Part shown: positions 1 through 45,990 of the stretch, one piece after another | Numbering within the stretch: the stretch's first letter is position 1 | How the letters are laid out: every line of letters begins with the position of its first letter | NCBI GenBank assembly: GCA_014360825.1 | Contig: JACIWT010000017.1 | Location: 1 to 45,990 of the forward strand | Direction of reading: 5' to 3' | Length of the DNA: 45,990 bases | Source: Chloroflexota bacterium | Lineage (GTDB): Bacteria; Chloroflexota; Anaerolineae; UBA2200; JACIWT01 | The notes under the pieces: model-generated | Database searches by the model: none | Told to the model about the DNA's origin: nothing | Seen by the model: only the letters and a program-made list of their open reading frames with translations | Position numbers and translations under genes: made by a program

Positions 1-42
1 GTATGTTTTTGGGGCTGGTAGCGAGGCTGCTCTTTTCATTTT

Positions 43-125
43 GGGGCGGTGGCGAAACGGCAGACGCTGCGGACTTAAAATCCGCTGGAGGCAACTCCAT
101 GAGGGTTCGAATCCCTCCCGCCCCA
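43..125 (+). tRNA. tRNA-Leu(UAA)
   Basis: The sequence folds as a class II tRNA. The acceptor stem pairs GGGGCGG (43-49) with CCGCCCC (118-124), with discriminator A125. The anticodon stem GCGGA/TCCGC encloses loop CTTAAAA, so the anticodon is TAA and the tRNA reads UUA leucine codons. There is a short variable arm (GGAG-GCAA-CTCC type) and a normal T arm, GAGGG-TTCGAAT-CCCTC. CCA is not encoded. A recombinase gene starts 212 bp downstream, the usual arrangement when a tRNA gene is an integration target. Confidence 0.97.
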
Positions 126-181
126 TTGAAACACAATATGTTGTAGATTCTGGCTGATCTTACCTATATCTGGTGGTCTCA

Positions 182-213
182 GGCTCTCCTATCGCAGGAG
201 AGCCTTTTCTTTT
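182..213 (+). terminator. Rho-independent terminator after tRNA-Leu
   Basis: A perfect 9-bp stem, GGCTCTCCT (182-190) and AGGAGAGCC (196-204), has a 5-nt loop and is followed by TTTTCTTTT. It lies 57 bp past the tRNA and probably ends the tRNA transcript, insulating it from the recombinase gene. Confidence 0.88.
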
Positions 214-225
214 GCCTCCAAAAGT

Positions 226-293
226 CCTGCGGACTTGCGCAAAGACAAAGCAGCAAAACTCCTGCGGATTCTCTTCAGGACTCCTGCGGACTT
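226..293 (+). repeat. Three CCTGCGGAYT repeats in the recombinase leader, matching the tRNA anticodon arm
   Basis: CCTGCGGACTT occurs at 226-236 and 283-293, and CCTGCGGATT at 261-270. The first is also part of an inverted repeat, AAGTCC-TGC-GGACTT. Ten bases, CTGCGGACTT, recur exactly inside tRNA-Leu at 67-76, covering the 5' side of the anticodon stem and loop. Their position between the tRNA and a tyrosine recombinase suggests recombinase binding or crossover sites. That function is inferred; the matches are seen directly. Confidence 0.6.
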
Positions 294-336
294 CGAGAAT
301 CCGCACTCTCTAAGGAATTGATATGGAGGTAACACA

Positions 337-1305
337 ATGGCTGGAAATACCGATCTGACTACCCTTATCGAGGGATTTCGTCTCTTTTGCTTGGCTGAGG
401 GCAAGCAAGTCACCACTATGCGCTGGTATATGGGAAAGCTTAAGGTTTTCGTGAACTACCTCCAGGCCCAGAACTTGCCAACCAGCGCTACTGAAATCAC
501 CACTACCCACCTGCGAGCTTTCCTCGTCCACCTGAGGGAGAACGTTAAGGCTGATGAGAACAATCCCATGAAACCAACACAAGACAAGCAACTCTCCCCT
601 AAAACCATACAAGGCTATGCCCGCACACTGAAGGTTTTCTTCTCGTGGCTCGCTCGGGAAGGCTACCTCCGTGATGATTTGGGAAGGTTGCTTAAGATCC
701 CCAGCGCACCAAAGGTGATCGTTGAAACCCTGAGCGACTCACAGATCAAGCAGCTGTTGTCAACCGTTGATTGCAGGACCCCGAGGGGATTCAGAGATTA
801 CTGCATCATCCTGGTCCTTCTGGACACCGGAGTCAGGCTGTCGGAGCTAGTCAACCTTCAGCTCAAAGACCTCGACCTGGAAAGAGGAGTCTTCAAGGTG
901 ATGGGGAAAGGTGCCAAAGAAAGGCTGGTACCCTTCGGCGCAAAAGTCAAGACGGCACTCTGGAAATACGTTCACAAGTTCCGACCCGAGCCATTCCATC
1001 CGAACATCGGCAATCTGTTCCTTCAATCCAACGGCCAACCCCTGACCTCTGATCAAGTATACCGGCTAATCAGGAATTACGCTCGCACGGCAGGAATTGA
1101 GGGTGTAAGATGCTCGCCGCATACGCTCCGCCATACTTTCGCTAAGAACTTCCTCATAAACGGTGGTGACCTGTTCACTTTGCAGAAGATCCTGGGTCAC
1201 TCCAGCCTGGATGTCGTGAGAATATATGTGGAGCTGACCTCTGAAGAGGTGCAGGTTCAACACCGGCGATACAGCCCGGTGGACTGGCTGAAATTAAAGG
1301 TCTGA
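337..1305 (+). CDS. Tyrosine recombinase/integrase, catalytically complete
   Basis: A 322-residue site-specific DNA recombinase of the XerC/D-phage integrase family. It should cut and join DNA through a phosphotyrosine intermediate to insert or excise the element. An N-terminal SAM-like core-binding domain (about 8-112) precedes the catalytic domain (about 130-320). All catalytic positions are visible: Arg167 in TGVR, Lys near 191 in GKGAKER, HTLR (His262, Arg265), His288 in LGHSS and Tyr297. The ATG start has an excellent ribosome site, GGAGGT, seven bases upstream. Its neighbour is tRNA-Leu, the likely target. Its last 12 bp overlap the end of a convergent paralogue. Family assignment is firm; the target is inferred from position. 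Confidence 0.94.
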   Translation: MAGNTDLTTLIEGFRLFCLAEGKQVTTMRWYMGKLKVFVNYLQAQNLPTSATEITTTHLRAFLVHLRENVKADENNPMKPTQDKQLSPKTIQGYARTLKVFFSWLAREGYLRDDLGRLLKIPSAPKVIVETLSDSQIKQLLSTVDCRTPRGFRDYCIILVLLDTGVRLSELVNLQLKDLDLERGVFKVMGKGAKERLVPFGAKVKTALWKYVHKFRPEPFHPNIGNLFLQSNGQPLTSDQVYRLIRNYARTAGIEGVRCSPHTLRHTFAKNFLINGGDLFTLQKILGHSSLDVVRIYVELTSEEVQVQHRRYSPVDWLKLKV

Positions 1306-2397
1306 GCAGGTAGCCAGTCTGGCCCTGAAAACATCCATTGGGCTGTATTTCCACTGTTGGGCGAGGAGATCCTTCGTGTCGAGATTGACATAGAGTTTCA
1401 CTACTTCTAGGCTGGAGTGACCAAGGATGCGCTGCAGGGTAAGCAGATCTCCTCCATTAAGGAGAAAGTTTCGGGCGAAGGTGTGCCTACAGGTGTGGGG
1501 GCCCAGCCGCTTTCCGTGGATCCCCGCTTCCCTGCACGCCTGGGCGATGATCTTATAGACGTAGTCAGACGTTAACGGGTATCCGGCCCTGGTCAGAAAG
1601 ACATTATCAATGCTGCTCAGGGCGGGCGTCGGCCTGTACCTGTGCACATAGTCGAGTAGCGTCCTGCAACTACTTCTGCCCAGAGGAACTATGCGCTCCT
1701 TGTTGCCCTTACCGAGGACCTTGAAATATCCACCGTCTATACAGAGGTTCTTCATTTGCAGATTGACCAGTTCAGAGACACGCACACCGGTATCCAGGAG
1801 TACGTGCAGCATGGCGTAGTTCCGCTTCCCTTGGGCGGTAGGTTTTCTTATCGTGGTCAGAAGCCTGCTCACCTCCTGATCGGTGAAGAATGGCATCGCC
1901 ACGGTCGCTATCTTCGGCGTCTTGATGTGCCTCATCGGATTGTCAGTCAGGAGACCTTCCATGACCGCCCAAGAGAAGAAAGCCTTCAGCGTTTTCACAT
2001 AGCCGGCCACTGTGTGCGAAGACAATGCTCTGTCTCCGGTACAGCGTCGTGGGTTATTCTCGCCGACCTTGACCTGGGTTTGTAAGTGATGAACAAACCG
2101 CCTGATCTCCTGCACAGTGATTTCCTCCACCCGCGCGGATTGGCCTTGGTTTCTCAGAAAGACCAAGAAGTACTCCAACTTCTGCCGATACCAGCGTATC
2201 GTCCTCGGGCTTTTGCCCTCGATCTGACAACAAAGAAGATAGTTTCTGACCAGTGTTTCGACGGAATTGCCCGCCCTTGAGAGGCTTACTGCCCAGGCGC
2301 CTTCAGCCCGCACCCGAACCCCAGGACGCACTCTTTGAACCTTGCCCATCTTAGAAAACCATCCGCAATTGAACCTCTCGCGAGGTGAGACTCTCAA
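1294..2397 (-). CDS. Second tyrosine recombinase, paralogue of the first, convergent
   Basis: A 367-residue tyrosine recombinase clearly related to the 337-1305 product, sharing TGVR, SELVNLQ, LGKGNKER, PHTCRHTFARNFL, LGHSSLEVV, a catalytic Tyr and a YSPMD tail. All catalytic residues are kept, so it should be active. The core-binding domain starts near residue 45; the first 40 residues look poorly conserved. The listed TTG start overlaps the stop of the upstream gene (TTGA), suggesting coupling, but no clear ribosome site is seen, so a later start such as the ATG at 2349 is possible. It is the last gene of the leftward transfer operon. The two genes may act together or in opposite directions (integration versus excision). 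Confidence 0.88.
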   Translation of the reverse strand: MRVSPRERFNCGWFSKMGKVQRVRPGVRVRAEGAWAVSLSRAGNSVETLVRNYLLCCQIEGKSPRTIRWYRQKLEYFLVFLRNQGQSARVEEITVQEIRRFVHHLQTQVKVGENNPRRCTGDRALSSHTVAGYVKTLKAFFSWAVMEGLLTDNPMRHIKTPKIATVAMPFFTDQEVSRLLTTIRKPTAQGKRNYAMLHVLLDTGVRVSELVNLQMKNLCIDGGYFKVLGKGNKERIVPLGRSSCRTLLDYVHRYRPTPALSSIDNVFLTRAGYPLTSDYVYKIIAQACREAGIHGKRLGPHTCRHTFARNFLLNGGDLLTLQRILGHSSLEVVKLYVNLDTKDLLAQQWKYSPMDVFRARLATCSDL

Positions 2398-3245
2398 TCC
2401 ACAAATCTCATGCGCTGCTCTTCACCTGGCCTGCGCCAGATCGGCCCCAGGACATCCCCGTGAACCAGATCTCGAGCCGTCACCAGGACCGTGGGCAGAG
2501 AGGGGAACTCACCCCTACCAAGCCTTCTGGCCATCCAATCCACCATCTTCTTCTCCCTTCGCTCATCCGGAGCCACAATTAGGAGCCGTGGCCGGAGCTC
2601 CATTTCCCCAACATGGTTATGATAACCTCGTACTAGGTAGTACGCTTCATAGACCTGTAGTTTCTCAGCGAAGCGCGTCATGCTCTCCGTCCCCCGATCC
2701 CACTCCAGAAAAAAGGAACCCTCCTCCGTTCCCAGAGCCCACAGACAATAGGCGTCCGGGCTCAGGACGAGACGCTTTCCACGATGCGTGAATGCATAGC
2801 GCACTTCACCTTCCCCGAGCCACACCAATGCCCTCCCTCCCCTGCTCTCAAGGCCCTCTTTTATGGCAATGTAGAAATCCACTACTTCTAGCCCATGGCA
2901 GAGGCCAGCAATGCTCTCCACCCTGCGACCTCTTGCACCCGGGCCAACAACCTTTTTACGGCCCTCATTGAAAGCCAGAAGGGCACCCCTTCCCGGCTGA
3001 TAGACGTAAGGCCCTGAACCCTGGGTCACGGGCAGCCGCAGGCGGGTCAGGTAACCCCTTTCTGTCAGGATTCTCAGGCGTCGGCAGGCGGCTTGCACCG
3101 AGGCCAGCTCACCATCTTTCCGGAAGTAGAGCCTTTGGATCTGCTCCCGAATCATCTGCCCATGCCGGACTACCGCCCGGATGATCTCCTGATCCCGGGA
3201 AGTGGGAGGCAATGTCCTGCCGGCGCCGCTTCTCCGGTTCCTCAT
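2394..3245 (-). CDS. Replication-relaxation (MobC-like) winged-helix protein
   Basis: A protein of about 283 residues resembling the Replic_Relax family found with coupling proteins on mobile elements. The N-terminal region (TSRDQEIIRAV to YLTRLRL) looks like a winged helix. The middle holds the family-like SPDAYCLW and FFLEWDRGTES stretches, followed by KLQVYEAYY, whose acidic residues recall a nuclease-like fold. In this family the protein is thought to act at the transfer origin; here that is inference. The ATG at 3245 is preferred over one at 3272 because AAGGAGG lies six bases upstream of it. This start lies 137 bp inside the upstream coupling-protein reading frame, an unusually long overlap. 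Confidence 0.8.
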   Translation of the reverse strand: MRNRRSGAGRTLPPTSRDQEIIRAVVRHGQMIREQIQRLYFRKDGELASVQAACRRLRILTERGYLTRLRLPVTQGSGPYVYQPGRGALLAFNEGRKKVVGPGARGRRVESIAGLCHGLEVVDFYIAIKEGLESRGGRALVWLGEGEVRYAFTHRGKRLVLSPDAYCLWALGTEEGSFFLEWDRGTESMTRFAEKLQVYEAYYLVRGYHNHVGEMELRPRLLIVAPDERREKKMVDWMARRLGRGEFPSLPTVLVTARDLVHGDVLGPIWRRPGEEQRMRFVD

Positions 3246-5307
3246 ATCTCCCCTCCTTCTCTCCCAACACAATCGCTTCCTCTACCACATGGCGAGGTAG
3301 AGCGTACTTCTCCCTGCTCCTCTGGACCAACATCTCCACCTGGTCCCTAGCCTGGTATCTGGAAGGCGGGGGCGGGGTGCGGGCCCAGAAGGCAGGCAAT
3401 TTGACCCCCTCCTGCATCAATTGCGCGTAGATCTCGTACCTCCCCAGAGAGCGGATCTCATCGGCGCTTAGCTCCTGGGTATTGAAGTGCCGCTCCAAGT
3501 AGACCGCCTCGTCCCGCTCGCCCATTTGGAAGCAGATGACGTTCCCCACGTTGGCAAAGATCGCCTCCCTGGTCTCTTTCGGCTTCAACTGTCCCAGACG
3601 CTGGGCAGCCAGGATGAGCCCCAGACCAAACTTCCTCACCTGGTCTGCCATCTCCCCCACCGTGCGAGAGATGAACCAGGAGCACTCGTCCATGATCAGG
3701 AAGTGTAGGGCCCTTTCCGATTCCGGCGTGTCCTCTCTGGAAAGAGCAGTCTGCCGAAAGAGCAAAGTCAGTAGCGAGCCCAGGAACTGGGCGTTGTTGA
3801 CCCCGATCCCGGCCAGGTCAAACAGGAGAATGTTGCTTTTGTCCATCACGTGGCGGATGTTGATCGCCGATTTCCTTTGCCCCACGATGTTCCTAATGAA
3901 AGGCGTTCCCAGAAAGCGCTGCAGCCGGTGCAAGGTAGGGGCCACCTTCTGCTCCCTGATCCCCTCCCGGAAAGCAGATAATTGCTCGAGGAAGCGCCTG
4001 GTCTCGGCGTTGCTCACCCTGGGCAGGATGGATTGGCGATAGAGGTCGTCGTCCAGGATCCTGGCCATGTCTACCAGGGTGCCCCCGATCTCGAGAGCCG
4101 CGTAGGCCGTGTGTCTGAGTACCATATCCAGGACCGGCCCCCAGTACTCCGTCCCATAGATGCGGCGGCAGATCTCCACCAGTTCGTCCACGACCAGGAA
4201 TTCGAAGCCCGGCCTGGCAGTCAGGAAGTTAAGGCCCACCGGGTGGGCCACATCGGCGAAGCGCACCACGATCACATCTTCGAGCCTGTGGTCAGGGAGG
4301 CTGCCCAGAAGGGAGGGCACCAGGCTGCCGTGAGGATCCATCACACTCACCCCAAAGCCCAGGGCTACCAGGTCCAGGGCAATGTTGAGCAGGAGGGTTG
4401 ACTTCCCAGTCCCGGTGGACCCGAAGAGGACCAGATGCCTCAGGAGATCCTGTGGAGCCAGACGTATTTCCTTCTCCTGCCCATTCAGCGAAACAAACCC
4501 CACCCGTACACCCTTCGTGGCCAGTCTCGTCAAGGGCGGCAGCCTCCTGGCCCCGCTGAACTCCAGGTATCGATTGCGTACTTTCTCCGGCGAGGGGATG
4601 TGATACAGTGCGGTCAGCTCGTCCAGGGTGAGAAGGGAAGGGTTCAGGCGAAGGAGAGGCCAGTGCCTCGAGCGCATGGCTCGCAGAGCACTTCCGGAGT
4701 TCACCTTGATCCTGGTGGGCCTGAGGGCATTCTCCGCCCCAAACTGGCCGAAGGCAGCGATCATGTTCCCCAAGCGGTTGCGAGCCTGGCGGGTGGTCCC
4801 AGCCCAGGCCATCAGCCGCAGGATAGCTTGGAAGCATATGCCCTCCATGCTCGGTGCCAGGGCCGGGCGCACCAGGATCTGGATCATCGCCCCATCGCCG
4901 GGTGAAAGGTCCGAGATGCTGGCCAGAACCCCGGCCATCGGATCGGCTTCGCTGTCCTTCAAGATCCTCAAAGGCCTGTCCCGGCTCATACCTAGCACCA
5001 GCTCCGCAGAGGCGAACTCCGCTGGTTCTGAGCCCGCTTCCTCGGTGGGTTGGATTTCTACATCCGGGAAGTGGGCTTTGATTTGCTCCACCGCCATTTC
5101 GCCTACAGCTGGGTAGGGCACCCAGATTTGAAACTGAATTCTACCAGACTCTCCTCTGATCTCCAGGGAGATGTGTTCCTGCAGTCCAAACAGGCGGCGG
5201 ATGATAGACTTAGGCAGTGCCTGCCAAAAGGCAGCCAGCCACCTGCTGGAGGCGGAGAGGTCATGAACGGTATTCTTCGATGGCACGATCTTCAGGATCT
5301 GGTACAT
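3109..5307 (-). CDS. VirD4/TraG-like conjugative coupling ATPase
   Basis: A 732-residue P-loop ATPase of the type IV coupling/DNA-pump class that should deliver element DNA to a transfer channel at the membrane. Walker A is GSTGTGKST (about 296-304). Walker B is FLIMDEC (about 537-542). A Gln-bearing motif, AAQRLGQL, follows near 568. The roughly 250-residue N-terminal part matches the accessory domain seen in Gram-positive and Chloroflexota coupling-type ATPases. No obvious N-terminal membrane segments are seen, so membrane attachment may come from neighbouring proteins. The last 45 residues are low in conserved character and lie over the start of the next gene, suggesting a lost stop codon. 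A promoter-like extended -10 lies about 140 bp upstream. Confidence 0.87.
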   Translation of the reverse strand: MYQILKIVPSKNTVHDLSASSRWLAAFWQALPKSIIRRLFGLQEHISLEIRGESGRIQFQIWVPYPAVGEMAVEQIKAHFPDVEIQPTEEAGSEPAEFASAELVLGMSRDRPLRILKDSEADPMAGVLASISDLSPGDGAMIQILVRPALAPSMEGICFQAILRLMAWAGTTRQARNRLGNMIAAFGQFGAENALRPTRIKVNSGSALRAMRSRHWPLLRLNPSLLTLDELTALYHIPSPEKVRNRYLEFSGARRLPPLTRLATKGVRVGFVSLNGQEKEIRLAPQDLLRHLVLFGSTGTGKSTLLLNIALDLVALGFGVSVMDPHGSLVPSLLGSLPDHRLEDVIVVRFADVAHPVGLNFLTARPGFEFLVVDELVEICRRIYGTEYWGPVLDMVLRHTAYAALEIGGTLVDMARILDDDLYRQSILPRVSNAETRRFLEQLSAFREGIREQKVAPTLHRLQRFLGTPFIRNIVGQRKSAINIRHVMDKSNILLFDLAGIGVNNAQFLGSLLTLLFRQTALSREDTPESERALHFLIMDECSWFISRTVGEMADQVRKFGLGLILAAQRLGQLKPKETREAIFANVGNVICFQMGERDEAVYLERHFNTQELSADEIRSLGRYEIYAQLMQEGVKLPAFWARTPPPPSRYQARDQVEMLVQRSREKYALPRHVVEEAIVLGEKEGRYEEPEKRRRQDIASHFPGSGDHPGGSPAWADDSGADPKALLPERW

Positions 5308-5410
5308 TTCTTTGCCCCAGGATCAAAATGCGACCAAAACATATAACGTCGTGACGGGACAGAGCCGTTTTTCAGCCTGGATTGGGCCCTTTTTCTGTTG
5401 AAACGAGCTC

Positions 5411-5433
5411 AACAGCGATTTGAACAGCGATTT
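5411..5433. repeat. Two tandem 11-bp repeats in the coupling-gene leader
   Basis: AACAGCGATTT occurs at 5411-5421 and again at 5423-5433, a 12-bp period. The repeats sit between the predicted promoter (5450-5458) and the coupling-protein start. They could be a regulator binding site in the leader. Only the repetition is seen. Confidence 0.55.
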
Positions 5434-5449
5434 CAATACCAACAACCCC

Positions 5450-5458
5450 ATTATATCA
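5450..5458 (-). promoter_or_regulatory. Extended -10 promoter for the transfer operon
   Basis: The minus strand reads TGaTATAAT, a perfect -10 with the TGn extension, in the gap between the membrane-protein gene and the coupling-protein gene. No convincing -35 is present, which is tolerated by extended -10 promoters. It would start transcription near 5443 and give a leader of about 136 nt. The same nonamer occurs before 18363 and at 26410. Confidence 0.6.
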
Positions 5459-5464
5459 CGTGGC

Positions 5465-5893
5465 CTAGGACCCGGAGAGGTGCCCTTTCTCATACTCGTA
5501 AGCCAGTGCTCCCACAACTACGCCTAAGACAAATACCAGGGCTAAGGCAATTATAGAGCCTTGTTTGGTTGGGATCGCCGGGGCGAGGCATCGCGAGAGG
5601 AGCCAGGCCATCGCACGTAAGACCCCGTATCCTAGAACCCAGAGCAAGCCGCCAAGCAGGGCATAGCCAGCCCGGCCGAGGGGTGACGCGGTCGGGCCCC
5701 ATTTCTTCCCACCCGGCCACCCACCAGCCAGCCTTCCGATCAGCTCTCGACTCATCCCCAGGCACAGGGGCCCGATCACGCCAAACAGCACAAAGGCAAC
5801 GGTCGTGATGAAGACAGACGCCAGGATAGCCCCCAGGCGAAAGCACGCTCTGGCAACCCATCGACCCAGTCCGAAAAGGCACCCGCTCCCCAT
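5465..5893 (-). CDS. Small integral membrane protein of the transfer block
   Basis: A 142-residue protein with at least three hydrophobic spans: about residues 18-46 (LGAILASVFITTVAFVLFGV region), 73-95 (YALLGGLLWVLGYGV) and 112-132 (IIALALVFVLGVVVGALAY). I do not recognise a family. The ATG at 5893 has GAGAGG five bases upstream. The competing overlapping frame lacks hydrophobic periodicity. Its place between a coupling ATPase and another membrane protein suggests a mating-channel component comparable in role to small VirB/Trb membrane proteins, but that is context only. Confidence 0.65.
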   Translation of the reverse strand: MGSGCLFGLGRWVARACFRLGAILASVFITTVAFVLFGVIGPLCLGMSRELIGRLAGGWPGGKKWGPTASPLGRAGYALLGGLLWVLGYGVLRAMAWLLSRCLAPAIPTKQGSIIALALVFVLGVVVGALAYEYEKGHLSGS

Positions 5894-5925
5894 GACGGCC
5901 TCTCACAAGATCAGGTACCTAGTTG

Positions 5926-6414
5926 TCACGAAGAAGCCAGGCCATAAAGCATGGCCAGCGCGGCCGCGACGCAGAGGCAGATGATCACGATCCACAGCAC
6001 GATGTTGACCACGATGATAGCCAACTCGAGGGCCATCACGAACCCATTAGCAGCGCCGATGACCACCTCAAAGAAGGCTACCCAGTGGTACTGGGCTCTA
6101 CCTGCTGACAAGCCCCTAGTAGCCACTAGTAGGACCAGATACATCACCAGACTGGCCAGGTTGAGGGTCGCCAGGAAAGGGCTGCACTGATACAGGGCCC
6201 ACAGGATCTGTCCAAATTGGTCGCCCAACACCAGGAAGAAGTCAGATGTGAAGACAGGCACTATCGATGGCAGGACCAGGATCAGCAGCAAGCCGGCCAG
6301 GATGGTCGGACCAGCCAGGATCGTCGCTCTGCGCAGGTGGTGATCGATGGGCGCCCGCCACGACTCGTAGGCTGTCGCCCGCGACAGAAAGCCAGCCAAG
6401 TTCACGCTCTGCAT
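5926..6414 (-). CDS. Integral membrane protein with about four spans, transfer block
   Basis: A 162-residue protein with hydrophobic segments near residues 32-55, 75-100, 120-140 and 140-160 counted from the ATG at 6414. That ATG is preferred to 6441 because GGAGG lies seven bases before it and the preceding gene's stop ends only 2 bp upstream, a coupled arrangement. No enzymatic motif is visible. With the next gene it probably forms part of the membrane channel or its regulator. Family not recognised. Confidence 0.68.
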   Translation of the reverse strand: MQSVNLAGFLSRATAYESWRAPIDHHLRRATILAGPTILAGLLLILVLPSIVPVFTSDFFLVLGDQFGQILWALYQCSPFLATLNLASLVMYLVLLVATRGLSAGRAQYHWVAFFEVVIGAANGFVMALELAIIVVNIVLWIVIICLCVAAALAMLYGLASS

Positions 6415-6416
6415 GG

Positions 6417-7109
6417 TCACTCCTCCTCTCCGTAGCGCCAATGGGCCAAGTAGAACCAGTAGGCTGTCTCACCTTCCTCCACAGGCCTGCCGGGAGCAAC
6501 AACGGCCCCTAACAGGATCGGGTCGAGCGTCAGGCACGCTGCTCCCAAAGCCATCAATGCTGGCGCAACTGCCACCGCCCCCGCGGCTACTGCTGCACTC
6601 ACCACTGCCGAAGCCGCCAGCGGCGCGGCGGCCAACCCCCAGGTCACTCGGGCGGCTGTCCCAAGCCAACCAGAAAGGCGTGCAACTGGCTTGGGTGTCG
6701 AGGGCATGAGAACCTCTGCCGTCACTCCTCCCTCACGGATTCTCCCCTTCTCTACCTCGTGAGCTACGTATAGAGCATCGAACTCCACTCCTGCCTTCTG
6801 CATGGCCCGCAGGTGTCTCAAGATCCGTTTGGGAACGGGGAAACCATCTCGGTCGTGGAACAAGGGATCTTCTGCCAGGTTCACCAGTACCCAGTCGCGG
6901 TACTCACCACAGTACACGCGATGGCCGCTGAAGAGCGGCATCGTCCCAAGTTGGAGCACGGGAAGATCTGCCTCCAGGCTGAGTGCCACGACCGACCTGG
7001 CGCGCTCATAAAGAGCTGGGTCGACTGGCGGGCGCGGGATCAATCCCCTGACTTGTCCGCCTTCCTCCGTCTGCAGAAACAATGGTCCTAAACGAACTTC
7101 CATTAGCAT
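6417..7109 (-). CDS. Hypothetical protein with hydrophobic Ala-rich C-terminal part
   Basis: A 230-residue protein. Residues 1-130 look soluble and mixed alpha/beta. Residues about 145-205 are rich in Ala, Val and Leu and could form two membrane helices; a short charged tail ends in GEEE. The ATG at 7109 has a full GGAGGTGA ribosome site and overlaps the stop of the upstream small gene (ATGCTAA), so translation is probably coupled. No family is recognised. Position supports a transfer-apparatus role. Confidence 0.66.
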   Translation of the reverse strand: MLMEVRLGPLFLQTEEGGQVRGLIPRPPVDPALYERARSVVALSLEADLPVLQLGTMPLFSGHRVYCGEYRDWVLVNLAEDPLFHDRDGFPVPKRILRHLRAMQKAGVEFDALYVAHEVEKGRIREGGVTAEVLMPSTPKPVARLSGWLGTAARVTWGLAAAPLAASAVVSAAVAAGAVAVAPALMALGAACLTLDPILLGAVVAPGRPVEEGETAYWFYLAHWRYGEEE

Positions 7110-7321
7110 AGCTCACCTCCCACTTCCTCGTCATCAAGAGGGTCCTCACGTGCCAGCCCTGAATGTCTGCCACCCTTTTCGTGCTCGGACGGTGTGCCAC
7201 CGATGAATAGGTCAGAGAACCGACACCCGTCCGGATGGTAGAGCCGCAGGATGAGCCAGGGACCCTGTTTCCTTAAACTCATCTTCGCGATGCTGATAGC
7301 CCGTCTGCCTTTACTATTCAT
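7103..7321 (-). CDS. Small hypothetical protein (72 aa), transfer block
   Basis: A short basic-then-acidic protein. The N-terminal half (MNSKGRRAISIAKM to LRLYHPDG) is basic and the C-terminal half ends DDEEVGGELC. It is supported by a strong ribosome site, GAGGAGG seven bases before the ATG at 7321, and by overlap with the next gene. No family recognised. It could be a small regulator or an accessory transfer protein. Confidence 0.55.
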   Translation of the reverse strand: MNSKGRRAISIAKMSLRKQGPWLILRLYHPDGCRFSDLFIGGTPSEHEKGGRHSGLAREDPLDDEEVGGELC

Positions 7322-7505
7322 GTGCTACCCTCCTCACGATTTCCTCCCGAAAGACAGGCACCGTGCAATGGATCTCCCAGTGACTCCACTTCTTCGCTTC
7401 TATCTCTGCCCTCCTTCCCGTACTCCAACTGCACCCTTCGGGTCGGCCTCCCCAAGTAGAAAAACTGGCGAGCACCGGTGAGCCTGCCCGCCAGTCAGTT
7501 GACAA
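7314..7505 (-). CDS. Possible small first gene of the transfer operon (63 aa)
   Basis: An open frame ending in EEIVRRVAHE overlaps the ATG of the following gene by 8 bp, as in a coupled operon. The only long-frame start is TTG at 7505, without a ribosome site, and it coincides with the -35 box of a rightward promoter. A shorter form starting inside is possible. The C-terminal half looks protein-like, the N-terminal half less so. Uncertain. Confidence 0.33.
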   Translation of the reverse strand: MSTDWRAGSPVLASFSTWGGRPEGCSWSTGRRAEIEAKKWSHWEIHCTVPVFREEIVRRVAHE

Positions 7506-7527
7506 CGAGAGGAAAGAAGCGTATGAT
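7499..7527 (+). promoter_or_regulatory. Near-consensus sigma-70 promoter for a small RNA
   Basis: TTGACA (7499-7504), a 17-bp spacer and TATGAT (7522-7527) form a near-perfect promoter pointing rightward. No rightward gene follows. Initiation is expected near G7534, exactly the first base of a stem-loop ending in a terminator. Confidence 0.8.
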
Positions 7528-7533
7528 ATAGAT

Positions 7534-7608
7534 GGTGAGATGACTGCTCCTGCGGCGGGACTCTCACCGTAAGACGCCTGGGTGCGAGCCGGGCGTCTTT
7601 TCTCTTTT
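7534..7608 (+). ncRNA. Candidate two-hairpin small RNA (about 73 nt)
   Basis: The predicted transcript starts with GGTGAGA (7534-7540), which pairs with TCTCACC (7562-7568) around a C/G-rich loop. A second stem, AAGACGCC (7571-7578) with GGCGTCTT (7592-7599), runs into TTTTCTCTTTT and is a good Rho-independent terminator. A consensus promoter sits at the right distance. The loop carries CTCCTGCGG, which includes a possible anti-Shine-Dalgarno CUCCU and also occurs twice in the recombinase leader. No known RNA family is recognised. It lies divergent to the transfer operon and may control it. Confidence 0.66.
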
Positions 7609-7681
7609 CACCTATATCCTATCCGAAAGGCCAGCCGTGTCAAGGCCTCACCCCTTGACTTCCTGCATTTCCATGGTGATA

Positions 7682-8284
7682 TCAGCCCTTCATGGGCAAA
7701 AAGCGATCCAATTCTTCGACCAGTGGCTCCAAAGCATCGTCATAATAGGTCAGATGCGGCTTCTTGAAAAGGTCCATTAAATCCACCCTCTTGCCTCGGT
7801 CGGCCAGATAGTGCTCCGCTCTGCTGACCGCCAGGCTCAAGAGCGACAGGCCAAAGGTCCCGCTCAGAAGCTGTAGCCAGCTGCTTCCCCTCTGAGCCGC
7901 AAGGAGTGACAGGCCCCTGGTGACCCATTTCCTGATCGTTCTCTTATCTCGGCCGTAGTCCGCGGCCAGCTCCGCGAGCCTCGCCCCGCCGAGCCACCGC
8001 TCCGCCAGTTTGCCCAGCCGGAAACCAGAGGCTCTCAGATGATGGTAGGCCGTAATCGCCAGGTAACTGAACCGCTTCCCACACACCGTGCATCTCAAGC
8101 GAGGAACCCTCGTTCCATAGGCACGGCTGTAACCGTCACGCACGAAATTGCCTTTGCCCTCCACTCCGAAGGCCGCACACGCCCTGTTAGGGCACCAGCA
8201 CTTCATGAGATCGATGTACCTGATCCGGGCCAAGAATTCGCGAAACAGTGCCTCATCAAACACCTCATCCTCGCGGTTGCCCAT
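7682..8284 (-). CDS. Zinc-ribbon plus HTH DNA-binding protein, IS1 InsA-like
   Basis: A 200-residue protein with a four-Cys zinc ribbon: CPNRAC near residue 31, then CTVCGKRFSY near 70. A helix-turn-helix follows: LAERWLGGARLAELAADYG then RDKRTIRKWV. This order is that of the DNA-binding half of IS1-type transposases (InsA). No DDE nuclease domain follows; the C-terminal 80 residues are helical and unassigned. It may therefore be a domesticated regulator rather than a transposase. The ATG at 8284 is chosen because GGAGG lies just upstream; an in-frame TTG at 8302 precedes that site. Confidence 0.68.
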   Translation of the reverse strand: MGNREDEVFDEALFREFLARIRYIDLMKCWCPNRACAAFGVEGKGNFVRDGYSRAYGTRVPRLRCTVCGKRFSYLAITAYHHLRASGFRLGKLAERWLGGARLAELAADYGRDKRTIRKWVTRGLSLLAAQRGSSWLQLLSGTFGLSLLSLAVSRAEHYLADRGKRVDLMDLFKKPHLTYYDDALEPLVEELDRFLPMKG

Positions 8285-8577
8285 TATCCCTCCCCGCAAC
8301 AACCCTTAGGCCCAGGAGCGTGGCTATGACAAAGTGCCAAAACGATCGCGCTGTCTTCTCTCCAAGACGCTCTCATGCGCTCCATTCCCTCTTCGCTACT
8401 TTACGTCCCTTTTTCGGCTCCGCGTCGGTTCGCAGCGATAGATATCATGGCCGTTCCTGACCAATATCCACATGGCCTGACTGCTACATCGCTTCCAGAC
8501 CCACAAGACGAGGAAAACAGCTGCGGCACTGAACTGAAAGGTTGCGTTTTCCATCGCAGCTCTCTTTTCCGACTTGG

Positions 8578-8889
8578 TCAAGCATACGAACCAGCGCAAG
8601 TCCAGGACCACCACAAAATGGCGTCCCTGGGCCTTTCTAAGGCCCCAGAAAGCCTTTTCGGTGGCGGGAGGACATCATGATCCCCATCCCTTCTGCCCCT
8701 GAGCTCTCCGAGGCCTGGGCAATCGCCCCGTTCACGAGTTATAACAAGTCCTGTCACCATCCCCTGGGTCAGCATCACTTCGTCCATCAACCGACGCTTT
8801 CGCTCTATCTTATCCGCTTCGATTGGCCCTGGCTTGCCCGGCAGGTTGAACTTGGGTATACTTTCAGGTGTGCCCACCGAGCTTCTCAT
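8578..8889 (-). CDS. Doubtful small ORF (about 104 aa)
   Basis: From the ATG at 8889 the frame encodes a charged stretch that looks protein-like (KPGPIEADKIERKRRLMDE) with G/C-rich third positions, then a less convincing tail. A minus-strand TATAAT (8890-8895) directly touches the ATG. It overlaps a rightward promoter, and no homologue is recognised. The rest of the 8285-9037 gap has only short unconvincing frames and a GGGCCTT/AAGGCCC hairpin near 8632. Confidence 0.3.
   Translation of the reverse strand: MRSSVGTPESIPKFNLPGKPGPIEADKIERKRRLMDEVMLTQGMVTGLVITRERGDCPGLGELRGRRDGDHDVLPPPKRLSGALERPRDAILWWSWTCAGSYA
8834..8862 (+). promoter_or_regulatory. Promoter for the sigma-factor gene
   Basis: TTGCCC (8834-8839), a 17-bp spacer and TATACT (8857-8862) point toward the sigma-factor gene. 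Initiation near 8869 would leave a leader of about 170 nt. Confidence 0.6.
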
Positions 8890-8926
8890 ATTATATCGTC
8901 GTAGGTGGAAACGAAAACTCACGCCA

Positions 8927-9009
8927 CTGCGCAAGAATCTCGCCGAAAACGTGCTTTCACCAAGCTTCAAGTCGGCATCGTCACGCTCTGTCCACTAAGT
9001 CTTGCGCAG
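8927..9009 (+). repeat. 10-bp inverted repeat in the sigma-factor leader
   Basis: CTGCGCAAGA (8927-8936) and TCTTGCGCAG (9000-9009) are perfect inverted copies separated by 63 nt. In the leader RNA they could close a large stem just before the start codon, or on DNA they could bind a regulator twice. Confidence 0.6.
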
Positions 9010-9037
9010 GCCAGATAACCAGTGTGACTTGGACCCC

Positions 9038-9985
9038 ATGGCTGAAGAAAAGTCCGACCGGCTACTGTTTGAAGCGATTCAATACGGCTCACCGCCTGAG
9101 CGCAAGGCGGCCGAGGAGGCCCTCCACAGCAGGTATAAGGATGTGGTGCGTAGGCATATCAGGCGCAACGTGCCCCCACCTGACGCCGTTGACTTGGAGC
9201 AAACCGTCTGGATGGAGGTCATCCAAGGGGCCCGCAAGGTCCGACTGCGGTTCGAGAGTGCCGCGCCGTGGATACTGGGGATAGCCCGCAAGAAAGTGGC
9301 GGAATTCTATCGCCGTCCAAAACCACCTACCTCGTCGCTCCAAGAGGGCATGGCAAGCGAGGGCCGCATCGCTGAGCCGCTGGAAGAGCGGGAGAATATC
9401 CTGGAATTGCGCATGGCTTGGCGAGCCCTCACCCCGGAGCAGCGCTTAGTGGTTTTCCTGGCCGACATCGTGGGAGCCCCCCTCTCCGAGGTGGCGCGAT
9501 GGGTCGGTCGTTCCGAACAGGCCATCTACGAGATGCACAGACGGGCTAAGGAGGCCATCCGTTCCCTCCTGTGGGATATCCAACAGGGACACGAGCCCCA
9601 ATCCCAGTGGCTGGCGCCATCCTCCCACACCTACGTAGTCATCGATCTACACCCGGCGCTCGGTCTGGGGGAACTCCAATTTCTGGCTGAAGGCACTGGC
9701 GTGGAGCCCGACCTGTTGTTGGATTCTTTCGAGTTTGGGATGGCCCTCTACGTGGAACGGACACCGGAGTATCTGGAGGCAGTAGACCGCCACTTCGCAC
9801 TTTTTCACCTCGTTCTCCTCTCCCGGGAGGGGCTGGAGGAGTATTTGGCAGGCACGGGCGAAGGTTGTGATGCCTATGTATTCCAGATGACCCTGGAAGA
9901 CGATTGCCTTACCCCTGACCCCCGTTATCAGGCCCTCAAGATGCGCGCCGGCTGGCGCTTGCGGCCCACCGAGGGGCCCGAGTAA
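9038..9985 (+). CDS. Sigma-70 family (ECF-like) sigma factor with extra C-terminal domain
   Basis: About 315 residues counted from ATG 9038. Residues about 10-100 resemble sigma region 2 (DLEQTVWMEVIQ to AAPWILGIARKKVAEFYRR). Residues about 120-180 resemble region 4, with an HTH (LTPEQRLVVFL then APLSEVARWVGRSEQAIYEMHRRAKEAI). A further 130 residues at the C-terminus are not part of a usual ECF factor and are unassigned. The product should direct RNA polymerase to a set of element promoters. No ribosome site is obvious, so the exact start (9038, or TTG 9002) is uncertain. It leads the rightward maintenance block. Confidence 0.8.
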   Translation: MAEEKSDRLLFEAIQYGSPPERKAAEEALHSRYKDVVRRHIRRNVPPPDAVDLEQTVWMEVIQGARKVRLRFESAAPWILGIARKKVAEFYRRPKPPTSSLQEGMASEGRIAEPLEERENILELRMAWRALTPEQRLVVFLADIVGAPLSEVARWVGRSEQAIYEMHRRAKEAIRSLLWDIQQGHEPQSQWLAPSSHTYVVIDLHPALGLGELQFLAEGTGVEPDLLLDSFEFGMALYVERTPEYLEAVDRHFALFHLVLLSREGLEEYLAGTGEGCDAYVFQMTLEDDCLTPDPRYQALKMRAGWRLRPTEGPE

Positions 9986-10164
9986 GGCCACAGTTTCCTG
10001 ACCCTTTCCCATCCACGGACCGTGCGGGGTAGTGTAAACCACCGGGAATCCAAGACTCTGCCAAAACGCGTCCGCGGGCTCTCGCAAGGCCCTCTGGAGC
10101 CCTGGTCAGCGCAATCCCTGTCTCCTCCGTCCGCTGCCTTTCCCAAGACGTTGAGAATTGCCTC

Positions 10165-10194
10165 TTGACAAGTTATAAGAACTATTGTTATCAT
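10165..10194 (+). promoter_or_regulatory. Promoter of the ATPase-replication operon
   Basis: TTGACA (10165-10170), an 18-bp spacer and TATCAT (10189-10194), set in A/T-rich DNA unlike the surroundings. Initiation near 10201 gives a 28-nt leader before the ATPase start, without a clear ribosome site. Confidence 0.72.
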
Positions 10195-10228
10195 CGATTG
10201 TAGTTAGCAGAACTCTGTCTGTAAAACT

Positions 10229-11095
10229 ATGCCTTTGCCCTATCTCACCTACTTCGATCTCAAGGAAGAACCATTCAGCACGGTCCCCTCCCCCAGATAT
10301 CTCTTTCTCACCCCGGTCCACGCCACCGCCCTGGGCAAGACCGAGTTCATCGTCGAGGCCAAGAAGGGCCTGACCGTCATCTTCGGAGAGACCGGCATGG
10401 GCAAGTCCAGCCTCGCTCGGCTCCTGCACCAGAAGTTCCTCGACCGAGGCTTTAATTCGGTGCTGTTGACCAATCCCAACTATCCCACTCCTAATGCGCT
10501 CCTGCGCACCATCATCCAGGAATTCCGGCTTCCCAGGACAGCCCGGGCCTATAAGGACAACCTGGATCTTTTCAAGGCCTACCTCTACGATCAAGCATTG
10601 GAGAAAAGGAAAACTATCGTCCTCATCCTGGACGAGGCTCAAAGTCTACGCTTTCCCCTCCTGGAGTTGCTCAGACAGTTGATCAATTACGAGACCAACG
10701 AGCAGAAGCTCCTGCAGCTGGTGCTCTTTGCCCAGGATGAGCTCAGGCTGAAGCTGGCCCACCCGCGAGGCAAGAGTTTCCGCAGCCGCATCGCCATGGC
10801 CTCCACACTGGACCGGCTGGCCCCAGAGGAGATCGAGAAGATGATCGATTTCCGCTGGCAGGTGGCCAGTGGCGGGAACGCACACCCCTTCGAATTAGGG
10901 GCTTTACGAATGATCTTTGAGCATTCGCAAGGCATCCCCAGAGAGGCCAATATCTTGGCCGACAATTCCCTCCTTCTGGCCTACCTCAGGAAGGTCAGGA
11001 GGATCACCCAGAAACTGGTTGAGGAGGCAGCCAGGGAGCGCCATGAGACCATCGGCTCTGGGAAGGAGAAAGATGAGAAACGACCCATTCGCTGA
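10229..11095 (+). CDS. ExeA/TniB-like AAA ATPase
   Basis: A 288-residue AAA ATPase of the ExeA (GspA-like) type. The N-terminus has the family signature YFDLKEEPFSTVPSPRYLF. Walker A is GETGMGKS (53-60) and Walker B is VLILDEAQS (about 130-138). The C-terminal part is helical, as in the AAA lid. Such ATPases occur in secretion operons and, as relatives of TniB/IstB, in transposition and mobile elements; this setting favours DNA handling. The following gene starts 23 bp before its stop, so the two are co-translated. Confidence 0.86.
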   Translation: MPLPYLTYFDLKEEPFSTVPSPRYLFLTPVHATALGKTEFIVEAKKGLTVIFGETGMGKSSLARLLHQKFLDRGFNSVLLTNPNYPTPNALLRTIIQEFRLPRTARAYKDNLDLFKAYLYDQALEKRKTIVLILDEAQSLRFPLLELLRQLINYETNEQKLLQLVLFAQDELRLKLAHPRGKSFRSRIAMASTLDRLAPEEIEKMIDFRWQVASGGNAHPFELGALRMIFEHSQGIPREANILADNSLLLAYLRKVRRITQKLVEEAARERHETIGSGKEKDEKRPIR

Positions 11096-11504
11096 ACTAA
11101 GTGGCCTGGATCAGAAGCTCTTCACCGCCCCTCCGAAGGCGGACGAGAAGGGCGTGAGCGGCCGTTCAAAGCAACGAACAGACGAACGTCCGGACGTCCG
11201 GAACAAAAGACGGACGTCCGTCGGAAAGGAAGAAGAAACTTCCCAACGTCCGGCCCAACCAACGGTGGAACGTCTGACCGAACGGCGGCCCTACGATTTC
11301 TACCGGGATCAGGTGCTCTGGCTGAATAAGACCAAGGTGGAGATCCAGGAGAAGTACGGCCAGCGAGTCACCGCCAACGCCATGGTCCAGCTGGCAGTGG
11401 ATCTTTTGATGCAAGATTACAAACGGCGGAAGGAACGTTCGAAGCTTGTGACCGAACTCGTTTTCAACCAATCGACGGAGCAACGTCCGTCCGGAGGGAC
11501 GTGA
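11073..11504 (+). CDS. Probable ribbon-helix-helix-like DNA-binding protein with disordered N-terminus
   Basis: A 143-residue protein. The first 75 residues are charged and probably disordered. The C-terminal 60 (DFYRDQVLWLNKTKVEIQEK then RVTANAMVQLAVDLLMQDY) look like a small beta-helix-helix DNA-binding domain as in plasmid partition or Arc/MetJ-type repressors. The start at 11073 follows AAGGAG, is 23 bp inside the ATPase gene and gives the best frame. Palindromes with an ACGTCC core lie inside its linker and around the ribosome site of the next gene, so it may bind its own gene. The fold is inferred by eye. Confidence 0.62.
   Translation: MRNDPFAELSGLDQKLFTAPPKADEKGVSGRSKQRTDERPDVRNKRRTSVGKEEETSQRPAQPTVERLTERRPYDFYRDQVLWLNKTKVEIQEKYGQRVTANAMVQLAVDLLMQDYKRRKERSKLVTELVFNQSTEQRPSGGT
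11186..11222. repeat. Palindrome cluster with GGACGTCC cores, 20 bp apart
   Basis: ACGTCCGGACGT (11186-11197), CCGGACGTCCGG (11190-11201) and GACGGACGTCCGTC (11209-11222) are perfect palindromes. The two GGACGTCC cores are centred exactly 20 bp apart, about two helical turns. A half site follows at 11246-11251. They lie within the low-complexity linker of the RHH-like gene, where protein constraint is weak. Confidence 0.75.
11483..11502. promoter_or_regulatory. ACGTCC inverted repeat around a ribosome-binding site
   Basis: ACGTCC (11483-11488) and GGACGT (11497-11502) flank and partly cover GGAGGG, the ribosome site of the gene starting at 11506. A protein bound here, or an RNA hairpin, would block its translation. 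The half sites match the upstream palindrome cluster. Confidence 0.6.
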
Positions 11505-11505
11505 A

Positions 11506-11865
11506 ATGCAAAGCCTGAAGGAGATTCTGGAGAAGCACACTATCGTCATCGAGGACCCTCTGCTGCGCAAAGGGTTCACCATCGTGCCCAACCTGCTCTT
11601 CCTTTTCAAGGGGTTGTCACATGGGGCCCGCTTGACCTACGTCCTGCTCCTGAAATATGCCTGGCAGGAGGGCAGTTGCTTCCCAGGGATCGACCGGCTG
11701 GCTGCGGAGTTGGGAGTGGAACGCAAGTCGGTGATGAGGTACACCAGAGAATTGCGGGAGAAAGGGTTGATTAGCATCAGGCGCAGGGGTCTGGGGAAGA
11801 CCAACGTCTATCACATCACTAAGCTTAGGGAAGAAGTTATCTCAAAGCTGAAGTCCCATGCGTAG
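11506..11865 (+). CDS. Replication-initiator-like HTH protein, N-terminal part before an in-frame TAG
   Basis: 119 residues with a winged HTH (LTYVLLLKYAWQEGSCFPG, then LAAELGVERKSVMRYTRELREKGLI) of the type found at the N-terminus of plasmid and phage replication proteins. It has a good ribosome site, GGAGGG, seven bases before the ATG. The frame stops at TAG 11863-11865 and continues open in the same frame to 12219. The stop falls in the first of three 8-residue repeats (KSHA-stop-DFW, KSHMWYIR, KSDWWDPK) at the position that is Trp in the other two, so a TGG to TAG change probably split a gene of about 237 codons. Confidence 0.75.
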   Translation: MQSLKEILEKHTIVIEDPLLRKGFTIVPNLLFLFKGLSHGARLTYVLLLKYAWQEGSCFPGIDRLAAELGVERKSVMRYTRELREKGLISIRRRGLGKTNVYHITKLREEVISKLKSHA

Positions 11866-11883
11866 GACTTCTGGAAGTCCCAT

Positions 11884-12219
11884 ATGTGGTACATCCGGAA
11901 GTCCGACTGGTGGGACCCTAAGAATACACAGATGAAGAAGACACAGAAGGAAGAATACTCAGCGTTAACGCAGATGAAAATGACGGGCGAGAAAGATCCA
12001 GCCCATATAAGGTATTTAGTCGAACAGATCCTAGAGGTATGCCGGGATACGAGGAGTACTCGCTTCTACAGCCAGGTGGCCAGAGCCTTGCCCGATGAGG
12101 TGATCTTTCGTTTCTTATCGGAGATTAAGGATGACAAGACGATCGAGAATAGGGGAGCGGTGTTCACCTCGAAGGTGAAGCGGTATCTTGAGAAAGAAAG
12201 AGATGAAATCCGCAGCTAA
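11884..12219 (+). CDS. C-terminal part of the split replication-like protein
   Basis: 111 residues in the same frame as the preceding HTH gene, starting at an internal ATG with GGAAG seven bases upstream. Residues about 30-111 (AHIRYLVEQILEVCRD to FTSKVKRYLEKE) look like the C-terminal helical domain that follows the HTH in plasmid/element replication proteins. It may be made by re-initiation, by stop-codon readthrough, or not at all if the gene is dead. No separate promoter is seen. Confidence 0.6.
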   Translation: MWYIRKSDWWDPKNTQMKKTQKEEYSALTQMKMTGEKDPAHIRYLVEQILEVCRDTRSTRFYSQVARALPDEVIFRFLSEIKDDKTIENRGAVFTSKVKRYLEKERDEIRS

Positions 12220-12889
12220 CTCTTTGCCAGCTCAATATGCCAATAGAGCCCTGCAGCGGGTTCTTCCATTTCTGACCAGCGAGTGGTTTGGGATGCTGCT
12301 TAAGGCCTGCAGGGTGATCAAGCAGCACTTGGGTCGGGAGTTGCAGGAGGGAATGTACGAGATTGTGGATTACGACTCTACCCTTGAATTGAAGGATAGG
12401 CGAGGGAGGGTGGCAACCTTGGAGCGGCAACAGAGGGTGCGCTTCCTTCAGGATAACATTATCGCTTACCAGGATCAGGCTTGGGGTGATGGCGAACTTT
12501 TCGCGGCCTACAAATGCAGCCCCGGGGTTCCCGTGGATCGCTACCGCGACGGCTTCAAATGGAAGGTGCTCATCTCCCTGCGGGAGACCAAACAGCGAGG
12601 CGAAGTCACAGAATTCCATTTACGCAGAAAGATCCGCAACGGGTTCACCAAGCCCAATGAATGGTTGCAAACGGAACTGAGTCACAGAACCCGTCACCTG
12701 CGCATTCGTATCATCTTTCCCAGAGGTCGACCCTGCCAGCGAGCGCTGCTCATAGAACGCAACCGAAACCGGACCAGCGAACTGGGGCCAGACCATTTCA
12801 GCGCCCTAGTGGATGGCCGTCAGATGCTTTCGTGGGAGACGGATCGGCCCAGGATCAATGAACTCTACACCATAAGGTGGCAGTGGTAG
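12203..12889 (+). CDS. Unknown protein, last gene of the maintenance operon
   Basis: About 228 residues from ATG 12203, overlapping the previous gene by 17 bp. Residues 35-120 contain LQEGMYEIVDYDSTLELKDR and RQRVRFLQDNIIAYQD. The C-terminal half is beta-rich with conserved-looking phrases (IRNGFTKPNEWL, IIFPRGRPCQRALLIE, INELYTIRWQW). I do not recognise the family, though it reads as a real, constrained protein. No catalytic motif is evident. A long stem-loop follows 17 bp after its stop. Confidence 0.7.
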   Translation: MKSAANSLPAQYANRALQRVLPFLTSEWFGMLLKACRVIKQHLGRELQEGMYEIVDYDSTLELKDRRGRVATLERQQRVRFLQDNIIAYQDQAWGDGELFAAYKCSPGVPVDRYRDGFKWKVLISLRETKQRGEVTEFHLRRKIRNGFTKPNEWLQTELSHRTRHLRIRIIFPRGRPCQRALLIERNRNRTSELGPDHFSALVDGRQMLSWETDRPRINELYTIRWQW

Positions 12890-12905
12890 CGAGGCAGAGG
12901 AGAAC

Positions 12906-12942
12906 GGAGGAGCGATGGGTACCTCGGACCCATCGCTCCTCC
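12906..12942. terminator. Perfect 15-bp stem-loop downstream of the maintenance operon
   Basis: GGAGGAGCGATGGGT (12906-12920) and ACCCATCGCTCCTCC (12928-12942) are perfect inverted copies around a 7-nt loop. There is no U tract on either strand, so it may be an mRNA 3' end stabiliser, a factor-assisted bidirectional terminator, or the 3' end of the leftward RNA described next. Confidence 0.6.
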
Positions 12943-13105
12943 TTGCACTCAGCTTCCTTGTCCACCACCAACCATTTGTCACCCCCCAACAAGAGATTAG
13001 CGCCCGAGCAGTCAGACCGGTCACCACGGACTGTGAGCAAGGACACCGACGATAAGGCATCAACAGTGGTAAGCCTGATGCCAGGCGAAGACAGCGCTTA
13101 TATCG
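12906..13105 (-). ncRNA. Candidate non-coding RNA from an orphan consensus promoter
   Basis: A fully consensus promoter (13112-13140) points leftward into about 215 bp with no convincing gene. The RNA would start near 13105, contain a GCCTG-GCAT-CAGGC hairpin near its 5' end and reach the 15-bp stem-loop. The minus strand also has AAGGAGG followed four bases later by ATG and 22 sense codons, partly inside that stem, so a peptide is an alternative. If transcription continues it becomes antisense to the 3' end of the gene ending at 12889. Confidence 0.45.
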
Positions 13106-13111
13106 GCCTGG

Positions 13112-13140
13112 ATTATAATCGATAACGCTCATAATGTCAA
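13112..13140 (-). promoter_or_regulatory. Perfect consensus sigma-70 promoter, leftward, without an assigned gene
   Basis: On the minus strand TTGACA (13140-13135), a 17-bp spacer and TATAAT (13117-13112) match consensus at all 12 positions. It begins 16 bp past the stop of the leftward HTH gene, so it cannot serve that gene. Confidence 0.82.
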
Positions 13141-13155
13141 ATCAATGTACTAGCC

Positions 13156-13335
13156 TCACCTATCTTTAGGTCTTGGCTTGGGGCCGGGACGGACACCACG
13201 CGCTTTGTACTCTCTGACAGCCTGCTCAGTGGTCACCCAGTTCCGACCGATCTTCTGTCCCCAGATCGTCCCCCGTCGCACCAGATAACGCAGGTGAGAG
13301 GGAGACAAACCGGAGATTCTGGCTGCCTCTGACAA
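13156..13335 (-). CDS. HTH excisionase-like DNA-binding protein, start uncertain
   Basis: The minus strand encodes a clear MerR/excisionase-type HTH: LSLSEAARISGLSPSHLRY, then RRGTIWGQKIGRNWVTT, then EQAVREYKARG and a basic Pro-rich tail. From the TTG at 13335 the product has 59 residues. The same frame stays open upstream to 13656 but has no ATG, GTG or TTG, so either TTG is the start or the gene has lost its 5' end. Proteins of this size often direct excision by tyrosine recombinases, which fits the element; that role is inferred. The rest of 13336-13723 shows nothing else recognisable. Confidence 0.55.
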   Translation of the reverse strand: MSEAARISGLSPSHLRYLVRRGTIWGQKIGRNWVTTEQAVREYKARGVRPGPKPRPKDR

Positions 13336-13723
13336 GGAGAGCAGGCGCCTTGCGGCCTCTTCCAGGTAGTCGTGCTTCGTCTGGTCACCATCCTTGAGTA
13401 GTAATGGGCTGGTTTTGAGTTTGGTCTGGCTAGCGTCTATTTTATCCCATCTTCTGCTACTCAGGTAGTTCCTTGTGTCAAGGACCCGCTGCGAATTCCC
13501 CGCCGTATTGGGCTCACTGGTGCTGATCCACGGCTGCGGAGGGGTGATGTCAAGGATTAAGAGTGGGATACAACCCGCGATACCACGATGGCCACCAATC
13601 GCTGCCCAACTGGCAATACAAAAGCAAAAATGAGCACAGAGGGGTTGTGCGGGGACTTATCGATCGCCAGGATGGGCGTGCGCAGGCTCCAAAAGAGCCA
13701 AAAGAGGGATTCGCGGAGCGCAA

Positions 13724-14626
13724 TCACCGTTCGAGTTTCGGATTGCCCTGCACTCCATTTCGCAGTTCATCCATTCTGACCCACGCATACCAGTCCCTGA
13801 TGCCCAACCGTTCGGCCCAGCGATTGATAACCACGACATCTCCTCGATAGTTGTTCTCACCGTTCCCATCCAAGATACTGAGCAACTCATTCGCTGCCTC
13901 AGACAGCCGGCTGGCATAGGGAAGCGCAAGACTTGAGTCACCAAGTATCTCCAAGACACGCCTTGCGAAGGCACAATTCATGATCGCACTTGCTTCATGG
14001 ACACACCGAGGCGTGAAGAGCCGGATCTCAGGAACCAAGACCACCTGATCCTCCTGCACCTGCCTTCGCAGTGCTTCTGCCTGTAGCGGGTGCATGCTTG
14101 GATACCCTTGAAACAGCCACTGCTCGATGCGCAGATCGACCGGGTAGTTGGTCACCTGCCGCACGATACCCGCATGCCAGATGAACAGGACTTCCTTGAC
14201 TGCCTGGGCAGGGAACAAGGGGATTCTTTCTTGCACCTCTGGCAGAAGGCGGCGATTGACCAACCTTCTTTGTCCTGCTGTGATTGAGGGAAGGAACCTC
14301 TCCGGAGCCGGAACGGACCACAGCCTCAGCAGGTGGCCGCACTCATGGGCGATCAGATAATCGAGATAGCGCTCGTATTCGGGGTTGTAGGCCAGAACGT
14401 GGTGGGCATCGTTTGCCCGGGCGACTCTCACCGCCGCCCGCGTGCTCAGTCCCGAGTCCGGTACGATCTGAAGGGACTTCCCGGTCGTCTGCGCGGTGAG
14501 CCACAGGATCTCCTGACTCTCCACGCGAAGGTGCCGGAGAAGAGACTCCGGTTGGATGGGCCAGGACGTCGGTCGAGATTCGAACTCGTGCACAGCAGCA
14601 GGGGGCAGACACGGATGTTTCCGCAA
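13724..14626 (-). CDS. HExxH-motif putative metallopeptidase, element cargo
   Basis: A 300-residue protein with HECGHLL at about residues 94-100, a zinc-binding and catalytic motif of zincin-type peptidases, preceded by YLDYLIA as in many short intracellular gluzincin-like proteins. The third zinc ligand is not obvious; HAG near 150 and later Glu/His residues are candidates. No signal peptide is seen, so it probably acts in the cytoplasm. The TTG start is supported by GAGGTG five bases upstream. It is divergent from the next two unknown genes. Family not recognised; activity unproven. Confidence 0.68.
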   Translation of the reverse strand: MRKHPCLPPAAVHEFESRPTSWPIQPESLLRHLRVESQEILWLTAQTTGKSLQIVPDSGLSTRAAVRVARANDAHHVLAYNPEYERYLDYLIAHECGHLLRLWSVPAPERFLPSITAGQRRLVNRRLLPEVQERIPLFPAQAVKEVLFIWHAGIVRQVTNYPVDLRIEQWLFQGYPSMHPLQAEALRRQVQEDQVVLVPEIRLFTPRCVHEASAIMNCAFARRVLEILGDSSLALPYASRLSEAANELLSILDGNGENNYRGDVVVINRWAERLGIRDWYAWVRMDELRNGVQGNPKLER

Positions 14627-14952
14627 AAGTCCACCTCAATAAGTCCATCCTCCCTCATGCTCAGTCAAACAGATTTCAGCACCTTTGTCAAGACAACAAA
14701 TATCCGCAACAAATGCTCTCAGCAGTGGCGGCTCTGCCGCGCGACCCTCTTAGTGGCCGTGTTCCCCCTCTTTCCTCCCCAGGCTCAGGGCCAGGGCCAG
14801 CAGAATCATGGCGAGCACCATCCCCAGTAGCAGCTGAGGCACAGGTCATCACCTCCTCCCCCATCATAACACGGTCAACGCAGGCCGATCAACGTCGGGG
14901 GAAGGTCGTGCTCATAGGAAGTGGAACACCTCTGGTCGCTCCCAATTGCCCA

Positions 14953-14982
14953 TTGACAGGGATGTACCGGATCTGCTATGCT
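14953..14982 (+). promoter_or_regulatory. Promoter for the two-gene cargo operon
   Basis: TTGACA (14953-14958), an 18-bp spacer and TATGCT (14977-14982). Initiation near 14989 leaves about 70 nt of leader before ATG 15061. This supports the late start chosen for the next gene over the one at 14713. Confidence 0.65.
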
Positions 14983-15060
14983 GACACCAGTGAGGCATGC
15001 AGCACCGTCCGAGGGCCGCACGTGAGTGGCCCCGCCACAAGCGAAGCCCGACGAAGTCGC

Positions 15061-15819
15061 ATGTCCTCTATGAAAGAGGATCAACCCATTCACGAGATGC
15101 GTGACGAACGCGGTAATTCATCGCCGGAGGGGAAGGAATATCCCTTTGGCAGAAGCATCCTCAACCGCCTGAAGAAGATGGTCAACGAGGATTGGGGGCC
15201 CTGGCCGGTCGACGAACAGGAGGACTTGGTCAAAGCCCTCTACCTGACCGAACGCGAGGTATGCATCCCAGAGCATTTGGTCGGCGAAGATCTCATGGAC
15301 GACATCGTAAACCTTTTCTATTACCCCCTTGCTGCCGTGAGAGAGGAACTAGAGCAGCGCACGGGGACAGAGCAGTTCATCCACATCTTTGTCCAGCCCT
15401 CTTACCTGGACACCTCCTTCGGCGTTATGGTGGCTGGAGAGAAGGTCCTCCTGACCGTCTCGTGTAAGGCATGGAATTTCTTCTGGGTGAATGAAGAGGA
15501 GATGGTGAGAGCGCTGGAGAGTTGGTATCGCAGCGCTGAAACCAGGCTCCAGGGCGGGGCCAGGCTCTTCGCTGATGACGCCTGGGCATTGCAGACCCTG
15601 CTGCACCAGGTGCGGGGGGAGGATATCCCGCGGTTGGAGGCAGATAACCCTTGGCGGGCCAAGGAATTGTGCCGGGCAGCGGATCTGCTCTCCCGCCTGC
15701 TGGAAGAGCCGAATGGCGACATGCATCCAGCCACAACCTGCGATAGGGGAGAGGGCCCGAGTCGGCCTGGCCACCTTTATGTCGCAGACCAACGAGGAGA
15801 GCCACACAAACACACATGA
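15061..15819 (+). CDS. Unknown cargo protein A
   Basis: About 252 residues, acidic and soluble, without a signal peptide. Helical segments (SILNRLKKMVNEDWG, DDIVNLFYYPLAAVREELEQ) precede a beta-rich centre (FIHIFVQPSYLDTSFGVMVA) and a helical C-terminal half. No known family or catalytic motif is recognised. The frame opens at 14713 but the predicted promoter lies inside that extension, so 15061 (or ATG 15070) is preferred, though no ribosome site is clear. Its stop overlaps the next start (ATGA). Confidence 0.66.
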   Translation: MSSMKEDQPIHEMRDERGNSSPEGKEYPFGRSILNRLKKMVNEDWGPWPVDEQEDLVKALYLTEREVCIPEHLVGEDLMDDIVNLFYYPLAAVREELEQRTGTEQFIHIFVQPSYLDTSFGVMVAGEKVLLTVSCKAWNFFWVNEEEMVRALESWYRSAETRLQGGARLFADDAWALQTLLHQVRGEDIPRLEADNPWRAKELCRAADLLSRLLEEPNGDMHPATTCDRGEGPSRPGHLYVADQRGEPHKHT

Positions 15820-16394
15820 AAGAGCGAGAACCCAATTTTGAAGACGAGAAGATACGGGCCTGGGTCAAACGGCCCAAGGAACACGATTTCGAGAGCCTTG
15901 ACCAGGACCCTACCATCATCAGCATTGATGGGGAGACGGAGGAGATCTACGAGAGCCGAGCGTATCACTTCCGGCCAAGCCCGGAAACGGTCTTCCTCCT
16001 CCTCGGCATGTTGGTGGAGCGAATGGGGGAGCAACTGGCGGAGATTTCTGCAGAACAGGTCGGAGATTGGGTGACGGACCTGCTCGAGAACGGCGGCATC
16101 AAGTTCCTGGCCAAGCGACGCAAAGAGGATGGCCGGATCACCTATATCCTGATAGGGATCAGCCGCACCTCACGGTGGCTCCTCGACCGCCAGGAGCTAG
16201 TCGAGGAGAGCAATTACCGCCAGGCGGTTGAGGAATTCGAGGGGCACCCTCTCACCAAGGCGCTCCTTTCTGCGCCGGCGGTGGTCACCCTCGAGGAATG
16301 GCGGCGCTACGCGGAGGAAGGCCCTTTTGCAGGAAGTATCACTGAGGGAGAAAACGGAGCCAATGTCAAAGGCAGCCCCCTGGTACTCTCGTGA
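15816..16394 (+). CDS. Unknown cargo protein B
   Basis: 192 residues, strongly acidic, starting with the ATGA overlap of the previous gene and therefore translationally coupled to it. The N-terminus is charged. A central helical region (PETVFLLLGMLVERMGEQLAEI) is followed by a beta-containing stretch (IKFLAKRRKEDGRITYILIG). No family is recognised. The pair may form a complex; only gene order supports that. A small CTGGC-AAT-GCCAG hairpin follows the stop. Confidence 0.68.
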   Translation: MKEREPNFEDEKIRAWVKRPKEHDFESLDQDPTIISIDGETEEIYESRAYHFRPSPETVFLLLGMLVERMGEQLAEISAEQVGDWVTDLLENGGIKFLAKRRKEDGRITYILIGISRTSRWLLDRQELVEESNYRQAVEEFEGHPLTKALLSAPAVVTLEEWRRYAEEGPFAGSITEGENGANVKGSPLVLS

Positions 16395-16495
16395 CTGGCA
16401 ATGCCAGATAGGCTGATCAACGCCGTGGCTCATTCAAGCCGGGCAATTGTCAGCAAGCAGCCAGCACGGCTTCCTTAACCTCAGTGCGAATTCGG

Positions 16496-16981
16496 TTAGC
16501 CTCTGGACGGAGGGAGGTGGGGATAATCTTCGTGTTGGGGGTAGTACTGACGGATGAAATCCCCGGGACGCAGGATAATGATGGGCAAACCAGCTTGCCC
16601 GACCTTCTCCGAGGCAGCCAGGATGTGCTGACGGTCGAGCGTCAGCAGGAACTCTGCCTCTCCTTCCACCGCAGCGGCCACGACGTGGACATCCTTCGGA
16701 CTAATATAGCGGCAATATTTCTCCAGAGTCTCCTTTGGTGGTATCGGAAGAAGCCCCCAATTGACTTCTACCAGCAGCCGATAGAAGCGCCGCAGACTCT
16801 CTTCTGGGAATCGCCGCAGCGCATGCAAGGCCTCGAGGAGGATGACGAAAGTGGTCTGTGCTCGAAAGCCCCCAGCCTTGCAGGCCGCAAGGAGAAGGGC
16901 AGAGCCTCCTTGTGGGGAATGGGCCGCTGCCACCAACACCGAGGCGTCAAAGAAAAGGCGAGTATGGCGGCCAATTCTCAT
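16496..16981 (-). CDS. PIN-domain toxin-like ribonuclease (VapC-like)
   Basis: About 161 residues from ATG 16981. The PIN fold is supported by FFDASVLVAAA near the N-terminus (first Asp about residue 12), an acidic residue in the following helix (FVILLEAL), ISPKDVHVVAAA and FLLTLDRQHIL near the C-terminal part of the domain. These supply the usual metal-binding acidic residues. The product should cleave RNA when released from its antitoxin. The start is 1 bp after the stop of the upstream HTH gene, as in a toxin-antitoxin operon. An upstream ATG at 17020 would overlap that gene and is not preferred. Confidence 0.83.
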   Translation of the reverse strand: MRIGRHTRLFFDASVLVAAAHSPQGGSALLLAACKAGGFRAQTTFVILLEALHALRRFPEESLRRFYRLLVEVNWGLLPIPPKETLEKYCRYISPKDVHVVAAAVEGEAEFLLTLDRQHILAASEKVGQAGLPIIILRPGDFIRQYYPQHEDYPHLPPSRG

Positions 16982-16982
16982 G

Positions 16983-17282
16983 CTATGACTTCTGCAAGGC
17001 GGACAGGAGCCGCTCGCCAATGGAGCGGGTCTCCTGGTCGATTTGGTCTTCCTTGAGCCACTCTTCTATCTGTGTCCTAGAGAAGGTGCGCAATTGGGCT
17101 TCTCCAGCCGTGGAGGTGGCCAGGAGGAAGAGTTCCACGTTCTCTTTGGGAACCCGGTACTGGCGTCCGAGTTTGCAGGCCACCAGCTTGCCCTGCCTGA
17201 TATATCGATACACTGTATCCGGGGCTAACTGCAGGTATTCCGCTACCTCTTGGGGCGTCAGGACATCCTTAGTTAATGGCAT
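16983..17282 (-). CDS. HTH (excisionase-type) antitoxin
   Basis: A 99-residue protein. The N-terminal half is an HTH_17-type domain: LTPQEVAEYLQLAPDTVYRYI, then GKLVACKLGRQYRV. The C-terminal half (FSRTQIEEWLKEDQIDQ to ALQKS) is acidic and probably wraps the toxin. ATG 17282 is chosen over 17288 because GGGAG then lies six bases upstream. It probably represses its own promoter by binding three 10-bp repeats that cover the -10 box. Confidence 0.8.
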   Translation of the reverse strand: MPLTKDVLTPQEVAEYLQLAPDTVYRYIRQGKLVACKLGRQYRVPKENVELFLLATSTAGEAQLRTFSRTQIEEWLKEDQIDQETRSIGERLLSALQKS

Positions 17283-17306
17283 GAACATCTCCCTTTCACT
17301 CTCGGA

Positions 17307-17336
17307 TTAGTCATCCTAAGTCCATTTTAGTCCACT
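17307..17336. promoter_or_regulatory. Three tandem 10-bp operator repeats at the toxin-antitoxin promoter
   Basis: TTAGTCATCC, TAAGTCCATT and TTAGTCCACT follow each other without gaps, so equivalent bases lie on one face of the helix. They cover the -10 box and the predicted start point of the operon. The antitoxin HTH is the obvious ligand (inference). Confidence 0.76.
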
Positions 17337-17352
17337 TGGGAGGATTTGTCAA
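17324..17352 (-). promoter_or_regulatory. Promoter of the toxin-antitoxin operon
   Basis: Minus strand TTGACA (17352-17347), a 17-bp spacer and TAAAAT (17329-17324). Initiation near 17317 is 35 bp before the antitoxin ATG. Confidence 0.78.
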
Positions 17353-17421
17353 GACATACGTTGATGCTCTTTGCATGTCACCATAGGGGCGCACCAAGCT
17401 CTCTCCCTGTGCGCACGAGTC

Positions 17422-18363
17422 TCACAACCCCGGCCTGGCCAATCTCGAGTACTTCTCCCTGGTCTCGTCGTTCCAGCTTCCCGGGGCCAGCCCCAGTTTC
17501 TCAAATACTCGCTCGATTCTCTCCCCAGCCTTGAGTTGTCGTACCGCAAAGGTGTCTCTCAGAACCTGGCAGCTAACCTTCTTTACAATCCCAGCCCTTT
17601 GGGCGGTGTTTCGCAATAAGTAGCTCAGATTGCGCTCGCTACACTCAAAGAGGTATTCCTGCGGGCAATACTCCGCCATGTAAGCCCTAAAAGCAGCAGG
17701 GAACTCAGGGGGAAGCCTCAGTTTCCTCTGCTTGAACGCCTTTCCTTTATGTCTGATCCAAACCTCTGGACGATACTGGTTCGAAAGATCGATGTCCTTG
17801 AGCCGAATCCCCAAAAGTTCCTCTCTCTTCACTCCTGTCTCCAAAAGGAGAAGAACTAGCAGGTACGTTCGGCTGTCCTTACTCGCCTCACCAAGGAGTC
17901 TCTCGCACTCCTCATCATACAGGACATCCGGCAGGGGAGAAGTGGCCCTTTTGTAGATCAGCCTTGATGCAGGGTCCTGCGGGATCACATTGCTTTCGAC
18001 CAGCCAGCGGAAGAAGTTCTTCAGTGCGGTCACCCGGCGGTTCAGGGATTTTGGGCTGCAGGGCTTCCCGCGGCTAGATCGCAGATATGCAAGGAAGCTT
18101 TCCAGTTCAGCGGTGCCAATGCCACCGACCTTCTTGTTCGGGCCGATGAACTTCCGCAGGAGAACTACGTCTGCGAGGAAGGCTTTGACAGTGTGCCTGG
18201 AATACGAACTGGCTGCAAGGTGAGCGTGATAGGCCTGCATGGCCGCAGAGATGGAGGAGGCACTGGAAAGCGGCCTGGACGCAATTAGGGACGGAGGATA
18301 TTCTCCCGTGCCATTCTTGACCTTGAGAAGTGGTAGTTGAAAAGCCCCGCCCTTTCCCTCCAT
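17422..18363 (-). CDS. Tyrosine-recombinase-like protein with degraded active site
   Basis: A 313-residue protein with the full two-domain layout of tyrosine recombinases: a core-binding domain about 40-125 and a catalytic-like domain about 145-310. Key residues differ. TGVK (Lys179) replaces TGVR, QVLR (Gln266) replaces HxLR, GL (Leu292) replaces LGH; Arg269 and a Tyr near 305 remain. Either it is inactive and binds DNA only, or it uses a changed active site. I recall similar degenerate recombinases as common in Chloroflexota. The ATG is only six bases after a TATAAT, suggesting leaderless translation. It may mark the right part of the element. Confidence 0.8.
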   Translation of the reverse strand: MEGKGGAFQLPLLKVKNGTGEYPPSLIASRPLSSASSISAAMQAYHAHLAASSYSRHTVKAFLADVVLLRKFIGPNKKVGGIGTAELESFLAYLRSSRGKPCSPKSLNRRVTALKNFFRWLVESNVIPQDPASRLIYKRATSPLPDVLYDEECERLLGEASKDSRTYLLVLLLLETGVKREELLGIRLKDIDLSNQYRPEVWIRHKGKAFKQRKLRLPPEFPAAFRAYMAEYCPQEYLFECSERNLSYLLRNTAQRAGIVKKVSCQVLRDTFAVRQLKAGERIERVFEKLGLAPGSWNDETREKYSRLARPGL

Positions 18364-18369
18364 GCCCCT

Positions 18370-18378
18370 ATTATATCA
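18370..18378 (-). promoter_or_regulatory. Extended -10 promoter, leaderless
   Basis: TGaTATAAT on the minus strand ends six bases before the ATG at 18363. Transcription would begin at or next to the start codon, leaving no room for a ribosome site. No clear -35 is present. Confidence 0.65.
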
Positions 18379-18847
18379 CCCCTTCCCATAGCCATGCTAC
18401 TACATCCGTCCCATGTCCTATATTTCGCCTTTCTCTTTTGTCTCGCGCCGCGCTCAGGCTTTCTAGGGGAAGGGGGAGGATAGAAACCCTGGCTATGGGA
18501 AGGCGGGTGGGGAGGTACTTTAAGAGAGGACCACCGCTCCGTACACCAACATGCTGATAGCGGGGGTCCCTCGGGTTGCAATCGTCCTTTGGCCCACAGC
18601 GGCGACGCATTCCGCAGCATATGCCAATGCTGTTTATAGACATCAGGTAGTACAAATGGGAGTTAACTGGCCCCCTTCTCGCCTTTAAGGTCAATTTTGA
18701 TCTATAGGCTTAGTGTCTGAAATGCGAATTAAGAAACGGGGGCTTTAGCATGAGAAAGGGATAATAGAACCCTTACCAAGTAGAGCTATCTCTTTCGGCT
18801 CAGCCCACGTAGCCCGAGTAGAGGACTTCTCCGCGATTTACAACCCC
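18379..18847. other. Gene-free stretch
   Basis: No frame here looks coding. GC-rich purine tracts occur near 18460-18530, and a sequence CTCAGCCCACGTAG near 18800 resembles part of the RNA candidate at 19371-19454 (TTCAGCCCACGGAG). Confidence 0.5.
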
Positions 18848-18877
18848 AGCCTGGGGAAGGCACTTGCCTGTCAGGCT
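18848..18877. repeat. Nested palindrome beside a -35 box
   Basis: AGCCTG (18848-18853) and CAGGCT (18872-18877) enclose AGGCA-CT-TGCCT (18858-18869). The outer right arm touches the -35 of the following promoter, a position typical of an operator. Confidence 0.55.
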
Positions 18878-18905
18878 TGTGGAAACACGGGGGTAGTGCT
18901 AAAAT
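18877..18905 (+). promoter_or_regulatory. Extended -10 promoter, leaderless, for the 152-residue protein
   Basis: TTGTGG (18877-18882), 17 bp, then TGcTAAAAT with -10 at 18900-18905. Six bases separate the -10 from ATG 18912, the same spacing as at 18363. Confidence 0.62.
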
Positions 18906-18911
18906 GGGCCT

Positions 18912-19370
18912 ATGCACATCGAAGTCGACCAGAGTGGGAAAATCGGGGATACCAAAGTGGCAACTGTTTTAGCTTTCTCCGACACAGAAAGTTACGCTAT
19001 CCTGATCCCGGCAGAAGTCAAACGGGCCTGTTTACATGAATTGCGCCAGAGAGGGAAATCTGGTACAACCCTTTACCTCCAGCTTTTTGCTGTTGGCCTT
19101 TTCCTGCTTTTAGCAGAGGTGGTTGGGAGAGTGTCGCTTGTCACCATTGACATCGAATATCCAGGACACAGCGCCACTACCAAGAGGTTTTTGATGAACT
19201 TATTTGGAAGGGCTGGGCTCTCGGTTGATGCAGACATGATCGAGTTTCGGCAAATTCACGGGGTCGGAAAGAAACCAGCCGCCCACGACAAGGCCTATTA
19301 CGTCTCCCGTGGTGATGCCAAACCAGACAGGGTTATCACTCTTGAAGAGTTGCTCGAGCAATTCAAATGA
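18912..19370 (+). CDS. Unknown 152-residue protein, possible RNase H-like fold
   Basis: The N-terminus IEVDQSGKIGDTKVATVLAF has an acidic residue and small residues in a beta strand, recalling the first strand of RNase H-like proteins. A second acidic strand, VSLVTIDIEYPG, and a later AAHDKAYYV could supply further residues. This fold is a guess from pattern alone. A hydrophobic helix (LYLQLFAVGLFLLLAEV) lies in the centre and probably packs inside the domain. It has its own leaderless promoter and operator-like palindrome. A leftward RNA candidate abuts its 3' end. Confidence 0.62.
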   Translation: MHIEVDQSGKIGDTKVATVLAFSDTESYAILIPAEVKRACLHELRQRGKSGTTLYLQLFAVGLFLLLAEVVGRVSLVTIDIEYPGHSATTKRFLMNLFGRAGLSVDADMIEFRQIHGVGKKPAAHDKAYYVSRGDAKPDRVITLEELLEQFK

Positions 19371-19454
19371 AAAAGATCGGGGGCTGCCTGACGGCAGGTA
19401 CACCTAGTTCAGCCCACGGAGTGGTTACCGTAAGGTCCCTAGGTCACCCGATCC
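19371..19454 (-). ncRNA. Candidate structured RNA (about 84 nt), multibranched
   Basis: A strong leftward promoter predicts initiation at G19454. From there GATCGGG (19453-19447) pairs with CCCGATC (19381-19375), closing the molecule. Inside, ACCTAG (19445-19440) pairs with CTAGGT, and CTGCC-GTCA-GGCAG forms a hairpin before the closing strand. The 3' end is TTTTT. The layout is that of a compact junction RNA with a terminator-like end. It is not recognised as a tRNA or any known family. There is no open frame. Confidence 0.62.
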
Positions 19455-19460
19455 ATAAAT

Positions 19461-19488
19461 ATTATACCACAAAAACGAAAGTTGTCAA
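19461..19488 (-). promoter_or_regulatory. Consensus promoter for the structured RNA
   Basis: Minus strand TTGACA (19488-19483), a 16-bp spacer and TATAAT (19466-19461). Both hexamers match consensus exactly. Confidence 0.78.
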
Positions 19489-20053
19489 ATTTTCGGTACT
19501 GGGACACTACATGGTACACCACACTGAACCGTGGTGTGCAGAACTTGGACAAATAGGCATACTCTGTCTGATTCCCTAATCAGCTGGAGATTTGCCCATG
19601 GACCCACAAACCATATTTTGCCCCAATTGACTGTCCGGCAAGAGAGCAGATCCTGAAGTTGAGACAAGGGTTCGGACAGGGTGCTGCACCGGGCGAATAA
19701 AGCCTCAAGCACCGTGCACGATCTGCCTGATGACACAAGCAGGCAAACTTTTTGTTTCAGTAGAATGAACAGCCCGGAGTAGAGGTTCCACCTTTTTACC
19801 CCTGTTACTGCAGGTTGCTGTATGAAGGAATCAGCAGGCAACGGTTCAGACTGGTTCACTCCTTCACCGCAGAGGTGGTCACGGATCGCTTCGCCCATCG
19901 CAGGGCTTACTGTTTGATAAGTCCGCGGGACTTCTGAAATCGATGTGCTTGCGGACATCCTCAGCACTTTGGTCTACAGTTCGGATACTGTCGCCATGTG
20001 GAACCGGAATGAATTGGGAACAAGGTCAAAAAGGACTACATAATGCAGCCAGG
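19489..20053. other. Gene-free stretch
   Basis: Open frames here lack protein-like character. AAGTCCGCGGGACTT near 19919 is on one strand a one-mismatch version of the CCTGCGGACTT repeat near the tRNA; it could be chance. Confidence 0.4.
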
Positions 20054-20179
20054 ATTTCCTACCAGAGGGTGCAGGAAGCGAGCTGCATACCCACAAAGAG
20101 CAAGTCAAATCTCCGTGGGCAGTACATCCCCCTGAACCCGGTAGCTCTCCAGCGTCAGATCAAAACCCTGCAAGATGAC
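20054..20179 (+). pseudogene. Remnant of an IS481/integrase-core transposase C-terminus
   Basis: About 42 codons read ISYQRVQEASCIPTKSKSN then LRGQYIPLNPVALQRQIKTL. This resembles the end of integrase-core (DDE) transposases of the IS481 type as I remember them (PYQRVL, then LRAQY, LNPVALQRQI). Nothing like the catalytic domain is visible upstream and the frame decays on both sides. It is therefore a short fossil of a lost insertion sequence. No terminal repeats are seen. From 20180 to 20667 I see nothing coding. Confidence 0.42.
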
Positions 20180-20667
20180 TCCGGCGTTAGGCCATGGGAG
20201 GATTCACAAATGATGCAACGTGGCACATTCAAGGATTCCCCACATCTCGAATCTAAGGTTGTCTTCCCCGGTGAAAGGTAAAGGTTGGGGCCAGTTTGCA
20301 CTACTGCGATGGTTTTTCGGCCTGCATTCGACTTCACGAGGTGACCTGTGGGTAATCACTACTGCGCATTCTGTCACCTAAACCCTAAGTGCAGCGTTTC
20401 GTAAATTCAGCACCGTTTCTTTTGGGTTTGGCTGCCACAGGGACCAATTTGATAGGCAGAACAAGGGCATCAATGATTTCCAGGCCAGGTAATTCGCAAT
20501 GATTTACGCAATACGTACCCGGTGTTCGCCAAAAGATGGCGATCAGTGGCCTGCAGCGACGGAGTGGTCGCAGTTCGGCATGGCGAACGAATCTGGGGCA
20601 AGGTGTGTGCTCGTTCGGGGTCATTGTGGGCTCTCACGTGTGGCAAGTTGCCTTCAGGCGATTCCTC

Positions 20668-20696
20668 TTGATTCCCGTCTGCCAGTGTGTTATGCT
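20668..20696 (+). promoter_or_regulatory. Promoter of the methyltransferase-like gene, near-leaderless
   Basis: TTGATT (20668-20673), 17 bp, then TGtTATGCT with -10 at 20691-20696. ATG 20705 is eight bases further, so initiation falls within two or three bases of the start codon. Confidence 0.66.
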
Positions 20697-20704
20697 CTTC
20701 TGGG

Positions 20705-21394
20705 ATGGTCGAACGCAAACCTGAAAAGCGCCAGACTCACGAAGAGGTGCTTGCGGAAACCAAGGGGACAAGGATCCTCCTTGCTATGTTCGACCTGATC
20801 CAGGCCACGATCCGGCAGTCGAATCGGGAATCTTTCAACCAATTGGTGCGTTTCTGGGCGGACTGCCTGCGCATTCATCCCATGTCGGAGGGTGATCACC
20901 TGGCTGCTGACAAGCTGACCCCGTGGGCGGAACACTTCATCGAAGCCTGCATGGAGAGAAAAGGCGACTACTTCGGCGAGGTCTTCAGTTTGAGGCATTG
21001 CGCCGACGACCAATCGACCCAGCTGATCATACCCGAATCGCTCGTTCGCTCTATCAATGATGCGACTGTGAGCGGGATAGCACCAGACTCTGATAGGTGG
21101 CAGAAGGCATTTGATCCGGCCGCCCGGACCGGTCGCTTTCTGGTCGATCTGGCGGTCCGCTACCCGGATCGCAAGATCGCCCTCTTTGGCGTGGAGGCGG
21201 ATCTGGATCTCTACAGGGCTTGTTTGGTCAACATGCGGCTCTATGCCTGGAACAGACCCTACTTCATCCTCTGCGCCGATTCCCTGATAGTCGACGTCGG
21301 GTTGAACAGCCCTAACTGGCGTTATGCGAATCTGTGGAACCCACCTGACTGGCAAGAGGTGATGCTGACAGTGCATGGCCGAACTTGCCGGTAG
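20705..21394 (+). CDS. N6-adenine methyltransferase-like protein with altered motifs
   Basis: About 229 residues from ATG 20705. The C-terminal half carries the order of an N6 DNA methyltransferase: a motif I-like FDPAARTGRFLVDLA (usual core D-P-x-x-G-T/S-G), then ALFGVEADLDLYRACLVNMRLY, then ILCADSL, and a motif IV-like NLWNPPDW in place of NPPY. The Arg in motif I and Asp after NPP are unusual, so activity is doubtful. The N-terminal 100 residues are helical. No restriction subunit is adjacent, so it is an orphan. The listed ATG is favoured over GTG 20687 because the -10 box covers the latter. Confidence 0.7.
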   Translation: MVERKPEKRQTHEEVLAETKGTRILLAMFDLIQATIRQSNRESFNQLVRFWADCLRIHPMSEGDHLAADKLTPWAEHFIEACMERKGDYFGEVFSLRHCADDQSTQLIIPESLVRSINDATVSGIAPDSDRWQKAFDPAARTGRFLVDLAVRYPDRKIALFGVEADLDLYRACLVNMRLYAWNRPYFILCADSLIVDVGLNSPNWRYANLWNPPDWQEVMLTVHGRTCR

Positions 21395-21569
21395 TAGCCA
21401 GAGTTGGATGGCAGGCTGGCCCTCTCACTGGAATATGACAAGCGCGTCAGGAGCAGGACAGGGAAAGAAATAGGGTATCCAATAGCAGGAGCCCTTTTGG
21501 GGGAAAGTGGGGTGGGGGACAAGCATTGGCTTGAACCGGGGAGGAATCCAGCCGCGATAACACACACCG

Positions 21570-22136
21570 ATGACCAAAGAACTTGAGTTCAGATCGGTAA
21601 CCGGGGAAGCACTGGTGAAGGAGCTTCAGGCCCGGGTTGAACAGATGTCCGATCCAGAGCGCAAATACGATGTTCAGGTTGGGCTCAAGGACGTCGAGTT
21701 TAGGGTTAACGAAAAGTGCGCCGCAGAGATGGGCATTTCTTTGCCTTTGCGTGGCATTGACCAAGCAGAAGATTGCCTCCAGGCAAGGATTCTGGTCCCC
21801 ACCCGATTCGTAGAGACAGATGGGACAGTGCATCAAGTCATCTGGTTTGACCCCACTCCTGTTGGCTACAGCGGCTTCATGGATTGCGTCACTCATTCCT
21901 TGGCGCTAACCGACAGAGGCCTATTTGAGCTCGGCCGTTATCTAGCGACACGGCTGGCCGAACTTTCAAAGGCCTGGCACTGGTTCATTCACCGTCGGTG
22001 GATGAAGACCGAAGAAGTAGAGGAGCTGGAGAGGACGGGCAAATCTCCTGAGCAGATCGTTGATCTGATCTATGCTGCATTGACGGGGAAGACGAGGGGG
22101 AAACAGGGGCGAGAGGGTGACGATAAACTGGAATAA
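21570..22136 (+). CDS. Unknown protein (188 aa)
   Basis: A soluble, charged protein: an N-terminal helix (EALVKELQARVEQMSDPE), a beta-rich middle (VHQVIWFDPTPVGYSGFMDC) and helical C-terminus (WMKTEEVEELERTGKSPEQ) ending in a basic tail. No family recognised. The ATG has no clear ribosome site. It follows the methyltransferase-like gene by 175 bp in the same direction; a functional link is possible but unsupported. Confidence 0.62.
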   Translation: MTKELEFRSVTGEALVKELQARVEQMSDPERKYDVQVGLKDVEFRVNEKCAAEMGISLPLRGIDQAEDCLQARILVPTRFVETDGTVHQVIWFDPTPVGYSGFMDCVTHSLALTDRGLFELGRYLATRLAELSKAWHWFIHRRWMKTEEVEELERTGKSPEQIVDLIYAALTGKTRGKQGREGDDKLE

Positions 22137-22687
22137 GGCATTTTCAGCGTATCCGGGGCGCTCCCAAACTCACGGGGATGATGTGTTTCGGCAACCTCCA
22201 CCTTTCTATCTGTCTTGGCCAGAGGCCCTCCGATGTCTGCAGGGGAGAGGGGTGATCCCGTCGCACAAGGTATCTTTTGCGACGCAGTTTTGAATCTGCG
22301 CCTGATTTGCACTCTGCTATAGTCACTTTGCCGAGCGTGGCGATTCAAAGGAGGCCATCCTATAGTGTAGCGAAGTAGGTCAGGATTTTCGGCGTTCGCT
22401 GTGGGTTTGACTCAGTGTGGCTGGACATTCTTCGTTTCCTGGCATCAGAAACAACCCTGGGTCCAACCCATGTGCCAGCGTCTGGAGATTCTTCTTGCTG
22501 CTGAAAATCCTCTTGCGCATATCGGCTTATACTCTCCAAAGCCGTTGTACATGACTACGCTGTCCACCCTCCCCTACCCTATCGTCCCTTTCCGACCTGG
22601 CTGGCACACTTGCATTTCACTGTAGTGGCAGCCACCTGCTCAAAGAGACACCCCGATATCAAGCCTATGAGAGCAGCGGGTTGCCGC
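22137..22687. other. Gene-free stretch
   Basis: No convincing frame on either strand. A CGTCGCA/TGCGACG inverted repeat with a 12-nt loop lies near 22258-22283. Confidence 0.45.
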
Positions 22688-22903
22688 TCAAATGACCCAA
22701 GGCGCGTCGAGGCTGACTGAAACAGGAAGTCCGGTATTAACCCTGACAGCGAGCGCCCTGCGATGAGGTATCCGCTCTGGTCTGGCGAAAAAATCGTGCA
22801 GGTTCGATGCCGCATCCAAGTAGACATTCCGATCCTTAGAGCGATCTCGAACTGAGGCAACAGCTCGCTCTGCCGAGGCTATCACCTGCTCTAGTTCGTT
22901 CAT
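22688..22903 (-). pseudogene. Possible truncated HEPN-like (toxin) remnant
   Basis: 71 codons start MNELEQVIASAERAVASVRD and continue KDRNVYLDAASNLHDFFARPER. The spacing of DxxxxLDAASNLHDFFxxPER recalls small HEPN-domain proteins of nucleotidyltransferase-HEPN toxin-antitoxin pairs. After about residue 50 the likeness ends and the frame stops early, so decay is likely. GGAG lies just upstream of the ATG. No partner gene is visible. From 22904 to 23154 I see nothing coding. Confidence 0.35.
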
Positions 22904-23154
22904 TTCTCCAGAGATGCCGTCCGGGTAACTTTGGCCGCTTGATCTGCCCCCGTCTTTTCCAAAGAGCGTCGCCTAATGCCCCCTCTGCGAAACCTTAGAC
23001 TGTCGGCAATGTCTCGTGTCGATTTGATGGCATGATCCCACAGGTCGCGTCCGGCCAAGGTGTCGCTTTTCCACACGTGGGAAACAGCACTTGCGGTGAG
23101 CCCCCAGGGTGGCTTGTCCTATCGAACTCCGCAACCACTCTCTGCAAGCCTCAC

Positions 23155-23183
23155 TTGCCACGAGTCGGCTCCCGTGCTATAAT
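23155..23183 (+). promoter_or_regulatory. Strong extended -10 promoter of the sensor kinase operon
   Basis: TTGCCA (23155-23160), a 17-bp spacer and TGcTATAAT with -10 at 23178-23183. Initiation near 23190 gives a leader of about 210 nt before the kinase gene; the leader has no recognised riboswitch. Confidence 0.74.
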
Positions 23184-23401
23184 AATATACGCATTTACAA
23201 CTCAAAGGGCTTTGTCTGGCTGACGGGCAAATTCGGTTGGCATGAACAACATAGCCCGTCTTTCTCCGAGGCATGGTTTCTCTCGCTGACGAGGCATGGC
23301 CACGGCGCAGTGAACGTCATGGGTTACATATTGCTCCCTACCAGGCTCCTGAGCGGTAATCCGGGGTGGAGGGGTTGTAGCATCATAGGAGGGTCAATAT
23401 A

Positions 23402-25435
23402 GTGGAGGAGCAGGAGCGGATGAACAAACAACTGCGCGACCTCATCGAGATCATCCACTTCACCGAGAGCGTGTCCGCGAAGATACATGGTCTGTTAGAT
23501 CAGGAGCAGGTCTACCAGACGGTGAAGGACGAATTCCTCAAGTCCCAAAGGTACAGCATGAGTATTGCGCTCTTGACGGATGATCCATCCAAACTCAGGA
23601 TCGCAGAAGTGTCGTTTTCCCCCCGCAGATTGAGAACGCTAAAGGGGCTGGAGAAGATCATTGGAATCACGCTGCAAGACTACAGGATCGATCTGAACAC
23701 GTCAAGCGTCTACCGCCAAGTCGTGAGGGAGCGAAAGGTCATCTGCATCAAGAGTTCGGATGTTATAGCAGAATTTCTCCCGCGTCCACTGGCCGATCTG
23801 GTAGTGAAAGGCATGGGCCATCAAAACAAATACTCCGTCCTAGCGCCGTTGAGTCTGCATGGCGAGGTCATTGGGGTCCTCGCGATGTCTTCGACCGACC
23901 TGGCCGAGCAGTTCATTCCCTCGGTGCGAAGCCTCGCCCAGCACATCTCCAGCGCGTTGGAACTGGCGGATGAATGTGCCAGGCGCAAGCAGGCAGAGGA
24001 GGCATTGGAACGCAGTGAAAAGCGTCTTCGGGCTTTGCTCGAAAACGCTTCGGACTACACTTTTGTGCTGAGCCCGACAGGAGCGATATGCTATGCAAAC
24101 CCATCGGTTGTGCGACTGGTCGGACATTCACTAGAAGAGACAATCGGCCGGAATTGGTCTGCATTTGTTGAGCCTGAAGATCTACCAGAGACGATGCTGG
24201 CACTCGCGCAGCTACTCGAGCAGCCAGGTGGTACCATGCGCAGGCAAATCCGCATTCGACACAAAGACGGCTCGTGGCGTGTCATCGAGGCCGTAGCCAG
24301 GAACCTTCTCAACGATCCGGCGGTAGCAGGCATTCTTATCAATGCCCGCGACATCACCGAACGCAAATTGGCTGAGGAACAACTACAGAAAAGTGAAGGC
24401 TCGTTGCGAGCGCTCCTGAACGCCATCACGGAGTCAGCGGCCTTGATAGATGCGGAGGGGATCGTCCATGCGGCGAACGAATCACTGGCGAAGAGAGTGG
24501 GGACTACGGTTGACAAACTCGTGGGCTCCTGCGTCTACGACTTTTTCTCTCCGGAGCTGGCCAGATCGAGAAAGGCGCGCGTGGACGAGATCTTTCGCAC
24601 GGGCAAGCCCGCCTCATGGCAAGATATACGCTCGGGCAGGTACATCAACAACTACCTCTACCCCGTATTCGACGCGGAAGGAAAGGTGATCCAGGTCGCG
24701 GTTTTTGGCATCGATGTGACCGAGCGTAAGCAAGCGGAGGAACAACTCAACCGCGCAGAGAAAATGGCCTCCTTGGGGGTGTTGGCCACGGGTATCGCTC
24801 ACGAAGTACGCAATCCCCTGGGCATTATCTCCTCCTGCACCGAGTTGCTACTGGAGCACTCTGACGACCCCGAAGTGCGTGGCCAGTGTGTCCGCAAGAT
24901 CCAGGTTGCCGTCCGGCGGGCCTCTCACATTGTGGAGAGCGTGCTGAAGTTCGCCCGTCCAGAGGAGGCGCCAATGGGAGAACTTGAGGTTCAGTGTGTG
25001 TTGGAAGAGACTCTCGACCTCCTGGCGGAGTATATGACCTTGCAGAGAGTGAGGCTGCACAAAGAGTTCCAAGCCAACCTTCCCCCTGTCATAGGCAATC
25101 GTCACCTTTTGCAGCGGGTGTTCTCCAACCTGGTCGTCAACGCCTGCAACGCCATGCCTCAGGGTGGAACGCTGACCGTGACCACGCGCGCCTCTGGCTC
25201 GGACGGAGTCGAGATCCAGTTTGATGACACCGGTCATGGCATTCCTCCAGAACATCTGCCCAGGATCTTCGATCCGTTTTTCACTGCCGGGCCTGTGGGC
25301 CAGGGGGCTGGTCTGGGGCTCTCTATCAGCCACGGCATCATCCAGCAGCACCGCGGCGTCATCGAAGTACAGAGCGAGGTGGGCAAGGGTTCCACTTTTA
25401 TTGTGCGGCTGCCTTGCAAGAGCGTTAACAGCTGA
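23402..25435 (+). CDS. Soluble GAF-PAS-PAS sensor histidine kinase
   Basis: 677 residues without membrane spans. Domains in order: GAF (about 30-195), PAS (about 205-325), PAS (about 335-450), HisKA dimerisation (about 455-525) with phospho-acceptor His467 in GIAHEVRNPLG, and HATPase (about 560-672) with an N box (LVVNACNAM), DDTGHGIP (G1) and GAGLGLSI (G2). The protein should sense a cytoplasmic or diffusible signal and phosphorylate the regulator encoded 103 bp downstream. The GTG start is supported by AGGAGGG eight bases before it. Coiled linkers (KLAEEQLQKSE, KQAEEQLNRAE) join the PAS domains. Confidence 0.93.
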   Translation: MEEQERMNKQLRDLIEIIHFTESVSAKIHGLLDQEQVYQTVKDEFLKSQRYSMSIALLTDDPSKLRIAEVSFSPRRLRTLKGLEKIIGITLQDYRIDLNTSSVYRQVVRERKVICIKSSDVIAEFLPRPLADLVVKGMGHQNKYSVLAPLSLHGEVIGVLAMSSTDLAEQFIPSVRSLAQHISSALELADECARRKQAEEALERSEKRLRALLENASDYTFVLSPTGAICYANPSVVRLVGHSLEETIGRNWSAFVEPEDLPETMLALAQLLEQPGGTMRRQIRIRHKDGSWRVIEAVARNLLNDPAVAGILINARDITERKLAEEQLQKSEGSLRALLNAITESAALIDAEGIVHAANESLAKRVGTTVDKLVGSCVYDFFSPELARSRKARVDEIFRTGKPASWQDIRSGRYINNYLYPVFDAEGKVIQVAVFGIDVTERKQAEEQLNRAEKMASLGVLATGIAHEVRNPLGIISSCTELLLEHSDDPEVRGQCVRKIQVAVRRASHIVESVLKFARPEEAPMGELEVQCVLEETLDLLAEYMTLQRVRLHKEFQANLPPVIGNRHLLQRVFSNLVVNACNAMPQGGTLTVTTRASGSDGVEIQFDDTGHGIPPEHLPRIFDPFFTAGPVGQGAGLGLSISHGIIQQHRGVIEVQSEVGKGSTFIVRLPCKSVNS

Positions 25436-25537
25436 CAACCCAAACCGGTTGCGCGGGCCCTCGTTAGGAGTCCGCCTGCGCTGGCTTGTCCTATCACCCG
25501 CTGCCTGTTGGTTCTGAGCGGCTACAAGGAGGCCAAA

Positions 25538-26263
25538 ATGGAAGGGAGGCCCCTGCGGATTTTGGTGGTGGATGATGAGAAAGACCTGGTCTGGGCTTTG
25601 CAGTACAGCCTGAGCGACGAGGGCTACGAGGTGTTCGGTGCCTACGATGGAGTGCAAGCCCTGGCCCTGGCGCGGCGTCATCGCCCCGACCTTGTGGTCC
25701 TGGACATTACCATGCGCGGCATGGATGGCCTGGAGACTTGTCGGAGTCTGCGCCGCGATCCTGCCTTGGGAGCCGTCCCCATCCTGTTCCTCACCGTGCG
25801 CAGCGACGTCAAGGACCGGGTCACAGCGCTGAATCAAGGAGGCGACGATTACATAGTCAAACCCTTCGACCTGCGGGAGTTGAAAGCCCGCATCGGGGCT
25901 CTGCTGCGCCGGAGCCGAGGGCGCGCGGGGAACGGTCTGGGACTACAAGACCAGGGTTCACTCGTGATAGGCCCTCTCACCCTCGACCTGCACCGTCGCC
26001 AAGTCCGGGTCGGGGAAAAGATCTCACTCCTGACTCCGGTAGAGTTTGATCTTCTGCACTATCTGATGGTCCACTACGGCGAAGTGTTCTCCACTGAGCA
26101 ATTGCTGCAAGGGGTATGGAACTTCGCCCCGGGAGCGGGTGGTCATAGCGTGGTGCGTTGGCACATCAAGAATCTGCGCCGCAAGATCGAGCCCGATCCT
26201 GCCCACCCAGTGTATATCCGCACCGTGGCGCGCCACGGCTACATGCTGCTATGTGAGGAATGA
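25538..26263 (+). CDS. OmpR/PhoB-family response regulator
   Basis: About 241 residues from ATG 25538, chosen because AAGGAGG lies five bases upstream. The receiver has the acidic pair (VVDDEKD), the phospho-acceptor Asp in VVLDITM, Thr in LFLTVRS and Lys in YIVKPFD, so it should be active. The C-terminal winged helix is of the OmpR type (LTPVEFDLLHYLM, then VVRWHIKNLRRKIEPD, then VARHGYML). It is almost certainly the partner of the kinase upstream and would bind DNA when phosphorylated. Confidence 0.93.
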   Translation: MEGRPLRILVVDDEKDLVWALQYSLSDEGYEVFGAYDGVQALALARRHRPDLVVLDITMRGMDGLETCRSLRRDPALGAVPILFLTVRSDVKDRVTALNQGGDDYIVKPFDLRELKARIGALLRRSRGRAGNGLGLQDQGSLVIGPLTLDLHRRQVRVGEKISLLTPVEFDLLHYLMVHYGEVFSTEQLLQGVWNFAPGAGGHSVVRWHIKNLRRKIEPDPAHPVYIRTVARHGYMLLCEE

Positions 26264-26389
26264 AACGTGATGAGGAATAGTGGTGCGGGTTGCCTCAGAA
26301 AGATCCTTCTTTCGCTCCTCTACCCCCATTCTAACGCAAAACTCGCGCAAAACCAACGCCCAGCCTGCCCTTCCGAGTACTTAGGTAAC

Positions 26390-26418
26390 TGGACTTTTCG
26401 GGGGGGGGGTGATATAAT
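26390..26418 (+). promoter_or_regulatory. Promoter with a ten-G tract in its spacer
   Basis: TGGACT (26390-26395, 4 of 6 to consensus), a 17-bp spacer and TGaTATAAT with -10 at 26413-26418. The spacer contains ten consecutive G residues (26400-26409). Slippage there would change the -35 to -10 distance. Initiation near 26425 precedes the LuxR-type gene by about 158 nt. Confidence 0.62.
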
Positions 26419-26458
26419 GGTATTGCTTGGCATAATGTTCATAAAGATATTCTGAAAC

Positions 26459-26562
26459 AAACGTACGTTTACAAGTGCAGACGTTTCATGACTTGACAGC
26501 CTACTTATAGTGTTGCGATGAGGTCGTATGTGCGTTGATGCGCACATGACGTGATCAATCAC
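26459..26562. repeat. Three palindromic sites in the leader of the LuxR-type gene
   Basis: AAACGTACGTTT (26459-26470) is a perfect 12-bp palindrome. ATGTGCG (26528-26534) and CGCACAT (26541-26547) form a hairpin. GTGAT-CA-ATCAC (26551-26562) is a third symmetric site just before the ribosome site. They could be binding sites for dimeric regulators, possibly the encoded protein. Confidence 0.6.
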
Positions 26563-26582
26563 ACTTCGAGGGAGAGAGCAAC

Positions 26583-27266
26583 GTGGGTCGCCGTCCACGA
26601 GCCGGTCAGACTATCAAAGTCCTGTTGGCCGACGATCAGGCGCTTGCCAGAGAGCTCCTGAAGCCCTTGCTGCATCAACACGGCGTCGAGATCATTGACC
26701 AGGCATTCAGCTGTCGGGAACTGGTGCAGAAGTCCCAGGAATTATTGCCCCATATCATCCTCTTAAACGCTTCCATGCCCGGCACAGAGGCCGACGAGGT
26801 GTGCCAATCCATCCTCACTCAGGAGCCGGAGGCCAAAGTTCTCGCCTACTTCCATCCCAAGGAGTGGCGATGGCTTGTATCGGCTGATGGGACAGAGATA
26901 GCCGTAAGTATTAGCACAGCGGAGGAATTGATACGCACCATTCGCGCCATGGCCAGGGGGCGATTCGTCGCCCGTTCAGTTGGTCCGAGAATGGCATTTC
27001 AGGCTGTCCCGTCCGCAGATGCTGGAAGAACGGCTGAACTCAATGACACACAAGTGAATATCCTCGAGTTGCTCGCGAAAGGACTCAGCAACCGGCAGAT
27101 TGCCGAAGAACTAGGATTGCAAGTACAGACCATCAAGAACAATTTGGGCACTATCTTTCGCGAACTTGGCGTGACCAACCGCACCGCGGCGGTAATGATG
27201 GCGCTGGGGCTGGGTTTCATTTCCCTGGAGCCGTTAGAGAATGAGCCTGAATTGCCTAATTCGTAA
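26583..27266 (+). CDS. LuxR/NarL-type regulator with degenerate receiver
   Basis: 227 residues. The N-terminal receiver-like domain (about 10-122) keeps the acidic pair (LLADDQ) but has Asn in place of the phospho-acceptor Asp (ILLNASMPG), lacks the Ser/Thr (VLAYFHP) and lacks the conserved Lys (IAVSIST). It is therefore a pseudo-receiver, probably controlled by partner or ligand binding, or by its level. The C-terminal LuxR HTH is intact (LNDTQVNILELLAKGLSNRQ, then VQTIKNNLGTIFRELGV). The GTG start has GGGAGAG upstream. It sits behind a promoter with a G10 tract. Confidence 0.88.
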   Translation: MGRRPRAGQTIKVLLADDQALARELLKPLLHQHGVEIIDQAFSCRELVQKSQELLPHIILLNASMPGTEADEVCQSILTQEPEAKVLAYFHPKEWRWLVSADGTEIAVSISTAEELIRTIRAMARGRFVARSVGPRMAFQAVPSADAGRTAELNDTQVNILELLAKGLSNRQIAEELGLQVQTIKNNLGTIFRELGVTNRTAAVMMALGLGFISLEPLENEPELPNS

Positions 27267-27527
27267 GGTTTCGTCCGGAGAGGCAACGACTTGCACGACG
27301 TGGGCCTCGTCTAACTTTTCCATCGGAAGGCGGTTGGTGGCGCGCGTAAACGTGGAGTAGAGATCATGGGGCGAGTGGCAGAGCGCGGGCCGGTCTCGCA
27401 GGATTGCAATGCGGCCTGGCACTTAGACTGACGGGTGCCGGCTACGGCGACCACAATGTTTGAGAGAACAGTGGAACACTTTGGGCATCAGACGATGCAG
27501 ACCTGCCCCGACTGAGGGAAGAGGGAT

Positions 27528-27749
27528 ATGGGCATCGAAACCAGTGGGAAAACCGCAGTGCAAGCAACGGAGGCGCTTTCGTTGCCACTGGACCGCCCGC
27601 TGAAGTTCCTTTCGATTCGCCACATACACGCCATTGACGACGCCTTGGCGGCGATTGGTGCTTACGGAGAAGTCAGGCTGATCAAGAACCGGGGCAAACT
27701 CCGCTTTATTCAGACAGTCGAGAGTCAGGACTTCTCAGCCAACGAGTGA
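27528..27749 (+). CDS. Small conserved-looking protein (73 aa)
   Basis: Residues 25-65 (LKFLSIRHIHAIDDALAAIG, then YGEVRLIKNRGKLRFIQ) form a tidy alpha-beta pattern that looks constrained, and I recall similar short proteins in Chloroflexota without known function. The first 20 residues may be dispensable. GAGGG lies close upstream of the ATG. It follows the LuxR-type gene in the same direction after a 260-bp gap without recognisable content. Confidence 0.6.
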   Translation: MGIETSGKTAVQATEALSLPLDRPLKFLSIRHIHAIDDALAAIGAYGEVRLIKNRGKLRFIQTVESQDFSANE

Positions 27750-27921
27750 CTAGAACCTGCCATTTCTCAAGGCGGAGCCAGGCACTGGGCACAAGTCAAC
27801 TGAGTCAGGCGGCTTTGACAGAGGTGAGAAATACCCGGAGGCCGACTTTGCATGCCCCAGACCACGTGTGTGTTAGCCTTCCTGATGATTGTCCGAGATC
27901 CAGAGCAGGAGAGCTACGACG

Positions 27922-30300
27922 ATGTTAATGCGAACCAGAGAGCAGAAAACGGCTTGCCCGAGCGGTTCGTCTTGGATATTACTTGCGACCCTGTCTCTGC
28001 TGGCCAGTATGATCATTCTGGCCGCGGCTATGGCATCTGCAGGATACACTGAATATTCGGAAAGCAGCACGCCCCCGGGTACCCTGGTCATGACGTTCCA
28101 ACAAGGGCTTAACGGTTATTCAGGCGCAGAAGATTCATGGATTAGTGCCGCTCATCCAACAAGCAACTATAGCGATGCAATGGATGTTTCTGTTGGTGAT
28201 TCCTTTAGGCGCGCAGCCCTGTTTCGCTTCGATCTATCGCCCCTTGGGCCCGACTCAATCGTGATATCAGCGACCTTGCGCTTATACGCTGTCGCATGGG
28301 GTGGGCAGAACATGGTCCTATCGGCACACTACATATCGCGCACTGTTGTTTATCATGAGGTAACCTGGGAGCAGGCGAGTGCCAGTGAACCATGGGGCAC
28401 GCCGGGGTGTGAGGATGTTTTCTCTGATCGCAGGGCGGATGCAGAGGATTCCGTAACGACTTTGGGTATATACACCTGGTGTGAGTTTGACCTGACCAGC
28501 CTTGTGCAAGGGTGGGTAGATGGCACCCTTGCCAACCAAGGTATCCTCATACGTCAGCAAGAGCCGGGATCCACCTTTTACTTCGCAAGCTCCGAGAACA
28601 ACGACATGTCAATTCGACCTCAACTAGTTATCATGTACGAAGACCCAGCCGACGGTAGTGAACCCTCACCGAGCCCAACGGCGACTGCCACGGCCACAGA
28701 GACTCCCACATCCACACTATCTCCTACTGCCACGCCCACTGTCACGCAGACCGCGACGAGTACTGCGACGCCAACGCCCAGTGCTGGGATCTGGCGTCGG
28801 CCGCTGCACTTGCGGTTTGGATGGGATATAGCGCTTGGGTATGGGGGTTTTGATCGATATGATATACGAGTCCTGAACTCAGGGTGGTATTCAGATTGGA
28901 CATACAGGAAACATCCAGTGCTTCTCCCCGGCTTGCTCTATATGCAACTTATTCGACCTTCGAACCCCCCACCGTGGGACTATCTCGAGGAGGTGATTGC
29001 CGCCAATCCGGGCGCTGTGTGGATTCTAGGCAATGAACCGGACTGCAAAATGCAAGACAATATGCTCCCCGATCAATACGCCCAATTCCACCACGATTAC
29101 TATCACTTCATCAAGAGCCGGGATCCAACGGCATGGGTAGCCAACGGTCCCATAGTTCAGGCTACGCCGCTACGCATGCAATGGCTGGATCTGGTGTGGG
29201 CCGCGTATCTAAACCGATATGGCGAACCCATGCCCGTAGACGTGTGGGCGATACATGAGCAGATCACACGGGAGAAAACCGGGGATTGGGGCTGCGATGT
29301 GCCCCCAGGGATAAACGTTTCTCAGGGAGAACTCTACACTCTCCAGGATACTGTTAGCGTGCCAATATTCAAGCAGCACATCCAACGAATGCGTACCTGG
29401 ATGCGTGACAAGGGTCAGCGCGATAAGCCGCTTATCATAACCGAATTTGGATCGCTTCAGCCGTCCATGTACCTCAGAAACGGCGACCAAGATGTCCTTG
29501 ATTTCATGAAGGGTTGTTTTGATTACTTGGTGAGTGCCGCCGATTCCGCAATCGGCTACCCGCAAGATGACAATCACTTGGTCCAGGCCTGGCTCTGGTT
29601 CAGTTTGAATCACCAGATGCAGCACGAATGGGGAGTAGATTACTACAATGGAAGCCTCTTCGACAGCCGGAGTCAGAGTTTTCCCGGCCTCTTGACCAAG
29701 TTTGGCGTGTTTTTCTCTGAGTACACTGGGGCCTTGATCACTCCAACGCCCACTGCCACGCCAGTGTATAGAACGGTCACCGTGTCCATCCCCTTGCGCC
29801 GCGGCTGGAACCTCGTATCCCTGCCGGTACGGGGCACAAGCACCGCAGTAGCGGATGTGTTATCTTCTATTGCGGGTCGTTATCAGGTTGTGTACACGTA
29901 TGATGGCTGTACCAAAACCTGGTTCTATTATGACCCCTCTTTTCCTTCTTCCAACACCTTGACAGACCTCCCAGAAGGAACGGCCTTCTGGATCAAGATG
30001 ACTGCGGATGCCACACTGCAGTTGACTGGCGAGGCGGGTCACCACGAGGCGCGCAGCCTGTGCCGGGGATGGAACCTAATTGGCTATTCGCGTGTCACAC
30101 CGTTGCCCATTGCGGCCGCTCTTGAATCCATGTCCGGCCGCTATCGGAGCTTGTACCTGTACGACCCAGAAAGCCCTCGGCAGTGGAGGGCCTTCGACGT
30201 GCTCGTGTATCCCGGCTTCAACGACTTGGCGGAGATGGCGCCGGGGCAGGCGTTTTGGCTATGGAGCGAGCATCCATCGGTATTGAGATTCCCTGACTAG
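27922..30300 (+). CDS. Secreted multidomain glycoside-hydrolase-like protein
   Basis: About 792 residues from ATG 27922 (AGGAG upstream). A signal peptide (ILLATLSLLASMIILAAAMA) is followed by a DNRLRE-type beta-sandwich (about 45-235), a Thr/Pro-rich linker, and a TIM-barrel-like domain (about 290-590). That domain has WILGNEPD and LIITEFGS, the placing expected for the acid/base and nucleophile Glu of clan A glycosidases. Two copies of a GWNLVSLP/GWNLIGYS beta domain end the protein (about 610-790). It probably degrades or remodels polysaccharide outside the cell. The exact GH family and substrate cannot be told from sequence alone. Confidence 0.82.
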   Translation: MLMRTREQKTACPSGSSWILLATLSLLASMIILAAAMASAGYTEYSESSTPPGTLVMTFQQGLNGYSGAEDSWISAAHPTSNYSDAMDVSVGDSFRRAALFRFDLSPLGPDSIVISATLRLYAVAWGGQNMVLSAHYISRTVVYHEVTWEQASASEPWGTPGCEDVFSDRRADAEDSVTTLGIYTWCEFDLTSLVQGWVDGTLANQGILIRQQEPGSTFYFASSENNDMSIRPQLVIMYEDPADGSEPSPSPTATATATETPTSTLSPTATPTVTQTATSTATPTPSAGIWRRPLHLRFGWDIALGYGGFDRYDIRVLNSGWYSDWTYRKHPVLLPGLLYMQLIRPSNPPPWDYLEEVIAANPGAVWILGNEPDCKMQDNMLPDQYAQFHHDYYHFIKSRDPTAWVANGPIVQATPLRMQWLDLVWAAYLNRYGEPMPVDVWAIHEQITREKTGDWGCDVPPGINVSQGELYTLQDTVSVPIFKQHIQRMRTWMRDKGQRDKPLIITEFGSLQPSMYLRNGDQDVLDFMKGCFDYLVSAADSAIGYPQDDNHLVQAWLWFSLNHQMQHEWGVDYYNGSLFDSRSQSFPGLLTKFGVFFSEYTGALITPTPTATPVYRTVTVSIPLRRGWNLVSLPVRGTSTAVADVLSSIAGRYQVVYTYDGCTKTWFYYDPSFPSSNTLTDLPEGTAFWIKMTADATLQLTGEAGHHEARSLCRGWNLIGYSRVTPLPIAAALESMSGRYRSLYLYDPESPRQWRAFDVLVYPGFNDLAEMAPGQAFWLWSEHPSVLRFPD

Positions 30301-30426
30301 CACCTATGTCGCACTGTTCTTGAACAATAAGAAGGTTTCTGAATAGTGGCGGATCTTCCATGGGACTGGACAGGGGCCAAGGGTTACCTGCGAGTATCAA
30401 GCGGTTCCCACGAGCAGAGGATCAGC

Positions 30427-31530
30427 ATGAAAAACCAAGATCGGACAAGCACCAGGCGGTGGCTAACGATCGCGTCGATGACAATGCTCATAGTGTTATG
30501 GCTCTCGCTAGACTTACAGCAGCGAGCATGGGCGCTCCCTGGCCAATCGGGATCGCGCCAGACCGTTCCAAGCCCCACACGCAGACCCACAGAAGTCCCT
30601 ACACAGACCGGGACCCCCGCTATCACGCCAACGCTGCCGGCTGGATGGGTGCTGCTGTGTAGAGACGACTTCGCAAACCCGAACAGCGGTTGGCCTATTG
30701 TTCTGGCTGCGGAATACGAGATGTACTACGGCTTGGGAGAATACCGAATCAATGTCATGGCAGCCAATGTATATGCTACAGCCACGGTTAATTGTTCCGG
30801 TTCAGATTTGGATGCTAGTATCACTGCAAGACTAGTTACCGGCGACGGTGGCGCTTATGGGATTGCCTTCCATGCCGAAGACACGCACAATTGTATGCTC
30901 TTTATGGTTTCGCCCTCACAACAGCAATACGCCCTAATAGGACTGAGCGGAGGTGTAGGAAACCCCATAGTGACCTGGACCAACCATCCTGCGATAAGGC
31001 CGGGCAATACCCCGAACCTGCTCCGCGTCATCTGCCGAGGAAGCCAGATTGAATTATACATCAATAATATCCGCGTGAGAACGGCAACGAATGCCACACC
31101 CGGGGCGGGGCGCGTGGGACTCGTGGCAAGCAATGTGGGCTTTTCCGGCGAAGTGCATGCTGCCTTTGACAATTTTGAGTTGTTCGGGCCCCAACCGGCA
31201 ACCGCCACTCCTACTGTGACGCAGACTCTGCCGCCAACCGCTACTTCCACCGCCGAGCCCACCGCGACCATTACGTTGATGCCTACGCCTACACCCAGTG
31301 TCACGGCGACCGCCACGACAACGTCATCGCCTCCGATCTATCTGCTACACTTGCCCATCACAGTGAAGAGCTGGAGAGAAGGAGCGCTGCAAAACACGAC
31401 GCCAGGGGCACGGCCGGCAAGCAAATCCCTGCCCACAGGTAAGCATAGATTCGTGGTTTTCCTCGAATCGGCAGACGCCACTGATTACGGCGTCACCCGA
31501 GCCGGAGGCGGCTGGTATAGGGACTGGTGA
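30427..31530 (+). CDS. Secreted jelly-roll (LamG/DUF1080-like) protein
   Basis: About 367 residues from ATG 30427 (AGAGG six bases upstream). A signal peptide region (LTIASMTMLIVLWLSLDL) precedes a short Pro/Thr linker, a concanavalin-like jelly-roll (about 75-260; DDFANPNSGWP, YGIAFHAED, LYINNIRVRT, AAFDNFELFG), and a second long Thr/Pro linker. The tail has IYLLHLPITVKSW, a strand-like segment also seen at the C-terminus of the next gene's product (LRLPIILKEH). It probably binds carbohydrate; no catalytic residues are evident. Confidence 0.75.
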   Translation: MKNQDRTSTRRWLTIASMTMLIVLWLSLDLQQRAWALPGQSGSRQTVPSPTRRPTEVPTQTGTPAITPTLPAGWVLLCRDDFANPNSGWPIVLAAEYEMYYGLGEYRINVMAANVYATATVNCSGSDLDASITARLVTGDGGAYGIAFHAEDTHNCMLFMVSPSQQQYALIGLSGGVGNPIVTWTNHPAIRPGNTPNLLRVICRGSQIELYINNIRVRTATNATPGAGRVGLVASNVGFSGEVHAAFDNFELFGPQPATATPTVTQTLPPTATSTAEPTATITLMPTPTPSVTATATTTSSPPIYLLHLPITVKSWREGALQNTTPGARPASKSLPTGKHRFVVFLESADATDYGVTRAGGGWYRDW

Positions 31531-31787
31531 ATTTGGTTGAGCCTAATGGGTCGTATGTTAAATGGTAAGAAATACGTGGAACTTGTGGAAGGCTTAGTAG
31601 GGCCCGTAACAAGTAGCGAGCGTAAGAAGCGCTAGCGTGGTTGCAATCGTGTCCACAGTGTTATGTGATCGTGACGATCCCCTGAGGGACCAGAAGGGCC
31701 TAGGGATTCTATGTGTCATACCCGTGGCTCCATGCACCTTGGAGGGGTGACGTGTTAGCATCGTATTGTCACGGAGGTGAAAGGGCC
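31531..31787. other. Intergenic leader with a palindrome
   Basis: No gene. GATCGTGACGATC (31667-31679) is a perfect odd palindrome, a plausible regulator site ahead of the next gene. Confidence 0.45.
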
Positions 31788-33635
31788 GTGTTCAGAAAGG
31801 TCTCCCTGACATTGTTGTGCCTACTTGCCATGTGGCTGGTCCGGGTTTCGACTGCAGCGGCATTCCCGCCATTGCCTCACAGATTCTATGGTATGGTGAC
31901 CGCCAATGGGCGAGCAGTGCCCGATGGGACGATTATAGACGTGTGGTCCGACAGGCTTAGATGGGAGACCCGCACCACGACGGTGTCAGGATGGTCATGG
32001 TACGACATTCTTATCCCTGGGGATGATCTAGACACGCCTGATCAGGAGGGAGCGCGTGAAGGGCACGAGGTCGTCTTTGATATCAGAGGCTATGGGCGGG
32101 GTGGAATTTCCTTCTGGCACGCTGGTGGTTACACCCGGTTTGATCTCAATTACACTGCGCCACCCACGCCGATTCCGCCGACACCCACACGGACGGCTAC
32201 GCCAACCTTCACTCCGGCCCGCCCTGACCCTAGCACGGCGTGCCCACGAGCTGCGGCCGATGATTACGCGCCGCGCGGCCTCCCGGATTTTGAGCAGCGA
32301 CAATCATGGTGGCAGGGGCCCATGGGACAGTGGACGCATGATGGTCCAACAGCCCTGGCAGATGTCCTGTGGTGGCTCGACTCAAAGGCCGGTCACGGCT
32401 TAGGTGGATGGCCTGGACTGATCACCTCCTTTGGCTCCTGGAGCGACCATGATCCGCGGAACGTACCTCCACTGATCGAGAATCTGGCCGAGTTTGCCTC
32501 CACAGGAGCCCAGGGGACAACGATCGAAGATCTGCAATCTGGTTTACTGGCCTATCTGGCGAGCAGGGGGCTCTCCGATGCATATTATGTGCAGGTTGAA
32601 AGGTCTCCGTCCCCCACCTGGATTGCAGAGCACTCCGCAGAGGGGTTGCTAATGCTACTGGGCCTCTGGCAAGACCAGGGTCAGCCGCAAGGCTGGGTGC
32701 GCATTGGAGGGCACTATGTAGCGGTCAACTGCCTGTCTGCTTCCGGTACCACTATTGAAATTGCGGACCCATTGATTGATCATGCCGCTATGGGGGGACC
32801 AGGCAGGTGCTGGCCCGATGCAGGGACGGCCATCACGATGGGCTTGCATAACGATGCGGCGTACGTTTCTTATGACCAGTACTACATGCCAATTTGGGTT
32901 TCTGTTCCGGGAGCGAACTGGGGCTTACGCAACTATGCTGGCTCGTGGATCAATATGGTGATCAACAACTGTGCCGGACTGAACTCGTCTCAGGAACTAG
33001 CGTCCTACTCAGGCACTTGGAATCCAAGCGGAAATCCGGTGGTTGTCGCTGTCGATTACGCCCTGGCCATAACGGCAAACCCCCAATTCATTACCCCCAC
33101 CCCATCGGCCAGTCCCACGGCATCCAAAACGCCCCCACCATCCCGCACCCCGTCTCCGTCTGCAACTCCGACCATCGGGCCCTTCTCCAGGCCCTATGAT
33201 CCAAGGGATGGGTTGACACTGTGGAGCAACGACCGGGTCGTTTGGGCAGTGTTTCCACCATCTTGTTTGGCTGGCCCTGGTACAGCAGAATTCGAACCCC
33301 TGCCTCTTCCTGAGGTCGCTGAAGGTGAGAAGGCTCTTCTGGCGTTTCGCCTCGATCTCAGGGACAGTGCCGGACGGATCGCACCAGTGTTGGACAACTT
33401 CGCTGGCGTGGTTCTATGGTATGATGCTGAGGACATCGTGGGTTTCGAGAACAAACCGCTAAGAGTCTGGTGGTATGATCCGCACGTGGGCTGGTGGATG
33501 GACATAGCGTGTGAGCACAATGCCAGTTCGAGGATGGTGTGGTTCTTGACAAGGAAACTTGGACGATTCTGTCTGCTTGCTGCAGACTTCGACCTTCGGC
33601 TTCCAATCATCCTGAAAGAGCACCGGCAGCCCTGA
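31788..33635 (+). CDS. Secreted C39-like protein lacking the catalytic Cys
   Basis: About 615 residues. The start is the GTG at 31788, since GGAGGTGA lies seven bases upstream; frames opening earlier add no conserved sequence. A signal peptide (LTLLCLLAMWLVRV) precedes a beta domain (about 35-125), a Pro/Thr linker and a papain-like C39-type domain (about 150-430) starting LPDFEQRQSWW. The His motif GGHYVAVN and DPLIDH are present. At the place where relatives have Cys-Gly-Pro it reads HDGPTALADVLWWLDS, so the nucleophile appears replaced by Asp. A second Pro/Ser linker and a beta domain end the protein. It may be a binding protein derived from a peptidase. Confidence 0.7.
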   Translation: MFRKVSLTLLCLLAMWLVRVSTAAAFPPLPHRFYGMVTANGRAVPDGTIIDVWSDRLRWETRTTTVSGWSWYDILIPGDDLDTPDQEGAREGHEVVFDIRGYGRGGISFWHAGGYTRFDLNYTAPPTPIPPTPTRTATPTFTPARPDPSTACPRAAADDYAPRGLPDFEQRQSWWQGPMGQWTHDGPTALADVLWWLDSKAGHGLGGWPGLITSFGSWSDHDPRNVPPLIENLAEFASTGAQGTTIEDLQSGLLAYLASRGLSDAYYVQVERSPSPTWIAEHSAEGLLMLLGLWQDQGQPQGWVRIGGHYVAVNCLSASGTTIEIADPLIDHAAMGGPGRCWPDAGTAITMGLHNDAAYVSYDQYYMPIWVSVPGANWGLRNYAGSWINMVINNCAGLNSSQELASYSGTWNPSGNPVVVAVDYALAITANPQFITPTPSASPTASKTPPPSRTPSPSATPTIGPFSRPYDPRDGLTLWSNDRVVWAVFPPSCLAGPGTAEFEPLPLPEVAEGEKALLAFRLDLRDSAGRIAPVLDNFAGVVLWYDAEDIVGFENKPLRVWWYDPHVGWWMDIACEHNASSRMVWFLTRKLGRFCLLAADFDLRLPIILKEHRQP

Positions 33636-33696
33636 TCCATGAGCATATCACATGCGAAGGATGCCCAGTCAAGAAAGCGTATCAGGCTGAACTTGG

Positions 33697-35730
33697 GTGA
33701 GAACGTATTGGCTCATGTATGACAGTTACCAATCGGAACTTCTCAGGCCGCGCGACGGGCGATGTCCACAGATGAGACAAACCTTGGACAAAATTCTCAT
33801 AGGCGATCCAATGCCACAGAAAGCAACAGACGAGCTGCCTCGCCCTAAACAGAGTTGTCGGACCACAGCCTGCAACCACCGAAGAGCGTATCCGACGACG
33901 CTGTACCTTGTTTCGTTCCTGATTGCCTTGTCCCTGGTGCTTGTCGTGCCACCGCTCAGCCAATTTAGCAGGGCCATCCCTGACCTGACTGGTGACGGAA
34001 ACCAGTACCTATACCTGTTGAAGTGGTTTCCTCACGCGCTTTTTGGTCTGCACGCGTCGCTTTTCTTTGATCCGAACGTGTTTTATCCGTTTGGCTATCC
34101 TCTAGCAATGTCTGAAACTACCTTGGCAAACACGGTGTTGATGATGCCTATCGTGCTGTCAGTGGGGGAGGTGATCGCCTACAACAGCGCTATCCTCTCG
34201 TCCTGCGCGCTGGCGGGGTTGGGGGCGTACCTCTTTGCCTGGCAGATCACCCGGTGCAAAAGAGAATCTGTCGTTGCCGCGGTTGTCTTTGCTTTTGCTC
34301 CCTATCACACGGCGCATATTGTGCAGGGTATCCTGCCAATTATCACTATTCAATGGATTCCCTTTGTATTCCTGGGCATCGAGATGCTGGCCCGGCAACC
34401 CCGAGGCCAATGGATTTTGCTGACTGCGCTATTCTTCGCCTTAACAGCGTTGTCGTCATGGTATTACGCGTTCATCATCTCAATCACTGCGGGCGCATAC
34501 GCGCTCCTGAGGGCGTGGGGACAGCCACAACCCAGACAGACAGTGACCTATGCTTTGCTTTCGTTGATGCTCGCGGCGTTCTTGATCTTGCCAGCCTTAG
34601 TGCCGACCTTTCTATGCCAGGGTGGCAGGGGTTGGTCCATGACCACATCGGATGGATGGGGGGCGGCGCTGACCGACTTCATCTACCCCAATCCCCGTCA
34701 TCCCCTGTGGGGTCCACCCCTTTTGGAGAACTATACCTCATATACTCGCCGCGCCGATCTTTACGTGGGCATACCAGTGCTACTTCTGGCCAGCGTTGGG
34801 CTGCGGGCAATCCCGTGGGCCAATCGTCGAGCATTGATCATGACGGCCGTTTTGGCCACGCTCCTGGCGTTGGGGCCCACTCTGCACGTCTACGGTCCAC
34901 GAACGTACATTCCTGTGCCAGCGATGGTAGAAAGGGCATTCACTGTGGTTATCGGATTTTTCTCGAAGTATCTGGCTCTGAATCCAACCACGACGTACTA
35001 CACACTGCGCTTAGAAAATGCCATCTACGTTCCTCTCCCTGCGTTCCTGTTATACCTTTTTGTTCCGACGGGCAACGCGATCAGGTTCTGGAGCCGATTT
35101 GGGGTAGTGGCCATACTCGTGCTCGCAGTTCTGGCGGTATGCGGTGCCCGCCGATTAGGAGAGGCATTTCGAGTCGGACATACTAAGCAGGCGTGGGCAG
35201 AGGCTGCCATTGCGTTGTGCGTGATCGCTATTCTGTGCGATTTCGTTGTGGCGCCGGAGTTGAGGGGTTTCCGCGACGTTGGGCCAGACCCTGTAACGGA
35301 GTGGATCCGATCCCAGCCGGGCGATTTCAGCATCATGAAGTTCCCAATCGAGGTAGCGATCAATGGGCGATCACTTTACGAGACATTCCTCCACGGGAAG
35401 AAGATCGCATACGGCTATGGCACTTTCTTTCCAGGGGAATGGACCGCTCAACTTCCCGTGCTGAGGACATTTCCCAGTGGCGAGTCGTTGGCGCTGCTCA
35501 AACGTTGGAGTGTGCGCTATATCCTTATTTATCCAGAAGCATACGGGTCCCTAGGGCTGGGAGAGCCGTCACAGATTGTGGGTTTAGAGGCTCTGCCACT
35601 ACGCACGATCATAGATGATGTCTGGATCTACGAGCTAATTGACAGCAGCCAGCCTGCAGCGTCGTCTGGCATCACTTGGGCAAACCAGGGGGTCACAACT
35701 GGGGCGCAAGAAGGGCGTAGGCCAATCTAA
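33697..35730 (+). CDS. GT-C-type polytopic membrane glycosyltransferase-like protein
   Basis: 677 residues with about ten to twelve hydrophobic spans from residue 68 on. After the first span comes DLTGDGNQYLYLLKW, whose acidic residue sits where the GT-C superfamily has its catalytic Asp. The C-terminal 150 residues form a soluble domain (DPVTEWIRSQPGDFSIMKFP). Such enzymes move sugars from lipid carriers to polymers or proteins on the outer face of the membrane. The start is uncertain: 33697 is listed; 33772 or 33811 are alternatives with the latter near AGG. Next to a Wzz-like gene, it suggests exopolysaccharide or protein glycosylation. Confidence 0.75.
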   Translation: MRTYWLMYDSYQSELLRPRDGRCPQMRQTLDKILIGDPMPQKATDELPRPKQSCRTTACNHRRAYPTTLYLVSFLIALSLVLVVPPLSQFSRAIPDLTGDGNQYLYLLKWFPHALFGLHASLFFDPNVFYPFGYPLAMSETTLANTVLMMPIVLSVGEVIAYNSAILSSCALAGLGAYLFAWQITRCKRESVVAAVVFAFAPYHTAHIVQGILPIITIQWIPFVFLGIEMLARQPRGQWILLTALFFALTALSSWYYAFIISITAGAYALLRAWGQPQPRQTVTYALLSLMLAAFLILPALVPTFLCQGGRGWSMTTSDGWGAALTDFIYPNPRHPLWGPPLLENYTSYTRRADLYVGIPVLLLASVGLRAIPWANRRALIMTAVLATLLALGPTLHVYGPRTYIPVPAMVERAFTVVIGFFSKYLALNPTTTYYTLRLENAIYVPLPAFLLYLFVPTGNAIRFWSRFGVVAILVLAVLAVCGARRLGEAFRVGHTKQAWAEAAIALCVIAILCDFVVAPELRGFRDVGPDPVTEWIRSQPGDFSIMKFPIEVAINGRSLYETFLHGKKIAYGYGTFFPGEWTAQLPVLRTFPSGESLALLKRWSVRYILIYPEAYGSLGLGEPSQIVGLEALPLRTIIDDVWIYELIDSSQPAASSGITWANQGVTTGAQEGRRPI

Positions 35731-35784
35731 CCTTGGAGGGGCACGAGCCATTTATAGTCCGTCTCTCGGGATAGGGGGTATTTG

Positions 35785-37029
35785 ATGGAAGAGGAAATAG
35801 ATCTTCGCGAGTATGTGGCCGTTTTGGTGAAGCATTGGAAAGCCATTGTCGCTGTTACCGCAGTGGCAGCTATCGCGGCGCTGGTGGTCAGTCTACTCTT
35901 GCCGCCGACCTATGAGGCAACGGCTATCTGTGTTGCAACTAAGCCCAAGTACCAGATGCAGTTTGACCCCAAGATTCAGTCCCTGGTAGATCTACAGGTT
36001 CCATCCAAAGCCTATGCAGCCCTGGCCAAGAATGCCGAGTTGGAGAGGGGGATCATTGAGACACTCGGTGCTGCTCTCTTGCCCCAGGAGCGGACTATCG
36101 AGGGCCTACAGTGTATGCTGACTGTCTCCACGCCCACCGATCCCAGCGTGATCCAACTCAAAGCACGTTCTTCCGACCCCCAAAAAGCGGCCCTCCTTGC
36201 CAATACCTGGGCAGAGTTGTTCGTTCAGCAAATCAATGAGCTCTATGGGCAGTCATTGGACGAGCAACGAAGAATCGAGGGCCAGCTTGCAGTGGCAGAC
36301 CAGAATCTCAAGATAGCCGAGGACGCGCTAATTGAGTTTCAAAAGAGGAGCCAGATCGCCACTTTGCAGGCGCAGATCGAGGCCGAATTGGAAGCTCTAA
36401 GTAGCTACCTGGCCGCTACAAAGAACCTTGAACTAGTGATACAGGATGCTCAGAGCCTCAAGGAGAATTTGCAGATGCAAGGCGCGGGGCCTGTGGCCGT
36501 GTCCAGTGGGCTCTCCACTTTGTTTCTAGAGATTGACTCGCTGAACTCTGCAGCCAGGCTGCCGGTGCAACTACAGATCCCCATTGACGAGTCTATCGCC
36601 GCCAGTACCAGCATCAGCCAGCAGGTCCAGTACCTGGATAATTTCATGGCTACCCTGAAGGCGAAACAGCAAGCGATTGCCATGGCAGCGGATGAAATCC
36701 CCGCGAGAATCCTGGAGCTGCAGGGGGCTTTGCAGCGTGAACAAACGGAGCGCGATCGCCTAGCGCGAGCAAGAGATGTGGCTAGGGAAACCTACCTGAC
36801 CCTTTCACGGAAGGCTGATGAGGTGCGCATTGCTACCCAGGTGGACGAGGGCGAGCTGCGCATTGTCAGCCAAGCGGAGGCGCCACGTGAGCCTGTGGCC
36901 CCAAAGAAGGGAGTGAACACAGCCATCGCCGGGGTGTTGGGGTTGATGGTGGGAGTGTTAGGGGCATTCGCAGTGGAGTACTTCGAGAAGCCGAGGGGCT
37001 CAACGCGTGAGGCAATCAAAGGGGCTTAA
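35785..37029 (+). CDS. Wzz/chain-length-determinant-like membrane protein
   Basis: About 414 residues from ATG 35785 (AGGGGG upstream). The N-terminus IDLREYVAVLVKHWKAIVAV leads into a first membrane helix (about 22-44). The centre is a long coiled-coil rod (about 150-370), and a second helix lies near 385-405 (VLGLMVGVLGAFAVEYF). This is the Wzz/GNVR layout of proteins that set polysaccharide chain length. No kinase P-loop follows, so any tyrosine kinase partner is separate. It supports a surface-polysaccharide role for the cluster. Confidence 0.86.
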   Translation: MEEEIDLREYVAVLVKHWKAIVAVTAVAAIAALVVSLLLPPTYEATAICVATKPKYQMQFDPKIQSLVDLQVPSKAYAALAKNAELERGIIETLGAALLPQERTIEGLQCMLTVSTPTDPSVIQLKARSSDPQKAALLANTWAELFVQQINELYGQSLDEQRRIEGQLAVADQNLKIAEDALIEFQKRSQIATLQAQIEAELEALSSYLAATKNLELVIQDAQSLKENLQMQGAGPVAVSSGLSTLFLEIDSLNSAARLPVQLQIPIDESIAASTSISQQVQYLDNFMATLKAKQQAIAMAADEIPARILELQGALQREQTERDRLARARDVARETYLTLSRKADEVRIATQVDEGELRIVSQAEAPREPVAPKKGVNTAIAGVLGLMVGVLGAFAVEYFEKPRGSTREAIKGA

Positions 37030-37088
37030 GGAAATGTAGCGTTCGAGGAGGAGATGTCATAAAACAAGGGGACAGAAGGGAAAGTGCG

Positions 37089-40000
37089 ATGAGCAAGAAA
37101 ATGCAATTAGGCGTGTTCTGGGGAAAAGCGAGGTTGGTGTTCTTAGTAAGTTTGGTCTTCACTATCGGGATGCTTTTGTGCCCCAGCATGGCTGGTGCGG
37201 ATACCCTGTCTCTCAAGCCAGTGTCCAAAGAGCCCACACAGTGGAGCACTACGGACGTGGGCATGACGGTAGCGCCGCAAGAGATTGAAAGGCCTGATAA
37301 GGGCAATCCTAAGCTGGGGTCGTCACTAAACCAACTGCTGGAAGCACACCGTCGCGGAGGTCTGATTGAGGCACGAGCCTTTGCAATGAGGCATGGGATG
37401 GTTTTCCATGATGAGCAAGTGCAGGTGGAGGTGGTGACATACAAAGAAGGGGTGGGGGGCCTCATAGACGTAGTGGAGACCATGGGAGGAGAGTACCAAG
37501 GCCATTATGAGACGCTGCTTCAGGCTTTAATGCCCCTTAACGCTCTAGAGTCTCTAGCCCTACGACCAGATGTACAGGTCATTCGCGAGCCCCAGCGGGC
37601 GATGACACTCGAGTCAACGCTGGCCGGGAGCGTTAACAGTGAGGGTCTGGGCCCGTCGAACGCCTCGCCCTGGCATGCGGCCAGCTACACTGGCACGGGA
37701 GTGAAAGTAGGGATCATTGACGTCGGCTTCCTAGGATACACGGGGCTGTTGGGGACCGACCTGCCCTCCTCAGTAACCGCGAGGGACTACACCGGCACCG
37801 GTGTAGGGACCGGCACTAAGCATGGAACGGCTTGCGCGGAGGTCATCCATGACATGGCCCCCAGTGCAATAATGTACCTGTCCAAAATAAGCACTAAAGT
37901 CGAGCTCGCCAGTGCAGTCAACGATCTCATCAATGACGGCGTGGACATTATCTCCATGTCTCTGGGCTGGCCCCTTGATGGGCCCGGTGACGGGACTGGG
38001 TATCTGGCAAACATTGTGAGCAACGCCCGGGCGAATGGCATCTTCTTTACTACGGCTGCCGGAAACGAAGCACTGGTGCACTGGGTCGGGTATTTCAGAG
38101 ACGATGGCTCTGGCAATAACGTGTGGGGGGCTACCCAGAATATCAACTGGTTTGGGCCTGGGGACGGCTCTGCCTATGTCATACCCAAAGACTATATAAT
38201 TACAGTTGCCCTCCACTGGGACGATTGGACTAACGTCAATCAAGATTACGACATGGAGCTGTACAGGTGGGATGGCTCTCGTTGGGTATATGTAACAGGG
38301 TCGTACAACTGGCAGAATGGCGGTGCGGGCCAGACTCCTGAGGAGTACATCCAGCTTTCTGCTTCAAGCAGTGCAGCCTACGGCGTGGTGGTCCGCAAAT
38401 GGAGTGCCACCCGTGATGTGTACCTTTCTCTAGATGCACCAAAGATGACCCATTTGGACGAATGGTGGGAGGAGCGCAGCCTCACCTTCCCAGCTGATTC
38501 GCCGGATGCTATGACAGTGGGTGCTGTTGATGTAGGCACTCCTTACGCCTTGGAACCCTATAGTTCCCGGGGACCCACCTTCGGGCCCGGCGGCGTCCTA
38601 GGCGACCTTTACACCAAGCCGGATATCGTAGGCTACGCCAACGTCTCGACGGTGAGCTATGGGACAAGGGGATTTAACGGCACCTCAGCAGCCACACCGC
38701 ACGTGGCAGGAGCGGCAGCTCTTGTTAAGGATGCGTATCCCGGCTATAGCGTGAGCCAGTTACAGGGCTTTCTCGAGGGCAGGGCCGTCGACCAAGGTGC
38801 CTCAGGCAAGGACAACTCGTATGGCTCAGGCAGGCTGAACTTGGGCAGCCCGCCGTCCAGCCAGCCTGACCTGATAGTGCCGCAGATCGATTGGACACCC
38901 GAGTCGCCAAAGGTGGGTGACAACATGCACTTCACGATCCACGTAGAGAACCAGGGCAACTCTAACACCAGCCCTTGGGGCCAAGTAGGCGTACGATGCT
39001 TCATTGACAGCACCTCAATTGGGGACCAGTACACCAGCAACATCGCTCCGGGGACGACTGAGTTCTTCGACTTCTATTGGACAGCGACCTCGGGCGACTA
39101 CACTGTGCGCGCGGTAGCTGACTACGGCGATTTCATCCCCGAGAGCAATGAGGGTAACAACGAAAGACAGGAGTCCTTTGTCGTCTCCACACCGAGTCAG
39201 CCTGACCTAATAGTGCAGAGCATCTCCATCAGCCCTGCCAACCCCAGCGTCAATCAACCCATCCTTATGACCGTGGTGATCAACAACCAAGGGAAAAGCC
39301 AGGATCCATTGAGCGTCGGCAACTCTACCGATTTGTATCTGGACTACCAGCCCAGGCTAGGACAGGATGACTGGAGCTATAGCATCTATGGCTGGGACAG
39401 AACAGATCCTCTAGCATCAGGCGAGACTCTCGAGCTCCAATACACCCATCCGGGCTTCAGTGCTGCAGGCTCTCACTATTTGTACGCTGAGATCGACGAG
39501 CCTGACCTTTACCGGGAAACGGATGAAAGCAACAACATCTGTGGGCCGATTTACTTCAGCGTCAGTTGTCCCACACCTGGCTCCCCCAGCAACCCTTCGC
39601 CGGCAGACAACGCGACTGGGGTCTCGGTTAATGCGGATCTAGACTGGTCAGATGCCAGTGGTGCGACGTCATACGATGTATACTTCGGCACCCCTTCGCC
39701 CCCGCCCTACCATGGTAACACTGCCTCTAGTTCCTTCAGCCTGCCCACACTAAGTTACTCGACCCATTACTACTGGCAGATCGTGGCGAAGAACAGCTGT
39801 GGAGAGACCCCTGGACCGATCTGGGACTTCACGACCGGCAGTTGTCCGACGCCCCCAGCGCCGACACTGTCGTCCCCCGCCAACGGAAGCACGACCAGCA
39901 ACAGCACGCCGACGTTTGTTTGGAACAGTGTCAGTGGGGCAACCTCGTACCAGATTCAAGTAGATGACGCTCCAAGTTTCACTTCGCCGGCGATCGACAC

Positions 40001-40880
40001 AACCACCTCGAACACGAACTATACGCCTGCTTCTGCTCTTGCCGATGGTATCTATTACTGGCGGGTGAGGGGGCACAACAGTTGTGGAAACGGAGCCTGG
40101 TCTGAGATATGGAGCTTCACCATCTCGACAGTGTGTACTGTGCCACCTGCGCCGGCACTGTCGTCCCCTGAGAATGGCAGCACGACCAGCAACAGCACGC
40201 CAACGTTCACTTGGAACGCCGTCAGCAGCGCGACCGCGTACCAGATTCAGCTGGACAATATGCCGTATTTCACTCTTCCAATCCGGGACAGGACGGTTGT
40301 CGGCACCAGTTGGACCTGTGACATCGCCCTTCCCCAGGATACGTACCTGTGGCGTGTGCGAGCGCAGAACGGCTGCGGTTCCGGATCATGGTCAGAAGTG
40401 TGGACTTTCACGGTAAGTGCTCCACCGAACCGGGCACGGTCCGACCTCGACGCTGATGGGAAGAGAGATCTCGTGCTCTGGCGGCCCAGCAACGGCACCT
40501 GGTACGCCCTCAAGTCTTCTGCCGGGTATGCCTACGGTAGCAGTTTCACCCGCACCTGGGGCAAGAGCGGGGATGTGCCGGTGGGCGGCGACCTCGACGG
40601 CGATGGGAAGATGGACCTGGTGCTCTGGCGGCCCAGCAACGGTACTTGGTACGCCCTTAAGTCCTCCGCCGGGTACGCTTACACTAGCAGCTTCACCCGC
40701 ACCTGGGGTAAGAATGGGGATATCCCGGTGGGCGGCGACCTGGACGGCGATGGGAAGATGGACCTGGTGCTCTGGCGGCCCAGCAACGGTACTTGGTACG
40801 CCCTCAAGTCTTCTGCCGGGTATGCCTACGGTAGCAGCTTCACTCGCGGCTGGGGGAAGAGCGGGGATGTACCACTGTAG
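37089..40880 (+). CDS. Secreted subtilisin-like protease with CARDB, FN3-like and FG-GAP repeats
   Basis: 1263 residues. A signal peptide (VFLVSLVFTIGMLLC) and prodomain-like region precede an S8 peptidase domain (about 195-600) with Asp in VGIIDVGF, His in KHGTACAEV and Ser in FNGTSAATPHVAGAAAL. An insert of about 130 residues (YFRDDGSGNN to PKMTHLD) interrupts it. Two CARDB domains (about 600-820, each with QPDLIV) and three FN3-like domains (about 820-1115) follow. The C-terminus is three 47-49-residue FG-GAP/VCBS-like repeats with DxDxDG calcium loops. An active extracellular protease whose tail probably binds calcium and perhaps the cell surface. Confidence 0.92.
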   Translation: MSKKMQLGVFWGKARLVFLVSLVFTIGMLLCPSMAGADTLSLKPVSKEPTQWSTTDVGMTVAPQEIERPDKGNPKLGSSLNQLLEAHRRGGLIEARAFAMRHGMVFHDEQVQVEVVTYKEGVGGLIDVVETMGGEYQGHYETLLQALMPLNALESLALRPDVQVIREPQRAMTLESTLAGSVNSEGLGPSNASPWHAASYTGTGVKVGIIDVGFLGYTGLLGTDLPSSVTARDYTGTGVGTGTKHGTACAEVIHDMAPSAIMYLSKISTKVELASAVNDLINDGVDIISMSLGWPLDGPGDGTGYLANIVSNARANGIFFTTAAGNEALVHWVGYFRDDGSGNNVWGATQNINWFGPGDGSAYVIPKDYIITVALHWDDWTNVNQDYDMELYRWDGSRWVYVTGSYNWQNGGAGQTPEEYIQLSASSSAAYGVVVRKWSATRDVYLSLDAPKMTHLDEWWEERSLTFPADSPDAMTVGAVDVGTPYALEPYSSRGPTFGPGGVLGDLYTKPDIVGYANVSTVSYGTRGFNGTSAATPHVAGAAALVKDAYPGYSVSQLQGFLEGRAVDQGASGKDNSYGSGRLNLGSPPSSQPDLIVPQIDWTPESPKVGDNMHFTIHVENQGNSNTSPWGQVGVRCFIDSTSIGDQYTSNIAPGTTEFFDFYWTATSGDYTVRAVADYGDFIPESNEGNNERQESFVVSTPSQPDLIVQSISISPANPSVNQPILMTVVINNQGKSQDPLSVGNSTDLYLDYQPRLGQDDWSYSIYGWDRTDPLASGETLELQYTHPGFSAAGSHYLYAEIDEPDLYRETDESNNICGPIYFSVSCPTPGSPSNPSPADNATGVSVNADLDWSDASGATSYDVYFGTPSPPPYHGNTASSSFSLPTLSYSTHYYWQIVAKNSCGETPGPIWDFTTGSCPTPPAPTLSSPANGSTTSNSTPTFVWNSVSGATSYQIQVDDAPSFTSPAIDTTTSNTNYTPASALADGIYYWRVRGHNSCGNGAWSEIWSFTISTVCTVPPAPALSSPENGSTTSNSTPTFTWNAVSSATAYQIQLDNMPYFTLPIRDRTVVGTSWTCDIALPQDTYLWRVRAQNGCGSGSWSEVWTFTVSAPPNRARSDLDADGKRDLVLWRPSNGTWYALKSSAGYAYGSSFTRTWGKSGDVPVGGDLDGDGKMDLVLWRPSNGTWYALKSSAGYAYTSSFTRTWGKNGDIPVGGDLDGDGKMDLVLWRPSNGTWYALKSSAGYAYGSSFTRGWGKSGDVPL
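40443..40877 (+). repeat. Three 147-bp FG-GAP/VCBS repeat units, gene 1
   Basis: Units at 40443-40589, 40590-40736 and 40737-40877 (the last 141 bp before the stop). Each encodes DLDxDGKxDLVLWRPSNG, then TWYALKSSAGYAY, then SSFTRxWGKxGDxP. Nucleotide identity between units is very high. Confidence 0.93.
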
Positions 40881-41005
40881 GTGAGGAGCCTGGGAGAAGA
40901 CTCTCATGTGATGCTGCCAACGGTCCAGCCATAAAGACAAGCTTGCACTGCTGATATCGGAGCGTGAAGGTAGCTCGCGCATTACGAGTGCGCGGTCGGG
41001 GGTGC

Positions 41006-44000
41006 ATGATGACGAAGCCATTTGTCTTGATGGTAATGCTCCTGGTGTTGGTAGGCGCTCGCGCAGCCACAGACATGGCACGAGCAGGTAGATCAGCCTG
41101 CGCGCCTCTCTCACTTGACATGACTCCGAGGCAATTCGAGGACGCTGATGCGCCGAACCAGCCAGTTCACGGCCTGCTCTCCTTCCTTGATCTGCTCACT
41201 GAGGCGCAGGAAGTCCGCCTCAGTGAGGCAGCTAAGACCGTGCTGGAGAGGCATACCCGCTCACATGCATGGATGGCCAGAATGGCTGTGGAAGATGAGT
41301 GGGCCTACTCTTTAGCCCAGGTTGTAAGCTCTCGATCGGGGCCGAATGCCATTCCACTTTCCCATGATTTGACTGCCCTCAGTTGTACCAATCTAGCGAA
41401 TTGGCAGTGTGTTGAAACTCGTCCGGGTCTTTCCCTATGCAGAGCTAACAATATCTGCGTAGTTAAAGTGGATCTCAACAACAATAGTCTCCGCCCTCGT
41501 GTAGCGATCGCGGCCAGCGGTGGTACACAGTGGCTGAGTTCCATCGCCTCCAGTGCGGGAGCACTGGCCGCTATCAATGGCGACTATTTCAGCGGCTGCC
41601 CAGATACAGTTCCACCACTTAACTGTGGAGAGGGGTTGACATTTGTCGACGGTATAGATTACACTGACTATACTGGTAATGAGTGGCAGAATCGACGGTC
41701 ATTAGGGTTCAATGACAACTATGATCCTAACATCGGTTGGCCTAGTGAGCAGGGGGGGAATCGTCGTCAACTGCTTGGGGGTGGGCCACAAGTCACATTC
41801 GGTGGCGAGTACCGATGGCGTTGCTGGTATCAAAGCTACAACACCGAAGGTAACTGTACCTGCCAAAACAACACTGTAGTCATCAACGACGAACTTTTTA
41901 GTTGCTCAGCTAACAACTGGTGGAACCGGCCACAGAGTTTCATTGGCTTCAGTGATGATCGCAATACGCTCTACCTAGCTAAGAGCGAACCGGGATATAA
42001 CAAAACTCCTCATGAAATGCACGATGTCTTGTGGGTACTGGGAGCTCGGTATTCGCTAAAACTGGATGGCGGTGATTCATCAGGGCTATATTTTAACGAC
42101 GGTGGTTATCAGTTTGCATGGAATAGTAACCGCGCAGTTGCAAATGCTTGGGTAATTGTACCTAGCGCTGCTCCACCGCCGCCCCCGGATTGTCCTCAAT
42201 CTGGCGGTGTCATCCTCTACAAGCACAACAACTATAATTGTGGTGGTGAAGGAGAGGGAAGTGGCTACGTGATGCGTTCCAGCACCGGTTGGCAGAACGT
42301 TCCCGGCTCTTTCAACGACCAAGCTTCCTCCGTCAGGGTTCCATCCGGTTGGTCGGTCAAACTGTACGAACACTCCGATCGCGGCGGCGGCTCCGTTTGC
42401 CGCGGCGGCGACGATAGCGACTTTGCTGGTGACACTTTCGAAAACGGGGTTGGTCTGAACGACAATGTTTCCTCTTTTGAAGTATTCGACAATAGCAACT
42501 GCGGTTCTGCTCCACCCTGCAACCCGAATCCTGACCAAGTGGCTCTGTACGCAGACCCAAACTATGGTGGTACGTGCAAGATCCTGGGCATTGGTGAATA
42601 CCCTAATCCAGGTGCGATGGGGTTCGCCAACGACAGCGTTTCCTCTATCAGGGTAGGGAGCAATGTCAAGGCTGTCCTCTGCAGAGATGACAATTATGCC
42701 GGCGGCTGTGAAGAGTTCGCTGCCGATGACCCAGATCTCAGCAACAATTCGATTGGCGACAACCAGGTTTCCTCTGCAAAAGTCCAGCCCCGCACTCAAC
42801 CGCGACCTGACCTGCGTCCCTATGCCCCGCCGGGCTATCCATACCCAGTTGTCCCCTCGTCTGTTCCCGGCACACATGAGGTGAACAGCCTCTATGCCAA
42901 TCAGCCCACCTACTTTGACTGGCATTTTATCAACAGCGGCGACGCGACCGCCTCTGGCGACTTCCATGTAGAACTCTGGGTGGACACCACGAGATACGTG
43001 CGGTATCCCTATTCTAACTACTGCGCCGGCTGTTCAGGAGGATTCGATGATTGGAGCGAGACGATCAACACATCCGGCTGGCATACCGTCCGTCTGATCG
43101 CGGATCCTGACAATACGGTCTCTGAGTCAGATGAGAGCAATAATGTCTGGGAACGACAGTTCTACTGGGAGGGCCCAAGCCAGCCAGATCTGATTGTGCA
43201 AAGCATCTCCATCAGTCCTGCCAACCCCAGTGTCAACCAACCGATCGTGATGACCGTGGTGATCAAGAACCAGGGCACAGGCACTGCTACTTTGCCCGAA
43301 GGGTTGAAGCAGGAGCAGAGACTCCGTCCCGAGGGAGGGCCGGACCAGAGCGACACTACAACGAGTGCGAACTTCTGGACCGATCTGTACCTGGACCGCC
43401 AGCCGACGGGCGTTGGAGACTACAATAGCATCTACTACTGGACCACAGGGTCCCTAGCGCCAAACGAAACTGCAGTACTGCAATATACCCATCCTGGCTT
43501 CAGCACCCCCGACTCTCACTTCTTATACGCCCAGGTTGATTCGGGCGGGTCAATTGCTGAGAGCAACGAGGGCAACAATATCTATGGGCCGACATACTTC
43601 ACTGTTAGCTCTCAAGGCCAGGCTCGCGAGTGGGCAGATCTCGATGCCGATGGGAAGAGAGACCTGGTGCTGTGGCGGCCCAGCAACGGCACCTGGTATG
43701 CCCTCAAGTCTTCTGCCGGGTACGCCTACGGTAGCAGTTTCACCCGCAGCTGGGGTAAGAGTGGCGATGTACCGATAAGCGGAGACCTGGATGGCGACGG
43801 GAAGATGGACCTGGTGCTCTGGCGGCCCAGCAACGGTACTTGGTACGCCCTCAAGTCCTCCGCCGGGTATGCCTATACCAGCAGCTTCACCCGCGGCTGG
43901 GGTAAGAACGGCGATGTGCCAGTAAGCGGAGACCTGGACGGCGACGGTAAGATGGACCTGGTGCTGTGGCGGCCCAGCAACGGCACCTGGTACGCCCTCA

Positions 44001-44221
44001 AGTCCTCCGCCGGGTACGCCTATACTAGCAGCTTCACTCGCACCTGGGGCAAGAACGGCGACGTGCCGGTGGGCGGGGACCTGGATGGGGACGGGAAGAT
44101 GGACCTGGTGCTCTGGCGGCCCAGTAACGGCACGTGGTACGCCCTCAAGTCCTCTGCCGGGTATGCCTACGGTAGCAGTTTCACCCGCGGCTGGGGGAAG
44201 AGTGGGGATATCCCGCTGTAG
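41006..44221 (+). CDS. Secreted NAGPA-domain protein with crystallin-like, CARDB and FG-GAP repeats
   Basis: About 1071 residues from ATG 41006 (GGGGGT upstream; ATG 41009 also possible). A signal peptide (FVLMVMLLVLVGARA) leads to a phosphodiester glycosidase (NAGPA/DUF2233) domain (about 130-395), recognised by LAAINGDYFSG, LLGGGPQV and LKLDGGDSSGLYF. Two beta/gamma-crystallin-like domains follow (about 400-605; VILYKHNNYNCGG, VALYADPNYGG), then two CARDB-like domains (about 610-870). Four FG-GAP/VCBS-like repeats end it. NAGPA domains hydrolyse sugar phosphodiesters in surface or extracellular polymers, so this product may trim polysaccharide. Confidence 0.86.
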   Translation: MMTKPFVLMVMLLVLVGARAATDMARAGRSACAPLSLDMTPRQFEDADAPNQPVHGLLSFLDLLTEAQEVRLSEAAKTVLERHTRSHAWMARMAVEDEWAYSLAQVVSSRSGPNAIPLSHDLTALSCTNLANWQCVETRPGLSLCRANNICVVKVDLNNNSLRPRVAIAASGGTQWLSSIASSAGALAAINGDYFSGCPDTVPPLNCGEGLTFVDGIDYTDYTGNEWQNRRSLGFNDNYDPNIGWPSEQGGNRRQLLGGGPQVTFGGEYRWRCWYQSYNTEGNCTCQNNTVVINDELFSCSANNWWNRPQSFIGFSDDRNTLYLAKSEPGYNKTPHEMHDVLWVLGARYSLKLDGGDSSGLYFNDGGYQFAWNSNRAVANAWVIVPSAAPPPPPDCPQSGGVILYKHNNYNCGGEGEGSGYVMRSSTGWQNVPGSFNDQASSVRVPSGWSVKLYEHSDRGGGSVCRGGDDSDFAGDTFENGVGLNDNVSSFEVFDNSNCGSAPPCNPNPDQVALYADPNYGGTCKILGIGEYPNPGAMGFANDSVSSIRVGSNVKAVLCRDDNYAGGCEEFAADDPDLSNNSIGDNQVSSAKVQPRTQPRPDLRPYAPPGYPYPVVPSSVPGTHEVNSLYANQPTYFDWHFINSGDATASGDFHVELWVDTTRYVRYPYSNYCAGCSGGFDDWSETINTSGWHTVRLIADPDNTVSESDESNNVWERQFYWEGPSQPDLIVQSISISPANPSVNQPIVMTVVIKNQGTGTATLPEGLKQEQRLRPEGGPDQSDTTTSANFWTDLYLDRQPTGVGDYNSIYYWTTGSLAPNETAVLQYTHPGFSTPDSHFLYAQVDSGGSIAESNEGNNIYGPTYFTVSSQGQAREWADLDADGKRDLVLWRPSNGTWYALKSSAGYAYGSSFTRSWGKSGDVPISGDLDGDGKMDLVLWRPSNGTWYALKSSAGYAYTSSFTRGWGKNGDVPVSGDLDGDGKMDLVLWRPSNGTWYALKSSAGYAYTSSFTRTWGKNGDVPVGGDLDGDGKMDLVLWRPSNGTWYALKSSAGYAYGSSFTRGWGKSGDIPL
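43637..44218 (+). repeat. Four 147-bp FG-GAP/VCBS repeat units, gene 2
   Basis: Units at 43637-43783, 43784-43930, 43931-44077 and 44078-44218. They match the units of the genes before and after almost base for base, including third codon positions. Confidence 0.93.
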
Positions 44222-44416
44222 TAGGAGATACGGGTGGGGTGCAGTAATGCGGGCAGTAGTTGCATTGCTGGTTGGGCAGCAGAATCCGGTTAGCGTCAAG
44301 GCCAGTTTGGCCGAAGTGGTGGTCTACGCCCCTGCGTCACCACTAACGAGACAACAGGCGGGACGGCGATGATTCAAGCGCGAGGCAACGTCCAACGCCA
44401 GGAAGGAGTCTACCGA

Positions 44417-45990
44417 TGAGATGGAGAGCGTTCACGGTGCTAAGTGTCATTGTGGGCCTGGTGCTCGTCCTCACTTCAAGTGCTACCGCCCGGGCGCCGC
44501 AACCACCCGACACCCCTCCGGCGGCTATCAATCAGTCAGGCGAGCTGGTCTCACTCTCTGGCTGGTTTACGGTGATCTGGGGTGACCCAGAGCCCGAATC
44601 GAACACGACCGTTGATACAATCTATATGCTCTTCGATGACAGGGGTCAGGCAACGCGGCTTCTGCTGACCGAGGAACTGATCCAACCCCTTGGCGGGGTT
44701 CTGGCCTTGAACGGCCGCCGCCTGACCGTAGTAGGCATATGGGCAGACGCGACCGCTGAAGTCGCGCAGATCCCAGCCTTGCTGGTTCAATCCATCCAGG
44801 TCGACTTCGAGGCGGTATCTGCTCTCATAAGTGCTCCCGTGAGTGGCTCCCAGCCATGGGTGACAATCCTGTGCAAATTCGCGGATGTGGCCGCCGAGCC
44901 TCAGCCCCTGTCGTACTTTCAGGGGCTAATGGGTAGCGCATATCCTGGCATGGATCACTACTGGCGCGAACTGTCTTACAATGTCATCAAGCTGGTGGGC
45001 AGTGTGGAACGGGGGTGGTACACCCTGCCTCAGCCGAAGTCCTACTACGTATACGGCTCACCAGCAGAGCTCGATCTCGCCCGGGCTACAGAGGATTGCA
45101 CGGCATGCGCTGACGCTGACGTCTACTTTCCCAGCTACGTGGGCATCAACCTCGTGTTCAATGATGCTCTGGGGTATTATGTTGGTTGGGGGTGTGCCAG
45201 CTACTATCTGGTTCGCGACGGGGAGGGCAAATATTATAGAATGACGTGGTTGTCACCTCCCGGTCAAGACGGCATCGCGCATGAGATGGGGCATGGCTTT
45301 GGGCTGCCGCACTCGGGCCCCTGGTATGACAATCAGTGGGACGTGATGAGCGATTCGTGGGGCAGCTGTCGCCGTAACAACCCCGATCCGACGTATGGGT
45401 GTGTGGGACAACACACCATCTCTTACCATAAAGACATGCTGGGCTGGGTTCCTGTCGGGCGAAAATACACGGTGGCATTGGGCAGCCAGGCAACCATTGC
45501 CCTCGAGCAATTGGCTTTGCCTCAAACCAACAACTACCTTATGGTGCAGATTCCGATCGCGGGGTCAGGTAGCCATTTCTACAGCGTGGAGGCGCGCCGG
45601 TTGGTGGGCTATGACAACTGTCTGCCAGGTGATGCGGTGATCATTCACGATGTGAATACTTCGAGGAGCGATTGGGGACCAGCCTATGTGGTGGATGCGG
45701 ACTGGAATGGAAATACAGGCGATGCGGGTGCCATGTGGACTGTGGATGAGACCTTTACCGATGCGGAGAACGGGATATCGGTTTCGGTCGTTTCGGCAAC
45801 TAGCACCGGATTCGTGGTTTACGTGAACAACAACTATGTGCCGACGCCAGGCGAGCGGGCCGATGTCGATGCCGATGGGAAGAGAGACCTGGTGCTGTGG
45901 CGGCCCAGCAACGGCACCTGGTATGCCCTCAAGTCTTCTGCCGGGTACGCCTACGGTAGCAGTTTCACCCGCAGCTGGGGTAAGAGTGGC
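44417..45990 (+). CDS. Secreted HExxHxxGxxH metallopeptidase with FG-GAP repeat, cut by window end
   Basis: The frame is open from ATG 44417 (AAGGAG seven bases upstream) to the window end, 524 codons without a stop. A signal peptide (VLSVIVGLVLVLTSSATA) precedes a beta domain (about 40-140) and a peptidase domain (about 140-430). The zinc motif is HEMGHGFGLPH near 290, with a Met-turn-like WDVMSD shortly after and HKDMLGWV later, which fits metzincin-like M6/immune-inhibitor-type proteases. At 45862 the first FG-GAP repeat begins, as in the two genes before it. The 3' end and number of repeats lie outside the window. Confidence 0.88.
45862..45990 (+). repeat. FG-GAP/VCBS repeat unit, gene 3, truncated by the window
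   Basis: 129 bp are visible. They differ from 43637-43765 at one base only (GATGTC against GATCTC). Confidence 0.92.

Follow-up and report, generated by a model that had tools for sequence, protein, structure and literature searches.

Of the explanations that we considered for a small intergenic region in an uncultured Chloroflexota bacterium, the most likely is that it encodes an antisense RNA which holds down the expression of a MobC-type mobilisation operon, probably through attenuation at a terminator, here called T2; our confidence in this reading falls somewhat short of even. Within a single 180-bp stretch of the window (the whole 45,990 nucleotides analysed, contig JACIWT010000017.1), two promoter-terminator units stand face to face, with predicted start points about 75 bp apart. 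Both promoter-like sites, both terminators, the full complementarity and the order of the parts are present in the DNA. At this level the features of an attenuator appear to be in place, namely a putative antisense RNA with its own promoter and terminator, a facing sense promoter, and a terminator before the first gene.

On the plus strand, the small RNA promoter P+ (7499..7527, TTGACA-N17-TATGAT) agrees with the consensus at 11 of 12 positions, with the -35 box TTGACA at 7499-7504, a spacer of 17 nucleotides and the -10 box TATGAT at 7522-7527; a preliminary description of this DNA had placed it correctly. P+ would give rise to a predicted antisense RNA of about 72-75 nt (7534..7606, plus strand). 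This RNA would open with hairpin I (7534..7568), which combines a 7-bp stem, an inner 5-bp stem and the loop CCUGC. Its outer stem is perfect (7534-7540/7562-7568) and begins at the expected RNA start, in agreement with the earlier claim of a 7-bp hairpin at start-point distance. Terminator T1 follows (7571..7608, plus strand). An 8-bp stem with a U tract had been described here, of which the terminator and the U-rich tail stand; the stem (7571-7599) instead comprises 11 pairs including G-U, and the tail UUCUCUUUUC, though rich in U, is interrupted. As a 76-nt RNA (7533-7608), the region folds into two stem-loops at -37.4 kcal/mol (z = -3.93), a value equalled by none of 200 shuffles. No convincing ORF runs across it in the ORF list for both strands: the listed ones only begin inside T1 (plus strand, 7582-7767) or inside P+ (minus strand, 7314-7505), which bears out the statement that the unit lacks a coding frame.

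The preliminary description had called the unit divergent from the conjugation genes. This was incomplete, since the unit lies antisense to the probable leader of the operon. On the minus strand, the facing promoter P- (7616..7643, TTGACA-N16-TAGGAT) matches the consensus at 10 of 12 positions, 4 of 6 in its -10 box TAGGAT. Chance alone would yield 0.02 promoter-like sites scoring 10/12 or better per 180 b of one strand. The transfer-operon mRNA should start near 7609 from P-, and with such a start the small RNA would be complementary over its full length to the leader's first ~75 nt. The predicted leader RNA, or T2-terminated short transcript, would span about 150 nt (7459..7609, minus strand; fold-based, with predicted ends). 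T2 itself (7464..7495, minus strand) is formed by ACUGGCGGGC..GCUCGCCAGU at -20.0 kcal/mol and is followed by UUUUUC, a U5 tail; it sits between the antisense target in the leader and the first operon gene (7321), ~140 nt ahead of that gene. Between 7322 and 7700, P- is the sole candidate promoter on the minus strand that scores 8/12 or better, and the operon therefore seems to depend on transcription passing T2. An inverted repeat, GTCAAGG-N7-CCTTGAC (7639..7659), overlaps the -35 box of P- and could, weakly, be considered a candidate operator there; it is the only exact copy in the window, and the same 1.1 kb contains further perfect inverted repeats of 7 bp. A type I toxin-antitoxin arrangement was also considered and dropped, as the minus-strand leader contains no obvious hydrophobic small ORF on reading of the sequence.

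The operon downstream, on the minus strand, begins with a 72-aa ORF (7103..7321) preceded by a GAGGAGGG site and continues with ORFs of 230 aa (6417..7109), 171 aa (5926..6441) and 142 aa (5465..5893), all four without a family. They are followed by a coupling-protein-like ATPase (3109..5307; TrwB_AAD_bind, DUF87), a Replic_Relax protein (2394..3272; PF13814, E 1.9e-20) and, at the operon end, a tyrosine integrase (1294..2397). PF13814 appears as a MobC-type relaxase family in a table of the accessible part of PMC5357655. A transfer or copy control RNA had been suggested for this position. The transfer part of that suggestion is fair and is sharpened by the facing promoter and the second terminator; copy control is unsupported. 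Among the seven operon ORFs scanned, the four without a family included, no replication initiator was recognised by family.

Three genes of the window, all within 18 kb, code for tyrosine integrases (337-1305, 1294-2397 and 17422-18363), two of them convergent with overlapping 3' ends. The interval from a tRNA-Leu gene (42-126) to the first of these integrases holds three short CTCCTGCGGACTT-like repeats (216-293), which resemble the tRNA anticodon arm CTGCGGACTTAAAATCCGC and may be core or arm sites for an integrase. The loop of the small RNA shares CTCCTGCGG with these repeats, a motif with 4 copies in the window versus 0.79 expected. Elsewhere, overlapping face-to-face promoter-like sites (plus strand 11/12, minus strand 10/12) are found at 10165-10225, just ahead of an AAA ATPase gene (10229-11095) that adjoins a sigma-70-like gene (9002-9985); the ATPase resembles the XrtA/PEP-CTERM-associated family TIGR03015 at 165.1 bits, under the cut-off of 324.5. 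Two perfect 12/12 sigma-70-like promoters occur on the minus strand at 13140-13112 and 19488-19461, the latter antisense to ORFs 18912-19370 and 19367-19579. Finally, 147-bp-periodic repeats (39192-45990) are common to the 3' ends of ORFs 37089-40880 and 40964-44221 and to the contig end.

From the arrangement around P+ and P-, we infer transcription, its start points, RNA pairing, attenuation and an effect on transfer, and the following sequence of events may be proposed. P+ would drive the short antisense RNA, and P- would start the leader of the mobilisation operon, whose first ~75 nt would be complementary to it. The antisense RNA would meet the nascent leader, probably first via the complementary hairpin loops, and its binding would sequester leader sequences otherwise able to delay the T2 5' arm. 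T2 would then form and transcription would halt about 140 nt ahead of the first gene. Consequently, the transfer genes would be on only if transcription of the leader outpaces the supply of antisense RNA, or if another factor carries the polymerase past T2.

Such a switch would need a leader segment that competes for T2. A candidate antiterminator, or pre-emptor, is found at 7540..7570 (minus strand), where base-pairing of GGUGAGAGUCCCGCC..AGUC to the T2 arm GACUGGCGGGCAGGCUCACC is possible at -29.9 kcal/mol. In a transcript halted just ahead of the T2 3' arm, the T2 5' arm prefers this long-range pairing with the segment complementary to the small RNA. Along the growing transcript, the mean probability of the antiterminator is 0.93 at nt 136 and 0.92 at nt 140, and T2 replaces it by nt 144, so that the layout permits a kinetic switch. 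The pairing is nevertheless no better than chance for so GC-rich an arm: the same value was reached by 123 of 500 upstream sequences after shuffling and by 91 of 500 taken from the genome at matched GC content; by duplex energy, the counts were 123 of 1000 for shuffles and 107 of 3000 for segments of the genome. In pAMbeta1, which served as positive control in the same test with the start point placed by eye, only 6 of 200 shuffles reached the real value, an antiterminator that beats most shuffles, unlike the candidate here (123/500). Moreover, the full pAMbeta1 transcript retains its antiterminator, whereas here T2 is favoured at equilibrium. Since the antiterminator stands at chance level, the idea that the antisense RNA prevents antitermination is drawn from the layout, and thermodynamics do not support it.

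This chance-level pairing is in line with an antisense effect that involves no RNA switch, which we consider unlikely but a serious contender. Facing polymerases would collide, the duplex would be cut by a double-strand RNase, and T2 would be constitutive, the operon being fed by leak-through or by a processive antiterminator. Whether or not the small RNA is included, T2 has a probability of about 1 in the fold of the full transcript, and its stability in every complete-leader fold, together with face-to-face start points just ~75 bp apart, would suit this explanation. It leaves unexplained, however, why a terminator should stand right after the antisense target, on the only visible route into the operon.

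Alternatively, the RNA may be an ordinary trans-acting small RNA that lies beside the operon by happenstance, P- being a chance match and T2 the terminator of a 206-aa ORF (7682-8302). T2 does lie ~190 nt past this ORF on the same strand, the -10 box of P- matches at 4 of 6 positions only, and, on reading of the sequence, Shine-Dalgarno-like sites could be pairing targets for the loop GCUCCUGC. Against this, pairing of the loop with 24 ORF start regions in the window was mostly unremarkable compared with shuffled loops (best ranks 8, 10, 29 and 30 of 300), and the operon would be left without a recognisable promoter. We regard a trans-acting role as improbable.

Searches for relatives were carried out with the RNA region and with the neighbouring proteins. 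When the 161-bp region was compared with 100 relatives, matches outside its own genome were of chance length only; a 401-bp region had no match in plasmids and one of 41 bp in phages. The preliminary description had proposed a covariance search across the phylum. With a model built from the single small RNA sequence entered twice and run on 400 genomes of the phylum, matches appeared in 12 of the 400 at E up to 0.1, its own genome included. The best matches outside it (30.8 bits) were rejected because they have the look of generic terminators, and one of them carries a tRNA-like arm; the RNAs inspected were those of the 12 loci other than L229 and L231, where the flanks were short. No RNA homologue was thus found in the 400 genomes by this single-sequence model and, for that reason, the proposed covariance support did not materialise. 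In an Rfam scan at the gathering threshold, tRNA alone passed; Xoo2 (23.4 bits, gathering 45), BjrC68 (17.4, gathering 39) and lower-scoring families reflect a generic hairpin-plus-terminator resemblance.

Among the proteins, the coupling protein had matches in 7 of 120 genomes (E up to 1e-10), 58 of 400 (1e-30) and 16 of 396 (1e-40), its own included in each count, and its relatives outside the own genome were 25-36% identical. In a scan of the genome collection with a coupling-protein alignment, the best 80 of 564 relatives shared 26-34% identity and came mostly from Patescibacteria; these are so distant that no homologous leader could be obtained from them. The 206-aa ORF had weak relatives in 7 of 100 genomes, its own included, and the ORFs of 72, 142, 171, 206 and 230 aa gave no tblastn match at 1e-3 in loci L047-L165. 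Furthermore, viral contigs scanned with four neighbouring proteins yielded no relative. Taken together, these scans and the DNA and covariance searches turned up no homologue of either the RNA or its leader.

We then asked how rare the layout is. In 1.2 Mb of the own genome, a terminator followed a promoter of at least 10/12 by no more than 160 nt on 10 occasions, and in 3 of these units the promoter scored 11/12 or better. One such unit in a 46-kb window is therefore uncommon, not extraordinary. Relaxed thresholds gave 107 units in 3.2 Mb: 14 from 60 coupling-gene loci (854,902 b), 31 from the own genome (1.2 Mb) and 62 from 80 mostly Patescibacteria loci (1,120,439 b). A facing promoter alone accompanied 39 of these 107 comparison units, and none combined it with an opposed terminator, as the window does. 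At stricter thresholds, both features were likewise absent from the 10 units of the own genome and from the 10 units found in 100 loci (1,330,865 b), 3 of the latter having a facing promoter. One site of the same genome with opposed terminators (L206) was rejected because it lies inside a coding gene and has no promoter. The layout was not seen in the 60 coupling-gene loci, with a detector that also misses pAMbeta1 and pT181. As both of these positive controls were missed, the rarity estimate holds for such genomes only, and absence in relatives is weak evidence.

That no functional RNA gene exists here, the promoter and terminator matches being intergenic and due to chance or decay, would fit the promoter-like sites with terminators elsewhere in the genome and the failure of every search to find a relative, and hence any sign of selection on the RNA, but the strong fold (z -3.93) and a two-way arrangement found nowhere in the comparison DNA count against it, and we consider it improbable.

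The proposed attenuator can be set beside several known systems. To our knowledge, antisense attenuation is mainly a means of copy control in Gram-positive plasmids, with one well-studied case in conjugation, that of pCF10. In F-type plasmids, the antisense RNA FinP limits transfer by blocking translation of traJ with the help of FinO. The putative RNA described here would share with FinP/traJ the antisense limit on transfer; on the other hand, ~210 nt separate it from the first start codon downstream. In the accessible portions of the open-licence papers, no report was found of a MobC-type operon preceded by antisense attenuation, nor of such attenuation in Chloroflexota.

In pT181, according to the accessible part of PMC5703833, the 87-nt antisense RNAI is complementary to the untranslated repC leader, with a terminator-like stem-loop downstream, and a pre-emptor in the leader pairs with the terminator 5' arm unless the antisense RNA binds. 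The order of the parts and the compactness are alike, with an antisense RNA of about 75 nt here versus 87 nt there. In contrast, the pT181 stem-loop, as described in that part, lies at the repC start and a replication initiator is controlled, whereas T2 lies ~140 nt before the first ORF of a mobilisation operon and its candidate pre-emptor is not above chance. The antisense RNAIII of pIP501, of 136 nt, acts by attenuation, as stated in the accessible part of PMC4981023. In pAMbeta1, the sense promoter is followed by the antisense 3' hairpin, then the antisense body, the antisense promoter and finally the terminator (we located the sense promoter and the antisense terminator by eye). Judging from the portions of these sources at hand, our unit shares with pIP501 and pAMbeta1 the linear order of promoters and terminators and the facing promoters, and the possible operator at P- recalls CopR at their sense promoter; unlike it, these systems control replication, and the pIP501 RNA is longer at 136 nt.

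The closest in purpose and working is pCF10, where the antisense RNA Anti-Q favours the terminator IRS1 ahead of the conjugation operon (PMC8265641, accessible part). The likeness to Anti-Q/prgQ IRS1 is one of layout; in the same portion of the source, Anti-Q derives from the prgX operon and pCF10 is under pheromone control; no such component was identified here. We put forward as a possibility, with confidence well under even, that the region is an antisense-RNA transcription attenuator gating a MobC-type mobilisation operon of an integrative element in an uncultured lineage. Such a control would be Anti-Q-like and compact, with an RNA of ~75 nt and a leader of 150 nt, and would have no sequence relationship with the Gram-positive plasmid systems. 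The predicted attenuator is small enough for a direct test in a reporter strain. If the proposal is true, so compact an antisense attenuator, placed in front of the mobilisation genes of an integrative element, would point to other lineages having arrived at this solution for controlling DNA transfer.

Follow-up and report, generated by a model that had tools for sequence, protein, structure and literature searches.

Comparative sequence evidence makes us confident that a strong promoter in the 45,990-nt stretch of Chloroflexota DNA analysed here (the window) drives a conserved, translated micro-gene linked to the protein gene p233. The first-pass annotation had described a perfect promoter driving no gene, a description that fails because a conserved peptide, the very outcome which that annotation had named as contradicting it, is encoded between promoter and hairpin: the frame ATG GTT GGT GGT GGA CAA GGA AGC TGA (12949–12975, minus strand) specifies the glycine-rich MVGGGQGS. 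That only short frames follow the promoter was true, except that one of them, at 12975–12949 on the minus strand, is the conserved gene. Comparison with relatives shows the unit preserved in full, convergent to p233, across mobile elements of Chloroflexota, and no tested family fits. Genes of fewer than 12 codons escape gene finders, and we know of very few that have been established in bacteria.

The unit reads leftward from the promoter TTGACA-N17-TATAAT at 13140–13112 (minus strand), which matches the consensus at 12 of 12 positions, as had been claimed, and belongs to a type found 0.00 times in shuffles of the window. We infer that the RNA starts at about 13105, giving a putative 5′ leader of ~130 nt (12976–13105, minus strand) that carries, 47 nt 5′ of the ATG, the palindrome GACCGGTC and, at 12979–12987, a Shine–Dalgarno-like GGGGGGTGA (minus strand), weaker than the AGGAG or AAGGAGG of relatives. 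The micro-ORF is followed, between the two convergent genes, by a conserved terminator hairpin at 12906–12942 (minus strand). This proved to be a perfect inverted repeat with the 15-bp stem first described and a 7-nt loop, and it is the longest perfect short-range hairpin of the window; its U-tail is poor in the window copy and T-rich in most relatives. The predicted leftward RNA of about 200 nt stopping at this hairpin is likewise well supported, because relatives preserve the promoter and leader along with the covarying terminator. A strict search for the ORF pattern in the window's own genome gave a single occurrence, at 12975–12949. Two other readings of the region were discarded: a 108-aa frame at 13132–12806 starts within the promoter, 5′ of the expected RNA start, and the suspicion that the peptide was missing from the window copy, whose hairpin overlaps an ATG at 12933 (MGPRYPSLL...), fell when the true homologue MVGGGQGS was found at 12975–12949.

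Consensus quality by itself is unremarkable, because perfect promoters are common in this genome and usually precede an ordinary frame. The consensus promoters of this organism are unusually strict: its 2.9-Mb genome (G000) holds 77 perfect consensus sigma-70 promoters against none for the reversed control pattern, and a frame of at least 80 aa lies within 350 nt after 29 of 30 sampled ones. What is odd about the promoter at 13140–13112 is the absence of an ordinary gene behind it, not the promoter itself. Another 12/12 promoter of the window lies at 19488–19461 (minus strand). Among the relatives, which have near-consensus promoters at the same position, 11 of 18 tabulated units carry one (10–12 matches) 60–130 nt 5′ of the micro-ORF; the match is 12/12 in five units (the window, L052, L083, L084 and L098) and 10–11/12 in six, while upstream matches are poor in L048, L050, L078, L088 and L089.

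Relatives of p233 were collected from genome collections, giving 18 full-length loci, some of them from draft metagenome genomes. All 18 have a micro-ORF, since two apparent absences are displaced copies: 16 lie within 200 nt of p233, and the remaining two, in L084 and in L085/L106, at 0.8 kb and 4.1 kb from it. The ORF is directly 3′ of nearly all p233 relatives, on the opposite strand. In L084 and L085, inserted minus-strand genes part p233 from the micro-gene, yet the latter is intact. L061 and L063, at one point taken for loci lacking the micro-gene, both carry it, displaced by inserted genes; the p233 remnant L067 is without one. The conserved unit consists of a strong promoter, a leader of 60–130 nt, a Shine–Dalgarno sequence, a glycine-rich ORF of 6–11 aa and a hairpin terminator. 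Besides MVGGGQGS in the window, the peptides are MSGGSGT, MSGGGGT, MGGGSGT, MSGVGSGT, MTSGGGGTL, MFSGGTGT, MAGGGSGG, MSGGTGG, MAGGGNGG, MVYYGGGGDSG, MSGGGQGG, MGGGST, MKGVGTGT (with a GTG start), MALDHGGGGS, MRGGGESG and MDGGGSGT. The last (L075) belongs to a genome from a different class of the phylum, and the micro-gene spans at least two classes of Chloroflexota. L098 is a second micro-gene copy, MSGGSGT, away from p233 but within the same element; here (L052/L086/L098) the second unit is complete, with perfect promoter, MSGGSGT and terminator, and is convergent to a different small gene.

Chance accounts poorly for this association. A filter demanding a Shine–Dalgarno sequence, 5–11 codons and at least three glycines, applied to 20 downstream stretches (p233 fragments included), was positive on the minus strand in 17 and on the plus strand in none, and dinucleotide shuffles of the same stretches gave an expectation of 0.02 against the 17 of 20 loci. 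Applied to 649 kb of strand sequence from the loci, it returned 22 matches: 16 directly follow p233, three are displaced or duplicate copies and three are chance matches; with only three chance matches in 649 kb, about 0.02 chance ORFs are expected in the 18 downstream stretches. A covariance model running from Shine–Dalgarno sequence to terminator, searched against 396 genomes of the class, reached 58–84 bits at p233 elements and did not exceed 37 anywhere else. Weak matches (≤34 bits) resembled ordinary terminators, and the seven that were checked had no such ORF; a 36-bit match was the micro-gene hairpin read on the other strand. A scan of the 396 genomes for solo micro-ORFs gave, outside p233 elements, only chance-like matches at about control level, and a search of 60 related genomes for relatives of the DNA of the micro-gene region found none.

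Several features of the frame argue for translation. Its glycines stand in frame with a Shine–Dalgarno-led start throughout and are written with varied codons (GGC 28, GGT 24, GGA 16, GGG 1), as are the stops (TAA 8, TAG 7, TGA 3), and lengths range from 6 to 11 codons with differences of whole codons. Within the ORF, the duplicates L084 and L098 show synonymous differences only. L087 (MKGVGTGT) and L106 (MLGAGSGT) differ at residues 2, 4 and 6, with two glycines changed synonymously, while the leader just 5′ of the ORF is nearly unchanged; this is a single pair, no more than suggestive of a fast change in specificity.

The latter comparison could also be taken in favour of the RNA as the effector, with translation of the micro-ORF only tuning RNA stability, termination or read-through, as in a translated leader or attenuator, or with the RNA acting in trans, for the leader near the ORF stays almost constant while three peptide residues change. 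Other observations point the same way. Leader palindromes are conserved, with ACGGCCGT in L049, L052, L084 and L087 and ATCGCGAT in L078, L079 and L081 at similar places to GACCGGTC in the window, as is the hairpin 3′ of the micro-ORF, whose conserved form is GCGATGGG..CCGCGG..CCCATCGC, accompanied in most copies by a U-tract, and whose stem shows compensatory change at 11 of 13 pairs. The RNA of the window has a more stable fold than its shuffled versions (z −2.4), and minus-strand genes do lie downstream of the unit in L084 and L085. We nevertheless regard this explanation as unlikely, though deserving of serious attention: it is opposed by the in-frame glycine pattern with a Shine–Dalgarno-led start at all loci, the third-base variation and the whole-codon length changes. 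Translated leader peptides share with the micro-gene a short ORF followed by a terminator hairpin, but here no conserved same-strand gene stands downstream for an attenuator to serve.

The partner, p233, is the last gene of an operon and occupies 12203–12889 on the plus strand, with 228 aa from the ATG at 12203 and a TTG at 12188 as another possible start. Sequence searches of Pfam, NCBIfam, PADLOC and PDB sequences gave no match for p233, none of 16 members matched a PADLOC model of phage-defence proteins, and no p233 turned up in viral contigs, plasmids or phages. In an AlphaFold2 model (mean pLDDT 78), residues 46–228 are predicted to form the N-terminal saddle domain of M1 aminopeptidases and OST1. 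Fold comparison gave Z 15.5 to yeast OST1 (7oci_A) and Z 13.3 to LTA4H (3ftu), and overall Z 12–15.5 over ~155–170 residues at 2.4–3.7 Å against M1 saddle-domain folds; beta structure predominates in the model, whose only two long helices are N-terminal. By this prediction p233 shares the M1 saddle-domain fold, a likeness that by itself is no proof of function. Family searches recognised no enzyme domain in p233, and inspection of its alignment (A2) revealed neither the HExxH zinc motif nor GxMEN. The promoters of p233 itself are mostly weak; in 7 of 16 cases, including L053, L078–L081 and L088, a −10-like hexamer lies 6–12 nt before the ATG, which hints at leaderless p233 mRNAs. In L050 the N-terminal part of p233 is frame-shifted, and in L090 (G632, ~9939–10148) the N-terminal half is fused straight into a tyrosine recombinase gene, apparently by deletion.

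The strict pairing of peptide and p233 on mobile elements, together with strong micro-gene promoters against weak, possibly leaderless p233 starts, would suit a toxin–antitoxin-like arrangement in which p233 is neutralised by the peptide, or the peptide by p233, so that the element is stabilised. We think this improbable, as the two genes are convergent rather than operonic, glycine-rich 7-mers resemble no known toxins or antitoxins, p233 is without a PADLOC match and a solo micro-gene copy exists. Nor do these peptides of 6–11 aa contain the hydrophobic stretch of membrane-inserting type I toxins.

The setting of the pair is that of a mobile element. After a tRNA-Leu gene come two tyrosine integrases, then genes for a Replic_Relax protein and a TraG/HerA-like ATPase and, farther along, an AAA ATPase operon, so that the element is likely integrative and of conjugation type. 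At 42–340 of the window, tRNA-Leu(taa) stands directly before the tyrosine integrase gene, and the short repeats CTCCTGCGGA(CTT) that separate the two may be arm sites of the integrase; no second attachment site or second copy of the tRNA end was found within the window. The window is a single contig of the 2.9-Mb genome, and protein relatives are from Anaerolineae and other Chloroflexota. The surroundings of p233 vary from element to element, and the constant pair is p233 and the micro-gene, usually with a DNA-binding regulator alongside that is either of HTH_17 type, transcribed toward the micro-gene, or of XRE type, transcribed away from it. In the window this is a small HTH_17/excisionase-like gene just 5′ of the promoter (13156–13410, minus strand, start codon putative), a neighbour conserved in many relatives. 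The ending of the peptide, GT or other, follows the p233 tree with two changes, against a mean of 5.7 for shuffled labels, none of 500 shuffles being as low.

It had been suggested that the leftward transcript, which faces the end of the ‘maintenance operon’, might be antisense to the end of that operon, recalling the control of plasmid copy number. To this we give hardly any credence. The RNA ends at the hairpin, which leaves 17 nt between it and the stop codon of p233, and shares only the terminator region with the operon; it thus meets the 3′ end of the operon, with no complementarity to a replication-gene leader. The element, moreover, looks integrative because it sits beside tRNA-Leu and tyrosine integrases, and p233 and the micro-gene are kept in most relatives, in which the operon is missing. 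An Rfam search of the window matched the tRNA alone. Plasmid antisense copy-number RNAs resemble the micro-gene RNA in being short, strongly promoted and opposed to another transcript, but the latter encodes a conserved peptide.

We propose that RNA polymerase would start near 13105 and produce a transcript comprising leader, Shine–Dalgarno sequence and the nine-codon frame (MVGGGQGS and stop), ending at the 12942–12906 hairpin. The peptide would be made abundantly from the strong promoter and as such, with no processing from a longer precursor, and would serve p233, predicted to be a saddle-shaped beta protein, as a small, dedicated ligand or partner. The adjoining HTH_17 or XRE protein probably regulates the micro-gene, and might do so through dyads of the promoter or leader; the spacer in the window holds an imperfect dyad, GCGttatCGa, like those of relatives, several of whose units have a CG-N4-CG-like dyad within the promoter spacer. 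That the peptide acts with p233 as ligand and partner is the likeliest of the roles considered, a real possibility that stops somewhat short of being probable, and convergent genes may remain neighbours on other grounds, a shared terminator being one. More tentative still is the full proposal, which we judge rather more apt to be wrong than right, of an undescribed two-part module of mobile elements in which a stand-alone protein with the M1 saddle domain would have as its dedicated ligand a strongly expressed, unprocessed, glycine-rich peptide of 6–11 residues. If true, the peptide could, for example, be a signal or switch controlling the element, with its fastest-changing residues setting specificity. 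Searches of the open-licence literature turned up no account of this kind of peptide or module, although a description may exist elsewhere. The micro-gene was recognised through its partner, promoter and terminator, the partner being an unnamed protein family; it offers a testable case in which a micro-gene found in nature has a dedicated partner, and it suggests how more could be discovered, namely by searching for a strong promoter and terminator around “nothing”.

In form, the nearest analogue is mccA, encoding the microcin C precursor MRTGNAN, a 7-codon gene short enough for reiterative translation (PMC6495379). The micro-gene is likewise stand-alone, Shine–Dalgarno-led and of about 7 codons, and its length and Shine–Dalgarno sequence, strong as in mccA, might suggest the precursor of a modified peptide of microcin C or RiPP type. 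We consider this very unlikely, since the defining features of mccA seem absent: the micro-gene is glycine-rich and convergent to an unrelated protein gene with no recognised enzyme domain, the C-terminal Asn of the microcin C precursor occurs in none of 20 micro-ORFs, and no MccB/ThiF gene (PF00899) lies nearby, those of this genome being on other contigs (C6, C40 and, weakly, C19). A very short Shine–Dalgarno-led frame behind a strong promoter also recalls minigenes that act through peptidyl-tRNA drop-off and tRNA depletion (PMC8708949), but such effects would not need a glycine motif, and 6–11 codons exceed the two-codon minigenes of that work, so that we find this account scarcely plausible.

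The remaining comparisons concern the partner and the pairing. The predicted fold of p233 residues 46–228 is that of the N-terminal domain of M1 aminopeptidases and of OST1 (ribophorin I), but p233 differs from both in having no catalytic domain, zinc motif or detectable sequence similarity. Phr peptides are derived from longer precursors that are exported, and their receptors are helical TPR proteins. With the Phr/PhrI-type peptides of ICEBs1 and pLS20 our system shares the pairing, on an integrative or conjugative element, of a short peptide gene with the gene for one specific protein. It differs in that the entire ORF is 6–11 codons, leaving no longer precursor with an export signal, and in that p233, in place of a helical TPR receptor of RRNPP type, is predicted to be a beta saddle.

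Follow-up and report, generated by a model that had tools for sequence, protein, structure and literature searches.

The question raised by this locus is whether a segment of about 85 nucleotides (nt) in a Chloroflexota contig encodes a functional RNA and, if so, what the RNA has to do with the open reading frame (ORF) that converges on it. The whole stretch of DNA analyzed (45,990 nt) is referred to as the window, and the coordinates of the features are given in Table 1.

Position, promoter and fold of the RNA

The first-pass annotation of the window had proposed a compact RNA with its own consensus promoter, starting at G19454 on the edge of a 7-bp closing stem whose other strand is followed by five U. 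All of these elements were recovered. The promoter scored 12/12 against the sigma-70 consensus and was the sole 12/12 site in a 2.2-kb scan; G19454 is 7 nt downstream of the -10 box. The minus strand (about 84-85 nt) folded at -36.6 kcal/mol (z = -2.8; 1/200 shuffles equally good) into a three-way junction of P1, a P2/P3 arm in which an internal loop separates the two helices, and P4. The U5 run (19374-19370) comes directly after P1 and overlaps the stop codon of the convergent ORF (18912-19370).

Over the RNA, no Rfam 15 family reached its gathering threshold (a tRNA was the only match in the window), and at E values up to 10 just one unrelated, sub-threshold match was obtained. In eight other loci of the RNA family, no relevant match came up at an E cut-off of 0.1. 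A second copy near 18800, suspected from a partial match, was discarded as chance: the match is an 11-mer with one mismatch, of which about one is expected in the window, the region 18770-18910 folded no better than shuffles, and the covariance model described below found nothing there.

Table 1. Features of the RNA-protein locus (window coordinates).
Feature	Coordinates	Strand	Details and basis
Mobile cassette, ~600 bp	18880..19491		Ends on the right immediately beyond the RNA -35 box; left end approximate
Three-way-junction RNA, ~85 nt	19370..19454	minus	5' end G19454; sequence, fold, covariance model matches
P1 closing stem	19375..19453	minus	19447-19453 with 19375-19381, 7 bp; fold and double changes
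P2	within arm 19402..19444	minus	19439-19444 with 19402-19407; fold and double changes
P3 and apical loop	within arm 19402..19444	minus	19428-19434 with 19413-19419; fold and double changes
P4 hairpin	19384..19397	minus	19393-19397 with 19384-19388; fold and double changes
RNA promoter	19461..19488	minus	-35 TTGACA 19488-19483, 16-nt spacer, extended -10 TATAAT 19466-19461
Partner protein, 152 aa, basic, predicted RNase HII-type fold	18912..19370	plus	ORF, alignment, AF2, VIA-align, pI
Putative -10 box of the protein gene, TAAAAT	18900..18905	plus	Sequence and spacing; 6 nt before ATG

Covariation in the RNA family

A covariance model was built from 11 close sequences and run over 80 loci (405 kb), where it found about 50 further copies of the RNA and few other matches. 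A similar folded unit lies on the opposite strand, 3' of the ORF, in nearly every protein homologue. The alignment of 48 distinct RNA rows was model-fitted and includes a few low-scoring opposite-strand rows; in it, 93.6% of cells were paired (68.8% in shuffles) and compensatory changes, i.e. changes on both sides, were present in 25/25 modelled pairs. The covariation score was 0.514 against 0.162 for shuffled alignments (0/500 as high), and sliding the structure along the alignment reduced pairing to 33-49%. P1 was paired in 97.6% of cells (double changes in 7/7 pairs), P2 in 96.6% and P3 in about 92% (both with double changes), and P4, which is absent from some CPR copies, in 87% (double changes in 5/5 pairs).

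Essentially the same helices were returned by RNAalifold with no structure supplied, on a cleaner alignment (A4) that is itself model-fitted. Five archaeal RNAs in a model-free alignment had the same P1, P2/P3 and P4 architecture, with compensatory changes. G-U exceeded A-C in the paired columns (58 to 22), the asymmetry that an RNA with the minus-strand sequence should show. The conserved loop nucleotides are a GAC/CUnAA internal loop and an AnnC apical loop; no guide-like segment was seen, the unpaired parts being short or conserved, with no long variable single-stranded stretch. On this comparative evidence the folded RNA was confirmed as real, and as matching no RNA family catalogued in Rfam 15.

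Expression signals

A -35/-10 pair (counted if it scored at least 9/12) was found at the right distance in 35/40 protein-linked RNAs and in 2.3% of shuffles. Among RNAs without the protein it was kept in 10/15 and lost in 5/15. In most archaeal copies the bacterial promoter is replaced, as judged by eye, by a BRE/TATA box that resembles CGAAAGxTTTAAATA and lies some 22-26 nt before the RNA. As the promoter is conserved in two different codes, lack of transcription would be hard to square with the data, and the RNA is very probably transcribed; this is an inference made without transcript data. The earlier proposal of a compact functional RNA rather than a simple terminator is thus upheld by the promoter, by the fold shared with archaeal copies and by compensatory changes in every helix, the internal helices first noted by inspection included.

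The partner protein

The protein family was absent from Pfam, NCBIfam, PHROGs and PADLOC except for weak single-member matches, and had no sequence-level relatives in the PDB. Its AlphaFold2 model had a pLDDT of 94.8, and VIA-align ranks 1-13 were all RNase HII, HIII or H2 (Z 9.7-7.6). An RNase H2-type fold is predicted on this basis, the similarity being moderate and of fold only. Foldseek against the PDB and BFVD gave weak RNase H/RuvC-like matches and none with E below 0.001, and no match to Pfam RNase HII (PF01351-type) was obtained in 23 family members at E up to 1. By eye, the protein has DQSGK where the DEAGRG motif of RNases HII/HIII/H2 sits, with Q for the second acidic residue; it further differs from these enzymes in being much shorter and in having a dedicated RNA gene.

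In 66 copies D6 was invariant, and E82 and H125 were each replaced by D in 3/66. A divergent clade of three proteins (L090, L091 and L092) starts with VDLSAK/IDLSAK instead of VDQSGK, with the RNA still there; these are probably the three copies with D for E82 and H125. The median pI was 9.8. The protein is probably a metal-dependent nuclease; that it has nuclease activity is considered likely, by inference only, no activity data being available.

With the putative -10 box 6 nt before the ATG, the mRNA may be leaderless. The evidence for this box is weak, since its enrichment across the family is just modest (10/51 against 7% of shuffles), and leaderless translation was not retained as a general trait of the family.

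Distribution

Homologues of the protein were found in Anaerolineae (34/396 genomes, up to nine copies each), CPR bacteria (14/240 genomes of one phylum), DPANN archaea (5/194 genomes of one phylum) and one Ignavibacteriales MAG. Searches for viral, phage or plasmid carriers gave no relative in INPHARED, in PLSDB or in IMG/VR, the last scanned with just a single back-translated peptide pattern. None of the libraries searched contains the RNA family or the protein family, and no paper on the pairing of this RNA with a nuclease-like protein turned up in the literature searched.

Linkage of RNA and protein

The modelled 3' end of the RNA is mostly no more than 7 nt from the protein stop codon. In the Anaerolineae/Ignavibacteriales set the model placed an RNA beside 37/41 intact proteins; among the other four, the RNA was recognized by eye at three loci (L032_3239, L036 and L026) and lies upstream, in divergent orientation, at the fourth (L074). 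Further intact copies that were fetched had the RNA in 14/14 cases. The bacterial model is often unable to detect the RNA in distant copies from CPR and DPANN; several were judged by eye, L027 and L100 being among the few unresolved.

This arrangement bears on a type I-like antisense role, in which the RNA would simply pair with the 3' end of the protein mRNA. Such pairing would be consistent with the convergence of the two transcripts and the overlap of the RNA 3' end with the stop codon. It requires no conserved fold, yet all helices covary; the RNA at L074 is upstream and divergent, and orphan RNAs have no such target, which leaves this explanation very unlikely.

Protein and RNA distances were correlated (Mantel r 0.54, 0/2000), a result that co-inheritance alone could explain. 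The first-pass annotation had suggested looking for association with the neighbouring protein. At the level of sequence it is supported as a genetic association, by linkage and co-mobility, and it extends to a mobile two-gene cassette that the annotation had not seen.

Mobility of the cassette

Closely similar cassettes were found in unrelated contexts in two pairs of loci (the window and L042; L037 and L073), the homology stopping at the -35 box of the RNA; for the window copy this boundary lies at 19490/19491. A Woesebacteria copy is nested inside the Anaerolineae copies (97/83), and the DPANN copies form one group. Sequence comparison thus shows the cassette to have been transferred as a unit between unrelated contexts and phyla.

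At two loci, L032 (G044:C105) and L085 (G155:C135), three cassettes follow one another in tandem and every protein has an RNA of its own; members of such an array can resemble copies from other families more than each other. At two archaeal loci (L020 and L023), the sequence preceding the cassette resembles, by eye, the start region of the following gene, and might be a duplication from insertion. A third tyrosine recombinase of the window (17422-18363; best models XerA/XerC, below cut-offs) lies about 550 bp from the cassette.

The nearby recombinase, the cassette-like mobility and the tandem copies could be accounted for if the structure were a DNA site, such as an integron-type recombination site or transposon end, instead of an RNA gene. 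This is hardly credible given that the promoter is kept in the form that each domain needs and that the terminal U-run and the asymmetry of G-U over A-C favour a minus-strand RNA. The recombinase fits Xer models better than integron integrase, and neither a terminal inverted repeat nor a target duplication was seen by eye. No attC core (RYYYAAC/GTTRRRY) was seen at the ends of the structure, by eye only and without a dedicated attC model.

RNAs without the protein

No intact Anaerolineae protein without the RNA was found, whereas protein-less RNAs occur: at least 13 RNAs had no protein, two more adjoin protein remnants, and in some genomes the RNA is present and the protein undetectable. At an orthologous locus of family f32, one genome has both parts (G095), two have the RNA and no protein (G149 and G192), one has an RNA remnant (G068) and one has neither part (G202:C361). 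There, RNA identity was 86-94%, against 75-79% for the flank in all but one of six comparisons; the exception, L157/L160, had 89% for the RNA and 90% for the flank. One f32 orphan shows a compensatory change in P2. Judged from these alignments, orphan RNAs stay constrained. The RNA is also more conserved than the protein.

Continued constraint at protein-less loci, with the compensatory change, is what would be expected of an independent regulatory small RNA, the protein being its processing or turnover enzyme. The promoters kept in two-thirds of the orphans, and an RNA found alone at 95% identity in a different context, fit the same explanation; the promoters lost in the remaining third do not, being what relics would show, and no conserved target gene was seen adjoining the orphans. 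This explanation is regarded as rather improbable.

Proposed mechanism and comparison with known systems

RNA structure, promoter and strand, linkage, co-inheritance, co-mobility and the predicted protein fold were established by comparison; a previously uncatalogued RNA that moves with a nuclease-like protein in bacteria and archaea suggests an unknown RNA-protein system. We propose that the first gene would give a small basic protein of RNase HII fold, putatively a metal-dependent nuclease, and that the second, convergent and under its own promoter, would give the ~85-nt three-way-junction RNA ending in a U-run at the protein stop. The folded RNA, with its conserved internal and apical loops, would dock on the protein and restrain or condition its nuclease activity, in an antidote-like manner as in type III and AbiF RNA antitoxins.

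The steps are not equally well supported. With a folded RNA that is linked to a single protein and can persist after its loss, and with a basic partner of nuclease fold, direct binding is the simplest model and is considered likely, inferred in the absence of binding data. Antidote-like logic implies that the protein is dispensable while the RNA persists and not the reverse. An antidote role of the RNA is nevertheless only possible and somewhat doubtful, being inferred without toxicity data. That the cassette is a mobile two-gene unit whose RNA is a dedicated binding partner restraining or conditioning the nuclease is put forward tentatively, as a possibility short of even. The broader reading is that a dedicated three-way-junction RNA controls or programs a stand-alone nuclease of RNase HII fold, both uncatalogued, and that together they make up a new mobile RNA-protein class at work in bacteria as well as archaea; it remains tentative too, close to an even call.

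The best explanation is weakened by the conservation of the RNA above that of the protein and by the constraint in orphans, which a pure antidote does not need and which leave the small-RNA role, or that of a ribonucleoprotein effector, still possible. Genomes with the RNA and an undetectable protein, the moderate fold similarity and the unresolved distant CPR copies count against it as well. In such an effector the RNA would be no inhibitor; as a constitutive structural cofactor it would bring the RNase H-like nuclease into position at a target, in defence or mobility. Conserved loop nucleotides, a basic protein of nuclease fold and tight linkage agree with this, as does the better conservation of the RNA. 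The effector is judged unlikely, though worth keeping in view, since no long variable single-stranded segment is usable as a guide and RNAs persist without the protein.

If, as we prefer, the RNA controls the nuclease, the cassette would constitute a nuclease module of a new type, regulated by RNA and based on a fold superfamily ancestral to RNA-guided nucleases. The RNA class and the protein family, found in none of the libraries searched, travel together among Chloroflexota, CPR bacteria and DPANN archaea, the RNA promoter taking the form proper to each domain. With a small unit of ~600 bp, numerous natural variants and orphan RNAs available, the system lends itself to direct testing.

In type III toxin-antitoxin systems (ToxIN, CptIN, TenpIN) the RNA inhibits the toxin by binding. 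The cassette is likewise a compact module of nuclease-like protein and RNA. It does not meet the type III definition of a tandem-repeat RNA upstream in one operon, having a single RNA on the opposite, convergent strand under its own promoter, and the protein folds differ. OMEGA systems (TnpB/IscB with omega RNA) resemble it in the RNase H/RuvC-like superfamily, the adjoining structured RNA and the mobile unit, and differ in that the cassette lacks a guide segment and extra protein domains and has its RNA on the opposite strand. DUF3800 proteins have a DESG-type start and lie near structured RNAs; kinship with them was rejected (no DUF3800 match in the protein, hhalign probability 0.2%, no Rfam match for the RNA). 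AbiF/Abi_2 also combines a nuclease-related protein with a separately transcribed structured ncRNA, and RCd22, an AbiF ncRNA, binds its protein directly and thereby neutralises it (PMC12373285). The cassette differs in the predicted RNase HII-type fold of its protein, in an RNA family unrelated as far as tested and in its absence from the phage collections searched; 23 members of the protein family gave no Abi match in Pfam or PADLOC. Membership in type III or AbiF systems is not shown, and the likeness is one of logic, by analogy.

Additional observations

At window positions 42-5307, genes for two tyrosine integrases, a Replic_Relax protein and a TrwB/HerA-like ATPase come after a tRNA-Leu, an arrangement that resembles an integrative conjugative element sited at a tRNA gene. 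Positions 10229-11095 encode an ATPase similar to the PEP-CTERM system-associated ATPase, with a score under the cut-off. At L027 (2924-8161) the reading frame of the protein continues into a very long ORF that contains repeats and a segment resembling an intein, either a fusion or an assembly oddity. A sub-threshold T-box leader was seen at L018 (829-1220). At L104 (2227-3081), beside the cassette contig, there are 5S rRNA, part of an LSU rRNA and a weak match to a group I intron.

Follow-up and report, generated by a model that had tools for sequence, protein, structure and literature searches.

A G10 tract in the promoter spacer of a LuxR-type regulator gene of an uncultured Chloroflexota bacterium: a candidate length-tunable promoter

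Introduction

Phase variation by homopolymers in promoter spacers is best known from host-adapted bacteria. In porA of Neisseria meningitidis, a G tract lies between the -35 and -10 elements (van der Ende et al. 1995, as cited in PMC5320596), and transcription drops once the spacing departs from its optimum of 17 nt (PMC7864442). The tp0126 gene of Treponema pallidum has a poly-G tract between its -35 and -10 elements, and its transcription is best at 17-nt spacing (PMC7864442). The promoter spacer of fetA (frpB) of Neisseria holds a homopolymer as well, and expression is graded by the length of this tract (PMC5320596). Upstream of espR, a regulator gene of Mycobacterium tuberculosis, indels in a G homopolymer alter the regulon (PMC11898584). 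For the Chloroflexi, a search of 5.39 million open papers gave no description of phase variation that is apparent from title and abstract.

Here we describe a G10 tract in the promoter spacer of a regulator gene from this phylum. The window, i.e., the whole stretch of 45,990 nt that was analysed, is contig 17 of a 2.89-Mb MAG of 64 contigs and 98% completeness. The 16S gene of this genome holds exact targets of the Chloroflexi probes GNSB941 and CFX1223, which assigns it to the Chloroflexota.

Anatomy of the promoter

According to an earlier note on this DNA, a G tract separates a -35 element from an extended -10 element at 17-bp spacing, ahead of a LuxR-type regulator gene. These claims stand. 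Read directly, positions 26390-26418 are tggact-ttttc-G10-tga-tataat, the spacer counts 17 nt, and the gene behind the promoter, which starts 164 nt further on, has a GerE domain (Table 1). The spacer thus contains a homopolymer of about eight or more, and the anatomy is that of the known promoter-spacer phase-variable loci. In a mechanical promoter scan of positions 22900-31000, the site scored 10/12 with 17-nt spacing and a TG before the -10, and ranked second-best among the promoter-like sites; this region held six such sites where 4.3 were expected, so that the scan carries little weight by itself. A second extended -10-like site, with its hexamer (26431-26436) 18 nt downstream of the first -10, is by its match to the consensus a possible tract-independent promoter.

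Upstream of the promoter, the two direct copies of CGCAAAAC occupy 26335-26342 and 26346-26353. Their 11-bp period resembles that of OmpR/PhoB-type sites, and the repeats are possibly a site for an OmpR-type regulator. We propose that the OmpR-type regulator encoded next door may act on the LuxR gene. Within the leader, the perfect palindrome AAACGTACGTTT, which was not seen in the relative described below, is possibly an operator, and the purine-rich stretch GAGGGAGAGAG is the likely ribosome-binding site. An Rfam search of the locus found no family.

Table 1. Features of the regulator locus, in coordinates of the window.
Feature	Position	Strand	Basis
PAS/GAF sensor histidine kinase	23402..25435	+	Pfam
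OmpR-type response regulator (receiver + Trans_reg_C), proposed activator	25508..26263	+	Pfam
Two direct copies of CGCAAAAC, 11-bp period, possible OmpR-type regulator site	26335..26353	+	sequence
-35 element TGGACT, 4/6	26390..26395	+	sequence and consensus scan
Promoter spacer, 17 nt, holding G10	26396..26412	+	sequence
G10 tract	26400..26409	+	sequence, run search
Extended -10 element TGA-TATAAT	26410..26418	+	sequence, consensus scan, genome motif excess
Second extended -10-like site TGG-CATAAT	26428..26436	+	consensus match only
Perfect 12-bp palindrome AAACGTACGTTT in leader	26459..26470	.	function inferred
Inverted repeat ATGTGCG-6-CGCACAT, shortly upstream of start codon	26528..26547	+	sequence
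Purine-rich stretch GAGGGAGAGAG, predicted ribosome-binding site	26568..26578	+	sequence
LuxR-type (GerE) regulator, 227 aa, GTG start	26583..27266	+	Pfam

Conservation of the promoter

The relative compared, G003, is related at the level of the order; a scan of genome contigs for siblings gave two weak, distant matches only. The promoter at 26390-26418 is credible as a genuine one, because the extended -10 motif is in excess in the genome and because the gene order recurs in G003, with a promoter-like segment in the corresponding position. Across the genome, TGNTATAAT was counted 109 times and the reversed pattern 28 times, a ratio of about 4:1. In G003, a PAS/GAF kinase, a response regulator and a LuxR-type regulator follow each other as they do in the window, and the two LuxR-type regulators are 43% identical. 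Over 45 bp that run from AGTACTT to slightly beyond the -10, the promoter segment matches G003 in a gap-free alignment; 22 of the 35 non-tract positions are identical (equally good in 6 of 3000 shuffles), and the spacing in the aligned G003 segment equals that of the window. This alignment supports conservation of the promoter at the same total length. The two intergenic regions also have the 15-mer AACGCAAAACTCGCG in common (26333-26347 in the window), where 2000 shuffles gave no match longer than 13, and the first CGCAAAAC copy falls within the common part.

The tract might be explained in another way, as a fixed part of an activator-dependent promoter, where the OmpR-type regulator binds the upstream repeats of 11-bp period and the G-rich spacer sets the distance or the DNA shape rather than being a switch. 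The period of the CGCAAAAC repeats, the 15-mer conserved in G003, the weak -35 and the OmpR-type regulator gene next door are in agreement with this explanation. Yet, the repeats lie 43 bp from the aligned promoter segment in the window and about 206 bp from it in G003, and the G003 promoter has no G tract. We regard an activator-dependent promoter with a fixed tract as improbable.

The tract was absent not only from the orthologous promoter in G003 but also from the promoter (TGTTATAAT) of a 46% paralogue on C35, and hence was not retained in either of these related promoters. Because both are without it, the G10 tract is, as far as this comparison reaches, lineage-specific. Known phase-variable tracts are often lineage-specific, and retention is a supportive rather than a defining property.

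The regulator and its neighbours

The GerE domain of the regulator (PF00196, E 3e-13 in Pfam) is C-terminal, while the receiver domain gave a weak match (E 2e-8 in Pfam). The expected phospho-acceptor position is Asn, so that we class the protein as an atypical LuxR-type regulator rather than a standard response regulator. The acceptor Asp was absent from all three regulators aligned, from the window and two relatives, which have N, R and N at this position. Since phosphorylation becomes improbable as a switch with these residues, the LuxR-type regulator is probably not controlled in this way, and its amount would then be the main control.

The three proteins make up a small subfamily of LuxR-type regulators in which the receiver is degenerate and a W-x-W motif is conserved; two members belong to this genome (26583-27266 of the window, L061 1472-2221) and one to G003 (L062 3563-4309). 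The response regulator gene beside the G003 member (L062 2174-2920) has an apparent frameshift between its receiver and DNA-binding domain, which appears to be either a real mutation or an assembly error. The left part of the window encodes two tyrosine integrases (337-1305 and 17422-18363) and a TrwB/HerA-like ATPase (3109-5307), a combination that suggests an integrated mobile element beside the locus.

The earlier note also raised the prospect that surface genes downstream are switched together with the regulator. The first large ORF beyond the regulator (27889-30300) has a CBM96-like domain and begins 622 nt past the regulator's stop; farther downstream follow a Wzz/GNVR protein and large proteins with subtilase, CARDB and FG-GAP domains. 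Control of these surface genes by the LuxR-type regulator is possible but unsupported.

Long G/C runs in the genome

The whole 2.89-Mb genome contains only six G/C runs of at least 8, with lengths of 8, 10, 10, 11, 11 and 14. With independent bases, about 164 runs of at least 8 and 13 runs of at least 10 would be expected, so a G10 as such is not above chance. Five of the six runs, however, measure at least 10, and the chance of at least this is ~2e-5 under geometric decay. Hence, G/C runs are scarce and the survivors are long. Of the six, the tract at 26400-26409 alone lies inside a promoter spacer; by eye, the other five comprise one upstream of a TadE-like gene, one in each of two coding regions, one that ends a contig, and a G8. 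What is notable about the G10 is the run-length distribution to which it belongs and its placement in a good promoter. Loss of mismatch repair was rejected as a source of instability, since MutL is encoded in the genome and no general mutator state is indicated.

Two of the other runs deserve a description of their own. A G11 (L056 3001-3011, G000 C2) occupies a short gap ahead of an apparent TadE-type pilus gene, and is possibly a second length-dependent control site in this genome. A G14 (L057 3001-3014, G000 C11) lies within a coding region that is RuBisCO-like by eye (motif VHGHP), where it encodes four glycines in frame; slippage by a single base would disrupt the coding region.

Homopolymers are error-prone, and one other contig of the genome terminates exactly in a G11 run. 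The length of the tract might accordingly be an assembly or sequencing error of the MAG, with a true spacer of another length. Against such an error, the spacing falls on the optimum of 17, the same as in the aligned G003 segment, and the coding tracts G14 and C10 are both in frame by our own reading. An erroneous tract length is very improbable.

G-rich promoter spacers across the class

A G8 followed after 0-8 nt by TATAAT was found in 28 of 298 genomes of the class and the reversed pattern in 5, while the C8 version occurred in 19 class genomes. Class-wide enrichment of G runs in promoter spacers was nevertheless rejected: we claim none because the -10 motif outnumbers its own reverse about 4:1 in the window's own genome, and 28 vs 5 matches this general excess. 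In the class, G-run spacers occur no more often than expected from the frequency of promoters. G tracts reached a length of at least 10 in 15/28 sites and C tracts in 2/19 (p about 0.005).

Spacing gave a different picture. Promoters of the form TTGACA...TATAAT with a G tract had spacings of 13, 16, 16, 16, 17, 17, 18, 19, 19, 20, 20, 20 and 25 nt, the 13 being counted by hand. Only 6 of these 13 perfect promoters with at least G8 fell at 16-18, vs 116 of 129 perfect TTGACA...TATAAT pairs sampled from four genomes of the class (p about 4e-4), where the wide spacings may include chance pairs in both sets. In four species of one Chloroflexota genus, one orthologous promoter could be followed; its spacings were 25, 19, 15 and 16, the last two counted by eye. 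Its versions read TTGACA-25 (G14), TTGGCA-19 (GGAGGGGGG), TTGACA-15 (G7) and TTGACA-16 (GCGGGGGG), at the loci L079 (G083), L146 (G229), L145 (G198) and L147 (G160). For phase variation, this four-species promoter makes a stronger candidate than the site in the window.

As judged from these orthologues, the length of G-rich spacers differs from species to species in the class, which is the footprint expected of slippage, and the drift spans lengths that are expected to alter promoter strength.

Tracts of G10 to G15 also stand directly before TATAAT at L083 (G233), L088 (G246), L087 (G183), L073 (G068) and L071 (G104), most of them behind a perfect TTGACA at spacings of 13 to 20. The promoters in G246 and G183 have 64 bp at 80% in common, but were rejected as orthologues, as the genes behind them differ.

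A serious rival to a length-tunable promoter is neutral drift. The locus would then be an ordinary promoter with a neutral homopolymer, which may drift in length over evolutionary time but forms no selected switch and has little effect, as recognition would depend mainly on the extended -10. The absence of the tract from the orthologous and paralogous promoters agrees with neutrality, and so do the frequency of G8 near TATAAT, which promoter frequency alone explains, and the number of runs of at least 10, which is smaller than with independent bases. Conversely, neutrality does not sit well with the scarcity of short G runs while long ones persist, with a spacing of exactly 17 that equals the aligned G003 segment, or with G-tract promoter spacings in the class that are far more scattered than usual. 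On balance, a neutral homopolymer has an appreciable, though less than even, chance of being the right explanation.

Predicted effects of tract length

Our preferred reading, which we hold with moderate confidence, is that a sigma-70-type promoter of the LuxR-type regulator has a slippage-prone G10 spacer that makes it length-tunable, with mostly graded variation. G10 gives the optimal 17-nt spacing, so the consensus genome would show the active setting. G9 and G11 would yield spacings of 16 and 18 nt, which are still acceptable and should change promoter strength modestly, and G8 and G12 would weaken the promoter by shifting the spacing to 15 and 19 nt. A check of the sequence at the G8 and G12 lengths found no better -35 brought into register. 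Slippage of the tract would thus produce heritable, reversible and mostly graded variation in the level of the regulator. This porA/tp0126-like promoter is more likely to act as a rheostat than as an on/off switch, because the extended -10 and the second -10 would buffer the effects of spacing.

The suggestion in the earlier note that the tract causes phase variation is borne out in part. The anatomy agrees with it, and so does the length drift that G-rich spacers display from one species of the class to another, whereas on/off switching gives way to graded control as the likelier mode. We infer slippage in the population, its effect on transcription and any benefit; membership of the G10 locus in the phase-variable class, which is defined by within-species variation, is unproven.

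A wider interpretation is that free-living Chloroflexota use poly-G or poly-C promoter spacers as contingency loci, which here would vary a regulator that has a two-component system as its neighbour and secreted and polysaccharide-related genes downstream. We consider this unlikely, but if it were true, one slippage event could reset a regulon in a bacterium without a known host. The scattered G-tract spacings of the class and the four-species promoter provide candidates at which stochastic gene expression can be tested directly in a phylum that is abundant in the environment.

Comparison with known systems

The window resembles porA in its G tract within the spacer and in its present spacing of 17 nt, the porA optimum. 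However, the product of porA is a surface porin, its bacterium is adapted to a host and variation among strains is documented, whereas the tract described here precedes a regulator gene of an uncultured member of the Chloroflexota and is followed by an extended -10. The poly-G promoter spacer is likewise shared with tp0126, but that gene encodes an OmpW homologue, and both the length variation and its effect on a reporter have been measured there. In fetA, the homopolymer also occupies the promoter spacer; it differs in being poly-C, in serving an outer-membrane receptor and in having lengths of 10-14 among strains. With espR, the window shares a G homopolymer ahead of a regulator gene, although the espR tract, a 7G, belongs to the 5' UTR and affects translation rather than promoter spacing.
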